A DNA stretch of 63,961 nucleotides from Carboxylicivirga sediminis (GTDB lineage: Bacteria > Bacteroidota > Bacteroidia > Bacteroidales > Marinilabiliaceae). The notes beneath the pieces were generated by a model. It had not been told where the DNA came from, searched no databases, and worked only from the letters and a program-made list of their open reading frames with translations. The stretch's first letter is position 1. Each line of letters begins with the position of its first letter. The position numbers and the translations under genes were made by a program. The DNA is taken from positions 1 through 63,961 of the forward strand of contig NZ_JAGTAR010000032.1 of the NCBI RefSeq assembly GCF_018156225.1. Reading direction: 5' to 3'. Positions 1 to 63,961 of this stretch are shown here, piece by piece.

Positions 1-41
1 TGGTAAAGCTTTTTTTTCATAACTAAGTATTATAAGACAAA

Positions 42-78
42 TAAAGGTAGCTGAGACAACGGACTTTAGCTACCTTTA
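42..78. terminator. Hairpin near the left edge
   Basis: Arms of 11 bp (42-52 and 68-78) pair perfectly around a 15-nt loop. It lies in front of the first complete gene and has no long T-run, so it may be the 3' end of a gene outside the window or an isolated inverted repeat. Confidence 0.4.
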
Positions 79-180
79 GGTTTAGTGCAACACGCCGCCA
101 TAGCGCATAGCAGACCCAGCAAGGCTTTGGGTGGGCAGATTCCCGCCTTGATAGTCTCGTCCTTTAAAAACTGAAAGATA

Positions 181-945
181 ATGAAGCATCTAGTTTTGAT
201 TTTAGTGGGTTTAACATTACTGTTTGGATGCCAGAAATCATCACAGGTCGTCAAAGAACCTTGGATTGATAAACCTGTTGCATCATGGCCTGATTTTGCA
301 TTAACCAACCAAATTAGTTTCACCGACACAAGCTATTCTGACATTGCCAACTCATTTCTCATAAATACAGGCTATGACACCATTGGTGTTTCATGTAAAC
401 ATCTGTTTATGGTTTTTGAAAATCAACTTGGATTAAGCAGTATTGATTTAGGGACCAAATTCAATAATTGGACGATGTACCCTAAAAACCATAAAGAGAA
501 AACAGTGACTGTAAAACAATTAATTAATAAAGACCCAAACGAACAGATTGGTCAGTTTAATACTTTGAAAACACGTGACTGGATTATTTTTGAATTAGAA
601 GATAACAGCAACCAGCTTTACCCATTGAAGATTAGATACTCACCTGTAAAAAGTAACGAGACAGTATATGCAGTTGGGTGGGGATTAAAACAGAAAGACA
701 ATTCAAAACCAGCCTTAATAAAACTGCAATGCGTCAAAAACCTGGGAGACTATTTTTATATTAAACCATTCAAAACAGACACTCATCCGGCAGGAAGAAG
801 TGGTTCTCCTGTAATTGATAAGAATGGGTACTTAGTTGGAATTGTATCAGGACAAGAAGGAAATCTGGGAGTAATAGGAGGGGTTAAGTATTTAATCACA
901 ATGTTAGACCAATATGGCATAAAACATAACAAGCCTGGTCACTAA
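181..945 (+). CDS. Trypsin-like serine protease-fold lipoprotein
   Basis: A 254-residue lipoprotein with a trypsin/HtrA-like fold, probably acting in the periplasm. The N-terminus is a lipoprotein signal peptide with lipobox LLFGC (Cys17). A chymotrypsin-like triad can be placed: His74 in SCKHLF, Asp133 in TRDWIIFE and Ser207 in GRSGSP, followed by DKNGYLVGIVSG, the usual strand after the active serine in S1 proteases. No PDZ domain follows. The gene stands alone and is more AT-rich than the 1.2-6.5 kb genes, with many aaa/aat/tta codons, which hints at an accessory or transferred origin. The assignment rests on the spacing and context of the three triad residues. Its substrate is unknown, and a non-proteolytic family member remains possible. 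Confidence 0.75.
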   Translation: MKHLVLILVGLTLLFGCQKSSQVVKEPWIDKPVASWPDFALTNQISFTDTSYSDIANSFLINTGYDTIGVSCKHLFMVFENQLGLSSIDLGTKFNNWTMYPKNHKEKTVTVKQLINKDPNEQIGQFNTLKTRDWIIFELEDNSNQLYPLKIRYSPVKSNETVYAVGWGLKQKDNSKPALIKLQCVKNLGDYFYIKPFKTDTHPAGRSGSPVIDKNGYLVGIVSGQEGNLGVIGGVKYLITMLDQYGIKHNKPGH

Positions 946-1190
946 TAACTAAGCGTTCTGGCTGGTTGAAAACCCAAGTCTGAACGTCCCGAGTGATTCT
1001 GACTATAGACTATTCAGCTGTTTTATCATACCACATTTTATTGGCTTCTCTCTGTACTTGGTTTATTCATTGGATGGGTTTGTTGCTCTGGCCAATTTTA
1101 ACCATTTTTAAAACGCAATGGCAGAAGGGGGTAGGTAAATGAATGTGGTTGAACACTGTTAGCTTGTCATTAAGTAAAGAAAATATCATC

Positions 1191-2567
1191 ATGAAAAAAA
1201 TCCTTTTAATCACTTTTTTATGCCTGTTGTACATGGGTATAGGCGCTCAGCAAGCTGCTATCTGGAATGAAACACCTGCCGAAAAGCAGGAACGCATGGC
1301 CTGGTGGACACATGACCGTTTTGGGATGTTCATCCATTGGGGCTTGTATGCCCTGCCGGCTCGTCATGAGTGGGTGAAGATGCGCGAGCGCATGGACGAT
1401 GAAGCCTATCAGAAGTACTTCGACTATTTTAACCCGGACCTGTATGATGCCACAGAGTGGGCCAGACAGGCAAAAGCGGCCGGTATGAAATATGTGGTGC
1501 TGACGGTGAAGCATCACGAGGGTTTTTGTTTGTTTGACTCGCAGTATACCGATTATAAGGTGACCAACACGCCTATTGGTCGTGATTTGGTTAAAGAGTA
1601 TGTGGAGGCTTTGCGCGCCGAAGGGTTAAAAGTTGGTTTCTACTATTCGCTCATCGACTGGCACCATCCCGATTTCACCGTTGACCGTATTCATCCTTTA
1701 CGAACCGACGATGCCAAACAGCTGAAAGCGATGAATAAGGAACGGGACATGGCTAAATACCGCAAATACCTGCATAACCAGGTGCGTGAGATTTTGACTA
1801 ACTATGGTCAGATAGATATCTTGTGGCTCGATTATTCATACCCGGGTAACAATGGTAAGGGACGCGATGACTGGGACTCAGTGGAGTTGTTGAAAATGGT
1901 CCGTCAGTTGCAGCCCGGTATCCTGGTTAATGATCGCCTGGACCTGAAAGATGTTAAAGGTGGCTGGGACTTTACCACACCTGAACAGTTTAAACCCAGC
2001 AAGTGGGTGGAGATAGACGGGCAACGTGTGCCATGGGAAACCTGCCAGACTTTTTCGGGTTCGTGGGGCTATTACCGCGATGAACATACCTGGAAAGATA
2101 CCAAACAGCTGCTTGTATTGCTCATTGAGTCGGTTAGTAACGGAGGCAACCTGTTGCTAAACGTGGGGCCTACCGCCCGCGGTGTTTTTGATTACCGTGC
2201 GCAGGAGCGGCTGAAGGCCATGGGGCAGTGGATGAAATTCAACGACCGCGCGATATATGGTTGCACCCAGGCACCTGAACAATATAAAGTGCCACCGCAT
2301 ACAATTCTCACCTATAATGCATCAACGCATCGTTTGTACATCCATCTTGTGGACTACCCGATGGGCGACCTCATACTTCCGGGCTATGAAGGTAAAATTG
2401 CTTACGCTCAATTCTTACACGATGGTTCAGAGATTAAAATGTCGACCAGGCGACATGGCTACGGACCAGCTCATGAGCAAAATGTCAAGGGTAACATTGT
2501 TTTGAAATTGCCGGTTGTAAAGCCTTTAACCGAAATACCTGTAATTGAACTGATATTGAATGATTAG
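1191..2567 (+). CDS. Secreted alpha-L-fucosidase (GH29)
   Basis: Glycoside hydrolase family 29, a retaining exo-alpha-L-fucosidase that releases terminal L-fucose from glycans. The ATG at 1191 gives 458 residues with a clean signal peptide (MKKILLITFLCLLYMGIGAQ), so I prefer it to the in-frame upstream codon at 1143. Family motifs are present: RFGMFIHWGLYALP near residues 43-56, the VKHHEGFCLFDS block around 107-118, and QIDILWLDY, whose Asp (about 214) is the expected nucleophile. GGNLLLNVGPTARG near the end of the catalytic domain is also characteristic. A short C-terminal beta domain follows. Export suggests action in the periplasm or at the surface on fucosylated algal or host polysaccharide. 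No SusCD pair or other carbohydrate gene is adjacent. Confidence 0.93.
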   Translation: MKKILLITFLCLLYMGIGAQQAAIWNETPAEKQERMAWWTHDRFGMFIHWGLYALPARHEWVKMRERMDDEAYQKYFDYFNPDLYDATEWARQAKAAGMKYVVLTVKHHEGFCLFDSQYTDYKVTNTPIGRDLVKEYVEALRAEGLKVGFYYSLIDWHHPDFTVDRIHPLRTDDAKQLKAMNKERDMAKYRKYLHNQVREILTNYGQIDILWLDYSYPGNNGKGRDDWDSVELLKMVRQLQPGILVNDRLDLKDVKGGWDFTTPEQFKPSKWVEIDGQRVPWETCQTFSGSWGYYRDEHTWKDTKQLLVLLIESVSNGGNLLLNVGPTARGVFDYRAQERLKAMGQWMKFNDRAIYGCTQAPEQYKVPPHTILTYNASTHRLYIHLVDYPMGDLILPGYEGKIAYAQFLHDGSEIKMSTRRHGYGPAHEQNVKGNIVLKLPVVKPLTEIPVIELILND

Positions 2568-2614
2568 CAAGGCAAATGATAATGATGGATAGCGACGTTT
2601 AGCATCTAATAATT

Positions 2615-3448
2615 TTACCTCACCTGCACATGGATATGGTCATCGTGCCGTACCGAGTGACAGCCCTGAAAGCGTATCTTTCTATTTTTTAGTCGCAGGC
2701 GTTGTGTCAGGTGAGGTTCCATAAACACTTTGTCCACTTCGTCGGGGCGCGTAAGGGCGTCCATCAGGGCACGAGTACCTTTTTCGGAGAATCGCAGCTC
2801 CTCGTTAATGCTACCCAGCGTCATATATTTGGGGGCATCGTAGTAGCTAAAGCCAGCTGTTATACATGCTTTGTATTGGTTTACCTCGCCTTTTCGGGGA
2901 CCTTCAAACACGCCGTAGCCACTCACCGACTTGCAGGCATCTATAATGTCACCCTGCTCATTTTCGTAGACCAGGCTCAGGTCAATCTTTTTACCGTCGT
3001 AGTGGCTCAGATGCGGCAGCATTGGGAAGCCGTCAATCAAGGGGAAGTTGGCATCCAGATAGCGCATTTTTACATCGGGATTGGTTTCCTGCAATGTTTC
3101 CGACACGGTTTTCAGATAGGTGTTTACCTCAGGGCGTACATAGTTACGATTCAAAATGATAGTCATATAGTTGGCCGGGTGCAGGTTGTCGTAGTGCTCA
3201 ATACGCTCACGGTCGAATAGCTTAGCCAACATGGGAGCTGTTACAAAAGTACCAAGGCTGTATATGATAAGAAAAGCAGCCAGTCCTTTTAATGGAAAAG
3301 CATATTTGATACGGCCGCAGAAAACAAACGACATCAGGTAAACGACTCCACCAATTTGTGTTAATGCCGTTAGCACTATAAACACAAGGGTGTGAAGTAG
3401 TATTTTGCCGCGTTTGCTCATCAATGATTTTGGATGTATTGATTGCAA
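2615..3448 (-). CDS. Membrane-anchored protein with LAS-type zinc peptidase motifs
   Basis: A 277-residue protein with two N-terminal membrane helices (about 18-42 and 52-72) and a soluble C-terminal domain. Two motifs recall LAS-type metallopeptidases such as M15 D,D-carboxypeptidases and M74 MepA: SHYDGKKID, which has the H-x6-D spacing (His149, Asp156), and HDDHIHV near the C-terminus (His268, His271, His273), which resembles the terminal HxH zinc motif. Overall similarity to characterised members is low, so a cell-wall peptidase function is inferred from motif spacing only. The start could be Met10, which gives the same membrane topology. The gene is monocistronic and convergent with the fucosidase. 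Confidence 0.6.
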   Translation of the reverse strand: MQSIHPKSLMSKRGKILLHTLVFIVLTALTQIGGVVYLMSFVFCGRIKYAFPLKGLAAFLIIYSLGTFVTAPMLAKLFDRERIEHYDNLHPANYMTIILNRNYVRPEVNTYLKTVSETLQETNPDVKMRYLDANFPLIDGFPMLPHLSHYDGKKIDLSLVYENEQGDIIDACKSVSGYGVFEGPRKGEVNQYKACITAGFSYYDAPKYMTLGSINEELRFSEKGTRALMDALTRPDEVDKVFMEPHLTQRLRLKNRKIRFQGCHSVRHDDHIHVQVR

Positions 3449-3573
3449 GATACCATTATTATTTTAAATGGTTGTGTGAGGCCTCAACGGCTTGAGTTGG
3501 AAAAATATTTTTTAAATGCGATTGCCGTGTGTCGTATCTCAATTAAAGAGGCACATACAAGTCAGCAGGTATT

Positions 3574-4002
3574 CTATAGACTACCAGAAAGATAGGCTTG
3601 TAATCGTTCTTTGATAAAGTAATTCCAACCAGCCTGACAGCTTTCGGTAGTAAACTCAGGTACCTTTGGCTTAAAGCTATCCAGTCCTTCACTTACCAGC
3701 GTTAGTTTTGTTTGCCCGGCTTCATGCTCAATATTAAATGTCACATAGCCCATGCCCCGGTAATGTTCGTAGCTCCATTCGTATTTAATCAATTGACCAG
3801 GAATTACTTCAACGATCTTCCACTTGTGTATAAACTGCCTTTCGCCGGCATCCACTTCAAATTGCGTGGTGAAACCTATTTCAGCTTTAAAAGCAGGAAT
3901 ATTTTCGAAGAACCACTGACGCATCTGTTTAAGCTGTGTAATGGCATTCCACACAGTTTCGGGCTTCACCGGGTAAACTTCGGATATAGTAATTGCTAAC
4001 AT
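3574..4002 (-). CDS. SRPBCC (START/AHSA1-like) domain protein
   Basis: A small cytosolic protein of 142 residues with the SRPBCC helix-grip fold. It begins with the typical strand and 'VYPVKPETVWNAIT', then LKQMRQWF, and ends in a long amphipathic helix with GWNYFIKERLQAYL. Such proteins bind hydrophobic ligands or assist other proteins; the ligand here is unknown. I take the ATG at 4002, which leaves a 1-nt gap after the stop of the upstream membrane gene and implies translational coupling. A TTG at 4014 would overlap that gene by 11 nt. The pair is probably expressed from the promoter at 4533-4563. Confidence 0.8.
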   Translation of the reverse strand: MLAITISEVYPVKPETVWNAITQLKQMRQWFFENIPAFKAEIGFTTQFEVDAGERQFIHKWKIVEVIPGQLIKYEWSYEHYRGMGYVTFNIEHEAGQTKLTLVSEGLDSFKPKVPEFTTESCQAGWNYFIKERLQAYLSGSL

Positions 4003-4003
4003 G

Positions 4004-4528
4004 TTAATAGCCAATTTTTGTTAGTGCTTCAGAGAGTGTGATGTGGTAGCCGGTAATGGTATAGCCATGAATACTATTGGCAACCATCGCTATAAGTATT
4101 GCCATTAGATTTATCGTTAATAGTGATGAGTTACCTGCATTAAACTTCTGCCGAATATATGGCATGTTGAGGACAATAATTAAGGCAGATACAATAAGTA
4201 AGATGAGACCACCGCCGAATATGCCTTCAAGATTGGTTGCCAGCATAAACGGAAAAATGCTAATGTAATAGTAAAACGCTACCCAAAGCACCCATCCCCA
4301 GACCTTTCGTATGAAAAAACCAATAGCACTTAAAAGTATCATAACAGGAGGAACGAAGCGGCCCAATACTACCTCAAGCCTGATGCTATCCAGCCAGCCT
4401 AAACGTATATTTTGCATTTGCTGAACAGTGTCTATATAATCAATATGGTAGTATATCCTGTATATAAGAAAGGCAAGGACTAATAGAAAGGGAATGTATA
4501 GAAGGACTGGTTTTAGCATCTTGGTCAT
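4004..4528 (-). CDS. Polytopic membrane protein of unknown function
   Basis: A 174-residue hydrophobic protein with about five predicted membrane helices (roughly 7-24, 56-73, 75-93, 97-118 and 133-152). I recognise no catalytic motif. It is the first gene of a two-gene operon with the SRPBCC protein, so the two may work together at the membrane, but that is only inferred from the 1-nt spacing. Confidence 0.7.
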   Translation of the reverse strand: MTKMLKPVLLYIPFLLVLAFLIYRIYYHIDYIDTVQQMQNIRLGWLDSIRLEVVLGRFVPPVMILLSAIGFFIRKVWGWVLWVAFYYYISIFPFMLATNLEGIFGGGLILLIVSALIIVLNMPYIRQKFNAGNSSLLTINLMAILIAMVANSIHGYTITGYHITLSEALTKIGY

Positions 4529-4532
4529 AACT

Positions 4533-4563
4533 CAAAATTACAACTTTGTGGCTTAACACCAAA
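4533..4563 (-). promoter_or_regulatory. Promoter of the membrane protein-SRPBCC operon
   Basis: On the minus strand a -7 box TAATTTTG (4533-4540) is preceded, 19 bp upstream, by a TTTG -33 element (4559-4562). This is the Bacteroidota sigma-ABfr pattern, placed only a few bases in front of the start codon at 4528. Confidence 0.6.
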
Positions 4564-4600
4564 GCGTTACGTGTTTATGCAGCCACTTTTAAAAAAATTA

Positions 4601-4608
4601 TATCTTTG
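4601..4608 (+). promoter_or_regulatory. -7 box upstream of the acyl-CoA synthetase gene
   Basis: TATCTTTG is a perfect match to the Bacteroidota TAnnTTTG -7 element, 40 bp upstream of the ATG at 4649. No clear TTG at -33 is visible. It is divergent from the promoter at 4533-4563. Confidence 0.6.
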
Positions 4609-4648
4609 TTGGTTGAGTTTGAGTGGAAAAATCCGATAAATCAGTTTT

Positions 4649-6463
4649 ATGGAGATTAAAAGGACGTTTGATTTGCTGGCTAATCTTAAGCAGGATAGTA
4701 GCAAGGAAGATATATTGTGTGCCAAGCGCGATGGCGATTGGGTGAAATTTAGTGTTAAAGAATACAGCGAGCAGGCACGTTTATTTAGTTACGGGCTGCT
4801 GGCCAAAGGTTTTCAAAAGGGTGATAAAATAGCCACCGTTTCCAATAACCGTCCCGAGTGGAATTTTGTGGATATGGGTATGTCGATGATAGGTGTGGTA
4901 CATGTGCCTATTTACCCAACCATCTCCGATGAGGAGTACCGGTACATACTCGAGCACAGTGATGCCCGCATGCTCATAGTGTCTGATATTATCTTGTACA
5001 GGCGCCTGAAAGTGATTGCCGACGAAATTGACAGCATCCAGGAAGTTTATACCTTCAACGATATCAAAGATGCGGCCAACTGGAGCGAGATAATTGAGCT
5101 GGGCGAACAGGAACGTATTCAGCGTAAAGAAGAGTTCAAAGCTATTCGGGATGGTATCTCTGAAGATGACATGGTGTCTATTATCTACACATCGGGCACC
5201 ACAGGAAACCCCAAGGGCGTGATGCTCAGCCATAAGAATTTCATGAGTAATATGAAGGATGCTATTCCACGTTATCCTTTATCAAGCAATGATAAGGTGC
5301 TCAGCTTCCTGCCTCTCTGTCATGTGTATGAGCGCATGATCAACTACCTGTATCAGGCCAATGGGTGTAGCATCTATTATGCCGAGAACCTTGGCACGAT
5401 AGCTCGTGATTTAAAAGAAATTCAAGCCAATGCCTTTGTGACAGTGCCGCGTGTAATTGAGCGCATCTACGATAAGCTGGTGTCGAAAGGCAACGACCTG
5501 TCTGGTGTTCAAAAGGCTGTATTTTTCTGGGCCATGCGCCTGGGCGAACGTTATCGCACTAATGGCAATAACTACCCTTTGTATGCGGCTAAGCTTAAAC
5601 TGGCACGTAAGCTGGTTTTCTCGAAGTGGCAAAAGGCTTTTGGCGGGCACCTACGTTTTGTGGTGAGCGGTGGAGCTGCCCTGCAGCCGCGATTAAGCCG
5701 TTTGTTCTTCGCGGCCGGTATTCCATTGATGGAAGGTTATGGATTGACGGAGACATCGCCGGTGCTGGCCTCTAATTATACCGAAGAAAGCGGTAACCTG
5801 ATGATAGGTACCGTAGGAACCGTTTTTGATAGTGTTGAGGTGTCTATCGATGATGATGGCGAGATATTAGCCAAAGGTCCTAACATTATGATGGGCTATT
5901 ATAAAGATGAAAAAACCACCGCCGAAGTGATTGATAAGGATGGTTGGTTTCACACGGGCGATATTGGCACCCTAGTCAAGGGTAAGTTCTTGAAAATTAC
6001 CGACCGCAAAAAAGAAATGTTCAAGCTCTCAAGTGGTAAATACATTGCACCCCAATCCATTGAGAACCTGCTGAAGGAATCAGATTTTATTGAGCAGGCC
6101 ATTATTGTTGGCGAGAGTGAAAAGTATGCTGGTGCGTTGCTGTCACCTAATTTTGAGTATCTGCATATGTGGGCACATGACCATAAGGTGCATTTCCGCG
6201 ATAATGAAGAGCTGATTCAGGATGAAAAGGTGCTGGCCGTGTTTCGTAAAGAAGTGATGCGATACAATAAAATGCTTGGCAAGCACGAAGAAATTAAGCG
6301 TTTCAGGTTGGTGCATGAGGCCTGGACTTCAGCAACCGGTGAATTATCACCAACACTAAAGCTGCGTCGCCGAATAATCTATCGTAAATATGCTGATATA
6401 TTACGCGAGATGTATGCCTATGGTGAAAATGAAGAGAATAAAGGCTCGATTAAGTTTAGTTAA
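4649..6463 (+). CDS. Long-chain fatty acid-CoA ligase (AMP-forming)
   Basis: A 604-residue ANL-superfamily adenylate-forming enzyme, the usual length for bacterial long-chain acyl-CoA synthetases. The P-loop motif YTSGTTGNPKGV spans residues 180-191. The substrate motif EGYGLTETSPV and the hinge region GWFHTGDIGTL ... KITDRKKEMFKLSSGKY are intact, and a C-terminal lysine-containing lid (SATGELSPTLKLRR) is present. It should activate fatty acids with ATP and CoA for phospholipid remodelling or oxidation at the inner face of the membrane. It is monocistronic, with its own promoter and a terminator. The fadD name would fit the family, but chain-length specificity cannot be read from sequence. 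Confidence 0.93.
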   Translation: MEIKRTFDLLANLKQDSSKEDILCAKRDGDWVKFSVKEYSEQARLFSYGLLAKGFQKGDKIATVSNNRPEWNFVDMGMSMIGVVHVPIYPTISDEEYRYILEHSDARMLIVSDIILYRRLKVIADEIDSIQEVYTFNDIKDAANWSEIIELGEQERIQRKEEFKAIRDGISEDDMVSIIYTSGTTGNPKGVMLSHKNFMSNMKDAIPRYPLSSNDKVLSFLPLCHVYERMINYLYQANGCSIYYAENLGTIARDLKEIQANAFVTVPRVIERIYDKLVSKGNDLSGVQKAVFFWAMRLGERYRTNGNNYPLYAAKLKLARKLVFSKWQKAFGGHLRFVVSGGAALQPRLSRLFFAAGIPLMEGYGLTETSPVLASNYTEESGNLMIGTVGTVFDSVEVSIDDDGEILAKGPNIMMGYYKDEKTTAEVIDKDGWFHTGDIGTLVKGKFLKITDRKKEMFKLSSGKYIAPQSIENLLKESDFIEQAIIVGESEKYAGALLSPNFEYLHMWAHDHKVHFRDNEELIQDEKVLAVFRKEVMRYNKMLGKHEEIKRFRLVHEAWTSATGELSPTLKLRRRIIYRKYADILREMYAYGENEENKGSIKFS

Positions 6464-6495
6464 TTGGCTAGCATGAAATAGGTAATGTAATGATT

Positions 6496-6523
6496 GCCCT
6501 GGGAGTATTCCCGGGGCTTTCTT
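6496..6523 (+). terminator. Rho-independent terminator after the acyl-CoA synthetase
   Basis: A 9-bp stem (6496-6504 with 6509-6517, one G-T wobble) and a 4-nt loop are followed by a T-rich tail, 32 bp after the stop codon. Confidence 0.8.
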
Positions 6524-6574
6524 ATAATAGCCTTATGTACAGCTTGAGGTGATAAGTTGTCTGGGCTTAACTGC

Positions 6575-7153
6575 CTATTTTCCCTTCCGGAGCGGAATCG
6601 GATTCTTTTGTCCTAAAGCGCGTGTTCTGAAAACACCCGAGTTGGCCAGGCGAATATCTTCCACCGTATAGAAGGCTTTGGGGTTAAACTTCTTTATAAT
6701 CTGGGTTACTTCCGTGATGTCTTTTCGTTTAAGCACGCAGTATATGATGTTTACATGGCCTTTACTGCCATAAGCATTCATGTATGTAACACCGTAGCCG
6801 GCATCACTTAGGTTTTGGATTAGTTCAGTGCCGGGCTTTTGGGTTGTAATGCGAATGTTGACATAACCCAGAGCCAAACGTTCCTCTATTTTTAAACCCA
6901 CAAAGTTACCCATGGCAAATCCGCCTGCATAGGCAATAAAATACAGCCAGTTATCCAGGTTTTGAAACACTTTGGACATGGCCAGCAGCCAGATCAGGAT
7001 TTCGAAAAAGCCCAGTATGGGAGCCAGCAGTTTCAGGCCTTTGGAAATAAATACAATGCGTAAAGTGCCAATGGTCACATCAGCTACTCTTGACAGAAAT
7101 ATTAAAAGTGGGATGGCAATATAGGTGACGGTAAAACTGTCTAAGGCCGACAT
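6575..7153 (-). CDS. DUF2179 / UPF0316 membrane protein
   Basis: A 192-residue protein with three N-terminal membrane helices (about 10-30, 38-58 and 64-85) and a cytosolic DUF2179 domain (about 95-170). The domain contains the ferredoxin-like region 'INIRITTQKPG' through 'VLKRKDITEVTQIIKKFNPKAF' in spirit, with the family's characteristic AFYTVEDIR near the end. UPF0316 proteins are widespread and of unknown function; the soluble domain is shared with the YitT family. It lies 79 nt downstream of the cysteine desulfurase on the same strand and may be read through from it. The assignment to family is secure, the role is not. Confidence 0.85.
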   Translation of the reverse strand: MSALDSFTVTYIAIPLLIFLSRVADVTIGTLRIVFISKGLKLLAPILGFFEILIWLLAMSKVFQNLDNWLYFIAYAGGFAMGNFVGLKIEERLALGYVNIRITTQKPGTELIQNLSDAGYGVTYMNAYGSKGHVNIIYCVLKRKDITEVTQIIKKFNPKAFYTVEDIRLANSGVFRTRALGQKNPIPLRKGK

Positions 7154-7231
7154 GATGAAGTATTATATGGGATTAATAAATTACTGAACAAAAATTATGC
7201 TGTCCGTTATCGTATTAAAAAAACCTTGACG

Positions 7232-8383
7232 CTATTGCGTTCGCGAAGCTAAGTACTTTTTTATAATTTTAAGGGTATAAGCTATGTCATTTTTTCGTGT
7301 ATGAATTCCTAAACTTATCCTGAGGGTTTCTTTTGCTGCTTTATCAGATAGTCCGATTGATTTTAAAACCCGCGAAGGTTTGTCTTGATGGGTGCTGCAT
7401 GCCGAGCCTGATGACACTGAAATTCCATAATAATCCAATAGCATCATCGACTCTTTGCTGCTCACATTGGGGATGGTAGCGCTAATTGTATTTGGCAGAC
7501 AGTTTTCAGATGGCGAATTGATAATGATACCAGGTACAGCTGAACGTAATTGGTCCGCCAATAGCTCCTTTAGTTGCTTTATACGTTGAGTGTGGGAGAG
7601 AAGCTTTGGAACGTCGGTACAGGCTTTCCCAAATCCTGCGATATTATGAACGGATTCTGTTCCTGCACGCATCCCTTCTTCCTGATGCCCTCCGTGAATA
7701 AAAGGAGCAAGCGGACTGCTAATTCTTGCGTATAATGCACCAACACCTTTGGGACCATATAGTTTATGGGCTGAAAATGTGGCATAATCAACTCCTAATG
7801 CTTTTACATCGATAGGTATTTTTCCAAATGCCTGCACACAATCCGATAGGGTAAGGATATTATTTTTATGGGCCAGGGCGGATATTTCTGTTATGTTTTG
7901 TATGCTTCCTATTTCGTTATTTGCCAGCATGCAGCATATCAAAAAGGTGTCATTATCAATTAGTTTTTCTATTTCTTTAGCCGAAACAAAACCAAATTTA
8001 TCGACTGAGCAATATTCCACAATAATGCCTTTTGGTTTCAAAAACTCGAGCGTATTCGCTATTGATGGATGCTCGATAGGTGATGAGATAATTTTCCTCT
8101 TTTCCGGGTAGAAATGGTTGCTTAAAGTTTGAAGAACTGCGTTGTTGGATTCAGTTGCACATCCTGTAAAATAGGTTTCGTGTGTATGGGCATTAATGGC
8201 CTTGGCAACTTGCTCACGTGCTTGTTCAATAATCTGGCTGGCAACTTTTCCACTTCGGTAGCCCGATGAAGGATTGCCCCAATGGCGTTTAAGAACACGG
8301 TTCATGGTTTTTCTGACAGAGTAGCTCACTCGGGTTGTGGCATTATTGTCGAGATAAACCTTTCGTCTCAAAAAGTTTAGCAT
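7232..8383 (-). CDS. Cysteine desulfurase (NifS/IscS family)
   Basis: A PLP enzyme of 383 residues that removes sulfur from L-cysteine to form a protein-bound persulfide. The internal aldimine lysine is Lys207 in SAHKLYGPKG. His105 (SPIEHPS) stacks on PLP, Asp181 binds its nitrogen, and the catalytic cysteine is Cys329 in SSGSACST, in the longer-loop class I arrangement. RAGTESVHNI is also typical. No IscU, SufB or ferredoxin gene is near. Instead the gene follows the duplicated C_GCAxxG_C_C gene with an 11-nt gap, so its sulfur may be passed to that cysteine-rich partner or to tRNA modification. iscS/nifS cannot be distinguished from the sequence alone. Confidence 0.92.
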   Translation of the reverse strand: MLNFLRRKVYLDNNATTRVSYSVRKTMNRVLKRHWGNPSSGYRSGKVASQIIEQAREQVAKAINAHTHETYFTGCATESNNAVLQTLSNHFYPEKRKIISSPIEHPSIANTLEFLKPKGIIVEYCSVDKFGFVSAKEIEKLIDNDTFLICCMLANNEIGSIQNITEISALAHKNNILTLSDCVQAFGKIPIDVKALGVDYATFSAHKLYGPKGVGALYARISSPLAPFIHGGHQEEGMRAGTESVHNIAGFGKACTDVPKLLSHTQRIKQLKELLADQLRSAVPGIIINSPSENCLPNTISATIPNVSSKESMMLLDYYGISVSSGSACSTHQDKPSRVLKSIGLSDKAAKETLRISLGIHTRKNDIAYTLKIIKKYLASRTQ

Positions 8384-8394
8384 AAAGCTGGCTT

Positions 8395-9240
8395 TTATAT
8401 TTTTTCCAAGGCGTTAATGATATGGCTGCAGCCGCCTGTTTTAATGTAGTCGGAGTGCTCGTCGACCGATTTAAACTGACGCTGGCAGATGTTTTTACAC
8501 AACACCTCCGAATCTGTTTGCATGTAAAATGTTCTTAAAATCTTCCTGGCATCCGGATTGTTGAACATGGCCTGAGATTTACCCTGTTCGCTTTTACTTA
8601 GCTGAAGCATTTTATACCATATGGCGGCACTCAATGCACCGCATGCGTGGCCGCTTAAGCCTATGCCACCGGCAAACCCTGCAACCATAATTGATTCCTC
8701 TTCGCTACCACCCATTTTTTTGATCAGTTCAGTTGAACAGCTATGAACAGGGATACTGAAGTCCGGTTGTTCATTAAGTCCTTTATTGGATGCATTTAAA
8801 GCTTCTGGGGTCCACTTTACTATCAGATTAAAGCAGGGGCTGAAAACAAAACCTCTGGCGAAGGTTTTTAGCATATATAGCGCCAGCTCAAATTTATTCT
8901 CCCAATTGACCCTCGAGATATCCCTGCAATTAACTGTCTTGGTTCGCTTCTGAAATGAATTAACCAATAATTTTGAAGCATTGATGGCAGTGGCAATGGC
9001 CATGTTTCTGTCTTTGTATTTGCGAAATGACTCTGTACCTATCGCTAAAGAAGCACCCCAAAGCATTCCGCATTGATGTCCTTTTTGTGCAATGCCACCT
9101 GCTAACAGGTCCGAGGCTTTTTCTTCCAAAGGTTTTACATTATCAAATTCATGATTCAACAGGTGGAACATGGCGTGTGAGCAGGCTCCGTCCTTCCAGA
9201 ATGTTTTTCGGGGATTCAATTTGGTTTTGATGGTGTTCAT
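8395..9240 (-). CDS. Tandem C_GCAxxG_C_C family redox protein
   Basis: A 281-residue cytosolic protein of the C_GCAxxG_C_C family, small putative redox-active proteins of unknown reaction. It is about twice the usual length and holds two copies of the module. Copy one has Cys20 (ACSHAM), HQCGMLWGAS with Cys57, Cys105 and Cys136. Copy two has Cys168 (HSCSTEL), HACGALSAAI with Cys200, then Cys248, Cys252 and Cys271. Both copies keep a glycine-rich stretch just before the central cysteine. It is the promoter-proximal gene of an operon with cysteine desulfurase, which points to persulfide, selenium or Fe-S chemistry. That link is inference from context. Confidence 0.85.
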   Translation of the reverse strand: MNTIKTKLNPRKTFWKDGACSHAMFHLLNHEFDNVKPLEEKASDLLAGGIAQKGHQCGMLWGASLAIGTESFRKYKDRNMAIATAINASKLLVNSFQKRTKTVNCRDISRVNWENKFELALYMLKTFARGFVFSPCFNLIVKWTPEALNASNKGLNEQPDFSIPVHSCSTELIKKMGGSEEESIMVAGFAGGIGLSGHACGALSAAIWYKMLQLSKSEQGKSQAMFNNPDARKILRTFYMQTDSEVLCKNICQRQFKSVDEHSDYIKTGGCSHIINALEKI

Positions 9241-9440
9241 CGTTTAGAGTTGTTTTTGGGGTTAGATGATTATTTCTCAAATACATTCAACGATCCGGAT
9301 TAGACATTCGAAAGAATCGGTCGTTTGATGCATATTTAATTGTATGGAAGTTACGGACTTAATTTAAAACTTGCCTAATTGTAATTGGCAAAGAGCTTAT
9401 CTTTAATAGTATTGTTGATGATAAGGGCTTTGAAAACAAC

Positions 9441-9478
9441 AAAGGCTCTGGATATGCTCCAGAGCCTTTATTATTTTT
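9441..9478. terminator. Bidirectional terminator downstream of pgi
   Basis: A 12-bp perfect stem (9441-9452 with 9458-9469) and a 5-nt loop, with A/T-rich flanks on both sides, lie about 55 bp past the pgi stop codon. The rest of the 283-bp gap to 9240 shows nothing I can name. Confidence 0.8.
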
Positions 9479-9523
9479 ACAAGCTGCAAATAGACTCACT
9501 ACTCACATCTGTGTTCTCATCTC

Positions 9524-11203
<1,680 letters not shown>

Positions 11204-11215
11204 TCAAGAAAAGTA

Positions 11216-11246
11216 AATAGCTATTAGCTTATAGCAAACAGCTATT
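11216..11246. repeat. Degenerate AGCTATTAG-type intergenic repeat
   Basis: The pgi-gpsA gap carries a run of AGCTAT/ATAGC words that resembles the copies at 31184-31208 and 34095-34119. It may be a short dispersed repeat with weak self-complementarity. Confidence 0.35.
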
Positions 11247-12241
11247 TAACGCAGATGCTCTGTCAACAGTCGTATCTCCATAGCTGGTGATATGCGATCG
11301 TAAATGATGTTGTAAACAGCCTCTGTAATGGGCATGTTTACTTTGTACTTATCATTTATTTCATGGATGCTTTTAACAGCATAGTATCCTTCGGCAATCA
11401 TCAGCATCTCCATTTGGGCATATTTTACCGAATAGCCTTTTCCAATCATGGTACCGAACATGCGGTTGCGGCTAAACTGCGAATAGGCTGTTACCAGCAA
11501 GTCGCCCAAATAGGCTGAGCTCTTGATGTCGCGCGTGATAGGATGAACGGTATCTACAAAACGCTTCATCTCTTGGATGGCATTGGAAATGAGCACGGCC
11601 TGAAAGTTATCACCATAACCCAAGCCATGACAAATACCTGATGCAACGGCCATAATATTTTTCAAAACAGCCGAGTACTCGGTGCCATAAATATCATCCG
11701 AAATGGTCGTCATGATATATGGTGTCTTCAGAAAAGCCGAAAAGGCACGACCTTTTTTGATGTCCTGACAAGCAATAGTCAGATAAGAAAGACGCTCCAA
11801 TGCTACTTCCTCGGCATGGCAAGGGCCACTGATAACACCAATTGATTCGGTAGGTACATCGTACACCTGGTTAAAATACTGACCGATGATAAGGTTCTCA
11901 TCCGGCACCAGTCCTTTAATGGCCGAGACCACAAATTTGTCTTTGAGAGGAGCTGTTAACTTCTTAAGTGCCGACTTGATAAATGCTGACGGGATAGCCA
12001 GTATGAGGATATCAGATTGCTGAACAACCTCGTTGATATCATCCGAAAAGTTAATTCGGTCCGGGTTAAATTCAACACTGGTCAGATAGTTCGGGTTGTG
12101 CCTGAAGCGTCTGAAGTCATCGATGTGTACTTGATCCCGAAAATACCAGTTGATGGATGGAACATTATTCAATAGCATTTTAGCAATAGCAGTTGCCCAG
12201 CTTCCGCTACCTATAATACCTACCTTTGATGATTCATCCAT
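11246..12241 (-). CDS. gpsA: Glycerol-3-phosphate dehydrogenase [NAD(P)+]
   Basis: Makes sn-glycerol-3-phosphate from dihydroxyacetone phosphate for phospholipid synthesis. The 331-residue length is standard. The N-terminal Rossmann fold shows GIIGSGSWATAIAKML (residues 8-23). SAIKGL (137-142) and ISGPCHAEEVA (about 163-173) are family blocks, and the catalytic lysine is expected in the SAVLKNIMAVASG segment (about 214-226). The substrate-binding region NAIQEMKRF follows. It lies between lysS and pgi on the same strand, separated from lysS by the strong hairpin at 12275-12310. Confidence 0.96.
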   Translation of the reverse strand: MDESSKVGIIGSGSWATAIAKMLLNNVPSINWYFRDQVHIDDFRRFRHNPNYLTSVEFNPDRINFSDDINEVVQQSDILILAIPSAFIKSALKKLTAPLKDKFVVSAIKGLVPDENLIIGQYFNQVYDVPTESIGVISGPCHAEEVALERLSYLTIACQDIKKGRAFSAFLKTPYIMTTISDDIYGTEYSAVLKNIMAVASGICHGLGYGDNFQAVLISNAIQEMKRFVDTVHPITRDIKSSAYLGDLLVTAYSQFSRNRMFGTMIGKGYSVKYAQMEMLMIAEGYYAVKSIHEINDKYKVNMPITEAVYNIIYDRISPAMEIRLLTEHLR

Positions 12242-12274
12242 AAATACAGTTGTTTTGAATTAGAATGTTAAAAA

Positions 12275-12310
12275 TAAGACAAAAAAGGAACAATTACCTT
12301 TTTTGTCTTA
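12275..12310 (-). terminator. Strong hairpin between lysS and gpsA
   Basis: Perfect 14-bp arms (12275-12288 and 12297-12310) flank an 8-nt loop, starting 15 bp after the lysS stop codon. On the minus strand the arm ends in a T-rich run, as expected of an intrinsic terminator or attenuator limiting read-through from lysS into gpsA. Confidence 0.75.
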
Positions 12311-12325
12311 ATTGATTAGTTCGTA

Positions 12326-14047
12326 TTAAGATAACCAGGCTTTTACATCGTCTTGCGATGGATTATTTAAGCCCAGCTTATTTTTCTTGTTATAGCCACA
12401 AATATCCTGGAAAACCTTTGTTGGCTTGGCTTCTTTCAAGGCATCCACCTTGCTGAAACCTACTTTGCGGATGACCTCGATCCATTCGGCAGGAATACCC
12501 AGCTCAGCAAATTTCTCGTCGCTATCTGGCAAGATGCGTTTCTCTGGGCGCATTTGCGGGAAGAACAACACATCCTGAATAGAATCAGAGTTGGTCATCA
12601 GCATGGTTAAACGGTCGATACCAATACCCATACCCGATGTTGGAGGCATACCGTACTCTAATGCGCGCACAAAGTCGTGGTCAATAAACATGGCTTCGTC
12701 ATCACCTTTTTCCGATAAACGCATCTGCTCCTCAAAACGCTCTTTCTGGTCGATCGGATGGTTTAGCTCTGAGTAGGCATTACAGATTTCTTTACCATTC
12801 ACCATCAACTCAAAACGCTCTGTTAACTCTGGGTTGTCGCGGTGGCGCTTAGCCAGTGGCGACATCTCCACAGGATAATCGGTGATAAACGTTGGTTGTA
12901 TGTAGTTGTGCTCACACTTCTCACCAAAAATTTCATCAATCAGCTTGCCTTTACCCATTGAGTCATCAATCTCAATTTCCAGCTCACCACATACTTTGCG
13001 CAACTCTTCTTCGTTCATGTCCGATACATCAATGCCTGTATGTTCTTTGATAGAATCAAGGATAGAGATGCGTTTGAATGGGCGTTTGAAATCAATCGTT
13101 TTATCACCTACTTGCAATTCGGTTTTATCATGCAGGTCAAGGGCGATTTTTTCCACCATCTCTTCGGTGAAGTCCATCATCCATTTATAATCTTTGTAGG
13201 CCACATAGATTTCCATCACTGTAAACTCAGGGTTGTGGGTACGATCCATACCTTCGTTACGGAAATCCTTGGCAAACTCATATACACCATCAAAACCACC
13301 AACAATTAAGCGCTTTAAGTAAAGCTCGTTGGCAATACGTAAATACAAAGGAATATCCAAGGCATTGTGGTGTGTAATAAATGGGCGCGCTGCAGCCCCA
13401 CCCGGAATTGATTGTAAAATTGGTGTTTCTACCTCCAGGTAGCCACGTTCGTTGAAGAACTGACGCATGCTGTTCATCAGCTTGGTGCGTTTGATGAATA
13501 CATCTTTAACGCCTTCGTTAACGATTAAGTCAACATAGCGCTGGCGGTAACGCAACTCAGGATCGCTGAATGCATCATACACCTTGCCATCTTTTTCTTT
13601 AACAATTGGCAGTGGCTTAAGTGATTTACTCAGGATAGTCATCTCCTGCACATGGAGGGTGGTTTCGCCCATTTGTGTCTGGAAAATAAATCCTTTTACG
13701 CCAATAATATCACCAATATCCAACAGTTTCTTGAATACGGTATTATATAATGTTTTATCCTCACCCGGACACATATCGTCGCGGTTCAGGTAAATCTGAA
13801 TACGCCCTTCGGCATCTTTTAGCTCGGCGAAAGAAGCTTTACCCATGATACGTCGGCTCATGATACGTCCGGCGATCACCACCTCTTTCAGGTTATCTTT
13901 TTCAGGATCAAATTCCTGTTTTATCTCAGTTGACAGATGAGTGGTTTTAAATTCTGCTGCCGGATACGCGTTAATACCCAGCTTGTTTAGCTCTTCTAAA
14001 CTTTTTCGTCTGATAATTTCCTGTTCGCTCAGTTCCAACGTACTCAT
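12326..14047 (-). CDS. lysS: Lysine-tRNA ligase, class II
   Basis: Charges tRNA-Lys. The 573 residues comprise an N-terminal OB-fold anticodon-binding domain (about 55-160, with [21 protein letters not shown]), the class II catalytic core (motif 2 near [15 protein letters not shown]; motif 3 [12 protein letters not shown]) and a C-terminal extension of about 70 residues that many Bacteroidota LysS proteins carry. It is the first gene of the lysS-gpsA-pgi set and has its own -7 box at 14137-14144. Start [11 protein letters not shown] fits the leader spacing. Confidence 0.97.
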
Positions 14048-14136
14048 TCTATTAATCTATTTTTAGAACATTACTAAAATGACAGATTTGCCTGTCAACC
14101 GTTATTATTTCGCTTGTAAAAAGTGAAAAAGTTTTG

Positions 14137-14144
14137 CAAAGATA
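14137..14144 (-). promoter_or_regulatory. -7 box upstream of lysS
   Basis: TATCTTTG on the minus strand, a perfect TAnnTTTG match 90 bp before the lysS ATG. No convincing -33 TTG is seen. Confidence 0.5.
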
Positions 14145-14216
14145 ATGGTTTTCATCGAATTTGGTATTTTGTCATTTATAAGTTGACACACAATTAGTTT
14201 ATTTAACAGCTTGGAG

Positions 14217-14224
14217 TACATTTG
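14217..14224 (+). promoter_or_regulatory. -7 box upstream of the HAD phosphatase gene
   Basis: TACATTTG matches TAnnTTTG and ends 18 bp before the ATG at 14243, implying a very short leader. Confidence 0.5.
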
Positions 14225-14242
14225 TTATAAAAATTGCATGGT

Positions 14243-14869
14243 ATGAAAACGATTGACTTTTCGGCTGTTGATGCCTATTTGTTTGATTTAGGAGGTGTTA
14301 TTGTTGATATTAGTCCACAGGCTGCCATTGATGCCTTTGCCGCTTTAGGTTTCGTTAGTATGCAAAAGCACATTACACAAAGCCATCACGAAGGATTATT
14401 CAAACAATATGAGATTGGTGCTATAAGCGATGATGAATTTATTGCAGCCATTCAAAGTGAGCTGCCAAACGAGGTAGAGCCTAATCAGATAATAGCTGCC
14501 TGGAATGCTATGTTGGTGAGTTTGCCAAATGAACGCGTAACCTTGCTAAATAAGCTTCGCAATGAAAAACCTGTTTATTTATTGAGCAATACCAATGCCA
14601 TACATCGCAAAGCATTTATAGGCATGGCAAACGATTATGGTAATCTTGAAAAATTGTTTACTGATGTATTCTATTCCTATCGGATGCAATTAAGCAAGCC
14701 CGATGTTCGCTCGTTTAACTATGTGATTGAGAAGACCAATATTGTTCCTCGCAGGACACTGTTTTTAGATGATTCGCTCGCCAATCTGGAGGCTGCAGCC
14801 AGCTTAGGATTTCAAACTGAGTTGGTGACACAGGAAAGGGGTGTTTTAGAAATATTTAACGGATTGTAG
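14243..14869 (+). CDS. HAD-superfamily hydrolase
   Basis: A 208-residue haloacid dehalogenase-like phosphatase, subfamily IA with a helical cap. Motif I is FDLGGVIVD near residue 15, with the usual D-x-G/D variant in which a glycine occupies the second position (DLGG), as in the YihX/epoxide-hydrolase N-domain group. Motif II is LLSNTNAIH, and motif IV is LFLDDSLANLEAA. The core resembles glucose-1-phosphatase YihX, but the substrate cannot be set. I use the ATG at 14243 rather than the TTG at 14234 because it lies right behind a -7 box. The gene is divergent from lysS. Confidence 0.85.
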   Translation: MKTIDFSAVDAYLFDLGGVIVDISPQAAIDAFAALGFVSMQKHITQSHHEGLFKQYEIGAISDDEFIAAIQSELPNEVEPNQIIAAWNAMLVSLPNERVTLLNKLRNEKPVYLLSNTNAIHRKAFIGMANDYGNLEKLFTDVFYSYRMQLSKPDVRSFNYVIEKTNIVPRRTLFLDDSLANLEAAASLGFQTELVTQERGVLEIFNGL

Positions 14870-14939
14870 TTCAATGTAAGGTAGATCTTGACTTTTAAAA
14901 TATAGGTTAATAAATTTATTGATAATATATTGTATTATC

Positions 14940-15767
14940 ATGAATCGACTAACCTTAACCTTTTGTGTGGCAGTGCTTACTGGAGCGCTTACATTTGCTC
15001 AAACCATAGACTATTCAGGACCCGTCAGCGCTGCTTTGGGTTTTACAAAAGTGTTTGACAATTCCTCCATGTCAGGACTTAATAATGTGGCTAACCTGGC
15101 TTCATTTGAACATTATGCAGTAGGAGCCGCCTATCAGATGCGTTTCAATATGGATGAGATGAGTGCGCGGGCCGCAACGCTAGTAGCGCCTACCAGGTTG
15201 GGTACTTTTGGAGGTGTCATTTTTCAGAGTGGCTATTCTAAAAGCAATTATAGTCGCTACGCCTTTAGCTACAGTCGTTTGTTTGGTGAAAAAGTTTCTG
15301 CCGGTCTGCAGTTTAATTACCTGACTCATCAAATAGAAGGGGCCGATCCGGCCAATTCCTTTTATACGAGCCTTGGGTTTAACTTCCTGATATCGGAACA
15401 GTGGGCTGTTGGAGTCTTTATACAGAATCCGGAACAGAGTCAACTCAGTTACCAATCCACCAGCTATGTAATACCTGTTTTATTCAATGCGGGTTGCCGC
15501 TGGCGCCCTACTTCGCATTTTATGTTGATTGTAGAGACAGAAAAGCAGCTTGAGCGCAACCTTATTTATAAAACAGGAATTCAGTTTAGTTTTAATGAAC
15601 GGCTGTTTGTGCGTGGAGGTATTAAAAGCAACCCTGTTGAAATGACCTTTGGAGGGGGCGTTCGCTTTGCTGGATTATTCATTGACGCTGGTTTTGCACA
15701 TCATCAGCAGTTAGGAATGACTTCAGGAGTGGGACTGAGCTATTCATTTAACCGAAAACACCGTTAG
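14940..15767 (+). CDS. PorV/PorQ-like outer-membrane beta-barrel protein
   Basis: A 275-residue exported protein. The signal peptide ends at TFAQ, and the mature chain starts SGPVSAALGFTKVF... with SMSGLNNVANLA, the pattern of the PorV/PorQ (UPF0164) family of FadL-like barrels. Repeated amphipathic strands end in VGLSYSFNR. PorV-type proteins act in type IX secretion as substrate shuttles; PorQ is an auxiliary. Here the gene is paired with a second barrel gene 1 nt downstream, and no other por genes are in the window, so a T9SS role is only suggested. ATG 14940 is chosen because it opens directly on the signal peptide. Confidence 0.65.
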   Translation: MNRLTLTFCVAVLTGALTFAQTIDYSGPVSAALGFTKVFDNSSMSGLNNVANLASFEHYAVGAAYQMRFNMDEMSARAATLVAPTRLGTFGGVIFQSGYSKSNYSRYAFSYSRLFGEKVSAGLQFNYLTHQIEGADPANSFYTSLGFNFLISEQWAVGVFIQNPEQSQLSYQSTSYVIPVLFNAGCRWRPTSHFMLIVETEKQLERNLIYKTGIQFSFNERLFVRGGIKSNPVEMTFGGGVRFAGLFIDAGFAHHQQLGMTSGVGLSYSFNRKHR

Positions 15768-15768
15768 T

Positions 15769-17793
15769 ATGAAGCGCTTGTTCTTTTTACTCACAGTCTG
15801 CCTCATACCTTTTGGTGTTATTTCACAACAAGCCGGAGACATTCAAAAACTCATTAGTGACATGCTTGAATCTTTAGCTGATAAACAATTGCTAAAAGCC
15901 GACTATGAAGAGCTGGTGAACGACTTAATCGCCTTGAATCAGCAGCCTATCAACCTCAATACCGCCACTAAAAGTGATTTGGAGCAATTGTTTTTCCTGA
16001 CTGACTACCAAATAGAAAACTTCCTGTACTACCGCTATACCAATGGGCCGCTTTATAGTATATATGAGCTGCAGGCTGTTGAGCGGATGGATAGCCTCAC
16101 AATTAGAAATATGCTGCCTTTTGTGGTGGTTGAGGAATTAGGTAGTGCTCCATCCAAACGAGTGATGGGTCAAATCATGGCGCGTGTCCAAAGTACTATT
16201 CAAACACCACTTGGCTACAAGCCTAAAAATGACTCAGTAGCGGCTGCTTACCTGGGAGGAAAAGAGAAATGGATGACCCGCGGACGTATTGGGTTTGGCG
16301 ATAAAGTGGAAGCTGGTTTTACATTGGAGAAAGATCAGGGCGAGCAAGCTATCCCGGAGTATTTCCCGGCAGCTGACTTTACATCAGGTTTTCTGCGACT
16401 TAATCAGCCTTTGAAGTTTATTGATACATGGATAGTCGGCGACTATCGCTTGTCCTTTGGACAGGGGCTGGCTGTGTGGACTGATATGGCCTTTTCCAAA
16501 TCGCCTGAAACGGCACAGTTACGCCGTCGTCCCAAAGGCATTAACTCTTACACATCGGTTAACGAAAGCTCTTTTTTAAGAGGCACAGCCTTGCAGCTTA
16601 AATTTGGCAGGTGGATGGTTGCACCATTCGTGTCCTATAAAAAACGCGATGCTTCGACATTGGAAGACTCGGTGGAGAATCAGTATTTATCCTCTTTACA
16701 AGAAACCGGTTATCATCGCACAGTAACCGAGCTATCGAACAGGTATGCTGTTAATGAACTGGTGTATGGTGGGCGTATTGGGTATCACCATCATTTATTT
16801 CAGCTGGAAACAGGGTATGCTAATTGGTCCGTCGATCAAGCGATTGCTCCCAAAGAACACCTGAAGGACAAGTACCGATTTACCGGAAGCGACCAGGAGA
16901 GTGTATGGCTGTCTCATTCCATTTTTCTGAACAGACTGATGATTTTTGGTGAAGTGGCGCTGCAGAACCAGGTCGATTATGGTATTTACCAGGGGATGAC
17001 CTACAATGCGGGAAGCGATGTGGTGGTTTCCTTTGCTTATCGGAAATACAGCAGAGGATATACTGCCATTTTATCGAACCCATTCTCCGAATCATCAACA
17101 CCGGCTGGCGAGTCGGGTTTATTCGCATCCATGAGTTTTAAGCCACTGGCAAAATTGGAACTAAAGGCCTTTGCCGATGTGTTTTCATACGATTGGTTGC
17201 GATACAATGTGTACCGCCCTTCCGATGGATTCGAATGGTTTTTACAGGCCGATTATCGTATTAATGATGTTCATTCGGCTTATTTGCGCTATAAGTCAAG
17301 TCAAAAGGAGATTAATGGCTATCAAAGTACCGCCAATTATGAGATTAACACCTATCAAAAGGATAATATCCGCCTGTTTTATGCCTTAAATTCCAGTGAG
17401 AAGTGGCGGTTTCAAACCCAAATTGAGTATGCCTTTTACAATGAGAGCGAGCAGGAGTCGAACGGTTGGATGGCCTTTCAGGATGTCCGGTTTAAGGCTA
17501 GTCAAAGTTACATTATGTCGTTGCGTTATGTGCTGTTCGACATCGATGATTATGACAGTCGCATCTACAGTTACGAACCCGATGTGTTGTATGCCTTTAC
17601 CATACCGGCCTATCTCAATGCTGGTTCTCGCGTAATATGTAATCTGAGTTATTCGCCACTGCCAAATCTTCGTCTTTGGGGCCGCCTTGCTCACACAAGT
17701 TATACTAACCTTGAAGAGATAGGTTCTGGTAATCAGTTAATCAAAGGCCATCAGTTCACAGAGTGGAAACTTCAGCTTCAATATCGCTTTTAG
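15769..17793 (+). CDS. Helix-hairpin-helix domain outer-membrane barrel protein
   Basis: A 674-residue exported protein. After the signal peptide (ends about residue 20) comes a ComEA/PulK-like helix-hairpin-helix domain (about 45-110: LNQQPINLNTATKSDLEQLF, then TNGPLYSIYELQAVERM). The remaining 550 residues are an aromatic-rich beta-barrel ending in WKLQLQYRF, with the C-terminal Phe typical of outer-membrane proteins. This architecture is common in Bacteroidota but uncharacterised. A periplasmic HhH is usually a DNA- or protein-binding element, so DNA uptake is one idea. The gene follows the PorV-like gene with a 1-nt gap, so the two are almost certainly cotranscribed. Confidence 0.75.
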   Translation: MKRLFFLLTVCLIPFGVISQQAGDIQKLISDMLESLADKQLLKADYEELVNDLIALNQQPINLNTATKSDLEQLFFLTDYQIENFLYYRYTNGPLYSIYELQAVERMDSLTIRNMLPFVVVEELGSAPSKRVMGQIMARVQSTIQTPLGYKPKNDSVAAAYLGGKEKWMTRGRIGFGDKVEAGFTLEKDQGEQAIPEYFPAADFTSGFLRLNQPLKFIDTWIVGDYRLSFGQGLAVWTDMAFSKSPETAQLRRRPKGINSYTSVNESSFLRGTALQLKFGRWMVAPFVSYKKRDASTLEDSVENQYLSSLQETGYHRTVTELSNRYAVNELVYGGRIGYHHHLFQLETGYANWSVDQAIAPKEHLKDKYRFTGSDQESVWLSHSIFLNRLMIFGEVALQNQVDYGIYQGMTYNAGSDVVVSFAYRKYSRGYTAILSNPFSESSTPAGESGLFASMSFKPLAKLELKAFADVFSYDWLRYNVYRPSDGFEWFLQADYRINDVHSAYLRYKSSQKEINGYQSTANYEINTYQKDNIRLFYALNSSEKWRFQTQIEYAFYNESEQESNGWMAFQDVRFKASQSYIMSLRYVLFDIDDYDSRIYSYEPDVLYAFTIPAYLNAGSRVICNLSYSPLPNLRLWGRLAHTSYTNLEEIGSGNQLIKGHQFTEWKLQLQYRF

Positions 17794-17897
17794 CCCGTGT
17801 GATTAAAATTGCATAAAATGCTGCCACGAAAGCCAGCGTTAAGCTATTCCTATTTCGAATCATTTGCTATTTTTACAGTGAACAAATCACCTGTATC

Positions 17898-18341
17898 ATG
17901 GAAAAGAAGAAGGAAACAGCCATTGAAGCCTTTTACAATGGCCATAACTGCGCACAATCGGTTCTGAAGGCTTATGCAGATGAGTTAAAGTTTGACGAGG
18001 AACAGGCGCTGGCTTTAGCGCTAGGGTTTGGTGGGGGAATGGGTAAAATGCAGAAAGCCTGCGGAGCTGTTACGGGGGCTTATATGGTGATTGGATTGCG
18101 CAATTCAAAGGCCATTGCCGATTTTGATGAGCGAAAAGAGAAAACCCCTGAAATGGTGCAGGCCTTTCGCAAGCAGTTCTGTCAACGGCACCAGACCGAC
18201 CAGTGCGTCCACCTTTTAGGTTGCGATATACGCACCGATGCAGGCAGACAATACTTCAATGATCACAAGTTGAAAGACAAGGTTTGCTCCAAGTGCATTG
18301 AGTCTTCGCTACAGATATTGGATGAACTTTTTAAACACTAA
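17898..18341 (+). CDS. C_GCAxxG_C_C family protein
   Basis: A 147-residue single-module member of the family whose duplicated form is at 8395-9240. Conserved cysteines are Cys18 (GHNCAQSV), Cys55 in KACGAVTGA, and the C-terminal group Cys95, Cys103, Cys109, Cys130 and Cys133. The glycine-rich stretch GFGGGMGKM precedes the GCAxxG-like motif (here ACGAVTG). It is 3 nt upstream of sbcD, which suggests cotranscription with the SbcCD nuclease, although no functional link is known. A redox or metal-binding role is assumed for the family. Confidence 0.9.
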   Translation: MEKKKETAIEAFYNGHNCAQSVLKAYADELKFDEEQALALALGFGGGMGKMQKACGAVTGAYMVIGLRNSKAIADFDERKEKTPEMVQAFRKQFCQRHQTDQCVHLLGCDIRTDAGRQYFNDHKLKDKVCSKCIESSLQILDELFKH

Positions 18342-18344
18342 TGC

Positions 18345-19559
18345 ATGCGAATACTTCATACCTCAGATTGGCACATTGGGCAAAAGTTACATGGTAATGA
18401 TCGGGAGGAAGAACATCAACTTTTCTTCGATTGGCTGAAGCAAAAGATTAATGAATTACAAATAGATGTTCTATTGGTGGCTGGTGATGTTTTCGATGTG
18501 GGTTTCCCATCCAATAGTGCGCTTAAGTTGTATTATAACTTTTTGACCTCTCTCATTCATACGCACTGCAGCCAGGTGATCATTACAGGAGGTAACCACG
18601 ATTATATCAGCACACTTGAAGCACCTTCTGAAATACTTTCGGCCTTAAACATACAGGTAATAGGCGGTGCCAAATCATCAATTGCAGATGAAATTATTGA
18701 GCTGGCTGTTAACGGACAAACCGAATGCGTAGTAGCGGCCGTGCCATTTTTACGCGATAAAGATATCCGGCAGGTGAATGCGGGGGAGTCCTATGAAGAC
18801 AGTGTGAAAGCTACCAATCAAGGTATTGTCAAACATTATGAGCAAGTAGCGGCAGAGGCGAAAGCATTTAAGTGCCCGATAATTGCCATGGGACACTTGT
18901 ATGTGCAGGGGGCTGGGTTATCGGACAGTGAGCGCGATATTCATATAGGTAACCTGGCGGGTTTGCAGGCAACATCATTCCCCAATGTATTTGATTATGT
19001 GGCCTTGGGGCACATTCATCGGCCCCAAAAGTTATCGGCTGATGGAAAAATACGCTATTCAGGTTCACCCCTGCCTTTGAGCTTCTCAGAGCGAAAGGAT
19101 AATAAGCAACTGGTGTTACTGGATGTACGAAAGGATCAAACAATCGAAATGGCAGAGCTAAAAGTCCCCAGTTTCAGAAAGCTTATTCGTGTAAGCGGCA
19201 CCTTTGAGGAGGTGAAAACAGCATTAAAAAACTACCGGGGAGAATCACAACTGGCCGATTGGGCCGAAGTGCTTGTTGAGGAAGAGCAAATGGATACGGC
19301 CATTCGCCAGAGTTTTGAGAAACTGATTGAGGAAACAAATCAGGCTGACAACAATTTGATGGTGATAAAACCCTTGCTGAAGTTTGCAGGAGGGAATGAA
19401 ATGGATGATAGTGTTGTAACGACTTCCTTGAGTGATTTAAGTGTACAAGATGTATTCAACAGCCTTTTGGACAATAAACAAGTGAGCAACGTCGATACCC
19501 TTAACCAAACATTCGCCGAATTGTTGGATCAGTTTTATCATCAGACGGAAAAAGAATAG
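18345..19559 (+). CDS. sbcD: DNA double-strand break repair nuclease SbcD
   Basis: The Mre11-type subunit of the SbcCD complex, which trims DNA ends, removes protein blocks and opens hairpins. The 404 residues start with the metallophosphoesterase motif TSDWHIGQKLHG (6-17), followed by AGDVFDVG, GGNHDY and the ALGHIHRPQ motif that supply the Mn ligands. The C-terminal part is the capping domain that contacts SbcC. The ATG at 18345 has a 3-nt gap after the preceding gene, and sbcC starts 3 nt after the stop. Confidence 0.95.
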   Translation: MRILHTSDWHIGQKLHGNDREEEHQLFFDWLKQKINELQIDVLLVAGDVFDVGFPSNSALKLYYNFLTSLIHTHCSQVIITGGNHDYISTLEAPSEILSALNIQVIGGAKSSIADEIIELAVNGQTECVVAAVPFLRDKDIRQVNAGESYEDSVKATNQGIVKHYEQVAAEAKAFKCPIIAMGHLYVQGAGLSDSERDIHIGNLAGLQATSFPNVFDYVALGHIHRPQKLSADGKIRYSGSPLPLSFSERKDNKQLVLLDVRKDQTIEMAELKVPSFRKLIRVSGTFEEVKTALKNYRGESQLADWAEVLVEEEQMDTAIRQSFEKLIEETNQADNNLMVIKPLLKFAGGNEMDDSVVTTSLSDLSVQDVFNSLLDNKQVSNVDTLNQTFAELLDQFYHQTEKE

Positions 19560-19562
19560 TGC

Positions 19563-22500
19563 ATGCAGTTACTTCATTTACGCATCAAAAACCTGAACTC
19601 TCTAAAAGGAGAACACCATATAGATTTTGTGAATGGCCCGTTGGGGGCTACTGGCTTATTTGCCATTACTGGCCCAACCGGAGCCGGTAAATCAACAATC
19701 CTGGATGCCATTACCCTTGCACTTTATAATCAAACACCAAGGAGCGGTTCCGTTTCGAAGAATGATATTGCCCGCTTGGGAAGCATTATAACGCGTAACA
19801 CCGAAGAGGCGTGGGCTCAACTAGACTATCGTACTAAAGGAGTGACCTATCGCTCGCATTGGGGTATCTCTGTTAACCGTAACGGAAATTTACGCGATTA
19901 CTCATTGGTATTGTCTAGGCAGGAGCCTGATGAAACTTTTGTAGCACTGGATGTTAAGCGTAATGAGGTGCCCAGGCATAATGCGCAACTAATCGGGTTG
20001 AATTTCGATCAGTTTTTGCGTTCCATATTACTTTCTCAGGGCGATTTTGCCCGCTTTCTTAAGTCGAATGCCAATGAGCGAGGTGAGTTACTCGAGAAAA
20101 TTACTGGGACCGAGATATACCGCGAGATAGGCAAGACCTGTTTTGAAAGACAAAAAGCAGAAAATGATGTACTCAGGCAACTACAATTGCAGCTTGAAGG
20201 AATAGAGCTATTACCCGAAGAACAAGTGCTGCTGTTAGAAAAGGAACTGCTTGAAATTGACGGTTCGACCAAAGACCAACGTCAGCATATTGACGAGTTG
20301 AGAAATCAGCAACGCTTGATGGAAGAATACACTCAAGTAAAAAATGATGTTGGACTGACCGAAGAGAAACTGATGGCAGTCAAACAGCAAAAGGAAGCTT
20401 TTGAGCCGGATCAGAAAAGGTTGCAGCAGCATTTGAAGGTGCTGCCTCTGAAAGCTGATATTGTAGCTATTCAGGGTCAACGAAATTTACTGCAAGATAA
20501 GCGTAAAGAGTTTAAAACAAATGAAGAGCAATTGGCTGCTTATACGCATGAACAGTCAACGTTGAATGAGGAAAAAGCTGACCTTAGTCAGCTGATAGAA
20601 CAGCATAAAGTTAGGGAAGAAGAGTTACGGCCCATCATCAAACAGGTGCGCCTGCTGGATGAAGCGATTAGGCTGGAAAACAGTTCTTTGTTACGCCTAA
20701 AGAAAACGGCTGATGAAGAAGGTAAGCTCATTGATAGCCTGCACAAAGAATTAAAAGAGCAGGATGCGAAGCTTGAACAGTTGGAGGTCACCCAAAAGGA
20801 GCTGCATACGTTTATTGATTCCAATAAGCAATTAGAGCGGCTGGCCGAACAGCTGCCTCTCATCAAGCAAACATCAGAAGTAGTGCTATCATTACAGAAA
20901 GTGGCTGAATCAAAGCAACAGGAGCTTGAGCCATCACCGACTAAGCAGCAATTGGAGAGTGTGCGACATGTGGCAGAAAAAAAGGAAATACTGTCCAAAG
21001 CCATAGAGCAAAGTCAGGCATTTATTGTGGATAAAAAGCAATTGCTGGGTTCTCAGTTAAATGATAAAGAGCAGCTGTATGAGACGCTAAAAATAGTGCA
21101 GCAGAAAGACCGCGCATTGGAAAAGGCCCTTGAGCTGGAAAAGTCCCGGGAGGAGATGAAGAAGGAACAACAAGATTTATCTGTGACTTTAGATAAGGCA
21201 TCCAAGGAGTTGTTAATGAATGAGAATAAGCTTCAAGTAATTGATAAGGCTCAACTGATTAATATCAAGCATATTGAGGAGCTAAAAGCAAGAAGGGAAC
21301 GTGAACTGCTGGAGGCTAAATATGACGAAGCGCGGAAAAGGCTCAAACCCGAAGAGGCGTGTCCCTTATGCGGCTCTCTGGAACATCCTTATGTGGAACA
21401 TTACACTGTCAATTCTAATGAGACAGAGACCAAATTAGCTAAAAGAAACGAAGAACAGCTAAACTTAAAAAATGAAGAGAAGCAACTCATTGCAGAAGTT
21501 TCGAGGTTAAAATCCTCTATCATAGCTTATAAGCAGCAGATAGAACAAGTAGGGCTTAAAGCAGCAGAGTATAGCAGAACAATTGAAGGACTGGTCAAAG
21601 ACATGGAGATAAAGTTGTCTACAATTAGTCAGAAGACGATACAGGAAGAAAAAGAACATCTGACAAAGCAACTGATTGAAGTCGAACAGACTATCAGGTT
21701 GGTGGAGCAATTTAATACGGCTGTTTCGCGCAGTAAAGATTTCCAGAACCTGTTGGAGCAATTGGAAAATTTTTCATCAGAGCAGTTTAAGTTAGACCAG
21801 TTTTTAAAACAATACAATATAGATGATCGTCAGGTGTCATCTAATCAATTGATTCAATTGCTTGAACAAAAACTTCAACGCTATCAATCTAAGCATGAAG
21901 CCTTGCAAGCAAACGAGAAGCAATTGCTGCAGTTGAAGGTAAGCCGTGATGAAAAGGGCGCGCAGTTAAAGAAAACCATGGGGCGTTTTGCCGAACTTGA
22001 TAAAGAACTTGAAATGGCTGAGAAAGCAGTGAAAACAAAACATGCAGAGCGGGATAATCTGTTTGGTAAACGACTGCCCGATGAGGCTGAGCAGGAGTTG
22101 AAGCAACAGGCTGAGCAGGTTGCAAATAGAAGCAATGAGCTGAATGTCAGGTTAAAAGAAAATTCTACCTTAATAGCAACATTAACTAAGCGTCAAGAGG
22201 TATTAGGTGCTCAGGTACAAACGGATGAGCAACGATTGATGTCTGATTCAAACGCTTTGCTAAAGCGACTCGAAGCACACAACCTTGCCAGTATTGATGC
22301 TGCATTAAATAGTTTATTAGCCGAACAAGAAGTGCAGCAACTGGAAAGTCGCCAAAAAGAAATTACTGCAACTGAAAACCGCTTAGAGCACTTACTAAAA
22401 GACCACAAGGCCAGGTTATCTAAACTTGAAGAAAAAGCAAGAGAATTGCCAGGTAAAGAAGTGATAGTGGAAGCTCTTAGAGCGAAAGAACTCCTATTGA

Positions 22501-23123
22501 ATGAGGCGCTTGGTAAGGCTGGCGCCTTATCAGAGCGTGTAAAGGCAGATAAAAGTAACAAGGCCAAACATAAGGAGAAAGCTTTGTTAATAGAAAAGCA
22601 GGAGCAGGTGGTCAATCGCTGGAATGACTTGACACTTTTGATAGGTGATGCAACCGGCAATAAATTCGCCAGGTTTGCACAGGAGTTAACACTTAAACAA
22701 GTTTTACAGCTGGCTAACCAGCACCTGGGAACTTTAAGTGATCGCTACAAGGTTAAGTACATTAAAAATGACAATCTGGACGATTTGTTCGTGGTTGATT
22801 TATACCACGGTAATGCTGAACGGTCGGTCAAAACCTTATCGGGTGGTGAAAGTTTTCTGGTAAGTTTAGCGCTTGCGCTGGGCTTATCCGATTTGGCCGG
22901 TCAAAATACGGTTATCGGCAGTTTGTTTATCGATGAGGGTTTTGGAACACTGGATCAGAATACACTGGACCTTGCACTATCGGCACTTGAAAGGCTGCAG
23001 CTTGAAACCAACCGAACCATTGGTATAATCAGTCATGTGCCGGCACTCAAAGAGCGCGTAACTACACAGATTGAGTTACAAAAGGATGCAGCTGGTTATA
23101 GTACTTTTATGGTAAGAAGCTAG
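19563..23123 (+). CDS. sbcC: DNA double-strand break repair ATPase SbcC
   Basis: The Rad50-type SMC ATPase of SbcCD, 1186 residues. Walker A is GPTGAGKST near residue 38-46. Long coiled-coil arms flank the zinc hook CPLCGS (Cys600 and Cys603). The ABC signature LSGGESFLVSLALALGLS and Walker B LFIDEGFG are near the C-terminus. Two hook proteins join through a shared zinc. Its stop overlaps the convergent patatin gene by 4 nt. Confidence 0.96.
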   Translation: MQLLHLRIKNLNSLKGEHHIDFVNGPLGATGLFAITGPTGAGKSTILDAITLALYNQTPRSGSVSKNDIARLGSIITRNTEEAWAQLDYRTKGVTYRSHWGISVNRNGNLRDYSLVLSRQEPDETFVALDVKRNEVPRHNAQLIGLNFDQFLRSILLSQGDFARFLKSNANERGELLEKITGTEIYREIGKTCFERQKAENDVLRQLQLQLEGIELLPEEQVLLLEKELLEIDGSTKDQRQHIDELRNQQRLMEEYTQVKNDVGLTEEKLMAVKQQKEAFEPDQKRLQQHLKVLPLKADIVAIQGQRNLLQDKRKEFKTNEEQLAAYTHEQSTLNEEKADLSQLIEQHKVREEELRPIIKQVRLLDEAIRLENSSLLRLKKTADEEGKLIDSLHKELKEQDAKLEQLEVTQKELHTFIDSNKQLERLAEQLPLIKQTSEVVLSLQKVAESKQQELEPSPTKQQLESVRHVAEKKEILSKAIEQSQAFIVDKKQLLGSQLNDKEQLYETLKIVQQKDRALEKALELEKSREEMKKEQQDLSVTLDKASKELLMNENKLQVIDKAQLINIKHIEELKARRERELLEAKYDEARKRLKPEEACPLCGSLEHPYVEHYTVNSNETETKLAKRNEEQLNLKNEEKQLIAEVSRLKSSIIAYKQQIEQVGLKAAEYSRTIEGLVKDMEIKLSTISQKTIQEEKEHLTKQLIEVEQTIRLVEQFNTAVSRSKDFQNLLEQLENFSSEQFKLDQFLKQYNIDDRQVSSNQLIQLLEQKLQRYQSKHEALQANEKQLLQLKVSRDEKGAQLKKTMGRFAELDKELEMAEKAVKTKHAERDNLFGKRLPDEAEQELKQQAEQVANRSNELNVRLKENSTLIATLTKRQEVLGAQVQTDEQRLMSDSNALLKRLEAHNLASIDAALNSLLAEQEVQQLESRQKEITATENRLEHLLKDHKARLSKLEEKARELPGKEVIVEALRAKELLLNEALGKAGALSERVKADKSNKAKHKEKALLIEKQEQVVNRWNDLTLLIGDATGNKFARFAQELTLKQVLQLANQHLGTLSDRYKVKYIKNDNLDDLFVVDLYHGNAERSVKTLSGGESFLVSLALALGLSDLAGQNTVIGSLFIDEGFGTLDQNTLDLALSALERLQLETNRTIGIISHVPALKERVTTQIELQKDAAGYSTFMVRS

Positions 23124-23968
23124 ATGTCCTTTAATAGTTCAGCTGCTTTATTATAACCCAGGTCTATCATTTCATCTGCTTTGTGAAAATCGAGGGTCCC
23201 ACAGGCATTACGTGCAATCTCAATTATATAGTCTGGAGGGTATGCGGCCAGCTTTTGTCGTGCAATGGCATTTTGCATAGCATCAAATGCTTGATCGGCA
23301 ATTTGATACATGCCTGATTGGCTTTGTTGCGGCTCTTTTATATTCTTTCTCCATAAAGCGGAAGTTTTATTGTTTGAAGCAGTAGGCTTATTCTCTAACG
23401 CATCGGACTTGGCACCAAGGTTTACTGCTATAATAAGGTCGCTGCTGTCACTAAAAACAGGCGCAATTGGGATAGGGTTCAATACACCACCATCAATCAG
23501 CTCGGTATTATTAATATTAACCGGAGTAAGAAACAATGGTAATGAAATAGAGGCTCTGATGGCATCAAATAAGTTGCCTTTCGACAGCCATACCTCCTTC
23601 TCATTTTTAACGTCAGCTGCAACGGCAACAAACTTAATAGGAAGTCGCTCGATATGTGTGTCTCCTATAAGGTCCTTAAGCTTATTAATTAGTTTTTCAC
23701 CTTTGATTAGTCCGCTGCTGCCCCAGGAAATGTCCATATAAGAAGCAATATCCACTAAGGTGAGTGATCGTACCCATTCTTCAAACTTGTCAAGTTGTCC
23801 GGCTGCGTATATGCCGCCAATTACCGAACCAATTGAGCAGCCAGAAATGGAATGAATGGTGTAGTTGTTTTCCAGAAGCCATCGTATGATACCGATGTGG
23901 GCTAATCCTCTTGCTCCGCCGCTTCCGAGTACGAGTGACACCGTTTTATTGTTATTGTTTCTTTTCAT
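23120..23968 (-). CDS. Patatin-like phospholipase (RssA type)
   Basis: A 282-residue cytosolic or peripheral lipid acyl hydrolase. The oxyanion hole is GSGGARG (15-21), the nucleophile Ser45 sits in GCSIG, and the dyad Asp159 is in DGGVLNP. Length and layout match the bacterial RssA/YchK group rather than secreted ExoU-like toxins. Residues 195-215 form a polar insert rich in Asn, Lys and Gln. It is convergent with sbcC and has a 452-bp upstream region. Confidence 0.92.
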   Translation of the reverse strand: MKRNNNNKTVSLVLGSGGARGLAHIGIIRWLLENNYTIHSISGCSIGSVIGGIYAAGQLDKFEEWVRSLTLVDIASYMDISWGSSGLIKGEKLINKLKDLIGDTHIERLPIKFVAVAADVKNEKEVWLSKGNLFDAIRASISLPLFLTPVNINNTELIDGGVLNPIPIAPVFSDSSDLIIAVNLGAKSDALENKPTASNNKTSALWRKNIKEPQQSQSGMYQIADQAFDAMQNAIARQKLAAYPPDYIIEIARNACGTLDFHKADEMIDLGYNKAAELLKDI

Positions 23969-24420
23969 AATGCTGTTGTTATTATTGATTGAAACCGGTA
24001 ATACAAAATATCACTTTTTCTTTGTAAGTCCACCTATAACAGGTCTGGCAGGCTATTGTCATATAATTGCTGAAATTATGACAATTGTTATGAGTACTCA
24101 TTTACCTGTTTATATTCGTCATAAGTAATGGTAATTTAATCATATTTTTTTGTGTAATTATCAGTATACACCTATTTTCACGTCCATTATCGAAGTAGAT
24201 TATATTAGGGAGATAATTGACTTCGGACATAAGACTCATTGGGATTAACGGCTAAAGCACCAGTTTTTGTTGGTGGCCGGTGCATGCACCGGTAATGTGC
24301 AGTAGTTATGCTGATGAGATTCTTTTGTCGTTAAGCTAATAAGTCTCTCCGGGTCGTTTGTCTTGCCAGATATATTGATTATACATTTAAATTGATATAC
24401 ATGCATAACAAACAACAAAC
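23969..24420. other. Intergenic region with a 16-bp perfect palindrome
   Basis: This 452-bp gap lies between the divergent patatin and yfiR genes. It is AT-rich and holds a perfect palindrome of 16 bp at 24277-24292 (CCGGTGCATGCACCGG), about 130 bp before the yfiR ATG. I see no ORF or RNA gene in it. The palindrome could be an operator or a hairpin in the yfiR leader. Confidence 0.5.
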
Positions 24421-24933
24421 ATGAGAAAATCAATCTTGTTAATCTGCGTCTTATGCTTAGGCGCATTGTTAAGTGAGATGAAAGGGCAAACAGCCACTTT
24501 CAAAGCACTTTTCCTCTACAACTTTACTAAAAACATCGACTGGCCGGCTGAAGCTAATGGCTCTGATTTGGTAATCACCATTTTGGGTGACGATGATGTG
24601 AGTGCAGAATTGGAGAAGATTGCGAAGGTTAAAAAGGCCGGAAACAAAAGCATTAAGATTGTTCAGGCCCGAAGTGTGAAAGAAGTGGGTGATTCGCACA
24701 TTGTATTTTTAGGCGCTGCCAAAAGCGCGTTAATGCAGACATTGAGTTATGAGCAACAGGATAAACCTGTGCTGCTGGTGGCCGATAAAGGTGGTTTATG
24801 TAAGCAGGGTGCAGGTATTTCTTTTGTAACCGTCAGCGGTAAGTTACGTTACGAAATCTGTCCTGCATTAATCGAATCACACAACCTTAAGGTCACACAA
24901 AAAATAATAAGTCTGGGCATTGAAGTCCAATAG
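24421..24933 (+). CDS. YfiR family periplasmic protein (DUF4154)
   Basis: A 170-residue exported protein. The signal peptide ends near GQTATF, and the mature part begins with the family hallmark KALFLYNFTKNIDWP, then VITILGDDDVSAELE, and ends with GISFVTVSGKLRYEICPA and the LKVTQKIISLG motif. In Pseudomonas, YfiR represses the diguanylate cyclase YfiN. In Bacteroidota the domain is usually coupled to TonB receptors and hybrid kinases, and here a TonB receptor follows after 24 nt. No GGDEF protein is in the window, so a c-di-GMP role is not supported here. Confidence 0.9.
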   Translation: MRKSILLICVLCLGALLSEMKGQTATFKALFLYNFTKNIDWPAEANGSDLVITILGDDDVSAELEKIAKVKKAGNKSIKIVQARSVKEVGDSHIVFLGAAKSALMQTLSYEQQDKPVLLVADKGGLCKQGAGISFVTVSGKLRYEICPALIESHNLKVTQKIISLGIEVQ

Positions 24934-24957
24934 CAACAACTGTTTAAAGTCGTAAAA

Positions 24958-27429
24958 ATGTTAAAAACAAAATACATTATCATCGTATTGTTTTCACTGT
25001 TTGCCTGTGCTGGTGTAATGGCACAAGAAGGTGAAAAAACTTCTTTAACCAAAGAAAAAGTACTATCGATGACAACCGAGGAACTGAGTGCCTTATCACT
25101 CGAAGATTTGATGTCAGCCATTGATGTAGTAGGTGTTTCATCGCTCGAAGAACTGTATGAGCTATTGCTGAATAAGGATGTGACGTCCGCATCAAAATCA
25201 GAAGAGAGCCTTTTCGACTCACCATTATCAACAACCGTATTGTCGCATGACCAGATTATTGCTTCAGGTGCAACAACTATTGAAGAGGCTTTGCGCCTTG
25301 TGCCAGGTTTAATTGTGCGCGAAAAAACCAATGGTAATTTTGATGTGCATATCCGTGGTAATGATAATCTACCGGCCAAAAACATGCTGTTATATTCCGA
25401 AAACATGAATACGCTGGTAATGATTAATGGCCGTCCGGTATTTAACTACTCGCACGGGGGAACATTATGGGAAACATTGCCCGTTGGTTTTGAAGATATT
25501 GATCGTATTGAGGTTGTTCGTGGCCCATCTAGTGCGCTTTATGGGCCCAATGCACTTTCAGGTGTAATTAATATTATTACACAAACCATTACCGACGAAT
25601 CGCCTTTGGTATCGGGTAATGTGCAGGCAGGTAGTTTAAATACATTAATTGGTGATATTGCTTATCGTGAAAAGCTTAACGATAAAATAAGTATTGGAGT
25701 AACAGGTAATTTTGAAGCACGCGATCGTGAACGTGAAGAAATCCTGATATACGATCGAGGTGGTTCACAATATTCGTTAGATGGTCAGCCTGTAGATCCC
25801 GGATATTATAATGTTGGAGAGATAAATCGTATGAGAAATGGTTCGTTACCTGTTTGGCCTCCATACGATGTGAAAGGTGAAAGATATGATATCTACAAGT
25901 CCTTTCCTGATCCTGAGCAAGCGAAAGAGCGTAGGGGTATTAATGCCTATCTAGATTACAAAGTATCTGAAAGTACAAATATCAGCTTAATGGCCGGGCA
26001 TCAGAATTCGCAGGCTGTGACCTCAAGTATGGGTGATGTGCCAACTCCTTATACCACAAAAATTGCCTCTACTTCGTATGTTGATATGCGTGCTAATTAT
26101 AAAGGACTTAGTCTGCAAGCTAATTACAATGGTGGAACCATTGACTATATGTCAGGTAATGAAGGTTTTGAGTTGGATAACCAGCAGCTTAACCTGCAGG
26201 CCGAATATGATTGGAACCTGGGTAAGGTAAGCATTCGTCCCGGTGTGAGCTATCAGTCAATGTCGTATGATGATTCGGAACACATTGCTAAAGTAGGTAA
26301 TGGTTACCTGAACCAAAAAAGAACTATCAATATTTTGGCCGGTAGTGCCCGCTTTGATTACCGACCAACTGATAAGTTGCGTCTGGTAGCTGCTTTGCGT
26401 GCGGAAAAATATAATAAACCTGATGATGTATATGCATCATGGCAGTTGGTTGGCTCCTATAAAATCAGTGATGATAACATTGTAAGAGCTGTTTATTCAA
26501 GAGCTAATCAATCATCATTCCTGGTTAATACGTATTCTAATTATACCTGGAATGTGGTAAATATGGAATACCCGCGTATTATGCAATTTGATGGTAATGA
26601 GGACCATGATTTGAAAACAATGGACATGTTTGAGGTTGGTTATCGAACGAGACCAGCTAAAAGCTTATTCCTGGATATTGAGGCTTTTTATACAATATCT
26701 GAAGATTTTGGCGCATTAATGCCTTCTTCAACTTCTTTTGCCGTGTTTAATCCTCTGGACGTTGCAATGACCGGCGCAACTCCTGATGTTAACGGCATTG
26801 TTAATATCAATTATCAAAACATGGATCTTGTGGCTAAGCAACAAGGTGTAACAGCTTCTTTCGATTGGGTGATTTCTGAGAAACTGGTGGCTAATGGTAA
26901 CTTTACCTATCAGCAAACTAAGCTTGATAACTACTTTCCTTTAAACAGAAATGAAGTGGTAGGCTATCAGGCCGGTGTTTTAAGTGCTGATCCGGATTTA
27001 CCAACTAAGATAGGACAGGCAATTGCAGACTATGTCGGAGGAGTGCAAGGAGGACTAATAAATCCTGAAGAGCAGACATATGCCATTGTTTCCTCAACAG
27101 GAGGAGTACCTGATGTAGAGCAAGACGATTACGAGCATAAAGCTACGCCATCCTATTTTGGAGGTTTTTCTTTAACGTATCGCCCTTGTAAAAAGCTTGA
27201 GATATTCCCGCAAGCCTATTTTTTTGGTGAGCAAACGTTCGAAAACCAATACAGTACTGAAACGATTGATGCTAAGTTCTTATTGAATGCAAAGGTGAGT
27301 TACAAAGCGAACGATAACCTTACTTTCTTTGTAAACGGGCGAAATATCCTGAATATGAAAGACAGAGAATTTGCTTACATGGATGAGATACCTGGTATGG
27401 TACTGGGCGGTCTTAACTTTAAATTCTAA
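24958..27429 (+). CDS. TonB-dependent outer-membrane receptor
   Basis: An 823-residue receptor. After the signal peptide (ends about VMAQ) comes an unusual 60-residue helical region with repeated 'LSxLSLEDLM'-like motifs and DVTSASKSEES, then a plug domain (about 85-215: SHDQIIASGATTIEEALRLV ... RIEVVRGPSSALYGPNALSG) and a 22-strand barrel ending in GLNFKF. There is no SusC-type carboxypeptidase-like domain, so the ligand is more likely iron/siderophore, cobalamin or another small molecule than a glycan. It is transcribed with yfiR and closed by a terminator at 27479-27507. Confidence 0.92.
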   Translation: MLKTKYIIIVLFSLFACAGVMAQEGEKTSLTKEKVLSMTTEELSALSLEDLMSAIDVVGVSSLEELYELLLNKDVTSASKSEESLFDSPLSTTVLSHDQIIASGATTIEEALRLVPGLIVREKTNGNFDVHIRGNDNLPAKNMLLYSENMNTLVMINGRPVFNYSHGGTLWETLPVGFEDIDRIEVVRGPSSALYGPNALSGVINIITQTITDESPLVSGNVQAGSLNTLIGDIAYREKLNDKISIGVTGNFEARDREREEILIYDRGGSQYSLDGQPVDPGYYNVGEINRMRNGSLPVWPPYDVKGERYDIYKSFPDPEQAKERRGINAYLDYKVSESTNISLMAGHQNSQAVTSSMGDVPTPYTTKIASTSYVDMRANYKGLSLQANYNGGTIDYMSGNEGFELDNQQLNLQAEYDWNLGKVSIRPGVSYQSMSYDDSEHIAKVGNGYLNQKRTINILAGSARFDYRPTDKLRLVAALRAEKYNKPDDVYASWQLVGSYKISDDNIVRAVYSRANQSSFLVNTYSNYTWNVVNMEYPRIMQFDGNEDHDLKTMDMFEVGYRTRPAKSLFLDIEAFYTISEDFGALMPSSTSFAVFNPLDVAMTGATPDVNGIVNINYQNMDLVAKQQGVTASFDWVISEKLVANGNFTYQQTKLDNYFPLNRNEVVGYQAGVLSADPDLPTKIGQAIADYVGGVQGGLINPEEQTYAIVSSTGGVPDVEQDDYEHKATPSYFGGFSLTYRPCKKLEIFPQAYFFGEQTFENQYSTETIDAKFLLNAKVSYKANDNLTFFVNGRNILNMKDREFAYMDEIPGMVLGGLNFKF

Positions 27430-27478
27430 CGAGAATTATATCCTGACAAGATTCAGGGACAACATCTTAAAAAAAAGG

Positions 27479-27510
27479 AAAGCCATCTCATTTCGGGATG
27501 GCTTTTTGTA
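27479..27510 (+). terminator. Terminator after the TonB receptor
   Basis: Arms AAAGCCATC and GATGGCTTT (27479-27487 and 27497-27505) form a 9-bp stem followed by T residues. It also lies just beyond the convergent small-peptide gene and may serve both. Confidence 0.85.
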
Positions 27511-27525
27511 TGCAATAATTGTCTG

Positions 27526-27726
27526 TTACTGAAATGGATTGCTTTCGAATGGGTTACTGTTGAGTTGAGTATTGGTAGCTTGTGCAGCACCTTTAGGTTT
27601 ACCTCCGGGCCCCCAGCCTCCGCCTTGCCCGTTACCATTGCCTAGTACATTGCTCATCATTACCAGCGATATATTTTTATCAATAGTTATTTGAGTTATT
27701 TGTGGCCTTGTATAACTTTTCTTCAT
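27526..27726 (-). CDS. Small Gly-rich peptide with a conserved-looking leader
   Basis: A 66-residue peptide starting MKKSYTRPQITQITIDKN, followed by ISLVMMSNVL, then a glycine-rich tract GNGNGQGGGWGPGG and a Lys/Ala/Asn-rich tail ending NPFESNPFQ. I chose the ATG at 27726; the open frame runs upstream to 27906, but that part has no coherent composition. Short proteins with a KKxYxxPxI...xLVMMS-type start occur in Bacteroidota, in my recollection, as families with variable tails, and their function is unknown. A precursor-peptide role is conceivable, but no modification enzyme or transporter is next to it. Confidence 0.6.
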   Translation of the reverse strand: MKKSYTRPQITQITIDKNISLVMMSNVLGNGNGQGGGWGPGGKPKGAAQATNTQLNSNPFESNPFQ

Positions 27727-27966
27727 TAACGGATAGTTCTCCTCAACTTCACTGCAGTGTAAAAGGTTATATATATTTGTGCACTGCAATGCATAAATAC
27801 CATTGATCGCTATCCTACGAATTACCTGGCTAATGGTTACTTTTTGTTGCAAATAACTGAACATCCTGCTGTGTTGAGTAAGCCAAAGAATGTTAATGAA
27901 AGCCAAATCCTTGTATCTAATTTTAAACCCATCACAAAAAAACTTCTCTACTTTTCAAATTTCAAC

Positions 27967-27974
27967 TATTTTTG
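27967..27974 (+). promoter_or_regulatory. -7 box upstream of glyS
   Basis: TATTTTTG matches TAnnTTTG and ends 31 bp before the glyS ATG at 28006. Confidence 0.5.
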
Positions 27975-28005
27975 TGCTTCTGATTAAAAATCATAACAAT
28001 ATAAT

Positions 28006-29556
28006 ATGGCACAAGAGGACGTTTTTAAGAAGCTGGTGGCTCACTGTAAGGAGTACGGTTTTGTTTTTCAGTCAAGCGAAATCTATGATGGATTAGGCGC
28101 GGTTTACGATTATGCGCAAAATGGTGTTGAGCTCAAGAATAACATCAAGAAATACTGGTGGGATTCGATGGTATTGCTGCACGAGAATGTGGTGGGTATT
28201 GACTCAGCCATTTTTATGCACCCAACTACCTGGAAGGCTTCGGGCCATGTAGATGCGTTTAACGATCCCTTGATTGATAACAAAGATTCTAAAAAGCGTT
28301 ACCGTGCCGATGTGTTGGTGGAGGACTTAATTCAGAAGTTCGAAGAGAAAATCAACAAGGAAGTTACCAAGGCTAAAAAGCGTTTTGGTGAGGCTTTTGA
28401 CGAAGCTCAATTCCGCGAGACGAATCCGCGCGTATTGGCTAATCAAAAGAAAATTGATGAGGTACACACCCGCTTTGCCAAAGCATTAAACGATAATGAT
28501 TTGGAAGATTTGCGTCAGATCATTGTCGATTATGAAATAGCCTGTCCTATTTCAGGGACTAAAAACTGGACCGATGTACGTCAGTTTAACCTGATGTTCT
28601 CAACCGAAATGGGTTCAACAGCCGATGGTGCACAAAAAATTTACCTACGTCCAGAGACGGCACAGGGTATCTTCGTTAACTACCTGAATGTGCAGAAAAC
28701 AGGTCGTATGAAGCTGCCATTTGGTATTGCCCAGATTGGTAAAGCTTTCCGTAACGAGATAGTGGCTCGTCAGTTCATCTTCCGCATGCGTGAGTTCGAA
28801 CAGATGGAAATGCAATTCTTTGTGCGTCCGGGTGAAGAGATGAAGTGGTTCGAATACTGGAAGGAAGCCCGCCTGCGCTGGCACAAGTCGCTGGGTATGG
28901 GTGAGGAGAAATACCGCTACCACGACCATGAGAAGCTGGCGCACTATGCCAATGCAGCTACCGATATCGAATTCAAAATGCCATTTGGGTTTAAAGAAGT
29001 GGAAGGTATTCACTCACGTACCGACTTCGACTTGTCTCAGCACCAGGAATTCTCTGGTAAGAAGATTCAATATTTCGATCCTGAGCTGAACAAAAGCTAT
29101 GTGCCATACGTGGTAGAAACATCTATTGGTGTGGACCGCATGTTCCTGAGCATCATGGCAGGTGCCTACAACGAGGAAGAGGTAGAGGGTAAAGATGGTA
29201 AGAAGGAAACACGTGTGGTACTAAACCTGCCACCGGTATTGGCTCCAATCAAACTGGCCGTTATGCCGTTGGTGAAGAAAGACGGACTGCCTGAAAAGGC
29301 ACGTGCCATTATTGATGAGTTGAAGTTTGACTTCAACTGCCAGTACGATGAGAAAGACAGTATTGGTAAGCGTTACCGTCGTCAGGATGCCATTGGTACA
29401 CCTTTCTGTGTAACGGTTGACCACCAGGCGCTGGAAGACGATACAGTAACCATTCGCTACCGCGACACCATGGAGCAGGAGCGCGTGAAAATTGCTGATC
29501 TGCAAGGTATCATCGGCAAGAAGGTGAGCATGCGCGAAGCGTTTAAGAATTTGTAG
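28006..29556 (+). CDS. glyS: Glycine-tRNA ligase, homodimeric type
   Basis: Charges tRNA-Gly. This is the single-chain alpha2 class II enzyme (516 residues; the alpha2beta2 form would be split into glyQ and glyS). It opens with FVFQSSEIYDGLGAVYDY, the family's N-terminal motif, and has motif 2 around AFRNEIVARQFIFRMREFEQ, motif 3 at SIGVDRMFLSIMAG, and a C-terminal anticodon-binding domain (about 415-516, ALEDDTVTIRYRDTMEQERV). It is monocistronic, with a terminator at 29617-29650. Confidence 0.96.
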   Translation: MAQEDVFKKLVAHCKEYGFVFQSSEIYDGLGAVYDYAQNGVELKNNIKKYWWDSMVLLHENVVGIDSAIFMHPTTWKASGHVDAFNDPLIDNKDSKKRYRADVLVEDLIQKFEEKINKEVTKAKKRFGEAFDEAQFRETNPRVLANQKKIDEVHTRFAKALNDNDLEDLRQIIVDYEIACPISGTKNWTDVRQFNLMFSTEMGSTADGAQKIYLRPETAQGIFVNYLNVQKTGRMKLPFGIAQIGKAFRNEIVARQFIFRMREFEQMEMQFFVRPGEEMKWFEYWKEARLRWHKSLGMGEEKYRYHDHEKLAHYANAATDIEFKMPFGFKEVEGIHSRTDFDLSQHQEFSGKKIQYFDPELNKSYVPYVVETSIGVDRMFLSIMAGAYNEEEVEGKDGKKETRVVLNLPPVLAPIKLAVMPLVKKDGLPEKARAIIDELKFDFNCQYDEKDSIGKRYRRQDAIGTPFCVTVDHQALEDDTVTIRYRDTMEQERVKIADLQGIIGKKVSMREAFKNL

Positions 29557-29616
29557 AAGTCAGTTGATAGTTATAAGGCTGAAGGCAGAAGTTGCCGGAT
29601 GCTATAAAATAGTAAT

Positions 29617-29650
29617 AAGCCCGGCTGTTAAATCAGTCGGGCTTTGTATT
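29617..29650 (+). terminator. Rho-independent terminator after glyS
   Basis: A 10-bp stem with one wobble (29617-29626 with 29635-29644), an 8-nt loop and a T-rich tail, 60 bp after the glyS stop codon. Confidence 0.85.
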
Positions 29651-29693
29651 TCTATAAATAAAATGTCAAATCAGGCTTTTAGAAGATAAAAAT

Positions 29694-29918
29694 TCAATTC
29701 TTCTTATTCTTCTTCTTTTCTGCTTCAGCCTTTTCTTCTTCCTGTCGTTTCTTCCATTCCTCAACTGTTTCAAACTTTGGTGCATCCGGATCTCCATCGC
29801 GGTAGCCTTCTTTGTATTCGGGGTATTCATCATAGCCACTACCAGAGATGCCAATGCTTTTGCAGCCAAAGATGCCGGTAAAAAGTAGGAGGCAGGTCCC
29901 ATACATAAGATGCTTCAT
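29694..29918 (-). CDS. Small lipoprotein with a charged C-terminal tail
   Basis: A 74-residue lipoprotein with signal peptide MKHLMYGTCLLLFTGIFGC (lipidated Cys19), an acidic and Tyr-rich segment (GYDEYPEYKEGYRDGDPDA), and a tail of alternating Glu and Lys predicted to be a single helix. I do not recognise the family. Its length and charge pattern would suit a small envelope tether, but that is only a guess. Confidence 0.6.
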   Translation of the reverse strand: MKHLMYGTCLLLFTGIFGCKSIGISGSGYDEYPEYKEGYRDGDPDAPKFETVEEWKKRQEEEKAEAEKKKNKKN

Positions 29919-30156
29919 AATGTGATGTGTTGAGTTTATTAAGTGTATTTAAAAATAGCAATAATAAATTAATTGCTTTGTACGAAAATAAACGCAGCTC
30001 ACGAGTTTGATGGGTTCATTAAGATCTTTACAGTTTTCTTTTGATGAATATTAATGACGGGCCATGGAATCTTATATGCAAATGGTAACTTATAAAGAAC
30101 TTTCGTCATTAAAAACTTATTATCATCTATATTAGCAAGCAAATAAAACTAAGGGT

Positions 30157-30408
30157 ATGGCAGTTGTTTATGTTTCAGTCGCTTCATTGGCAATGAATCT
30201 TGTATTGGGGAAATACCGTGCTAACTACAAAAAGATGAGCATACCCTGGTGGTTGCTCATCCATGCTTCAATACCGGTGTTGATACCCTTGCGCATATGG
30301 CTGGATACACCTGTTGCCTTTATTCCACTATTTATAGCGATTGCTATATTAGGGCAATTTATAGGGTCGCGTTACCTGGTTCGTCGAGCGAAAGAAACAA
30401 ATGAATAA
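30157..30408 (+). CDS. Small integral membrane protein
   Basis: An 83-residue protein with two or three hydrophobic segments (about 2-17, 29-46 and 51-72) and a basic C-terminus (RYLVRRAKETNE). No motif is recognised. It starts at an ATG preceded by a purine-rich AACTAAGGGT. It stands alone between two minus-strand genes. Confidence 0.6.
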   Translation: MAVVYVSVASLAMNLVLGKYRANYKKMSIPWWLLIHASIPVLIPLRIWLDTPVAFIPLFIAIAILGQFIGSRYLVRRAKETNE

Positions 30409-30473
30409 AGAATAAGGGATGGAGCAACCTCATAGTGATTATGATTTTCTGAAGGTAGCACCTAAAAGATATA

Positions 30474-31154
30474 CTAATTCAATTCCAGTACGTTCAGCAT
30501 CCTCTTAAACTCTTCAAATGGCTCAGCTTTTAACACCAGCATTTCGTTGGTTATCGGATGCTCAAATTCCAGTTGACGGGCATGCAGCAGCATGGTGGTC
30601 ATGTTCCAACGCTCTTTAAACAAGCGGTTTTGCTTGTTGCAACCGTGCGGCCGGTCGCCAATTATTGGGTGGCGCAGGTGGTTCAAGTGTTTGCGTATCT
30701 GGTGCATCCGCCCTGTTTTGGGGTATGCCTCAATCAACGAGTAGCGCGATGTGTCAAATTTGCCAAACGGAATGTGCAGTTCACTTCGCCGGATGGTTTT
30801 AAAGTGAGTAATGGCATCTTGTGTTTTACCACGGTCATTGGTGAGGGCATAGTCCACCACAATGGCATCAGGGAAATATCCACGTACGATGGCAATGTAT
30901 GTTTTTTGCGTTTCCGGATTCTCAAAGATGGTTTTCAGTCTGGCTGCTACACGGCTGTTTAGTGCAAACACCAGAATGCCCGAAGTCTTCCGGTCAAGCC
31001 GATGCACCGGGTATACTGTTTTGCCAATCTGATCGCGGACCATCTGCAGGGCAAACTCCTCAGCATCGGCCGCAATAGAGCTGCGGTGCACCAGCAGGCC
31101 GTGGGGCTTGTTGATAACAACCAGGTATTGGTCTTGGTATATAATTTCGAGCAT
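30474..31154 (-). CDS. Pseudouridine synthase, RluA family (TruC-like)
   Basis: A 226-residue stand-alone catalytic domain without an S4 domain. The active-site motif is HRLDRKTSGIL, with Asp54 as nucleophile. IIYQDQYLVVINKPHGLLVH at the N-terminus and RMHQIRKHLNHLRHPIIGD in the C-terminal half are typical of the RluA/TruC group. The absent S4 domain and short length favour TruC, which modifies U65 of certain tRNAs; an RluA-type rRNA/tRNA target is possible too. Confidence 0.85.
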   Translation of the reverse strand: MLEIIYQDQYLVVINKPHGLLVHRSSIAADAEEFALQMVRDQIGKTVYPVHRLDRKTSGILVFALNSRVAARLKTIFENPETQKTYIAIVRGYFPDAIVVDYALTNDRGKTQDAITHFKTIRRSELHIPFGKFDTSRYSLIEAYPKTGRMHQIRKHLNHLRHPIIGDRPHGCNKQNRLFKERWNMTTMLLHARQLEFEHPITNEMLVLKAEPFEEFKRMLNVLELN

Positions 31155-31183
31155 AGCTGTATTTTGTTACAAAGGTATTGGAA

Positions 31184-31208
31184 AAGCTGATAGCTGTTAG
31201 CTATTAGT
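31184..31208. repeat. AGCTGTTAGCTAT dispersed repeat, copy 1
   Basis: It contains the 14-mer TAGCTGTTAGCTAT (31191-31204), which recurs exactly at 34097-34110. Each copy is built from overlapping AGCTRTTAG-like units. Confidence 0.5.
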
Positions 31209-31293
31209 GCGAATCAATAGTTGAGCCCACTCCGGGTTACTATTTGTAATATATTAATATACCGCTGGTTGCATTCATGGTATGTTAAAATTA

Positions 31294-31368
31294 AATCCCT
31301 TCGGGATAAAGAAAATGTCCGTAGGACATTAACAATAATAGCCCCGTGCGAAGCGCGGGGTTGTTAAT
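31294..31368. repeat. REP-like palindromic element (three stacked hairpins)
   Basis: Three palindromes follow in 75 bp: ATCCCTTCGGGAT (31295-31307), AATGTCCGTAGGACATT (31314-31330), and a longer hairpin. The outer arms of that hairpin, ATTAACAA and TTGTTAAT (31328-31335 and 31361-31368), enclose an inner 8-bp stem CCCCGTGC/GCGCGGGG (31342-31349 and 31353-31360, one wobble) closed by a GAA loop. The GCGAAGC tip is the very stable DNA mini-hairpin. This layout resembles REP/RAYT-type mobile repeats of Bacteroidota. Confidence 0.6.
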
Positions 31369-31503
31369 ATGGTGAGAAAACAATCCTGATATGGGTTGAA
31401 GGTTTATAGTTAAGCAAGTTTTAACGATTGATTCACATTATTAGCTTTTTTTCTAATCCAATTACATTACGTATTTTCACATGCAAAATATAAACACACT
31501 ACC

Positions 31504-33996
31504 ATGTTCGACAAATTGAAAGGCTATCTGCCTTATTTAGGCGCAGTTTTGTTATTTATCGTTTTAAGTTTTGTTTACTTCTCACCAGTGCTGGAAGGGA
31601 AGCAATTGCCGCAGCTGGATAATACCCATGCCAAGGCCATGTCAAAAGAGTTAAACGACTATGAAAAAGAAACCGGTGAAAAGGCCATGTGGACCAACTC
31701 CATGTTTGGCGGTATGCCGGCCTACCAGATTAAAAGCGACTCGTCCAAAAATATTTTCAGTTACCTGAACCGCTACACGCGTTTGGGTTTACCATACGAA
31801 ACTGTAGCCATCGTGTTCTTATACATGCTGGGTTTTTACCTTTTGCTGTTGAGTATGAAAGTTGATCACTGGCTCAGTGTGATTGGGGCCATTGCCTTTG
31901 CCTTTGGTTCCTACAACCTCATAATAATTATCGCCGGGCACATCACAAAAACCTATGCCATTGCGCTGATGGCACCGGTGGTGGCAGGTGTGCTGTATGC
32001 CTATAATCGCAACCGCTTTATTGGTGTGGTGATAACCACTGTGGCATTGGGGATGGAAATTGCCTATAACCATGTGCAGATTACCTATTACCTGGCGTTT
32101 ATGGTGGGTTTCATTGTGCTGTCGCGATTGGTATATGCTATTAAAGAAAAGGCCATTAAGCCTTTTGCCCAAACAACGGGTATGTTAGTTATTGCTGCTC
32201 TGCTGGCGGTGTTGCCCAATATTACCAACCTGTGGACCACTGCTGAGTATGGTAAATACTCCATCCGTGGTGCTTCAGAGCTAACGCCCAAAGAGGGTCA
32301 TAAGGAGCATTCGGGGTTGGATGTGGACTATGCCTTTAGCTGGAGCTATGGCAAGCACGAAACATTAACGCTGCTAATCCCTAATATTGTAGGTGGTGCT
32401 TCTGAAGCTCTGGCTAATTCAGATGATGCTATGAAGCACGTTGATCCACGTTTGAAAGAATATGTGGGGCAATCGAGCCAATACTGGGGTGGTCGTATCT
32501 TCACCAGTGGACCCGTTTATGCCGGTGCCTTAATATGCTTTTTATTCTTTATTGGCGCCTTCTATTACAAGGGTAAAGAGCGCTGGTGGTTGATTGGAAT
32601 TACCGTGTTTTCAATATTGCTGGCCTGGGGTAAAAACCTGCAGTGGTTCAACTATTTCATGTTCTACAATTTCCCCTTATACAATAAATTCCGAACTGTT
32701 GAGATGGCGTTGGTATTGGCCTCTATGGCTATGCCGGTGTTAGGCTTTCTGGGCTTAAAAACCATTCTGGAGAAGCCAGAGGAGCTTAAGAAAGATAGCA
32801 AGAGGTTTGCCATTGCTTTCGCACTAACAGGTGGTGTTAGTCTATTATTTGCTTTATTTCCGGGTGCCTTTGGAATATATGAGTTTCTGTCGCCAATGGA
32901 GTCACAACAGTTTGGTGCACAGATACAACAAGGTGGTGAGCAGGCTCAAATGTACCAGCTATTGGAGTCTAACCTGATTGCTGCGCGTCAGGTATTAATG
33001 ACTTCCGATGCATGGCGCTCATTTGTATTCATCTTGCTTGGTTCGGGTTCTATTTGGTTTTTTGCACAAGGAAAGCTTCAGAAGCGTTACCTCATGTGGG
33101 GACTGGCTTTAATTGTCTTTATTGACCTTTGGGGCGTATCAAAGCGCTACCTGAACAATGATAATTTTGTGACCAAAACAAAGGCACGTCAGGAACTGGC
33201 CCAGTCCAAAGCCGATCAGGCCATTTTGAAAGATACTGATGATTATTACCGGGTATTCCCAATCAACCGTGATCCGTTTAAAGATGGCTTTACCCCATAC
33301 TGGCATAAGTCGGTTGGTGGATTTCACGGTGCCAAGCTGCGCCGTTACCAGGATGTGGTTGATAAGTACCTAATGAATGACTGGCAGGAGCTGGTGCGTG
33401 TGCTTCAAACAGCTCAAACACCAGGCGAACTGGAAGTGGCCATGGAGAGCATGCCGGTATTAAACATGATGAATGCGAAGTACATAATCTATAGTGGCAA
33501 TGCAGCGCCTATCTTCAATCCTAACTACATGGGCAATGCCTGGTTTGTGAAAGATGTTCAGCAAGTGGCTAGTCCTGATGAGGAGATTGCCGCGTTGGGA
33601 ACTACCGACTTACATAGAACAGCAGTGGTTGAGAAGCGCTTTATCGAGCAGGTACAGGGCTATGCTGTAGATTCGGTGATGGGACGTATTCAGTTGACAC
33701 ACTATGCACCCGACTACCTGATATTTGAGTCGAATGCACCACAGGATCAACTGGCTGTTTTCAGTGATATCTACTACGACAAAGGGTGGAAAGCCTATAT
33801 TGATGGAAAAGAAGCGGAGATGATACGTACCAACTATATTCTGCGCGGCTTGATGATTCCGGCTGGTGAGCACGATATTGAGTTCCGTTTTAAGCCACAA
33901 TCTTTTGCTGTAGGACAAACAGTGGCCATCATCAGCTCCATCATCATTCTGTTGCTTATCATTGGTGCCGTTGTAATCGCCCGTAAGAAGCAGTAA
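31504..33996 (+). CDS. YfhO-family polytopic membrane protein
   Basis: An 830-residue integral membrane protein with about 12 helices: two-thirds of the chain consists of helices, with a large periplasmic loop (about 565-790) and a final helix before a basic C-terminus (VVIARKKQ). It has the GT-C-like layout of YfhO/DUF6044-type proteins: first helix, then a luminal loop MWTNSMFGGMPAYQIKSD near 57-75, where an acidic or aromatic motif is expected. In Firmicutes, YfhO-like proteins glycosylate lipoteichoic acid, so a lipid-linked sugar transferase is likely here, but no partner gene is close. It is monocistronic with a strong terminator. Confidence 0.8.
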   Translation: MFDKLKGYLPYLGAVLLFIVLSFVYFSPVLEGKQLPQLDNTHAKAMSKELNDYEKETGEKAMWTNSMFGGMPAYQIKSDSSKNIFSYLNRYTRLGLPYETVAIVFLYMLGFYLLLLSMKVDHWLSVIGAIAFAFGSYNLIIIIAGHITKTYAIALMAPVVAGVLYAYNRNRFIGVVITTVALGMEIAYNHVQITYYLAFMVGFIVLSRLVYAIKEKAIKPFAQTTGMLVIAALLAVLPNITNLWTTAEYGKYSIRGASELTPKEGHKEHSGLDVDYAFSWSYGKHETLTLLIPNIVGGASEALANSDDAMKHVDPRLKEYVGQSSQYWGGRIFTSGPVYAGALICFLFFIGAFYYKGKERWWLIGITVFSILLAWGKNLQWFNYFMFYNFPLYNKFRTVEMALVLASMAMPVLGFLGLKTILEKPEELKKDSKRFAIAFALTGGVSLLFALFPGAFGIYEFLSPMESQQFGAQIQQGGEQAQMYQLLESNLIAARQVLMTSDAWRSFVFILLGSGSIWFFAQGKLQKRYLMWGLALIVFIDLWGVSKRYLNNDNFVTKTKARQELAQSKADQAILKDTDDYYRVFPINRDPFKDGFTPYWHKSVGGFHGAKLRRYQDVVDKYLMNDWQELVRVLQTAQTPGELEVAMESMPVLNMMNAKYIIYSGNAAPIFNPNYMGNAWFVKDVQQVASPDEEIAALGTTDLHRTAVVEKRFIEQVQGYAVDSVMGRIQLTHYAPDYLIFESNAPQDQLAVFSDIYYDKGWKAYIDGKEAEMIRTNYILRGLMIPAGEHDIEFRFKPQSFAVGQTVAIISSIIILLLIIGAVVIARKKQ

Positions 33997-34037
33997 GAAA
34001 TTAAGATACAGGAAGAGTTAATCTTCATTTAAAAACC

Positions 34038-34083
34038 AAGGGCCGTATCCTGTCGAATAATCGTTGGATACGGCCCTTTTTTT
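34038..34083 (+). terminator. Strong terminator after the YfhO gene
   Basis: A 13-bp perfect stem (34038-34050 with 34066-34078), a 15-nt loop and a seven-base T run. Confidence 0.92.
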
Positions 34084-34094
34084 AGCTTTTGGCC

Positions 34095-34119
34095 GCTAGC
34101 TGTTAGCTATCAGCTATTA
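34095..34119. repeat. AGCTGTTAGCTAT dispersed repeat, copy 2
   Basis: It shares the exact 14-mer TAGCTGTTAGCTAT (34097-34110) with copy 1. It sits just behind the terminator in the gap before the GH3 gene. Confidence 0.5.
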
Positions 34120-34252
34120 CCAAGTGCTTAATTTCCTTTGAGTTTTGCATTAAGTCCTGGGTCTTATGTCTTGTCTTTATATTTCATTATGTCTTAAGGA
34201 TCGCATCTTAATGTCCATTGTGTAAATAAAGATGCCATCCTTCGGTCTTTGG

Positions 34253-36943
34253 TCATCTGCCTTCAGACACTGTCAATGTGGAGCGCAGTCTGATGTCATT
34301 GGATGAGGCGCCAATCATGATTCTGAAATCACCTGGTTCAATCACCCTGTCCATGGCTTCGTTGAGCATGCTCAGCTGCTCGGGCGTAATGGTAAAGCTG
34401 ACTTCTTTTGTTTCACCTTGCTTCAGGTGAATGCGCTGAAAACCTTTCAGCTCCATTACTGGACGAACGACTGATGCATACAAATCTTTGATATACATCT
34501 GTACCACCTCATCGCCATCGTAGGCACCGGTGTTTGTAATCTTAAAACGCACGGTGCTCGATTCACCGGCAGCAATAACCGGTTGATCTATCTCTAGTTT
34601 GCTATAGGCGAATGAGGTATAGCTCAGTCCATAGCCAAAGGGGAAAAGCGGTTTGCCACTCAGGTTAAGGTAGTCATCGCCACGGCCAGTAGGTTTATGG
34701 TTGTAATACAGTGGTAACTGTGACTCATGTATAGGGAAGGTGATAGGCAGACGTCCGGCCGGGTTATAATCGCCAAATAGCACATCGGCCACCGCATTAC
34801 CACCCTCATCGCCCGGATACCAGGCATCAACGATAGCGGGCACATCATTTATCCAGTTGTTCATGGTAATGGCGCTGCCACCAATCAACACAACTACCAC
34901 CGGTTTCCCTGTGGCTGTCACTTCTTGTATTAACGCTTCCTGGTGACCCGGCAGCGTCAGGTAGGCTCTGTCTCTGAACTCGCCTTCTTCGATGCCAACA
35001 ACGACTATAGCCACATCACTTTTTTTAGCGATGTTAACGGCTCCTTTTATCTCTTCTTGCCAGCGGTCTTTTACCCCTGCATTCCAAATCAGTTTCAGGT
35101 TGACATTGCCCGTGGTTTCATAAAATTCCAGTCGTATGTCATAGGTCTTGCCTTTGACAAAATGATAAGGCCTGGTCAGCTGTCGGAAGGTTTGTTTCTG
35201 CCAGTTATCAATGTGTAGCTCATCATTGATGTAGAGGCGATAGCCATCGTCCCCTTTAATGCCAATCTCATATTGGCCGGTGGCAGGCGCCGTCAGTTGT
35301 CCGGTCCAGCGAGCCGAATAGAAATCGTAATTGATGGTGGCCTGGTCGGGCGAGAAAAGCGTCCAGCGGAAATCAATCACTGGATCGATGCGCTCCAAAG
35401 CAGGTTCGCCTTCAAGCGTAATATTGTTAAAATACGCGGCTTTCAGGCCCTTTTGTTTTTCATTTGCCAGTTGATGCGAAAGCTGTCCGGCTGGTATCGT
35501 TACGAAGCTTTCAGATTCGCGTCCGCAGCCGGGAGCATAGTTTACCTGGCAGGCAGTGCCCAGCTTTTGTTGGATGCCATCCTTGATGCTAACAGATTCG
35601 TTACCCGGACCAGAGTAGCCGCCTAAGCGAGCTTCCACAGCATCGGTACCAATAAGAGCAATGGAGAGTATCTCTTTACTAAGAGGCAATGTGTGATGGT
35701 CGTTTTTAAGCAGTACCATCGACTTGAGTGCTGCCTGTTTGGCCACCTCACGGTGCGCCTGGGAGCCATTCACCTTGTCGGCCTGTGCAGGATCGATATA
35801 AGGATTTTCAAACAAGCCCAGCTTAAACTTAGCTCGCAGAACGCGTCTCACTGCTTCGTCAATGGCTGCTTCATCAATCATGCCTTCCTCAAAGGCCTCG
35901 AAGAATAGCGGATAGTGGTCGTACGAAGTCTGGAAGATCACATCCAGCCCGTTTTCAATTGCCTGTTCAGTTGATTCGGCATAATTCTTTGCCGTGTAAT
36001 GCAACACATTGGCCCCACCTGTAGCACCTGCATCGGAAATAACGAAACCATCGAAGCCCCATTCATCTTTCAGTTTTTTATTAAGCAACCAGTCGTTGGC
36101 GGTGCATTGGCGTCCATCCAGCGAGTTGTAAGAAGTCATTACCGACCAGGCCTGTCCATCAATAAAGCACTTCTTAAAGGCTGGAAAGTAAATTTCCTCC
36201 AACAGGCGCTCGTTAAAGTGAATGGGGTAGCTATCACGTCCGCCATCACCAACGTTAGCCACAAAATGCTTTGGGGTGGTGATAACGCCCGATTTTTCAA
36301 ACTGGGTGATAAAGGAATAGGCCATCTGTGTGGTCAGGTAAGGATCCTCACCATAGGTTTCTTCGGTGCGTCCCCAGCGCACATCGCGTGCTATATTCAG
36401 CACTGGTGATAATATTTGGCGGATACCGCGCGTTTTGGTTTCCTGGGTGATGGCACGCGCCACATCGCCAATCATCGTGGTATCCCAGCTGGCGGCCAGG
36501 CCAATGGCTTGCGGAAATGCCGTGGCACCATCGCGCACCAGTCCATGCAATGCTTCATCAAACGGGATGATAGGTATGCCCAGGCGGGTTTCTTCCACAA
36601 AGTATTTCTGGATGTCGTTAATGAGTTCGGCTGTTTCCTGTGCCGTGCCTTCGCCCAAATAGTCGAGCAGTTGTTCTACTTCATTGGCCGACTGGCCCTT
36701 GGTGGCCACCTGAAAGCCAAATATACCATGGCGATAGCGCTCTTTACCATCCGATAAGTCACCCGGTATCATAAACAGTTGCCAGAACTTTTCTTCCAGC
36801 GTCATTCGCGACAGTAGATCATCAACCCTGTCCTCAATGGGTAATTCCGGATTTTTGTAAGCAGGGTCATCTGCCTGTTGACAGCCGTGTAGCAACATAA
36901 ATAATGTCACCAAAAGCAGGCTGATTGTGTGAAATCGTTTCAT
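34253..36943 (-). CDS. Beta-glucosidase-type lipoprotein (GH3 with PA14)
   Basis: An 896-residue glycoside hydrolase family 3 enzyme that removes terminal beta-linked sugars. The N-terminus is a lipoprotein signal (lipobox LLHGC, Cys21), so it is attached to the envelope. The GH3 TIM-barrel (about 35-390) carries PKHFVANVG and the nucleophile Asp304 in GFVISDAGAT. The C-terminal GH3 domain follows and is split by a PA14 domain (about 495-630, with APATGQYEIGIKGDDGYRLY), which often binds carbohydrate. A fibronectin III-like domain (about 800-895, GDEVVQMYI and LKGFQRIHLKQGETKEV) closes the protein. The acid/base residue lies beyond the PA14 insertion, as in barley-type enzymes. No SusCD genes are near, and the exact glycan is unknown. 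Confidence 0.93.
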   Translation of the reverse strand: MKRFHTISLLLVTLFMLLHGCQQADDPAYKNPELPIEDRVDDLLSRMTLEEKFWQLFMIPGDLSDGKERYRHGIFGFQVATKGQSANEVEQLLDYLGEGTAQETAELINDIQKYFVEETRLGIPIIPFDEALHGLVRDGATAFPQAIGLAASWDTTMIGDVARAITQETKTRGIRQILSPVLNIARDVRWGRTEETYGEDPYLTTQMAYSFITQFEKSGVITTPKHFVANVGDGGRDSYPIHFNERLLEEIYFPAFKKCFIDGQAWSVMTSYNSLDGRQCTANDWLLNKKLKDEWGFDGFVISDAGATGGANVLHYTAKNYAESTEQAIENGLDVIFQTSYDHYPLFFEAFEEGMIDEAAIDEAVRRVLRAKFKLGLFENPYIDPAQADKVNGSQAHREVAKQAALKSMVLLKNDHHTLPLSKEILSIALIGTDAVEARLGGYSGPGNESVSIKDGIQQKLGTACQVNYAPGCGRESESFVTIPAGQLSHQLANEKQKGLKAAYFNNITLEGEPALERIDPVIDFRWTLFSPDQATINYDFYSARWTGQLTAPATGQYEIGIKGDDGYRLYINDELHIDNWQKQTFRQLTRPYHFVKGKTYDIRLEFYETTGNVNLKLIWNAGVKDRWQEEIKGAVNIAKKSDVAIVVVGIEEGEFRDRAYLTLPGHQEALIQEVTATGKPVVVVLIGGSAITMNNWINDVPAIVDAWYPGDEGGNAVADVLFGDYNPAGRLPITFPIHESQLPLYYNHKPTGRGDDYLNLSGKPLFPFGYGLSYTSFAYSKLEIDQPVIAAGESSTVRFKITNTGAYDGDEVVQMYIKDLYASVVRPVMELKGFQRIHLKQGETKEVSFTITPEQLSMLNEAMDRVIEPGDFRIMIGASSNDIRLRSTLTVSEGR

Positions 36944-37367
36944 AGTTTTTTCATTATTGAATTGGCAGCTTTATAGTCCAAACAAGCCACCTGTACTGTT
37001 TTTCTTAAGGCAATAGAGTATTCAAACATAAAGGAATCAATATTTTGCCTGGTTTAGGGGTGAGGCATGTTCAATTATGCTGATACTTTTAAGGCACTAT
37101 TGAGGTAGCGGTTAATAACACTGCATATGGTTATATGGAATCCCCTTAGACAGGGAATGTAGAAGGGATGATAAGGAAGTTGGTTATGACCCACGTGGGT
37201 CATAAGGTATCTGCAGTATCTGTAGTGGTGCAAATGGGGCTATGTTTTTATTCTATTGTAAGTAGTTGCCTGGCCCCGGCATCTTGAGAGTGAATCATAG
37301 GTTCTGTGTCTCATGTTCCAGAAAAATAATTATTGACAAAAATGGTAGTCAGTTATAAATTCAGAGT
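36944..37367. other. Intergenic region between divergent GH3 and membrane-protein genes
   Basis: This 424-bp gap contains a 22-bp perfect palindrome at 37184-37205 (listed separately) and a TATCTGCAG/TATCTGTAG direct repeat right behind it (37208-37225). I see no ORF or structural RNA. It presumably holds the promoters for both divergent genes. Confidence 0.55.
37184..37205. promoter_or_regulatory. 22-bp perfect palindrome, candidate operator
   Basis: The two 11-bp halves TTATGACCCAC and GTGGGTCATAA are exact reverse complements with no spacer. The site is about 240 bp from the GH3 start and 163 bp from the membrane-protein start. Its length suits a dimeric repressor or activator. As an RNA hairpin it would have no loop, so a DNA site is more likely. 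Confidence 0.5.
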
Positions 37368-37760
37368 ATGACTAAAACAGGTGAGATATTGTACTGGACG
37401 CCCCGTTTTTTGTGCATGGTGGCTATTGTGGTGATTTCCATGCTCACCTTTGAAGCGTTTAAGCCAGAGTTTACTTCATGGCATCAGCTTCGTACGTTTT
37501 TTATGCAAATGGTGCCTTCATTTGCATTAGTGCTATTATTAATTTTTGCCTGGCGAAGGGAGCTGGCCGGCGGTACTTTTTTCATAATTATTGGAGCAAT
37601 TATGGCCTTTTTTGTCTATAAGTATCATTATCATCTGAGTCATTCTTTTATAAAAAGTGCTTGGCGGGTTATTATAATGGCGTTTCCTTTGTGCTTGACT
37701 GGTTGTTTGTTTGTCATGCATTATTTCTATAAGCGGAAGCGTGGAAATCTGATTCATTAA
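37368..37760 (+). CDS. Four-helix membrane protein of unknown function
   Basis: A 130-residue protein with four membrane helices (about 10-28, 45-62, 68-86 and 98-120), followed by a basic tail KRKRGNLIH. It resembles a family of small DUF-type Bacteroidota membrane proteins whose role is unknown (DUF7670 comes to mind, unverified). It is divergent from GH3, and its promoter region carries the palindrome at 37184-37205. Confidence 0.65.
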   Translation: MTKTGEILYWTPRFLCMVAIVVISMLTFEAFKPEFTSWHQLRTFFMQMVPSFALVLLLIFAWRRELAGGTFFIIIGAIMAFFVYKYHYHLSHSFIKSAWRVIIMAFPLCLTGCLFVMHYFYKRKRGNLIH

Positions 37761-37843
37761 AAAACCGGCAGGGTTCAAATAGTGGCTGATCATCACTTCC
37801 TACACCAATCTTTTATTTCGTCGTCTTTTGTCCGTAGCATATT

Positions 37844-37861
37844 TTGTTACTTTTGTAACAA
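37844..37861 (+). promoter_or_regulatory. Promoter with overlapping inverted repeat before the deaminase gene
   Basis: A -33 TTTTG (37826-37830) and a -7 TACTTTTG (37848-37855) are spaced 17 bp apart. The -7 box is covered by an exact inverted repeat, TTGTTAC and GTAACAA with four Ts between, which could be a regulator site that blocks the promoter. The ATG follows at 37875. Confidence 0.5.
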
Positions 37862-37874
37862 GCAAGTATAAATC

Positions 37875-38360
37875 ATGCAAGCAGACGATAAAATTCAGAC
37901 GAAACAGTTTTTACTCGATCAACGTTATTTGGCCATGGCGCGCATATGGGCCCAAAATTCCTATTGTAACCGCCGGCAGGTGGGAGCTATTATTGTTAAG
38001 GATAAGATGATCATCAGCGATGGTTACAATGGTACGCCATCGGGCTTTGAAAATGAGTGTGAGGATTGTAACAACAAAACCAAACCTTATGTACTGCATG
38101 CTGAAGCTAATGCTATCACCAAGGTAGCGCGCTCCAACAATAGCTCTGATGCTTCTACTTTATATGTGACTGCCTCCCCCTGCATTGAGTGTTCAAAGCT
38201 GATTATTCAGGCAGGTATTAAGCGGGTAGTGTTTGCCGAAAAGTATCACAATACCGATGGTCTTGACTTGTTGACACGTGCCAATATAGAAGTGGTACAC
38301 ATCCAGGATGAACTGATTAGGGTAGAAGATGGTTTAATTCTTGGTAATACACACGAATAA
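37875..38360 (+). CDS. dCMP/deoxycytidylate deaminase family protein
   Basis: A 161-residue zinc deaminase that converts dCMP to dUMP, supplying the dTMP route. The zinc site is complete: HAEANA (His75, catalytic Glu77) and PCIECSK (Cys103 and Cys106). The N-terminal half, ARIWAQNSYCNRRQVGAIIV and SDGYNGTPSGFENECED, is typical of the dCMP deaminase/ComEB group, where these residues line the substrate pocket. It is 36 nt upstream of an S41 protease gene, an arrangement I recall from other Bacteroidota. Confidence 0.9.
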   Translation: MQADDKIQTKQFLLDQRYLAMARIWAQNSYCNRRQVGAIIVKDKMIISDGYNGTPSGFENECEDCNNKTKPYVLHAEANAITKVARSNNSSDASTLYVTASPCIECSKLIIQAGIKRVVFAEKYHNTDGLDLLTRANIEVVHIQDELIRVEDGLILGNTHE

Positions 38361-38396
38361 TATTTAAAGTTCCTTATTAGAAAATACTACACCATT

Positions 38397-40010
38397 ATGC
38401 AGTCAAATACACGCAAGCAAATATTTATGCCTTTCCTGTTCGGCCTGTTAGTCGCACTGGGCGTATTCATAGGACGCAATTTCTTTAGTGCACCGGGCGG
38501 TAAAAGCAATTCGCTGATGATTTATCCGCAAGCCAATAAGCTGGATGCACTTATGAATCTTATTGAGGAGGAGTATGTGGATACAGTGGATCGCATGGCC
38601 ATTGAAGAGCGTATTATTCCTGAGATACTGAAGGATTTAGATCCACACTCGGTGTATATACCGGCGAAGGATCTAAATAAGGTCAATGAAGAGCTGCAGG
38701 GTAACTTTGGTGGCATTGGTGTGCAGTTTAGCATGCAGAATGATACGGTGATGGTGATTCAGGTCATTCAGGGCGGACCATCGGAAAAGGTGGGTATTCT
38801 GCCGGGCGACCGTATTGTGGCGGTTGATGATTCAATTATTGCCGGTAAAGGAATAGCGACCGATGATGTGATGAAGAAGCTGCGTGGCGAAATGGGTACT
38901 GATGTAAAAGTGGGTGTGCTACGTCGTCCGAATAAAGATTTAATCGATTTTAATATTACACGTGGCAGCATTCCTCTTTACAGTGTGGATGTGAGCTACA
39001 TGGTGAACGAAACAACCGGTTATATTAAAGTTGACCGTTTTGCTCAGAATACCTACCAGGAGTTTTTAACAGCCCTGGCTAAGCTAAAAGCGAATAACTG
39101 CCAGCAGGTAATCATCGATTTCAGGGGCAACTCAGGCGGACTGCTGGATGTAGCTATTCGATTGTGTAATGAGTTTTTACCTGCCAAAGACCTGATTGTG
39201 TATACCGAAGGCAAATCGCAGAAGCGACAGAACGTGCATGCCAATGGAGCAGGTACGTGCCAGGATACGAAAGTGGTGGTGCTGATTGATGAGTTCTCGG
39301 CTTCGGCCAGTGAAATTTTTGCCGGCGCTATTCAGGATAACGACCGTGGTTTGGTGATTGGTCGTCGTTCGTTTGGTAAAGGCCTGGTGCAGCAACAGAT
39401 TCCATTACCAGACGGTTCGGCATTGCGACTGACGGTGGCTCGCTATCACACGCCTAGTGGACGTTGCATTCAGAAACCATACGAAAACGGGGTGGATGAA
39501 TATTACGAAGATATTTACAATCGACTGGAGCATGGTGAGTTTTACAATGCCGATAGCATCAGTTTTGATGATGATTTAAAGTACACCACTAAAAATGGCC
39601 GCACCGTTTATGGCGGCGGTGGTATTATGCCTGATATTTTTGTGCCACGCGATACTTCCATGATCACCAACTATTTTGTGCATTTGCGTATGAATGGTAT
39701 CATGTATCGCTATGCTTTGCAGTATACCGATAATAATCGGCAGAAGCTGGAGCAGTTCACCACTGCTAAAGCGATTAAAGAGTACCTCGATAAGCAGAAT
39801 TTATTAGCCGATTTCCTGCGCTTTGCCAAGGATAAGGGTGTAGCGTTTAAGCAGGATGAATACAATATTTCAAAAGCGCAGATTGATATTGAGCTGAAGG
39901 CCTACATCGCGCGTAATATCCTGGATAATGAAGGATTCTATCCAATTTTCCATGAGGTTGATGATGTATTTCAGAGGGCTGTAGAAGAAGCTTCTAATAT
40001 GGGCAGCTAG
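38397..40010 (+). CDS. S41 C-terminal processing peptidase
   Basis: A 537-residue periplasmic, membrane-anchored protease. It has an N-terminal anchor (about 9-30), a PDZ domain (about 100-180, with GGIGVQ and ILPGDRI), and the S41 catalytic domain. The Ser-Lys dyad is Ser303 in EFSASASEIF and Lys328 in SFGKGLVQ; DFRGNSGGLL precedes them. A C-terminal helical region of about 130 residues follows. It degrades or trims C-termini of envelope proteins, as Prc and CtpA do. It shares an operon with the deaminase and ends at a terminator (40032-40066). Confidence 0.94.
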   Translation: MQSNTRKQIFMPFLFGLLVALGVFIGRNFFSAPGGKSNSLMIYPQANKLDALMNLIEEEYVDTVDRMAIEERIIPEILKDLDPHSVYIPAKDLNKVNEELQGNFGGIGVQFSMQNDTVMVIQVIQGGPSEKVGILPGDRIVAVDDSIIAGKGIATDDVMKKLRGEMGTDVKVGVLRRPNKDLIDFNITRGSIPLYSVDVSYMVNETTGYIKVDRFAQNTYQEFLTALAKLKANNCQQVIIDFRGNSGGLLDVAIRLCNEFLPAKDLIVYTEGKSQKRQNVHANGAGTCQDTKVVVLIDEFSASASEIFAGAIQDNDRGLVIGRRSFGKGLVQQQIPLPDGSALRLTVARYHTPSGRCIQKPYENGVDEYYEDIYNRLEHGEFYNADSISFDDDLKYTTKNGRTVYGGGGIMPDIFVPRDTSMITNYFVHLRMNGIMYRYALQYTDNNRQKLEQFTTAKAIKEYLDKQNLLADFLRFAKDKGVAFKQDEYNISKAQIDIELKAYIARNILDNEGFYPIFHEVDDVFQRAVEEASNMGS

Positions 40011-40031
40011 GCTGTTGATGGATAAATTATT

Positions 40032-40066
40032 AAAGCGCAGGATATATACATTCTGCGCTTTTTTGT
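40032..40066 (+). terminator. Rho-independent terminator after the S41 protease
   Basis: Arms AAAGCGCAG and CTGCGCTTT form a 9-bp stem (40032-40040 with 40053-40061), followed by a T run. Confidence 0.9.
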
Positions 40067-40202
40067 TCCAATTTCATTGACACATGACATATTGACTCTG
40101 AAACAGCCATATTAACGACGGCTTGACAGGTTGCCATTCTCAGTTTATCTTTTGCACGATAATTGTTGAGATAATCGGTATATTTACAAAAACATTATTG
40201 CT

Positions 40203-40469
40203 ATGCTTATAGGTCTTGCTAAAACCATATTCTTCCTGATTACCTTTTACTACCTGTTTAAAATAATTGGCCGTTTGCTATTGCCATATGTGATGAAGAA
40301 AGGTGTGGAACGCATGCAACAACAGCAGCAACAAGCCGCCACCAACTATCAGCAGCAAGCCCGTAAGCAAGAAGGAAAAGTCACTATTAAGCAGGATGCT
40401 CATAAGCAATCGACTCATATAGTGAATGACAATGAGGGCGAGTATGTTGATTATGAAGAAGTAAAGTAG
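40203..40469 (+). CDS. DUF4834 family small membrane protein
   Basis: An 88-residue protein with one membrane helix near the N-terminus (about 4-26), a Gln-rich stretch QQQQQQAATNYQQQARKQEG and an acidic end NEGEYVDYEEVK. This layout matches DUF4834, which is confined to Bacteroidota and uncharacterised. The long Gln run is typical of the family. Confidence 0.8.
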   Translation: MLIGLAKTIFFLITFYYLFKIIGRLLLPYVMKKGVERMQQQQQQAATNYQQQARKQEGKVTIKQDAHKQSTHIVNDNEGEYVDYEEVK

Positions 40470-40526
40470 TTGTCTGATTTGAATGTTGCCTGAAGTTTTA
40501 TAATTTTAGTAATTAAAACTTCTGCT

Positions 40527-41210
40527 ATGCGACTAACGTTATCCCTTCTTATTAGCCTGTTTTGCCTGACAGGCATGTCCGCACAAGATTATCTGGCGTC
40601 TCCGGAGTTTAATAACTTTTGGCGCAATCTGGAAAACATCAAAATGCTGGAAGGTGAACAGCCGGTTGAGTATAAAGGCTCTCCCTATATTTATGAATCG
40701 GAAGAGGCCTTTATCACCCTTGAAAATGGCCAGCAAATTAAGCCATTAATTCTCCGTTATAACGTGCATGATGATGTAATGGAAATCAAAAAGGATGAGC
40801 GTTATTATACCATTCCCAAGCAAAAAGAGTTTCCATTATTTACCCTTGGTGAGCATAGTTTTGGGCTGAAGGTGTATCAGCTCATCAACAAAAAGCAGAT
40901 TGGTTATTTTGAGGCCCTGGTGGTCGATTCAGGTTGCAGCTTATATTTAAAGCACAAAGTATTCTTACAGGCTGCCGAAGAACCTAAACCATTCCAGGAT
41001 GCTAAGCCGGCTGAGTTTAAAAACAGGGCGCCGGATCTTTACCTATCGATAAACGACGGCGTATTGCAGGTTGTCAGCAACAAAAATGATTTAATCGACA
41101 TGCTGCCAGACCACCAGCAAGAACTCAGCAGTTTTATTAAAAAGAACAAGATCAAATTTCGAAAACCTGAAAGTGTAAAAGAAGTGGTGGAATATTATAA
41201 CTCCCTTTAG
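40527..41210 (+). CDS. Exported protein of unknown function
   Basis: A 227-residue protein with a signal peptide (MRLTLSLLISLFCLTGMSAQ) and a mature chain rich in beta-strand-forming residues. I do not recognise the fold. Segments YEGS-like and IKPLILRYNVHDDVMEIKKD resemble the N-terminal beta-domain seen in some Bacteroidota secreted proteins of unknown role. It ends exactly where the convergent DEAD-box gene ends, with no spacer between the two stop codons. Confidence 0.7.
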   Translation: MRLTLSLLISLFCLTGMSAQDYLASPEFNNFWRNLENIKMLEGEQPVEYKGSPYIYESEEAFITLENGQQIKPLILRYNVHDDVMEIKKDERYYTIPKQKEFPLFTLGEHSFGLKVYQLINKKQIGYFEALVVDSGCSLYLKHKVFLQAAEEPKPFQDAKPAEFKNRAPDLYLSINDGVLQVVSNKNDLIDMLPDHQQELSSFIKKNKIKFRKPESVKEVVEYYNSL

Positions 41211-42464
41211 TTATTTCTTCTTTTTCTTAGCCCGTTTCTTTTTAATGGCTTCATAGGCGATCTCATCTTCTTCAGCCTGACGCATCAGTGTTTTCCAGTC
41301 GGCGTGTGTCTCGGTTGAAAAGTCAATGGTATCTGCATATTCCTCACGATCAATGTCTGTAACATCAATGGGATAGCCGGTGTAGTTCTCAATGGTCTCC
41401 AACAGCTCTTTTTCTTCTTCTGCGCAAAAAGCAATGGCATAACCCTTCTGTTTGCCACGACCAGTTCGTCCAACACGGTGTACGTAGTTCTCAGGTTGTT
41501 CGGGTAAATCGTAATTTACCACATAGTCTACATTGGGAATGTCAATACCACGGGCACTTACATCGGTGGCAATCAATAGTTTTATCTCACCCGATTTGAA
41601 GTCTTTCATGGCCTCATCGCGTTCGTTTTGTGATTTGTCGCTGTGGATCGTTACAGCTTGTATGTCGACGCGCTCCATGGCTTTTAGCACGCGCTCACAG
41701 CGTACTTTGGTTCGCACAAAGGCCAGAATCTTCTTCTCCGGATTAGAGCGAATAATCCGCTCCAGGAAAAAGCGTTTATCATCCATTTTGATAAAGGCCA
41801 CCGAATGGTCAATATTCTTAGCTACCGGATTTTTAGGCGATATCTGTATACGAATGGGGCGGCGAACCAGCGAGTAGGCAAGTTTTTTTATCTTTTTGTC
41901 GATGGTGGCCGAAAAGAATAAGGTTTGTCGTTGTTTGGGCAGGTACTTAATCAGGTCCTGAATATCTTTGTAAAAGCCCAAATCGAGCATGTGATCGGCT
42001 TCATCCAATACCAGTATTTCTGCATTATACACTTTTACAACGCCCTGGTTGATGTAGTCGAATAAACGCCCTGGTGTGGCTACCAATACATCGGTTTCTT
42101 TTTTCAGGCGCTCCACCTGTTCCGTTTGGTCAACACCGCCATAGATAGCTGTGAACTTCAGTGATGTGTTCTTGCCAATCTGCTTAAACACATCCGTAAT
42201 CTGTTTGGCCAATTCGTGGGTAGGTACCATCACAATACAACGAACACCGGTATCCTGCTTTTTGCGCTTTTTCTGAAGTAACTGAAGAATTGGAATAACA
42301 AAAGCAGCCGATTTACCGGTTCCGGTTTGGGCAATGGCCAATACGTCTTCTTTCTCCAGTATAGCCGGAATGGCTTTAAACTGGATGTCCGTTGGGCGCT
42401 TATACCCTAATTGGTCGATGCTTTTGGTAATCTTCTCGTCTAAGCCAAACTCTTCAAACTTCAT
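41211..42464 (-). CDS. DEAD-box RNA helicase (RhlE-like)
   Basis: An ATP-dependent RNA helicase of 417 residues, involved in ribosome assembly or RNA turnover. Motifs in order: Q motif GYKRPTDIQ, motif I AQTGTGKSAA, Ia MVPTHELAKQ, Ib TPGRL, II DEAD, III SAT, then IV-VI with ATDVSARGIDIP and HRVGRTGRGK. A lysine-rich tail (KKRAKKKKK) closes it. The core resembles RhlE, but DEAD-box subfamilies cannot be fixed from motifs alone. A -7 box lies 17-24 bp before the ATG. Confidence 0.94.
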   Translation of the reverse strand: MKFEEFGLDEKITKSIDQLGYKRPTDIQFKAIPAILEKEDVLAIAQTGTGKSAAFVIPILQLLQKKRKKQDTGVRCIVMVPTHELAKQITDVFKQIGKNTSLKFTAIYGGVDQTEQVERLKKETDVLVATPGRLFDYINQGVVKVYNAEILVLDEADHMLDLGFYKDIQDLIKYLPKQRQTLFFSATIDKKIKKLAYSLVRRPIRIQISPKNPVAKNIDHSVAFIKMDDKRFFLERIIRSNPEKKILAFVRTKVRCERVLKAMERVDIQAVTIHSDKSQNERDEAMKDFKSGEIKLLIATDVSARGIDIPNVDYVVNYDLPEQPENYVHRVGRTGRGKQKGYAIAFCAEEEKELLETIENYTGYPIDVTDIDREEYADTIDFSTETHADWKTLMRQAEEDEIAYEAIKKKRAKKKKK

Positions 42465-42480
42465 TGTATCTAATTTTCGG

Positions 42481-42488
42481 CAAAGATA
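42481..42488 (-). promoter_or_regulatory. -7 box upstream of the DEAD-box gene
   Basis: TATCTTTG on the minus strand lies just before the ATG at 42464, so the leader is about 10 nt. Confidence 0.55.
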
Positions 42489-42546
42489 CGATTAAAAGTA
42501 AGAAAGTTGCGAAACAGTAGCTGAGGTGGTGAATGAGTGGATTGGA

Positions 42547-42587
42547 AAGCAACTTGCTTAGAATAACAGAGGCTAAACAAGTTGCTT
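42547..42587 (-). terminator. Inverted repeat downstream of the ExbB-like gene
   Basis: Exact 10-bp arms (42547-42556 and 42578-42587) lie beyond the stop codon of the gene at 42596. The loop is long (21 nt) and the T tract weak, so the terminator call is tentative. Confidence 0.45.
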
Positions 42588-42595
42588 AAAACTAA

Positions 42596-42955
42596 CTATT
42601 CTGTGATTCTTAATCGTAAAATAAACCAGCATACATAAGAGATAAAGAGCAGAAACAGGCCCCAGATGGTGCTGACACTCGCAGCTTTTAAACCACCGGC
42701 CAGTGCTGTTTGTGATACCTCACCCATTTGCTGGATAACATCAAGGATCTGATATAGCCCCATTGCATTCCACACTAAGCCCGCAAAAAAGGACATACTG
42801 CCCAGGTAAAGTACACTGTTGAGTAGCTTGGGAGAAGTTTCTTTTCGGGCAGCCTGACGGCTAAAGTTATAAACAGCCATTGCCAATGCGGCTATGCCTA
42901 GTAAGGTTATAATCGACATCCCGTAGATGCCACCCTGAATTAAAAAATCAAACAT
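42596..42955 (-). CDS. MotA/TolQ/ExbB-like membrane protein
   Basis: A 119-residue protein with three membrane helices (about 12-33, 46-68 and 88-113). The last helix region GGLKAASVSTIWGLFLLFIS resembles the conserved TM3 pore segment of MotA/TolQ/ExbB proton channels (compare G-x-A-L-x-T-T-x-x-G-L). It is shorter than true ExbB and has no ExbD or TonB partner nearby. It may be a stripped-down stator relative or only a look-alike. Confidence 0.6.
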   Translation of the reverse strand: MFDFLIQGGIYGMSIITLLGIAALAMAVYNFSRQAARKETSPKLLNSVLYLGSMSFFAGLVWNAMGLYQILDVIQQMGEVSQTALAGGLKAASVSTIWGLFLLFISYVCWFILRLRITE

Positions 42956-43146
42956 GATGAATCATTTAGGTTTAACAATATATGCCAAACTTATTGGTGA
43001 ACCATAGAAGTAGGAAAAAAATGCGTTGAGTGACACTAAAGACAAGTCCAACGACCATTTATAGCAGTTACATGGTAATATTGCGGTTCGTCTTATTTAA
43101 CGAACCTTTTATCGCAAAATTCAAGGCTTAAAGCAGCTTTGCATCT

Positions 43147-43154
43147 TAATTTTG
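43147..43154 (+). promoter_or_regulatory. -7 box upstream of the LytS-like gene
   Basis: TAATTTTG matches TAnnTTTG and ends 13 bp before the ATG at 43168. Confidence 0.45.
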
Positions 43155-43167
43155 TTAATTTGCCACT

Positions 43168-44223
43168 ATGCTTGCATTGCGCTCATTAAATACACGCAAA
43201 GTTACCATAGGACTTACATTCGCTGTCTATTGGCTAATCGCGTTTTTCTTTTTCAAAGGATTTTATGGAGGCAACAACTCCGAGCAAAAAGTTACATTAA
43301 TTTTTACTACTATCTTTTGGTTTATCTCCTTTGTGTGTGTCGATATTCATCATCGGTTTGTTACCCGCCCTAATCTGGAAGCAAAGCGTTATTTTCGCTT
43401 TATCATCTTTTCATTATATGTGTTTATGGGGGCATTCTGGCTGGAAAGTGTTTTGTCTTTTATTCTTAACCTTTACTTCTGGGATTATGAAAATGGCCGT
43501 GTTATTGAGGATGCTGCAAACGTGAGTTACCAGGTGGGTGGTGTTAACATGATAGTTTTTGGTGGGGTGGCCATTCAGTTTATGTTGGAAACTTTCCGCT
43601 TAACGCAGGACAAAGAACTACAGGATAAGAAAGTGTTTGAGCGCGAACTCATGCTGAAAGAAAAAGAGCTGGAGATGCTCAAGAAGCAGGTGAATCCACA
43701 TTTTCTGTTTAATGCACTCAACTGTGTTTACGGTCTTAGCCTGGAGAAGTCGGAGCGAACGCCAGAAGTCATTTTGCAGCTATCGGGCATGCTGGATTAT
43801 ATGCTGTACAAATGCGAGCGAAATGTGCTATTAAGTGAAGAGATACAGCAGATAGAAAACTATACAGCCATTCAAAGGGTACGTTTTGGTGATGCTCTGC
43901 AATTAACCATGCACACTGAAATAGGAAGGGATTTTAAGGTCGCTCCTTTGCTGTTGCTACCTCTGGTTGAAAATGCCTTTAAACATGGGCGCCCCGCAGA
44001 TGATGGAGTATTGTATATTGGTATTACTATCAGGAATGGTAATGGTTTGTATGTAAGCATTACCAATACCTGTGATTCGAATGTAAAGAGAGATAAATCG
44101 GGAGGAATTGGCCTCTCAAACCTTCAGAGACGCCTGGCATTGCTTTATCCAGAACGTTATGAACTTTATCAGCGCTTTGAAAGCAATACCTTCCATGTTA
44201 ATCTCAAGCTTAACCTGTGTTAA
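43168..44223 (+). CDS. LytS/YpdA-type sensor histidine kinase
   Basis: A 351-residue kinase of the His_kinase (Pfam) group. Four membrane helices fill residues 12-140, followed by a coiled coil (about 145-172) and the phosphoacceptor motif NPHFLFNALN (His178). The HATPase-like region has LVENAFKHG and GIGLSNLQRRL. It pairs with the LytTR regulator that starts 3 nt further on, so the two form a complete two-component system. The signal is unknown. Confidence 0.92.
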   Translation: MLALRSLNTRKVTIGLTFAVYWLIAFFFFKGFYGGNNSEQKVTLIFTTIFWFISFVCVDIHHRFVTRPNLEAKRYFRFIIFSLYVFMGAFWLESVLSFILNLYFWDYENGRVIEDAANVSYQVGGVNMIVFGGVAIQFMLETFRLTQDKELQDKKVFERELMLKEKELEMLKKQVNPHFLFNALNCVYGLSLEKSERTPEVILQLSGMLDYMLYKCERNVLLSEEIQQIENYTAIQRVRFGDALQLTMHTEIGRDFKVAPLLLLPLVENAFKHGRPADDGVLYIGITIRNGNGLYVSITNTCDSNVKRDKSGGIGLSNLQRRLALLYPERYELYQRFESNTFHVNLKLNLC

Positions 44224-44225
44224 TT

Positions 44226-44927
44226 ATGAAACCGATCAGATGCCTTATAGTAGATGATGAACCAATAGCCATTCGCATATTGGAGCGTCACCTCGAATTG
44301 TTTCCCCAGGTAGTAATTGAAAATACCTTTACTCAGGCAGCTTTGGCCCTGGAGTTTATTCGAACAAATAAAATCGACCTTGTGTTTTTAGACATTGAAA
44401 TGCCACGTATGACAGGCATGGATTTTCTGAAAGCGGTAAAAGAACCTCCTGCTATAATATTCACCACTGCGTATCGTAACTATGCTGTGGAAGCCTATGA
44501 TATGGATGTGGTGGATTACCTCTTAAAACCCATCTCGGTTGAGCGTTTGGGTAGGGCGCTCAATCGCTATGAAGAGCGTTGTAATCAGGCAAAACAAGTC
44601 AGTGCTATAGGAACAGGTGCCTGTATCAATGTAAAGACCAGCAAGGAAATACTTCGTCTGGCCATTGATGAAATACTGTATATTGAGAGTTTTGGCGATT
44701 ACATCATCATATATGATAAAATGGGTAAGCATGTTTCGCGCGAACGCATTAGTTGCATGGAGGAACAACTGTCCGTTTATCAGTTTATACGCATTCACCG
44801 GCAATACCTGGTGGCCGTTAATAAGATTACAGCCATAAGGGGTAACATGATTCTCATAGGAGACAAACAACTGCCAATCGGACGAACCTATCGTGGTAAT
44901 ATCAAGGAAAGCGTTCTTGGAGTTTAG
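44226..44927 (+). CDS. LytTR response regulator
   Basis: A 233-residue two-domain regulator. The receiver domain carries DDEP (10-13) and the phosphoacceptor Asp56 in LVFLDIEMPRMTG, with Lys in DYLLKPI. The C-terminal LytTR domain (about 133-230) has the ILYIESFGDYIIIY and FIRIHRQYLV blocks that bind DNA. The ATG at 44226 is preferred over the GTG at 44217 because it opens directly on the receiver strand. It is 2 nt downstream of the kinase gene. Confidence 0.93.
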   Translation: MKPIRCLIVDDEPIAIRILERHLELFPQVVIENTFTQAALALEFIRTNKIDLVFLDIEMPRMTGMDFLKAVKEPPAIIFTTAYRNYAVEAYDMDVVDYLLKPISVERLGRALNRYEERCNQAKQVSAIGTGACINVKTSKEILRLAIDEILYIESFGDYIIIYDKMGKHVSRERISCMEEQLSVYQFIRIHRQYLVAVNKITAIRGNMILIGDKQLPIGRTYRGNIKESVLGV

Positions 44928-45057
44928 ATTTAACAGGCAGAATCGCTTTGGGTAGGTAACCGTGTTTATTGATTTTATCAGAAAGGATTTTCAATGTTGG
45001 TAAATCCTCAGGCATTTTCATTAACATTGTTAACTGTAGCTAACCTAAAGCAATAAT

Positions 45058-46134
45058 ATGATTTACAACTGCCACATTCACACTTTTAAAGATGCCGATA
45101 TACCACGTGGATTCCTGCCACTTGGTTTAGTGCGCATATTGTCCACCAAGCCCGGCTTTCGCGTGGTGTCGAGGATACTTAATAATATTAATCCCTTTTC
45201 TGATAACGACACCTTCGATCGCTATGTGAAGTTTGTTGAGTTGGGCCGACTGGGCTCGCAGGAAGCTATTTATCTCAACTGTCGTAAGTTTTACCCGAGG
45301 AACAGCCGGTTTGGCGTGTTAGCAATGGATATGGCCTACATGGGAGCCGGCAAGGTGCCACGTGATTATATGGACCAGTTGCACGAGCTGGGCCAATTAA
45401 AACAAAAGCATCCCGAGGTGATCCCTTTTGTGCATATCGATCCGCGACGCGACGAGTACATGGATATTCTTAAAAAGTGCGTGGAGGAATGGGGGTTCAG
45501 AGGGCTGAAAGTGTATCCGCCACTGGGCTATTTCCCATACGATGAGCGCATGTATCCGGTATATGAGTATTGTCAGCAACATAACCTGCCCATTGTGACG
45601 CACTGCAGTCCCTTCAATCCCGTTCATTTCAAGGGTAAAAAAAAGGAACTAAGGAAGCTCTTGGAAAAGTCGCGCGACAAGATAGATACGCGGGGGATGA
45701 ATCGCAAAGAGATGTGCTCCAGGTTTACGCATCCCTTAAACTGGGAGTATGTGATGCAGGACTTTCCTGAACTGAAAATTTGCCTGGGGCACTTTGGTTC
45801 AGCTCACTACTGGAGTGAATTTTTGGATAACCCGGATGGACCGGATAACTGGTTCTTGATTATTAAGGAGATGCTGGAGAAGCATCCTAACCTGTATTCC
45901 GATATTTCTTTTACGCTCAATAAAAAAGAGTTCTTCCCATTGCTGAAAGTGCTGCTGCAGGATAAGCAACTGCGCTCAAAGGTATTGTTTGGCTCCGATT
46001 ATTACATGGTAGAAACAGAGGCGACCGAACGACGATTTAGCCTCGACTTACGGGCTTACCTGGGCGAAGATGATTTTATGACCATAGCCCGAACAAATCC
46101 TGAGCAGTTTTTTAGAACCCATCTTAATGACTAA
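45058..46134 (+). CDS. Amidohydrolase-2-type metal-dependent hydrolase
   Basis: A 358-residue TIM-barrel hydrolase of the amidohydrolase_2/uronate isomerase-like superfamily. The metal-binding HxH is at the start (NCHIHTF). Conserved steps follow: GLKVYPPLGYFPYD, IVTHCSPFNP, LGHFGSAHYW and LFGSDYYMVE, the last supplying the catalytic Asp. The substrate is unknown, though similar proteins are decarboxylases or lactonases. It heads an operon with a membrane-anchored protein, a DUF2007 protein and a small membrane protein. Confidence 0.82.
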   Translation: MIYNCHIHTFKDADIPRGFLPLGLVRILSTKPGFRVVSRILNNINPFSDNDTFDRYVKFVELGRLGSQEAIYLNCRKFYPRNSRFGVLAMDMAYMGAGKVPRDYMDQLHELGQLKQKHPEVIPFVHIDPRRDEYMDILKKCVEEWGFRGLKVYPPLGYFPYDERMYPVYEYCQQHNLPIVTHCSPFNPVHFKGKKKELRKLLEKSRDKIDTRGMNRKEMCSRFTHPLNWEYVMQDFPELKICLGHFGSAHYWSEFLDNPDGPDNWFLIIKEMLEKHPNLYSDISFTLNKKEFFPLLKVLLQDKQLRSKVLFGSDYYMVETEATERRFSLDLRAYLGEDDFMTIARTNPEQFFRTHLND

Positions 46135-46146
46135 AATGATCCTGTT

Positions 46147-46974
46147 ATGAACATTGAAAAAGTGAAGGACTACAATGCACGGATGCTGGCATTGTTGTCG
46201 ACCATTCTTGTGCTGTTAGGTGTCATAGCGATTGTTGCTATAGCCGGTGTTTTTATTAGTGACTTATTGCCAAGGCAGCGAGTGGATAATAATACGCTCG
46301 TGGCAGATGATAAGGCTGAGCAGCTGGTTGCTAATAACCTGCGAAAACATTTGGTGTCGTTTGATGCACCGCATCTCGTTGATACGGCAGCATTACTTTA
46401 CATTATACCGGTTAAAACCAAACAGCTGAGTCGCCCCGAGGACATTGGTGAAGGTGTAATGAATATGTATGAAGAGGAGGGAAGCTTCAGGAGTTCTAAA
46501 TGGAAAAAAAGAACCTACTATTATGATGCTTTTAATAACCTGCTGGTGTATGACGGACATGCTGGGATAACTCATAAAATATTGAATGAAAGAGTTGTTG
46601 GCACTGATTTGACCTATAATTACATGGAGAAGGATGTGTTGTTAATCTTTAATATTGTTGATAGTGATACTAATAATGACGGTGAAATCTCAGAACAAGA
46701 TTTATCCACCCTGCATATCTATTCCGTCGGTAATCAGAAACTGATGCCATTGCCTGTGAGTTCGACAACAGTACTTAACTATGAGCGAGTACCAGATAAA
46801 CACCAATTAATGGTTACCTTGGGTGTTGATCGTAATAATGACGGGCGTTTTGACTATAAGAACGAGCCAACGACAATAGTCAGTTTTGATTGGGAGCATA
46901 ACCAGGTAAGTACGGTTATATCAGATGAGTTAAAAAGCGAATTGCAGCAAATCATCGATAGAGCCAGCCATTAA
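46147..46974 (+). CDS. Membrane-anchored protein with EF-hand-like loops
   Basis: A 275-residue protein with one N-terminal membrane helix (about 13-40) and an exported domain. Two Asp/Asn-rich loops have the spacing of EF-hand or dockerin-type calcium loops: DSDTNNDGEISEQDL (about 173-187) and DRNNDGRFDYKN (about 229-240). The rest is rich in beta structure, with no recognised family. It sits 13 nt after the amidohydrolase gene, so it probably accompanies it. Calcium binding is inferred from the loops. Confidence 0.65.
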   Translation: MNIEKVKDYNARMLALLSTILVLLGVIAIVAIAGVFISDLLPRQRVDNNTLVADDKAEQLVANNLRKHLVSFDAPHLVDTAALLYIIPVKTKQLSRPEDIGEGVMNMYEEEGSFRSSKWKKRTYYYDAFNNLLVYDGHAGITHKILNERVVGTDLTYNYMEKDVLLIFNIVDSDTNNDGEISEQDLSTLHIYSVGNQKLMPLPVSSTTVLNYERVPDKHQLMVTLGVDRNNDGRFDYKNEPTTIVSFDWEHNQVSTVISDELKSELQQIIDRASH

Positions 46975-47013
46975 CTGTTTGACATTAATCTGTTATTTGG
47001 CTATGTTGCGGGC

Positions 47014-47256
47014 ATGGCTTTATCTTCAGCACAGCAGGCTACGGTAGAAGTATTTTCCGGCACCTTATGGGAGGCTGAAATGATACGCACCTTATTGATG
47101 GATGCACAGATAGCCCACTTTCTAAAGAATTCAACTTTGAACGACTTTATGTATGATCCGATTGGTGCAGAAGGGGTTAAAGTGATGGTGCTGGAGAACG
47201 AAGTAGAACGGGCGAAGGAAATTATTGACAACTATTTACAAAACCTAAATATGTGA
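47014..47256 (+). CDS. DUF2007 domain protein
   Basis: An 80-residue soluble protein of the DUF2007 (putative signal-transducing PII-like fold) family. Characteristic features are VFSGTLWEAEMIRTLLMDAQI, a GAEGVKVMVLENEVERAKEII ending, and the small ferredoxin-like size. The reaction or ligand is unknown. It lies between two membrane-associated genes in the amidohydrolase operon. Confidence 0.8.
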   Translation: MALSSAQQATVEVFSGTLWEAEMIRTLLMDAQIAHFLKNSTLNDFMYDPIGAEGVKVMVLENEVERAKEIIDNYLQNLNM

Positions 47257-47259
47257 TTT

Positions 47260-47640
47260 ATGAATACAATGGTATTATTAGCCGGGGTCATTGCCGGGTT
47301 GGCAACTCTGGGACATTTTACAGCCGGCACAAAAATGTATTTAAAGCCTTTTAAGGCATGTGATCTGGATGTTGTGCCAAAGAATGTGATTTTGTCGGTA
47401 TTTCATTATGTGTCAGTTTATCAGATTTTGTCTTCGCTGTTGCTGATAATGGTGGGAGTCAATTTCGAAAACTGTATGTATGACCCTACCATGGTACTTA
47501 ATTTTATAGGAATGAATTATGCCTTTTTTGCCTTGGTTCAAATCATTATTGCTTTAACGTCTTCTGTTCAGGGAGGCTTATTTAAGATGTTCCAATGGAT
47601 TTTTTGGGTGTTAATAGCACTCTTTATTTTCCTGCGATAA
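47260..47640 (+). CDS. Four-helix membrane protein
   Basis: A 126-residue hydrophobic protein with four membrane helices (about 5-22, 43-66, 78-100 and 105-124). No motif is recognised. It follows the DUF2007 gene by 3 nt and ends at a hairpin (47651-47680). Function unknown. Confidence 0.65.
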   Translation: MNTMVLLAGVIAGLATLGHFTAGTKMYLKPFKACDLDVVPKNVILSVFHYVSVYQILSSLLLIMVGVNFENCMYDPTMVLNFIGMNYAFFALVQIIIALTSSVQGGLFKMFQWIFWVLIALFIFLR

Positions 47641-47650
47641 TAGATAACAA

Positions 47651-47680
47651 CAGGCCGCTCAAGGGTTGAGGAGCGGCCTG
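47651..47680. terminator. Hairpin between convergent operons
   Basis: Exact 10-bp GC-rich arms CAGGCCGCTC and GAGCGGCCTG enclose a 10-nt loop. It lies between the convergent 47640 and 47717 gene ends and may stop both. The T-tract is weak. Confidence 0.65.
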
Positions 47681-47716
47681 TCTGGAAAATCAAGTTTAAC
47701 TGATTAAAAGGGTATT

Positions 47717-48556
47717 TTACGATACAACCTTATTGGAGGTCACCCACTCGTTGTAGGCTCCATCATATACTTTCACATTTGTATAACCCAATTTGGTTGT
47801 CATTATAGTATACAGCAAACCGGCACGCGTGCTGGTCTGGCAATACAGAATCACTTCCTTGTCTTTTGTAACGCCTTTGGAAGCAAACAGCTTGTTTAAA
47901 TCTTCAGCTGATTTAATCAGGCCTTTGTCATCGCGCATCAAATCAGAGTTGATGCTGATGGCACCTTCTATATGGCCTTTGCTTTTAGGATCGGTACCAT
48001 TGAAATAGTTATCAGCGCGCGCATCCACCAATACAACGTTGCTTTTAGCTTTTTGGGCCTTTACATCATCCATAGTCAGGTAACTTGAACGGTCCACATT
48101 AGCTGTTACGGTCGTTTTCTTTGGCATTTTTGGCATGCGGGTAACCGGTTTGCGGGCTGCTTTCCAGGCATCCAGATTGCCATCAAGCAGTTTTACATTG
48201 CTGGCACCCATCATTTTCATAATCCAATACATACGGCCGGCATTGCTGCCTTTATTGCAGTACAATACAATTTCTTTGCTGAAATCAACACCATGAGCGC
48301 CCATTACCTTCGCTATTTCAGCATCACTTTTCAGGATACCTTCAATGGGTGTTTTGGTCGATAGCTCTTCAACCGGGAAACTGACAGCGTTACGGATGTG
48401 TACTTGTTTGTATTCGGCTTCTTTGCGTGCATCAAAAATCTGCACTTTAGAATCATTGATTTTACCCGCTAATTCTTTAACCGAAATAAAATCACCCTGT
48501 GCAACTGCTCCTATGGTATAAATAACAAGGGCAGCTACTATACATAGTTTCTTCAT
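47717..48556 (-). CDS. Exported tandem rhodanese (sulfurtransferase)
   Basis: A 279-residue periplasmic protein with a signal peptide (MKKLCIVAALVIYTIGAVAQ) and two rhodanese domains. Both carry an active-site cysteine: Cys100 in YCNKGSNAGR and Cys239 in YCQTSTRAG. In most tandem rhodaneses only the second domain is active, so two live sites are unusual. It should move sulfane sulfur (from thiosulfate or polysulfide) to an acceptor. It is the last gene of the minus-strand sulfur cluster, 18 nt after the porin, and is probably cotranscribed with it. Confidence 0.88.
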   Translation of the reverse strand: MKKLCIVAALVIYTIGAVAQGDFISVKELAGKINDSKVQIFDARKEAEYKQVHIRNAVSFPVEELSTKTPIEGILKSDAEIAKVMGAHGVDFSKEIVLYCNKGSNAGRMYWIMKMMGASNVKLLDGNLDAWKAARKPVTRMPKMPKKTTVTANVDRSSYLTMDDVKAQKAKSNVVLVDARADNYFNGTDPKSKGHIEGAISINSDLMRDDKGLIKSAEDLNKLFASKGVTKDKEVILYCQTSTRAGLLYTIMTTKLGYTNVKVYDGAYNEWVTSNKVVS

Positions 48557-48574
48557 CTCTTTGTTGTTTATCGA

Positions 48575-49594
48575 TTAAAATTTCACTTGTAATTGTACAT
48601 ACAAACCATCGTTATTGCCTTCAACCGGCTCCTCGGCACGATAGAGGTAGTTCACTTGCAGACGTGTCCAGTCGTTGAAAAAGTAATTGGCACCAAAGGT
48701 CATGATGTCCTCGCGATAGTCGTTGACTCCGGCATCAAAGAACTCATATTTAAAGACTGGTTCAACATTCCATTTGGTCATGTACATGGCTTGCACGTAT
48801 GCACCTTTACGCTCATCGCCAAGGGCAATCAATTCGCCACCGCAACCACCGCCCAGTGAGCGATCGTATTCGCCTTCGTCAACAATGTATTCACCCATTG
48901 CTCTGAAGGGACCATAATTGAATTCGGCCTCCAAAGCATATGATGTGCGCTTATCATCGTCATTGGTTGGATAACCCAAACGATAACTACCACCTACGTA
49001 TAAGAAATCAAGCGGATGGAATACGGCACGGGCAATAATGTCTTTTGAATTGTTATTGTCCTTCTTCAGGCCAGCACCATTCATATAAGCCAGGCGATAC
49101 TGGAAGAACGTGCTGCGGTCGCCACCCAGCACCATTATGCCTAAGTCGCGCTGTGGCACCACCAGCTGATCAACTGCCCGTGAGCGGAAAATGGTATTAA
49201 TACCACTACAGGCTGTACCACCCAAATCCATACTAAAAGGATTTTTGAATGAACCCATGGAAATTTTCGCCCAATCCCATCGGCCATAAGTAATAAATGC
49301 ATCTAGTAGATAGGCACTTCCGTTGCTGCTGAGCATAGGACTCATTTCCATTACCACATAATAGGAGAAGTCGTAAGGGATGTTACCGGTCGCTCCTAGT
49401 CGTGCTCTTCTAAAGCTGAACGAGCTGGTTGTTTCGTCGGTAAACTGTTGGTCGTATTCGGCCTGTAAAAACCCGAATATTTTTAGTGCTTCATCACTCC
49501 CGGCTGCTTCTTCGCAGCCCTGCGCCAACAAGTTAGCGGGCAACAGCAGACAGGAAGCCAAGATGAGTAGAATAATATTTTTAGTCATGATCAT
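48575..49594 (-). CDS. OprO/P-like outer-membrane porin
   Basis: A 339-residue porin of the phosphate-selective (OprP/OprO) family: signal peptide ending LLAQG, the FSFRRARLGATGNI segment typical of the second strand, and a C-terminal VQLQVKF with terminal Phe. Mature cysteines Cys27, Cys129 (GGTACSG) and Cys251 (GGGCGG) are rare in porins and could be redox-active or form a disulfide. In this cluster the porin presumably admits thiosulfate, tetrathionate or a similar anion. A hairpin (49610-49637) separates it from the upstream rhodanese gene. Confidence 0.88.
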   Translation of the reverse strand: MIMTKNIILLILASCLLLPANLLAQGCEEAAGSDEALKIFGFLQAEYDQQFTDETTSSFSFRRARLGATGNIPYDFSYYVVMEMSPMLSSNGSAYLLDAFITYGRWDWAKISMGSFKNPFSMDLGGTACSGINTIFRSRAVDQLVVPQRDLGIMVLGGDRSTFFQYRLAYMNGAGLKKDNNNSKDIIARAVFHPLDFLYVGGSYRLGYPTNDDDKRTSYALEAEFNYGPFRAMGEYIVDEGEYDRSLGGGCGGELIALGDERKGAYVQAMYMTKWNVEPVFKYEFFDAGVNDYREDIMTFGANYFFNDWTRLQVNYLYRAEEPVEGNNDGLYVQLQVKF

Positions 49595-49609
49595 TTAATT
49601 AAGATGGGA

Positions 49610-49637
49610 AAAAGAAGCCGCTCCTCGAAGCGGCTTT
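49610..49637 (-). terminator. Internal hairpin before the porin gene
   Basis: Arms AAGCCGCT and AGCGGCTT (49615-49622 and 49629-49636) form an 8-bp stem, and on the minus strand a T-rich run follows. It lies 9 bp after the stop of the 331-residue rhodanese gene, so it may partly end transcription there and set different levels of upstream and downstream genes. Confidence 0.75.
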
Positions 49638-49645
49638 ATCTCGGA

Positions 49646-50641
49646 TTACTGCTCAAGTGGTAAATTCTTAGGGTTTGAATCGCCTCTCCACTGGTTGGCG
49701 GTCCATGCATCGCTTGAGTTTGATAGTTTATTCATACCAAACTTCAGGCTGTAGGCATCATAACCCAGTACGCGCAGGTATGCAGTAATAACAGCTGATG
49801 TTTGACCGGTGTAGCAATAGGTAACCACCTTCTTTGAAGGATCAAGGTTGGTTACAGCAGCTTCCTCTGTTGAGCTGGGGCTAACTAATAAAGGATTCAT
49901 TCGGTAAGCTCCATCTACATGCCCGAAAGCACTGTAGTCGGTTGTATTAAAATAGTTATTGATAAAGTATCCGCTAGGGCTTCCCAAAACATCTGAAGCT
50001 TCAACTCCTTTGAAGCCTTGAGATACGATGTATTCAATACGCTCTTTTAGAATAGCTTCACCTTCTGTAGCTGTAGAGGTGAAAGCAGGAGCATCGTATA
50101 CACCTAAGGTAGGTTCGCTGGCATTAAACGTCCAGTTTGAGTGACCATCACTAATATCGGCTATGGCATTATCCCATGGGCCGGCGGTAGCTTCGTTCCA
50201 ACCAGACATTCCCCATTTTAAGGCCTGTGCATCGTGGTAACCATATAGCCTTAATAATGAAGTTGCATAGCAAGCCGTTTGGCCGGTATAACAAACCACT
50301 AATATTGGCTTGTCTGCTTTGGCAGCTTCAGTCAGGATGTTTTTAAAATCAGGTACGTTAACCGCATTGGTGATATGGCCAGCATTAAAAGCTTCAGCGC
50401 TTCTGATATCAATGATATACTTGCTGCTCACATTACCATCGGCCGGTGCGCCCATCACAAATTTTTGCCCATCACTGTTTTTGATAACATGGTTCAGATC
50501 CATATCAATCTCCACCAGGTAGTCCATCAATGTTTCAGCTGGATTTGTAGTTGTGGTAGGATCATTGTCGTCCTTACATCCGGTAAAAACTACTGCGCTG
50601 ATAGCCAGCATAAAAAAGAAATAACGAAATAGATTTTTCAT
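49646..50641 (-). CDS. Tandem rhodanese lipoprotein
   Basis: A 331-residue lipoprotein (lipobox VFTGC, Cys22) with two rhodanese domains. Each holds the active loop CYTGQT (Cys117 in VVCYTGQTAC and Cys276 in YCYTGQTS), so both halves seem active. The linker contains an extra domain-like segment (about 175-245) with no motif I know. Attachment to the envelope puts its sulfurtransfer chemistry on the periplasmic side. It lies 61 nt downstream of the single-domain rhodanese gene in the sulfur cluster. Confidence 0.85.
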   Translation of the reverse strand: MKNLFRYFFFMLAISAVVFTGCKDDNDPTTTTNPAETLMDYLVEIDMDLNHVIKNSDGQKFVMGAPADGNVSSKYIIDIRSAEAFNAGHITNAVNVPDFKNILTEAAKADKPILVVCYTGQTACYATSLLRLYGYHDAQALKWGMSGWNEATAGPWDNAIADISDGHSNWTFNASEPTLGVYDAPAFTSTATEGEAILKERIEYIVSQGFKGVEASDVLGSPSGYFINNYFNTTDYSAFGHVDGAYRMNPLLVSPSSTEEAAVTNLDPSKKVVTYCYTGQTSAVITAYLRVLGYDAYSLKFGMNKLSNSSDAWTANQWRGDSNPKNLPLEQ

Positions 50642-50702
50642 AACTTAAAGGATTTAATAATTAAAGAATTGTATGTATTTACATTATTGTTAGAATCAAT
50701 TT

Positions 50703-51212
50703 TTAGCAGCCACCGCCATCATCATGTTTGGCAGGTCCGCCAGCCAGCATTTCCAGGTTCTTATCGCAAAAATCGGGGTAGGTGAGTTCCCAGTTTTTCC
50801 AGCCTCCTTCAAGCACATAGACTTTTTTATAGCCCATCTGCATCAGCGTTTGTGCAGCTAAAGTGGAGCGCTTACCTTTTTTACAGTAGAGGAAAAGCAT
50901 CTCCTCTTTTTGAGGAACATATAAGCCTTCTGCTTCCCAAAACGCTTCGGTGCCAATATTGAACTCCATACTGCCGCGAGGAATATTAACAGCGCCAGGA
51001 ATGAATCCATGATAATGTTCATTGCTTTGGCGTACGTCGATGACTGAAAATATCTCTTCAGATTCCATCGTTTTCATTAAATCGGCTGGTGTTGTGTAGG
51101 TCACCACTTTAGAGGCTGATGCCACCATGTCGTCAACACTCAGGTTGCCGGATTGTGTCTGGCAGCTCATTAAGGCAGCCAGGCACGAGATGTATACAAA
51201 TAATCTTTTCAT
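50703..51212 (-). CDS. Single-domain rhodanese lipoprotein with GGGC tail
   Basis: A 169-residue lipoprotein (lipobox LMSC, Cys17) with one rhodanese domain and active-site loop YCKKGKRS (Cys110). It ends with HDDGGGC, an unusual flexible C-terminal cysteine on a glycine arm. This could act as a swinging persulfide carrier that collects sulfur from the active site, as an idea only. The preceding cytochrome b gene ends 5 nt upstream. It is the first rhodanese of the cluster. Confidence 0.85.
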   Translation of the reverse strand: MKRLFVYISCLAALMSCQTQSGNLSVDDMVASASKVVTYTTPADLMKTMESEEIFSVIDVRQSNEHYHGFIPGAVNIPRGSMEFNIGTEAFWEAEGLYVPQKEEMLFLYCKKGKRSTLAAQTLMQMGYKKVYVLEGGWKNWELTYPDFCDKNLEMLAGGPAKHDDGGGC

Positions 51213-51217
51213 AGTTG

Positions 51218-51832
51218 TTAGTTTGTAGCAGTTTCAGTTTCTTCATCAAGCTCTTCATAGCCTGTTATCATGGCCTGAAGGTTGGAAGTAATCGTATGTC
51301 CTGTTGTAATGAGGTAGAGGTGCGCCAACACGAAGGCGACCAGCAGAAAGGCGCCCAGTGTGTGCAGCACTGCAATGGCCTCCAGCCCTTCAAAAGCAAA
51401 TGGCTTATCAGGATAATGAAAGAACAGGTAAGAGAATCCGGTAATCAATTGCACCGGAAATACCAGGATAATCAAACCAAAATAGATGATGCGCTGAAGC
51501 GGATTGAGCTTGCTATCGGCAGTCTTCTTCACCGGATGAGGTTCTTTCTTGAAAATGCCCGATATGTAATACATTATTTGGGATTTGATATTGTTGCGCA
51601 CAGGCACAAATTGTCGGCTCTGGCCGGTTACCAGCATCCAGAAGATGGCGAAGATAGTCAGTATCAGAAAGGCCCATCCGGCAGCTGAATGCAGACGCAC
51701 TGAGGTTTCAAAGCCGAATGCCTCAAAGGTGCCGTGGATTTCAAACCCGGTGATGATTAATAGTAGGATGAGCATCATTTGTGTCCAGTGCCAAAAGCGC
51801 TCAAAGCGGCTGTATATTTTTACTTTTTCCAT
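51218..51832 (-). CDS. Cytochrome b membrane subunit (thiosulfate reductase type)
   Basis: A 204-residue protein with four membrane helices (about 14-30, 45-68, 113-133 and 151-175). The likely b-heme ligands are His15 (FWHW), His48 (VRLHSA), His157 (VLHTLG) and His171 (AHLYL), in the PhsC/Ni-hydrogenase cytochrome b pattern. It should oxidise quinol and pass electrons to the periplasm. It is placed directly behind the octaheme cytochrome gene (2-nt gap), so the two form a quinol-cytochrome unit. Confidence 0.87.
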   Translation of the reverse strand: MEKVKIYSRFERFWHWTQMMLILLLIITGFEIHGTFEAFGFETSVRLHSAAGWAFLILTIFAIFWMLVTGQSRQFVPVRNNIKSQIMYYISGIFKKEPHPVKKTADSKLNPLQRIIYFGLIILVFPVQLITGFSYLFFHYPDKPFAFEGLEAIAVLHTLGAFLLVAFVLAHLYLITTGHTITSNLQAMITGYEELDEETETATN

Positions 51833-51834
51833 AG

Positions 51835-53430
51835 TTATCGGTTTTTGAAATAGGCAACAAGGCGCCCAAAGAAGTGTGCTACAATACCAATTAGGGTCAT
51901 GAAGATGAGACCAAAGCCTGCGTAATCAACCGATTTGTTGTAATCGCGACCAGGTAAGTAAAAGTCATTGAGTTGCGCCAGACGGCCATCGCGGCTGTGA
52001 CATTCGGTACAGCTAAGTGTTTCCTCTTTAGGCGACACCATGTGGTTGATGGGCCAGTATACTTCTGAGGCGATAAAATCATAGTTGCCACTGTAAGGGC
52101 GATTGTTATACTCCATACCCAGGCGTGCAGCTGTATCCCAGTCAAAATCCTTCCAGAAGGCGCCTTCGCCTTTCTCAGCTGCCCACAGCTTCAGGCTGAT
52201 GAGTGTGTTGTTCCCGGTATCGTAGATTTGCTTGCCTCGGTGCACTTTCACCGGCCATATCTTGGCGGTTGAATCGCGGTAAGCACCAAACAGGCTGTTG
52301 ATTTTAACCGGTACTTCCGTAATAGTGTCAGAAGACAGGTAATGATCAACAGTACCGTTGAACCAGTAGTATTCAGGCTTTACATGGTCGTCCCACACAA
52401 AATTACCTTTGATGGATAAGTAGTTGTGGTTGCCATCAGCATCATCTTCAGAGTAGCCATTACCATGGTCGTCGGTTAGCCCGGCCGATGACCAGTCCCA
52501 GTAGAGCTTGGTAGCATTGGCTTTGGCATAGATGGGTATATGACAGGTTTGGCAGGCAACCTTCTCAAAATGGTTGTCTAATACCTTGTCATTATGGGGT
52601 GTTGTTGTGTGGCACTGGTCACAATGTATACGATTAGTATTGGCCGATGAAACCGAATACAATTTACCCATGATGTTATGACGTTCGGTTGTATGGCAAT
52701 CAATACAGGCCATATCAGGACCGTCCATGGCCATGTGCACATCCACTTCTTTTGTGCACGATAACAGTGCCTCCTCGAGATCCCCATGCTTCACATTGTT
52801 ACCACCACCACCATAAAAATGGCAGATCCCACAGTTATTTTTCTTTGGCAAACCAACGTTCTGAGCTACGTAAGGATAATCGGGCACCTGATATGCTGAG
52901 TTGGCTGTTTCGGCAGTTGCCGGCATACCACCTTGTCCTTTTTGTTTAAAATACGTGTCAGTCTGATCATGACACACTAAACAGTCAATGTTGCGGTTGT
53001 CGGCAAAATCAAAACTTTTATCTTTCCAGCCCAAACCAATGTGGCAACGCATGCAGGAGCCATTATTACCATTGGCACCTGTACAGAAATTATTTAACAG
53101 GTTCTTTTTACCTACCGAAACAACTCCCCGGCCAGGAATTTCCTCTTCACGCTCCCATTTCCAGTGTGCAGTGGCCATTATTTCTTCATCGCGGCCTGTG
53201 TGACACGATAAGCATGCAGCTGTCACATCATGCGGTGTTTCAAAATCCTGCTGAAGGATTTCAAATTGCGAATGGTCTACCGATGAAATGTGTTCGGCCT
53301 TAAGCTTAACATCCACTACATCAGGGGTGCCCTTATGGGCAGCAACCTTTAAGGTTAACAGCAATACGGCAAGCGGGAGCAGTAAACTTACCAATAAAGC
53401 CATCACTGATTTCGAGAATTGATTTTTCAT
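51835..53430 (-). CDS. Octaheme c-type cytochrome (tetrathionate reductase family)
   Basis: A 531-residue protein with eight CXXCH motifs at Cys73, 126, 150, 200, 242, 270, 293 and 474, the layout of the octaheme tetrathionate reductase (OTR) family first studied in Shewanella. OTR reduces tetrathionate and, in vitro, nitrite and hydroxylamine. A signal anchor (about 9-28) and a C-terminal helix (about 503-525) hold it at the membrane. I set the start at the ATG at 53430: the frame runs upstream to 53541, but that part lacks signal-like sequence. It is the first gene of the sulfur cluster, transcribed with the cytochrome b. Confidence 0.9.
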   Translation of the reverse strand: MKNQFSKSVMALLVSLLLPLAVLLLTLKVAAHKGTPDVVDVKLKAEHISSVDHSQFEILQQDFETPHDVTAACLSCHTGRDEEIMATAHWKWEREEEIPGRGVVSVGKKNLLNNFCTGANGNNGSCMRCHIGLGWKDKSFDFADNRNIDCLVCHDQTDTYFKQKGQGGMPATAETANSAYQVPDYPYVAQNVGLPKKNNCGICHFYGGGGNNVKHGDLEEALLSCTKEVDVHMAMDGPDMACIDCHTTERHNIMGKLYSVSSANTNRIHCDQCHTTTPHNDKVLDNHFEKVACQTCHIPIYAKANATKLYWDWSSAGLTDDHGNGYSEDDADGNHNYLSIKGNFVWDDHVKPEYYWFNGTVDHYLSSDTITEVPVKINSLFGAYRDSTAKIWPVKVHRGKQIYDTGNNTLISLKLWAAEKGEGAFWKDFDWDTAARLGMEYNNRPYSGNYDFIASEVYWPINHMVSPKEETLSCTECHSRDGRLAQLNDFYLPGRDYNKSVDYAGFGLIFMTLIGIVAHFFGRLVAYFKNR

Positions 53431-53740
53431 ATAAATTGGATTTGAAGCAAAATTAGCTTTGAAGAATTTTTTCTCTATATAAAAGTGTCTGCAACAAAAC
53501 GCGGATCGGATGGTAACTTTTGGCGGCTTTATATGATCCAAATCAAGGAAAAGTATGATGCGTTACGGTCAAAAGCTTGCAACAAAACGTATGTATATAT
53601 GTATAATTGCAATGATGAATATATATAATTAGATAGTAGTGACGGTTATGGTTGATTATAAGTAGGTTTAACATGAGTAATGTCATGATGGTAATAATCA
53701 TGTTTTAAGTATATTTACCTAACCCTTAAAAGCTAAAGAA
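53431..53740. other. Divergent control region of the sulfur cluster
   Basis: This 310-bp region lies between the octaheme cytochrome and Crp/Fnr genes. It has a TAATTTTG -7 box on the minus strand (53448-53455) for the cytochrome operon and inverted repeats at 53672-53702 in front of the regulator. No ORF is seen. Confidence 0.55.
53672..53702. promoter_or_regulatory. Overlapping inverted repeats, candidate regulator site
   Basis: Two overlapping inverted repeats: CATGA-GTAATG-TCATG (53672-53687) and CATGAT-GGTAATA-ATCATG (53684-53702). They end 39 bp before the Crp/Fnr ATG. Spacing and symmetry suit a dimeric regulator, possibly autoregulation by the encoded protein. Confidence 0.45.
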
Positions 53741-54436
53741 ATGCCAAAATCAGTTGTTTATAACGGATGTTCAGTGGGAGAGAATCCACTATGTTGTTTT
53801 GATAATTTGACAGATGATGAAATTGCATTTGTTGAAAAGAACAGTGTTGAGGTGGAGTATAAGCGTGGTGAAACAATATGCAAGCAAGGAGCATTTGCCT
53901 CGCACATTATGGTAATGAAAGAAGGCCTGGCCAAGATTTACCTGGAGAATGGCAATGACTCATTGATTCTGAAAATACTACCTGCAATTAATATTATTGG
54001 TTTACCCGCTTTATTTGATGGGAATAACACCTTCCCGTATAGTGCACAGACCTACATGGATTCAACCGTTAAGCTTATTGAAATAGGCGCATTCAAAAGC
54101 TTAATAGAGAACAATGCTCATTTCGCAGTACAGATTATAAGTCTGCTGGCCGAGAATTCTGTCATTATTAATGGTCGTTTCTTCTGCTTAACCAAGAAAC
54201 AAACCTATGGTCGTTTGGCTGATGTGTTATTATGCCTGGCCCAGCGTATTTATAAGCAGGATAAATTCCCGCTGCAACTTACCCGCAAGGATCTGTCTGA
54301 ACTGGCCAGTATGTCTATTGAAAGTACAACGCGCATTTTAACGAAGTTTAAAGAGGAAGGACTGATAGCCATTCACTGCAATGAGATAGAGATACTCGAC
54401 CCGGATAAATTACTTGAAATTAGTGCGATTGGTTGA
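53741..54436 (+). CDS. Crp/Fnr family transcriptional regulator
   Basis: A 231-residue regulator with an N-terminal cyclic-nucleotide-type beta roll (about 27-125: RGETICKQGAFASHIMVMKE), a dimer helix, and a C-terminal winged helix-turn-helix (about 170-215: LTRKDLSELASMSIESTTRI). Cysteines Cys10, Cys18, Cys19 and Cys47 cluster near the N-terminus, which could bind an Fe-S cluster as in FNR, though the spacing is not that of FNR. Divergent from the octaheme cytochrome operon, it probably controls that operon in response to oxygen or sulfur. Its 3' end overlaps the convergent hutG-like gene by 17 nt. Confidence 0.88.
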   Translation: MPKSVVYNGCSVGENPLCCFDNLTDDEIAFVEKNSVEVEYKRGETICKQGAFASHIMVMKEGLAKIYLENGNDSLILKILPAINIIGLPALFDGNNTFPYSAQTYMDSTVKLIEIGAFKSLIENNAHFAVQIISLLAENSVIINGRFFCLTKKQTYGRLADVLLCLAQRIYKQDKFPLQLTRKDLSELASMSIESTTRILTKFKEEGLIAIHCNEIEILDPDKLLEISAIG

Positions 54437-55409
54437 TCTGTTGTTCAATAATGGCATTGATGACGGCATAAATATAGACGGCAATTAATTTGGCTGTTCG
54501 GTTATCCGCATCAAAGCGGGGCGATACTTCTGCAAAATCAATGCTGCACACTTTACCGGTTTTTATAATGCTCTTAATAAGCTGAAGAACTAAGTCAGGG
54601 TCCAGTCCAAAGGGCTGTACGGCAGATACGCCTGGCGCATGGGCTGCCGAAAGCACATCGGTACATAGTGTCAGGTAAACGGCATCTTTGTCGTGCAGGT
54701 AATAGTGTATTTGCTCATCTACCTGAGAAATATGGGCCGCGGTTATCTCTTTGGCCAAAATATACCGGGCGCCCATTTCATCGGCTTTAGCAAACAAACT
54801 TTGCGTGTTGGCATAGGTCTGTGGTCCGACGCATAAGTAATTAAACGGCTGTTGGAGTTGAGAACAGATTTCATGAATCTGATTAAACATAGTACCCGAT
54901 GAACCTTTATCCTGCACAGGTCTTAAGTCGAGGTGAGCATCAAAATTAACTATAGCAGGAGCTGCTCCTTTTGATTGAAGTATGCCATTGAAATGACCAA
55001 GCGCTATCTCGTGACCACCTCCCAGTAATATGGGGAAATAGCCATGTTCCAAAATCAGCTGTACCGCCTTGGCTAAAGCTTCCTGGGCTTCTTCAAGATT
55101 ACTGTCTGTACAGGTAATGTTACCGGCATCAAACAGCTGGGCATGCGGGTGGCAGTTGGCCGGCCAATTCGCCATTTCCTTACGAATGCTGGCCGGGCCT
55201 TTGGCCGCACCCGGTCGTCCCAGGTTTCGCTTTACACCTTCGTCGCAACAGAAGCCTAAGAAACAGATATTTATCACCGCGCTATTGGCCTTTACTGGTT
55301 GGTTGAGGTTCAATGGATGGACGATCTGGTGCCATCTAAAAGCCATTGGATCACTGATGCTATCTATTCGTCCTTGCCAGGCTGTTGGCTGCTGGTATCT
55401 GATGTGCAT
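54420..55409 (-). CDS. Formimidoylglutamase-like ureohydrolase
   Basis: A 329-residue ureohydrolase (arginase fold) that cleaves formimidoylglutamate in histidine breakdown. Metal ligands: His133 in GGGHEIALGHF, DAHLD (Asp157, His159, Asp161), and Asp251. The usual first Asp of the DxD pair is Cys249 (LCTD), followed by APGVSA. The C-terminal signature SIDFAEVSPRFDADNRTAKL matches formimidoylglutamase better than arginase or agmatinase. No other hut genes are in the window, so the role is inferred from sequence. Confidence 0.78.
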   Translation of the reverse strand: MHIRYQQPTAWQGRIDSISDPMAFRWHQIVHPLNLNQPVKANSAVINICFLGFCCDEGVKRNLGRPGAAKGPASIRKEMANWPANCHPHAQLFDAGNITCTDSNLEEAQEALAKAVQLILEHGYFPILLGGGHEIALGHFNGILQSKGAAPAIVNFDAHLDLRPVQDKGSSGTMFNQIHEICSQLQQPFNYLCVGPQTYANTQSLFAKADEMGARYILAKEITAAHISQVDEQIHYYLHDKDAVYLTLCTDVLSAAHAPGVSAVQPFGLDPDLVLQLIKSIIKTGKVCSIDFAEVSPRFDADNRTAKLIAVYIYAVINAIIEQQINQSH

Positions 55410-55486
55410 GGTTCACGTTTTGATGCAAAGATGCTGGATAATACTGACAGAACTTCTGATATGCATCAATTGTGTGGTAGAAATAA

Positions 55487-55507
55487 AAAAGGCCGCATGG
55501 GCCTTTT
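55487..55507 (-). terminator. Terminator after the small lipoprotein gene
   Basis: Arms AAAAGGCC and GGCCTTTT (8 bp) with a 5-nt loop. On the minus strand a T-run follows. It closes the gene at 55537-56037. Confidence 0.85.
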
Positions 55508-55536
55508 CTCGCTATCAAAATTTGCTTATAACATCG

Positions 55537-56037
55537 CTACCAGTTGATGATGTTATAAACAATATCAATTTCATGGTCGTAAAATGGTGCCGGTTTGAGA
55601 GAATAGCTGTCATATATATAGTCCGGATCATTATAGTTGCATGAACAGTCGGGATATCTGAATCCGGGCCAGCCATTTTGCGGACTTAGTATAAATGTGT
55701 GCGAATCGTAGGAATTCCAGTAAATAGTGATTTTGAATATCTGCTCATCCATGCAGGGTTGGTAAATGTAACCACGTGCACCTGCAGCATTTACTTCGGC
55801 CCTGTCAAAGGGTACCATGTATTCATTAACTATCACCTTGCCCGCCAAAAGATCGATAGGGCGATTGTTTCTATCCCTTATAAAAACCTGCACTTCTCTT
55901 TCGTCATGCACATTTTGTTCAATCTTCACCTTCACCTTTAGCAAGTGCGGGTCTGTTATTTCCATATCGCTCAAAACCGATTTTGAGCAGCTGGTTGAAA
56001 TGATGGCTATCAGTATTAGTATATATTTCGCTTTCAT
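55537..56037 (-). CDS. Lipoprotein of unknown function
   Basis: A 166-residue lipoprotein (lipobox IISTSC, Cys17). The mature part is beta-strand-rich, including a segment VKVKIEQNVHDEREVQVFIRD that resembles an immunoglobulin-like or carboxypeptidase-regulatory-like strand set. Cys126 and Cys128-like residues in PDCSCNYN may form a disulfide or bind metal. No family is recognised. Confidence 0.65.
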   Translation of the reverse strand: MKAKYILILIAIISTSCSKSVLSDMEITDPHLLKVKVKIEQNVHDEREVQVFIRDRNNRPIDLLAGKVIVNEYMVPFDRAEVNAAGARGYIYQPCMDEQIFKITIYWNSYDSHTFILSPQNGWPGFRYPDCSCNYNDPDYIYDSYSLKPAPFYDHEIDIVYNIINW

Positions 56038-56270
56038 AACTTGTGGATTAATGGTTATACAAGTTACAGCTTCTGTTTTCGGGCCCTGATAACATTCTCA
56101 CTGTGTACTGATATGACAGATGACTTATCCTTCACACGTAATAAAAAATGACACTGCGGACGTAACTGGCAGAATAATAACTTATTGCAATTGTAGTCGT
56201 ACTTGATTTTGGACGAGGCGTGGTGCTGAAATTGTCCGTTTAAATCGCATTAAAGAGTGTAGAAATCTGT

Positions 56271-58097
56271 TTAGTGTCCGTTGCTGGGAACAAAACGGTT
56301 GATGGTGCTGAGCAGGTCATCATAGCCAATTGGCTTGGCAATATAATCATCACATCCGGCTTCGCGCGATTTCTCTTTTTCTTCAGACATAGCATAGGCC
56401 GTTTGTGCAATAACCGGCACTTTTTTACTGAGGCTCTTAATTTGGCGGGTAGCCGTATAGCCATCCATCAATGGCATTTTAATATCCATCAGAACCAAAT
56501 CAATACCATCAATGCGTTTAAATACATCCACTGCTTCCTGACCGTCGCGAGCCCAGATAAGGCTGGCATTTGATAAGGCTAAAGCAACTTCAATATATCT
56601 GAAGTTATCTTCTTCATCCTCTGCTACTAAGAATGTTTTACCTTCCCAGTTAAATTCCCTGACAGGCTCTTTGCTTTCTTCCTTGAAGTTCTCAGGAATA
56701 GCCAGTCGGTGATATGGTACTGTAAAAAAGAAGGTCGTACCCACTAGTGGTTCTGATTCTACCCACACTTCTCCACCCATTAGCGTAACAAGGTGTTTCA
56801 CAATGGATAGGCCAATGCCAGTGCCACCATATAAGCGCTCTTTGTCATCGTTAAATTTAGAAAAACGGTCAAAGATTTCATTCTCTTTACCTTTGGGCAG
56901 TCCAATGCCTGTATCTTTCACATAAAACCTCAGAAACTGGTCATCCTCTTGTGTGTAGCCAAATTCAATAAATCCTCTTTCGGTAAATTTAACAGCATTG
57001 CCAACCAGGTTAATCAGAATCTGCTTCAAGCGGTGTTCATCCGTTAGTATTCGGATGTTTTCATCACTCACTCCTTCTTTCAGATACAGCTTCAGGTTGA
57101 ATAATCCACGACGTTTGATGTCATCTAAAAATGATTCATATACCTGCATCATCACATGGTGCAACTTACAAGGAGCATTCTTAATCTGAAGTTGTCCACT
57201 GTCAATCTTTGAGATATCAATAATATCCTCCACCAGCGTCAACAGGTTTTTACCATTGATGCGTATGAGGTTGATAAATTCTTCTTTTTCCGTTGTGCTT
57301 ATGTCAGGGTGAGACAATAAATTAGAGAAGCCCAGAATGGCATTCATCGGCGTTCTAATCTCATGCGACATGTTGGAAAGGAATGAAGTTTTCAGATGAT
57401 CACTTTCCTCAGCCTTGCGTTTGGCCAGGGTGAGATCCTCATGCTCGCGCCTTAAAAGTCTTCGGTAGCGTGTTTCTTTCTCCAGGTTAAATATCAGACC
57501 ATTTAGCAGGCTTACAAGGGGAAGAAGCGTTACTAAGATAATCACCAGGAAGATAATGGACGTCTTGATGTATGCTTTAAGAGGTATAGATGCTTCGAAA
57601 GGTACGCTGAGTATGTTGGTATAGAGCACCATGGCAATGGCTGCAATTGTAATGCCGATTGTAATTACCGACATCCACGCACGTTTTTGTCCTACCAGTA
57701 TGCCCGAAAGCAAAGCGTAGGAAATAAAGAACGCGTACCCTAAGGATGAATTATTGGATTCGAGTAGTGAATATACCCCAATGAGATAAATGAGGAATAA
57801 TATCCAGGAGACTCTGAACTTTAGAGGCAGGCTCCTGACCGTTGTTGCGAATACAGCTGAGAAGAATACAAACGATGAAAAAATAGCATAGGCAAACTTG
57901 GCATCTTTGATAAATGAAAGTCCCAGGTACAAGTATACCACCAATCCGATGAACAGAACGCCTATGGAGAAATAATGAAAAATCCGTTCCCGCCAATAGA
58001 GCAGTCCGTCACCCGAACGTAAGTTGGTAGGTCCTAACCTCCTACGTATAAATACATCTAACTTCCTGTATAACCTTGCCCCAGTAACTCTTCCCAT
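56271..58097 (-). CDS. Hybrid sensor histidine kinase/response regulator
   Basis: A 608-residue hybrid kinase. Six membrane helices (about 44-205) lead into a short linker and the HisKA domain, with phosphoacceptor His245 in SNMSHEIRTPMNAILGFS. The HATPase domain carries VGNAVKFT, DTGIGLP and GGTGIGLSI. A C-terminal receiver domain (about 487-605) has Asp538 in LVLMDIKMPLMDGYTA and Lys in YIAKPI. No PAS or DNA-binding domain is seen, so output probably needs another receiver or phosphotransfer protein. The sensed signal is unknown. Upstream on the minus strand lies the radical SAM gene, 187 nt away. Confidence 0.93.
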   Translation of the reverse strand: MGRVTGARLYRKLDVFIRRRLGPTNLRSGDGLLYWRERIFHYFSIGVLFIGLVVYLYLGLSFIKDAKFAYAIFSSFVFFSAVFATTVRSLPLKFRVSWILFLIYLIGVYSLLESNNSSLGYAFFISYALLSGILVGQKRAWMSVITIGITIAAIAMVLYTNILSVPFEASIPLKAYIKTSIIFLVIILVTLLPLVSLLNGLIFNLEKETRYRRLLRREHEDLTLAKRKAEESDHLKTSFLSNMSHEIRTPMNAILGFSNLLSHPDISTTEKEEFINLIRINGKNLLTLVEDIIDISKIDSGQLQIKNAPCKLHHVMMQVYESFLDDIKRRGLFNLKLYLKEGVSDENIRILTDEHRLKQILINLVGNAVKFTERGFIEFGYTQEDDQFLRFYVKDTGIGLPKGKENEIFDRFSKFNDDKERLYGGTGIGLSIVKHLVTLMGGEVWVESEPLVGTTFFFTVPYHRLAIPENFKEESKEPVREFNWEGKTFLVAEDEEDNFRYIEVALALSNASLIWARDGQEAVDVFKRIDGIDLVLMDIKMPLMDGYTATRQIKSLSKKVPVIAQTAYAMSEEKEKSREAGCDDYIAKPIGYDDLLSTINRFVPSNGH

Positions 58098-58284
58098 AGT
58101 TCGTTTAAGGCATTATAATGTGTGCAATATCAACGGTTTTGTTTTGGAATTCTGGTTAAAGTTAAATAATTATAACAGTTAAACTATTTATTTTATTGAA
58201 TTTTTACGAAGGATTTATTAACCGATGAAAAGTGGTGATAAACGCTATTTTAAGCTTGATTACACCTGCCCGATAAAGCGATGT

Positions 58285-59298
58285 TTAAAACAGGTGCTTG
58301 CCCTCAGGGCAGTTGGTGCACATATCAATGCTATTGCGCTGTTTAAATATCTGTTGCTTAAATGACAAGCTCTTGTCTCCAAACCACAATTCATCAAAGG
58401 GCTGCTTGTTTACGTTGCCAAAAGTATGTTCGGCATCTTTATCATAGCAGCAGGGCGATAAACGACCATCCCAGGTGATGGTAGTCGAATGCCATTGTCG
58501 CCAGCACCTGTTTTGGACGGGGCTTTTCAGGAAGCGGCCCAGTTCATCAGAGTAACGGCTGTACCTGGCATTCAGGGGTGGACGCATGGTGCCAAAGCTA
58601 TTGAATTGGGCGGTTTTAACTTCCAGCTTATCCACGCTTAAACGCCGTGCCAGTTTTTTAATTTGCGGCAGCTCATGTTCGTTGTGTCGAAAAACCAAAA
58701 ACTGCATCACAATTATTGGGTAGGCAGAACGTGCTCGCTTTTTAGCTCTCACCACATCAATAATACTTTGCTTAACCCGGTTAAAACTGCCACCAACGCG
58801 GTATAATCCATAGCTTTCCTGGCTGGTGCCATCCACCGAAAATATTATACGTGTTAATCCCGATTGCACCAGTTGATCGGCCAGTGACGGATTCATGTAA
58901 TGGCCATTTGTAGAAGTAGAGGTATAGAGCCTGTAACGGGTAGCTCCCTTTACCATGGCTCCAAAATCAGGATGCATCAATGGCTCGCCCTGGATATATA
59001 GGTTGAGATACAACAGTTCAGGCGTCAGCTGTTTCAGCATATTTGAAAAGTCCGATAGCTGTATCATACCTCTTGGACGCTTAAGTAAATTGGCGCCGGT
59101 AGGACATTCGGGACATTTTAGGTTACAGATACTGGTTGGCTCTATAGCACAGGCCATCGGTTTACCTTTTATTTGAATTGTATGGCCATAGTGAGCACGC
59201 AGATAGGAATAAACTAAGCGAAAAGCATTTAACAGGCGCCGCAGAGTGAGAACTCTTATAAGCGCCCAGGCCTCCAATATAAATGCTTTTAGTGTCAT
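58285..59298 (-). CDS. Radical SAM/SPASM domain protein
   Basis: A 337-residue radical SAM enzyme. The [4Fe-4S] motif is CNLKCPEC (Cys58, Cys62, Cys65), then a TIM-barrel core with LYIQGEPLMHPDF. The C-terminal SPASM region holds cysteines in CWRQW, CCYDKD and CTNCPEG, typical of auxiliary clusters. SPASM enzymes modify peptides or act in cofactor synthesis, but no precursor peptide is next to it. It follows the OmpA lipoprotein gene with a 1-nt gap, so the two are cotranscribed. Confidence 0.88.
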   Translation of the reverse strand: MTLKAFILEAWALIRVLTLRRLLNAFRLVYSYLRAHYGHTIQIKGKPMACAIEPTSICNLKCPECPTGANLLKRPRGMIQLSDFSNMLKQLTPELLYLNLYIQGEPLMHPDFGAMVKGATRYRLYTSTSTNGHYMNPSLADQLVQSGLTRIIFSVDGTSQESYGLYRVGGSFNRVKQSIIDVVRAKKRARSAYPIIVMQFLVFRHNEHELPQIKKLARRLSVDKLEVKTAQFNSFGTMRPPLNARYSRYSDELGRFLKSPVQNRCWRQWHSTTITWDGRLSPCCYDKDAEHTFGNVNKQPFDELWFGDKSLSFKQQIFKQRNSIDMCTNCPEGKHLF

Positions 59299-59299
59299 G

Positions 59300-60319
59300 C
59301 TAATTATCCAGTTCTAATAGTTCAAATACTTCTGACCAGCGAGGTGTAAGTATTATCTCGGTTCTTCTGTTTTTTTGTAGGGCGGCAGCATCATTTCCTT
59401 CGATGAGTGGAATATGCTTGCTTCGACCGGCTGCAGTGATGCGACGAGGGTTTATTGTACTATTATCCAGTAATATTCTCACCACTGAGGTGGCACGTTT
59501 CACACTTAAGTCCCAGTTATCTTTCAGTTCGCCCCGGCCATTGTAAGGAACATGATCTGTGTGCCCTTCCACCAATATATCAATGTCTTCATTTTGCTCC
59601 AGAACCCGGGCAATTTTTTGCAGTGCTGTTACCCCTTGCTGGTTCACCTCATATCTGCCTGATTGAAACAGTAGTTTTTCCTCAAGCGATACATACACTT
59701 TTCCATCTTTCATATGCACCTGCAGCTCATCGCCCGAGAAGCCGGTCAGGGCATCACTAATGGTTTGTTTTAGTGAACGCATGGCTTCGTCTTTGCTGGT
59801 CAGCATTTCTTCCAACTCAATGAGTCGTTTATTTTGCTCTTGCAACTGCAATTGTGCAGCAGATAATTCAGCATTGGCTTGCTCCAGTTTCTGCTGTTTT
59901 TTCAATAAGGCCTGCTCCGATGTCACTAACTCATCTTCTCTTTTTTGCAAATCATCCTGCAGCTTTTGCAGATAGGCCAGCAGTTTCTTATTATCCATAT
60001 TACTGCCAGAGTTGGTCTTCAGTTTATCAAGTAACTCGGTGTAATTCTGAAAAAGCTCATCGTAACGTTGCTGCAGTCGTTGGTTCTTGCGGCTCAGGCG
60101 CAAGGTGTCATCACTCAGAGAGGCCACTTTTGCTGTGTATCGTTCGAGTTGCCCTGTTAATTCGCGGTTTTCAACCTTGAGCGCATCATTTTCTTTAGCT
60201 ACTTGTGAGGCGCTCATTTCAAGTTGTTCATTCTCCTCAGTCAGTTCTTCAAACTGTTTTAATGGTACGCAAGCCATCATCAATAGCGTGGCTAAACATG
60301 TAAAGGCAATTCTGATCAT
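59300..60319 (-). CDS. OmpA-family peptidoglycan-binding lipoprotein
   Basis: A 339-residue lipoprotein with a lipobox near Cys17 (LLMMAC), a long coiled coil (about 24-185), and a C-terminal OmpA peptidoglycan-binding domain (about 205-330: ILVEGHTDHVPYNGRGELK, with DLSVKRATSVVRIL and RRTEIILTP). It likely links the outer membrane to the cell wall. I use the ATG at 60319, which opens on the signal sequence; the frame extends to 60430 but has no signal-like start. It precedes the radical SAM gene by 1 nt. Confidence 0.9.
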   Translation of the reverse strand: MIRIAFTCLATLLMMACVPLKQFEELTEENEQLEMSASQVAKENDALKVENRELTGQLERYTAKVASLSDDTLRLSRKNQRLQQRYDELFQNYTELLDKLKTNSGSNMDNKKLLAYLQKLQDDLQKREDELVTSEQALLKKQQKLEQANAELSAAQLQLQEQNKRLIELEEMLTSKDEAMRSLKQTISDALTGFSGDELQVHMKDGKVYVSLEEKLLFQSGRYEVNQQGVTALQKIARVLEQNEDIDILVEGHTDHVPYNGRGELKDNWDLSVKRATSVVRILLDNSTINPRRITAAGRSKHIPLIEGNDAAALQKNRRTEIILTPRWSEVFELLELDN

Positions 60320-60527
60320 CTTAATCAAGGTTGTTTTTCCATTCAAAGATTGAAAAAAAAGCTGAAAGGTCAATAGGTGTGAGCTGTCAATAGAATAATA
60401 ATATACAAGCAACGGTCGCAGTGTAATCAACTAGCTAATGGATTGTGGTTTAAGTGGCATCTTAAGTACTCTGATTGACGGGGGTAATGAAATTTCTATA
60501 TATATGCGCTTATAACCCCATTCTTAT

Positions 60528-60535
60528 TATCTTTG
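60528..60535 (+). promoter_or_regulatory. -7 box upstream of dxs
   Basis: TATCTTTG, 54 bp before the dxs ATG at 60589. It lies inside the in-frame upstream extension from 60475, which argues for the shorter start. Confidence 0.6.
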
Positions 60536-60588
60536 CCCTGTTAACTACACTTAGGATACAATTGGAATCAGCTCACGAAGTTAAGAAT

Positions 60589-62499
60589 ATGAATGAAGGC
60601 CCAAGCCGCTTGTTGGATGCGATTGATTCACCTGCTGACCTGAAGCAGATTGAAGCAGATAAATTGCCGCAAGTATGTGATGAATTAAGAGAGTTTATTA
60701 TAGATGCGCTTTCGTGTAATCCGGGGCATTTTGGTGCCAGCCTGGGTGTGGTTGAGCTAACGGTGGCTCTGCATTATGTTTTTAATACTCCCGATGATAA
60801 GATTATCTGGGATGTAGGGCATCAGGCATATGGGCATAAGATACTCACCGGCAGACGTGACGTTTTTCATACCAACCGTAAGTTTAAAGGTATTAGCGGA
60901 TTTCCAAATGTATTTGAGAGTGAATTCGATGCCTTTGGCGTGGGGCACTCTTCCACCTCTATTTCGGCAGGTATAGGAATGGCTACTGCAGCGGCAATGG
61001 ATAACGATAGCGACAAGCATGTGGTGGCTGTGATTGGTGATGGTGCCATGACAGCAGGGATGGCTTTTGAAGGTTTGAATAACATGTCAACCTTAAAGTC
61101 TAACATGCTGGTCATTTTGAATGACAACAACATGGCTATTGATCCGGCTGTAGGTGGTTTTAGCGAATACCTGGTGGATATTGCCACTTCACAAACTTAT
61201 AATAAGTTTCGCTCAGAAGCATTTAAAATGCTGGAGAAGATGAAGCTGACGGGGCCGCGTTCCAAGGAGATGATCACCAAGCTGAACAACTCGCTTAAGA
61301 ACCTACTGACCAAGCAAACGAATATATTCGAAGGTCTAAATATAAGGTACTTTGGACCGGTTGATGGGCACGATGTGGGGCATCTGCAGCGTGTATTGAG
61401 TGATTTGAAAGATATACCCGGACCGAAGGTGCTGCACGTGATCACCAAGAAAGGGAAAGGATTTAAGTTTGCGGAAGAAAACCAGACTGCTTGGCACGCA
61501 GTGGGTGACAAGTTTGATAAGGTAACGGGCCAGCCACTTGCTGCTAAATCTTCGATACCCAAGCCGCCCAAGTTTCAGGATGTGTTTGGCAATACCATTG
61601 TTGAGCTGGCCGAAAAAAACGAAAAGATTGTAGGTATCACCCCAGCTATGCCATCGGGTTGCAGTCTCAATATCATGATGGAGAAGATGCCCGATCGCGC
61701 TTTTGATGTGGGTATTGCCGAGCAGCATGCGGTGACCTTTTCAGCCGGACTGGCTATTGAAGGGTATACGCCATTTTGCAACATCTACTCATCGTTTATG
61801 CAGCGAGCCTATGATCAGGTGATTCATGATGTGGCCTTGCAAAACCTTAATGTGGTATTCTGCCTCGATAGGGGAGGATTAGTGGGAGCCGATGGTGCTA
61901 CTCACCATGGGGCCTATGATCTGTCGTATATGCGAGGTATACCCAACCTGGTTGTTTCGTCGCCCATGGATGAGGAGGAACTGCGTAACCTGATGTATAC
62001 CGCTCAGTTGCCCAACCAGGGGCCTTTTTCCATTCGTTATCCACGCGGTAATGGTTCATTGATTGACTGGCAGCGACCTATGCAGGAGATAAAAGTAGGA
62101 ACAGGGCGTAAGCTGAAGGATGGTAAGGATTTGGCCATTGTCACCATTGGTCCGATAGGTGTTAAAACCAGTCAGGTGATTCAAAAACTGGAGCAGGATG
62201 GTCGCACTGCAATAGCGCATTACGATATACGCTTTGTTAAACCGCTGGATGAGGCACTGCTGCATGATGTGTTTAAGAATCATGATAAGGTGATGACCAT
62301 TGAAGATGGAACTGTTATCGGGGGCATGGGTAGTGCCGTGCTGGAGTTTATGGCAGACCATGGCTATTGTGCAAGGGTGAAGCGCCTGGGCATACCAGAT
62401 AAGTACATTGAGCATGGTACACAGACCGAACTCTATGGTATATGTGGTTTCGACAAGGAAGGCATAGAGAAGGCCATACAAGAGATGCTGGCGTGGTAA
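60589..62499 (+). CDS. dxs: 1-deoxy-D-xylulose-5-phosphate synthase
   Basis: Joins pyruvate and glyceraldehyde-3-phosphate to start the MEP isoprenoid pathway, using thiamine diphosphate. The 636 residues show [20 protein letters not shown] near the N-terminus, the TPP motif [16 protein letters not shown], and the transketolase block [20 protein letters not shown]. The C-terminal transketolase domain with [17 protein letters not shown] is intact. ATG 60589 ([10 protein letters not shown]) is preferred because a -7 box sits inside the longer frame. It is divergent from the OmpA operon. Confidence 0.97.
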
Positions 62500-62567
62500 A
62501 CCAGCCTTTATATTGCATAGGCAACGGTGTCCTTCCGTCTGTTATTTGACCTTAGGATTGTCGCGCT

Positions 62568-63152
62568 TTAGTAGTATTTGTCAATGCCTCCAAAGCCTTT
62601 TATCAATTTGTTTTCTGTTGTTTTGGCAATAAAATTGTGTAAACGCTTCTCAAACTCTTCCGGCCTTTTCCTGGCACTTTCGATATAGGCAATTCTGATG
62701 CGCTTATATGGTTCCGAAAAGTTCTGGTAATTCTCCCAGGCAACTTTCTTCGTCTTAAACTCCCGTATTATGTCCTCTGGAAAAGTGAACTCCTGTTGAA
62801 TGACTTTTAAAACGTCATTCTTAATTGAATCGTGAATCAAGTTGTTCTCAAAAAGCCACCTCAAACGTTCAATGTTTGGTTGTGAAAATGTTGAGTTTTT
62901 TCTTCTTCTACAAAACCGTTGAATAGAGGTCTCATTGTTGAGTGATTTAAGGGTGCTGTCGATCCAACCAAAACACAAAGCTTCTTCAACGGCATCATTA
63001 TACAAGATGCGTTTTCTACCGGTCTTCTTTAAAGGATATTCCAGCCAAATATCATCTTCCGACTCAAAATGAGCCTGGAGCCACTCTCTCCAGTCTTTTC
63101 TGCTTGTAAAATATTTAGTTATTATTTCACTCATCTCATAAGTTGTTGGCAT
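62568..63152 (-). CDS. YdeI/OmpD-associated family protein
   Basis: A 194-residue cytosolic protein of the YdeI/OmpD-associated (bacteriocin-protection) family. The conserved core is DIWLEYPLKKTGRKRILYND, then AVEEALCFGWIDSTLKSLN, and a C-terminal helix with AKTTENKLIKGFGGI. Family members are thought to be stress or antimicrobial-tolerance proteins, without a defined reaction. The gene is AT-rich and stands alone. Confidence 0.85.
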   Translation of the reverse strand: MPTTYEMSEIITKYFTSRKDWREWLQAHFESEDDIWLEYPLKKTGRKRILYNDAVEEALCFGWIDSTLKSLNNETSIQRFCRRRKNSTFSQPNIERLRWLFENNLIHDSIKNDVLKVIQQEFTFPEDIIREFKTKKVAWENYQNFSEPYKRIRIAYIESARKRPEEFEKRLHNFIAKTTENKLIKGFGGIDKYY

Positions 63153-63224
63153 TGTCCTTGTGTATGCGGGATTCAGGTATTTTAAGCGTACTGCGTTACT
63201 ATGTGAACGGAGCTCATATTTGTT

Positions 63225-63785
63225 TTAGGTTTTCCTTTTTATAGCTGAAAGTCCAACTAATATTAGCACAACCATTAAGATTATAAAAAATGCACTTGTC
63301 GAGATACTTTTTAAAATTGAGAATGTATTTGTCATACTTACCGAATCGTGTGTTATGTCCGGATAACTATTCAACATCGTAATTATTCCAATATTTTCCA
63401 AATAATCTGAAATACCTGCAAATACAGGGATTAGGCATAAATACAGAAATGGAGTCTTTAGTTTATTTAGTTTTTTTAAGAAATACCCTAGAAGTATACA
63501 GTAGGAGAGAGCGAAGAGGAGTGGGTAAATCAAATCCACAGGTATTTGACGGGTTAGGTATAACCTGCGCCCATTTTCTCCAAGAGCACTGAATAATTCA
63601 CTAACATAATTCAAATCATACCCGGTAGGCATCATATCCAACAGCTTCATTCCATCAGAAAACGCCATTGTTTTAGGAATGGTGACAGTCAGCATGAAAA
63701 AATAAACGATATTGGTCAGAATAAATAATCCTAAAACCTTTTTTCCAGAAATGTTCTTTTCAATAAATGTATTCAATAGCTTCAT
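63225..63785 (-). CDS. Four-helix membrane protein of unknown function
   Basis: A 186-residue protein with four membrane helices (about 17-38, 85-105, 112-130 and 158-180). A polar, non-helical periplasmic stretch follows helix one (about 42-82, KTMAFSDGMKLLDMMPTG). No motif is recognised. It is AT-rich and 72 nt upstream of the YdeI gene on the same strand. Confidence 0.65.
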   Translation of the reverse strand: MKLLNTFIEKNISGKKVLGLFILTNIVYFFMLTVTIPKTMAFSDGMKLLDMMPTGYDLNYVSELFSALGENGRRLYLTRQIPVDLIYPLLFALSYCILLGYFLKKLNKLKTPFLYLCLIPVFAGISDYLENIGIITMLNSYPDITHDSVSMTNTFSILKSISTSAFFIILMVVLILVGLSAIKRKT

Positions 63786-63914
63786 TTAGTTCATTTTAGA
63801 TAAGTGCACTTGGTGTTCGGCATAAAAACCTAACTATCGGCAATGCTATGTTAAAAGTATTTATTTGTAAGCATTCGGCCTCGCACGTCACAAAAGCTTA
63901 AATCGAGACACTCT

Positions 63915-63941
63915 AATTGTCCATAGAATCCATGGACAATT
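63915..63941. repeat. Inverted repeat at the right edge
   Basis: Arms AATTGTCCAT and ATGGACAATT (10 bp each) with a 7-nt spacer, followed by a tandem ACAATTCTC motif. It may continue outside the window as an operator or element end. Confidence 0.4.
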
Positions 63942-63961
63942 CTCACAATTCTAAGAGTTCT

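Follow-up and report, generated by a model that had tools for sequence, protein, structure and literature searches.

A cysteine-terminal rhodanese beside an octaheme cytochrome of Carboxylicivirga sediminis: a candidate sulfur-oxyanion respiration system

A 63,961-nucleotide stretch of Carboxylicivirga sediminis DNA (the window) contains six genes on one strand, encoding an octaheme cytochrome (OTR), a cytochrome b (CYB), two lipoprotein rhodaneses (RH1 and RH2), a porin (POR) and a tandem rhodanese (MST), with a divergent Crp/Fnr gene beside them. The link of this operon to sulfur is well supported. We lean slightly towards reading it as a system for anaerobic, quinol-fed sulfur-oxyanion respiration, in which rhodanese-fold proteins would carry sulfur on an arm like that of SoxY; the sulfur-carrying chemistry of the RH1 arm is something we infer. 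A single conserved terminal cysteine on a partner protein makes the question of the OTR substrate testable, and if the arm does carry sulfur then the SoxY carrier logic of sulfur oxidation would extend to sulfur reduction, on a different fold and in a common Bacteroidota module. No description of such a system was found in the open-licence literature searched.

The gene cluster and its cytochrome core

Genes were called with an ORF finder, the rhodanese profile was built on the window domains and the matches to them, and the lipobox and tail patterns were defined for this analysis. The features are:

51835..53430, minus strand: OTR, octaheme c-type cytochrome belonging to the tetrathionate reductase family (TIGR04315 match), with a hydrophobic N-terminus and a C-terminal membrane helix
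51218..51832, minus strand: CYB, cytochrome b561/PhsC-like, quinol-side subunit
50703..51212, minus strand: RH1, single-domain rhodanese lipoprotein whose C-terminal arm is flexible
50706..50717, minus strand: terminal GGGC codons of RH1, the last GGC invariant in 35/35 rows
49646..50641, minus strand: RH2, lipoprotein with two rhodanese domains and an acidic export-like signal behind the lipid cysteine
48575..49594, minus strand: POR, Porin_O_P family channel with distant ExtI similarity
47717..48556, minus strand: MST, exported tandem rhodanese whose N-terminus is hydrophobic
53741..54436, plus strand: divergent Crp/Fnr-type regulator, Cys10 and Cys165 invariant in 29/29
53534..53546, minus strand: FNR-type box TTGA-N6-TCA, a sequence pattern between the regulator gene and OTR
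47650..47681, strand unassigned: perfect inverted repeat with 11-bp arms at the operon 3' end, a possible terminator

The gaps between the six same-strand genes are 2, 5, 61, 51 and 18 nt, which suggests that they form a single operon. Profiles and coordinates agree with the gene set of a preliminary description of this DNA, including the divergent Crp/Fnr gene and the five rhodanese domains (one in RH1, two in RH2, two in MST), all of which have a loop cysteine in the window.

OTR scores well above the TIGR04315 cut-off (577.1 versus 375 bits) and has eight CXXCH motifs and two hydrophobic stretches, at residues 4–34 and 500–528. The open reading frame of 568 amino acids opens at a TTG, and the likely start is the ATG downstream of it at 53430. 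The protein aligns over 428 residues to the Shewanella OTR structure (PDB 1sp3, E 5.2e-128) with the heme motifs kept, and it retains the active-site lysine at position 153 of the 1sp3 chain, which we take to be a heme ligand. Carboxylicivirga mesophila has an OTR 98% identical to this one. Unlike the Shewanella protein it has a C-terminal membrane helix and is encoded with a cytochrome b, rhodaneses, a porin and a Crp/Fnr regulator, while the Shewanella partner is described as the soluble cytochrome STC (PMC4484225). The same source reports that the Shewanella enzyme reduces tetrathionate and also nitrite and hydroxylamine; for family members outside Shewanella, the tetrathionate reductase label in the sources drawn on here comes from homology only. 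CYB matches PF01292 (106.7 bits) and falls below the PhsC equivalog cut-off (NF011582, 107.4 versus 204 bits). Six of its histidines are invariant across seven aligned rows; the four histidine ligands proposed previously are plausible, although this alignment does not pin down which residues they are.

The regulator contains PF13545 and PF00027 domains. A TTGA-N6-TCA box occurs in 18 of 29 loci against 0.71 expected, for a pattern picked after viewing the alignment, and together the divergent gene and this candidate box fit anaerobic respiration. Promoter-like sites showed no excess (17 observed, 17.3 by chance).

The cysteine-terminal arm

In the window and in 34 named loci RH1 ends in GGC without exception (35/35; the final cysteine is Cys169 in the window protein), the C-terminal arm expected of a SoxY-type carrier, while the catalytic cysteine of the rhodanese loop is retained in 28 of the 35. 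The intact fusions of YeeE with a rhodanese found at other OTR loci go further, with all 40 having lost the catalytic cysteine and kept a cysteine-terminal tail, whose cysteine is the only one of the C-terminal region in 26 of them. No such tail was found on 37 high-scoring rhodaneses from other Bacteroidota, a control drawn from 30 loci (the best-scoring match in 30 of 118 genomes) that represents typical rather than divergent rhodaneses. The tail is also present on 12 of 4044 other open reading frames, and most of these 12 resemble further rhodanese or YeeE-type genes. A Pfam scan of RH1 returned PF00581 only, the SoxY fold (PF13501) being absent, and in an AlphaFold2 model the domain is ordered while residues 160–169 have pLDDT below 50. 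An arm charge complementary to the heme II region of OTR was considered and rejected: RH1 arms are acidic on average and those of clade B YeeE proteins basic (net charge averaged over the final 15 residues −2.2 versus +3.6).

A lipobox could be read in 28/35 RH1, 25/27 RH2 and 14/16 tailed RH2-like proteins. Acidic residues follow the lipid cysteine in 25/25 RH2 but 0/28 RH1, and lysine at +2 or +3 with at least two acidic residues in +2 to +6 is found in 24/25 and 0/28 respectively. The surface export signal is described as having an optimum with lysine at +3 in Capnocytophaga and a consensus of acidic residues at +3 and +4 in B. fragilis (PMC5080379); in most RH2 the lysine is shifted by one position from the Capnocytophaga optimum. 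On this motif a surface location for RH2 is predicted. The tailed RH2-like protein at one further locus (L070) bears a similar acidic signal. The earlier proposal that three different rhodaneses collect or pass on sulfur stands in part: their predicted places differ, RH2 having an export-like signal and RH1 none, and it had missed the conserved arm of RH1.

Recurrence and partner types across genomes

Of the 80 named loci, 23 repeat the order OTR-CYB-RH1-RH2-POR-MST, every one of them with the divergent Crp gene, as do 9 of the 34 family loci that were fetched (8 with Crp), so the arrangement exceeds chance and the synteny that the preliminary description had asked for exists. The named loci were chosen for nearness to the OTR of the window (the best 80 of at least 573 relatives) and over-represent this arrangement, and at least four loci are common to both sets. 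At one locus (L190) the run is interrupted by a second Crp gene.

Among the named loci, a cytochrome b gene lies within 3.5 kb downstream of OTR in 77/80, consistent with the proposed flow of electrons from quinol through cytochrome b to OTR. A same-strand rhodanese or YeeE-type partner is likewise present in 77/80, which favors the sulfur role suggested before, and in 76/80 such a partner has a GGC-type tail. In an even sample of the phylum, where 59 places besides that of the window exceeded the OTR cut-off and 58 could be fetched (G327 being missing, and two below the cut-off excluded), 35 of 58 OTR loci have a tailed partner of the rhodanese or YeeE type. The 23 loci with no rhodanese or YeeE neighbor comprise 13 with a cytochrome b, 12 of them from one family (f43), and 10 short OTRs without one. 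SoxY as the missing arm in this family was rejected, being present in 7/13 genomes with OTR and 12/18 without, a count that leaves out one genome (G074) whose OTR match holds stop codons. Five proteobacterial OTRs came from plasmid records, and the two loci read, from Paracoccus and Photobacterium, have no rhodanese or YeeE neighbor.

The sulfur partner takes three forms according to OTR clade: the RH1 set, a tailed RH2-like protein with YeeE, or a YeeE-rhodanese fusion. YeeE was called by PF04143 on a few proteins and for the remainder by similarity to three of these. Partner type tracks the OTR tree, on which its three states, A (35 rows), B (26 rows) and C (16 rows), require two changes. 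The core, on sequence evidence, is OTR plus cytochrome b with a sulfur partner that varies by clade; Bacteroidota commonly have this core beside other sulfur partners, and the C. sediminis system is not isolated.

A tailed rhodanese elsewhere in the C. sediminis genome adjoins YeeE halves and a Phs/Psr-like molybdoenzyme set, the molybdoenzyme of which scores 463 bits against a PhsA cut-off of 694. In all of the 30 best-scoring loci (from 54 matching genomes among 296) its relatives terminate in Gly-Cys, or in Gly-Cys plus a single further residue, and have YeeE adjacent; 12 of these are OTR-linked fusions already counted and 18 lie elsewhere. The arm may therefore serve YeeE or Phs/Psr rather than OTR.

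Proposed function and alternatives

In the reading we lean towards, cytochrome b would pass electrons from (mena)quinol to the membrane-tethered periplasmic OTR, with the operon switched by the Crp/Fnr regulator through the FNR-type box. RH2 on the cell surface and the porin would capture and admit sulfane-sulfur compounds (polythionate, polysulfide or thiosulfate), and MST would transfer sulfane sulfur within the periplasm. RH1, facing the periplasm, would hold sulfur as a persulfide or S-thiosulfonate on its GGC arm and deliver it to the octaheme active site in the manner of SoxY in the Sox pathway, and OTR would there split the S–S bond reductively. Other OTR clades have such an arm on the tailed RH2-like protein and/or the YeeE transporter, and YeeE would import the released thiosulfate or sulfur. 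Several observations weigh against this reading: the OTR loci that lack a rhodanese or YeeE neighbor, the differing charge of the arms on different partners, the tailed rhodaneses that accompany YeeE away from OTR, the RH2-like proteins next to decaheme cytochromes, and the offset lysine in the RH2 export motif together with its occurrence on the L070 protein. A more far-reaching proposal, which we make tentatively, is that these proteins form a new class of periplasmic carrier, rhodanese in fold, whose working thiol has shifted from the catalytic loop to the terminal arm and which supplies bound sulfur to OTR and to Phs/Psr-like molybdoenzymes, respiratory reductases unrelated to each other, and to YeeE importers, with Bacteroidota OTR acting on protein-bound S–S rather than free tetrathionate.

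It is also conceivable, though rather unlikely, that OTR reduces free tetrathionate to thiosulfate, which ordinary sulfurtransferase rhodaneses then split, the terminal cysteine being a structural, metal or disulfide site. This would agree with the activity of the Shewanella enzyme (PMC4484225), with the presence of a cysteine in each of the window's five rhodanese loops and with the OTR loci that have no tailed neighbor. It fits poorly with a terminal cysteine that outlives the catalytic one in RH1 (35/35 versus 28/35) and in all 40 intact YeeE fusions, with its standing as the only cysteine of the region in 26, and with the disorder of the arm in the AlphaFold2 model. Running the system in reverse, with thiosulfate oxidized and loaded onto the arm and electrons passed to the quinone pool, would suit a SoxY-like arm and an S–S step that is reversible; the regulator and box point to anaerobic respiration and the Phs/Psr-like set with its tailed rhodanese points to reduction, making this quite improbable. 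Very improbable is nitrite or hydroxylamine reduction, both known from Shewanella OTR (PMC4484225): the NrfA family (PF02335) is matched in the C. sediminis genome at 598 bits, and 13/13 other members of the genus searched also have matches, so nitrite has another enzyme, and the partners found at OTR loci are of the sulfur type (nitrogen genes lay outside that search).

The preliminary description had offered selenite as an alternative substrate, and a role in reducing selenite, tellurite or metals, in which the porin would serve as the gate for the oxyanion, would resemble the Geobacter ext cluster, which is described as containing a rhodanese, a Porin_O_P-like porin and cytochromes (PMC5877670). 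POR matches PF07396 (56.1 bits) and has the ExtI model NF040900 as its sole NCBIfam porin match, ExtH is among the matches of MST, and of 20 loci fetched that are not linked to OTR, 15 have RH2-like proteins next to a decaheme cytochrome. We nevertheless consider this role improbable and reject membership of the operon in the ext group: the scores are far below the cut-offs (58.9 versus 150 bits for ExtI, 51.7 versus 200 for ExtH), none of the operon proteins attains the cut-off of an ext model, the cytochromes differ, OTR belongs to TIGR04315 and its sister clades have YeeE partners. MST is also below the 3-mercaptopyruvate sulfurtransferase equivalog cut-off (NF008557, 118.1 versus 250 bits).

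The SoxY arm motif has the exact form GGCGG. SoxYZ resembles the present system in a Gly-Gly-Cys motif on a swinging arm and in a YeeE-type importer as partner, transfer from SoxYZ to the YeeE-like SoxT1A having been proposed (PMC11582611), but RH1 has a rhodanese fold and its neighboring enzyme is a reductase-type cytochrome. In lucinid symbionts otr is reported to adjoin soxY (PMC11237559). Dethiobacter clusters pair an octaheme SirA/Otr relative, up on thiosulfate, with adjoining rhodanese genes; that cytochrome has just 20–23% identity to Otr/SirA, and the porin-cytochrome b-rhodanese set is not mentioned in excerpts of the source (PMC10376724). Phs/Psr sets with YeeE and rhodanese share the tailed rhodanese and YeeE halves but have a molybdenum enzyme in place of the octaheme cytochrome, and one relative (L311) also encodes RH2-like proteins and a porin.

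The operon and its distribution

The cluster spans 47717-54436 of the window, with six genes on one strand and a divergent regulator gene:

51835-53430, minus: OTR, octaheme tetrathionate reductase-family cytochrome (TIGR04315, eight CXXCH, 1sp3 alignment)
51218-51832, minus: CYB, cytochrome b
50703-51212, minus: RH1, one-domain rhodanese lipoprotein
49646-50641, minus: RH2, two-domain rhodanese lipoprotein
48575-49594, minus: POR, Porin_O_P-type porin
47717-48556, minus: MST, exported tandem rhodanese
53741-54436, divergent from the minus-strand run: Crp/Fnr gene

The OTR scores 577 bits against the TIGR04315 cut-off of 375, contains 8 CXXCH motifs and can be aligned with the Shewanella OTR 1sp3 across 428 residues. 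Lys 153 of the 1sp3 chain (position counted in the alignment), which we take to be a heme ligand, is retained in 14 of 14 OTR rows, window included. There are hydrophobic segments at residues 4-34 and 500-528, and the closest named OTR among the matches listed is that of C. mesophila (98%), marking the genome as Carboxylicivirga-like. The genome has a single OTR, and of its 17 matches to rhodanese, five fall within the operon region. Because a terminator-like stem at 49615-49636, between RH2 and the porin gene, precedes them (the region has 8 sites of this type against 6.2 expected), the porin and MST may be expressed at a different level from the upstream genes. A formimidoylglutamase gene (hutG, above its cut-off) at 54420-55409 is convergent with the Crp/Fnr gene, the two overlapping at their 3' ends, and adjoins it in seven fetched genus loci.

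OTR is present in 27 of the 60 genomes searched (own genome counted), including all 13 other genus members, and above cut-off in 55 of 395 genomes across the phylum. Genus neighborhoods contain two OTR kinds: the window-type arrangement occurs in 10 of the 13 other members (in one of them split between two contigs and in another truncated), the second kind, as a pair with cytochrome b, in 10 of 13, and both together in seven. We considered the 80 named loci nearest the window OTR among at least 573 relatives, a set that over-represents the window arrangement; here cytochrome b lies within 3.5 kb downstream of OTR in 77 and the order OTR-CYB-RH1-RH2-POR-MST is found in 23, each with a divergent Crp/Fnr gene (23/23; L190 has a second Crp gene inside the run). 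RH1 is found without the full order in 11 further loci, several at contig ends, and its records include Carboxylicivirga, Labilibaculum, Marinifilum breve, Draconibacterium, Lentimicrobium and Cyclobacteriaceae. In Marinifilum breve (L197), RH2 is a 624-residue protein with four rhodanese domains. Two loci, L188 and L200, have tandem OTR genes with GGGCD-tailed rhodaneses upstream; the first OTR has its own cytochrome b, and in L200 a second was not seen up to the contig end. In L240 (3467-9056) an OTR-cytochrome b pair is followed by small membrane genes resembling, by eye, an Mrp-type antiporter.

In 18 of 29 loci the stretch separating OTR from the Crp/Fnr gene contains an FNR-type box, TTGA-N6-TCA, with 0.71 expected from shuffles, the pattern having been chosen after one alignment had been viewed. 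Two cysteines of the regulator are invariant (29/29).

Partner proteins and the Cys-terminal arm

In an OTR tree of 83 rows built by a quick method, the neighborhood tracks the OTR clade. The partner is RH1 in clade A (35 rows), a YeeE-rhodanese fusion in clade B (26 rows) and an RH2-like protein, mostly then YeeE, in clade C (16 rows, forming one supported clade); four rows have no assigned partner type. These three states need two changes on the tree, the minimum possible, and represent three versions of one module. YeeE/YedE (PF04143, checked on three of the proteins) is described as a thiosulfate uptake family (PMC13047784).

The three partners share a C-terminal end finishing in cysteine. 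In the 35 RH1 proteins aligned, one from the window and the others from 34 named loci, the terminal GGC is invariant (35/35), and the catalytic-loop cysteine is kept in 28, with Asp in six and Ser in one. The tail is present in 16/16 RH2-like proteins of clade C and on YeeE in 15/15 (clade C) and 25/26 (clade B), the exception, L209, being a cut-off protein. Where RH1 has it, in clade A, it is found in 0/30 RH2 and 2/26 MST. All 40 intact YeeE-rhodanese proteins have the tail, either GGC or GGC plus one residue, and Ala, Ser or Gly at the catalytic-cysteine position; in 26 the tail cysteine is the sole cysteine past residue 200. As controls, the tail occurs in 0/37 rhodanese proteins from other Bacteroidota, taken from the top 30 loci by score, and in 12 of 4044 other ORFs of OTR loci, most apparently further members. 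An AlphaFold2 model of RH1 (35 sequences) gives an ordered rhodanese domain with tail residues 160-169 at pLDDT <50. This arm could represent a new class of carriers.

Predicted location and role

Clade A RH2 has at least two acidic residues at +2 to +6 after the lipid cysteine in 25/25 readable cases and Lys at +2 or +3 in 24/25; the acidic signal occurs in 0/28 RH1, and both features together in 0/14 tailed RH2-like proteins of clade C, but the tailed RH2-like protein of L070 does carry both. Such a signal is described as directing lipoproteins to the surface in Bacteroidota, with a Capnocytophaga optimum of Lys at +3 (PMC5080379), while the RH2 Lys is mostly at +2. From this distribution RH2 is predicted to lie on the cell surface, and the tailed proteins mostly to face the periplasm, the location of OTR.

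Cytochrome b of the CYB kind passes quinol electrons to a partner. In a module whose parts, recurrence and residue conservation are directly observed, the arm would hold sulfur and present it to OTR. Precedents are a YeeE-like protein, SoxT1A, proposed to accept sulfur from persulfidated SoxYZ (PMC11582611), lucinid symbionts in which otr adjoins soxY (PMC11237559), and a Dethiobacter octaheme cytochrome next to rhodanese genes and raised on thiosulfate (PMC10376724). The Shewanella OTR is described as reducing tetrathionate, nitrite and hydroxylamine.

Several observations count against this reading. A YeeE-rhodanese protein is found in 35 of 58 above-cut-off phylum-sample loci, tailed in 35/35, and neither YeeE nor rhodanese is near OTR in the other 23. 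Of these, 13 have cytochrome b (12 belonging to a single family, f43), and the remaining 10 are short OTRs that lack it. SoxY does not explain the f43 loci, which have no rhodanese or YeeE neighbor. Plasmid OTRs of Paracoccus and Photobacterium have adjacent cytochrome b and no rhodanese or YeeE gene visible nearby. RH2 alone is no proof of a sulfur substrate, because of 20 loci fetched away from OTR, 15 have an RH2-like protein adjoining a decaheme cytochrome. These 15 (L312-L326, with double rhodanese lipoproteins), several also with a 14-heme cytochrome and a 444-aa regulator-like protein, resemble gene sets for extracellular electron transfer.

The individual parts (OTR, YeeE, rhodanese, porin) each belong to a known kind, and an octaheme cytochrome with rhodanese neighbors has been noted in Dethiobacter (PMC10376724). 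In the open-licence literature we found no description of the Bacteroidota OTR-cytochrome b-rhodanese/YeeE module or of the Cys-terminal arm.

Tailed rhodaneses away from OTR

Among nine further rhodanese proteins encoded in the window genome, one is tailed. It lacks the catalytic cysteine and adjoins both a pair of YeeE halves and a Phs/Psr-like set (L249 2364-6955, own genome: molybdoenzyme, incomplete at the stretch edge, ferredoxin, NrfD, then YeeE halves and tailed rhodanese), whose molybdoenzyme piece is closest to PhsA yet below the PhsA cut-off. This set is perhaps the next sulfur-reduction step in the organism. All 30 best-scoring loci for relatives of the tailed rhodanese have an adjacent YeeE and a protein end of Gly-Cys or Gly-Cys plus one residue (GGC-type in 17, EGC or DGC in 13), and 29 lack the catalytic cysteine, L374 keeping one. 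Twelve of these loci are OTR-linked fusions included in the counts above, and 18 are at sites separate from the OTR places found. The 13 EGC/DGC arms, within L358-L379, are mostly preceded by a lysine-rich stretch.

A further point against the proposed OTR role is that tailed rhodaneses occur without OTR in L311, from a genome absent from the phylum OTR matches. One run there (8597-18837) combines a Phs/Psr-like set and a pair of YeeE halves with a porin, two RH2-like proteins and two rhodaneses with GGC tails; the accessory genes recur here alongside another reductase.
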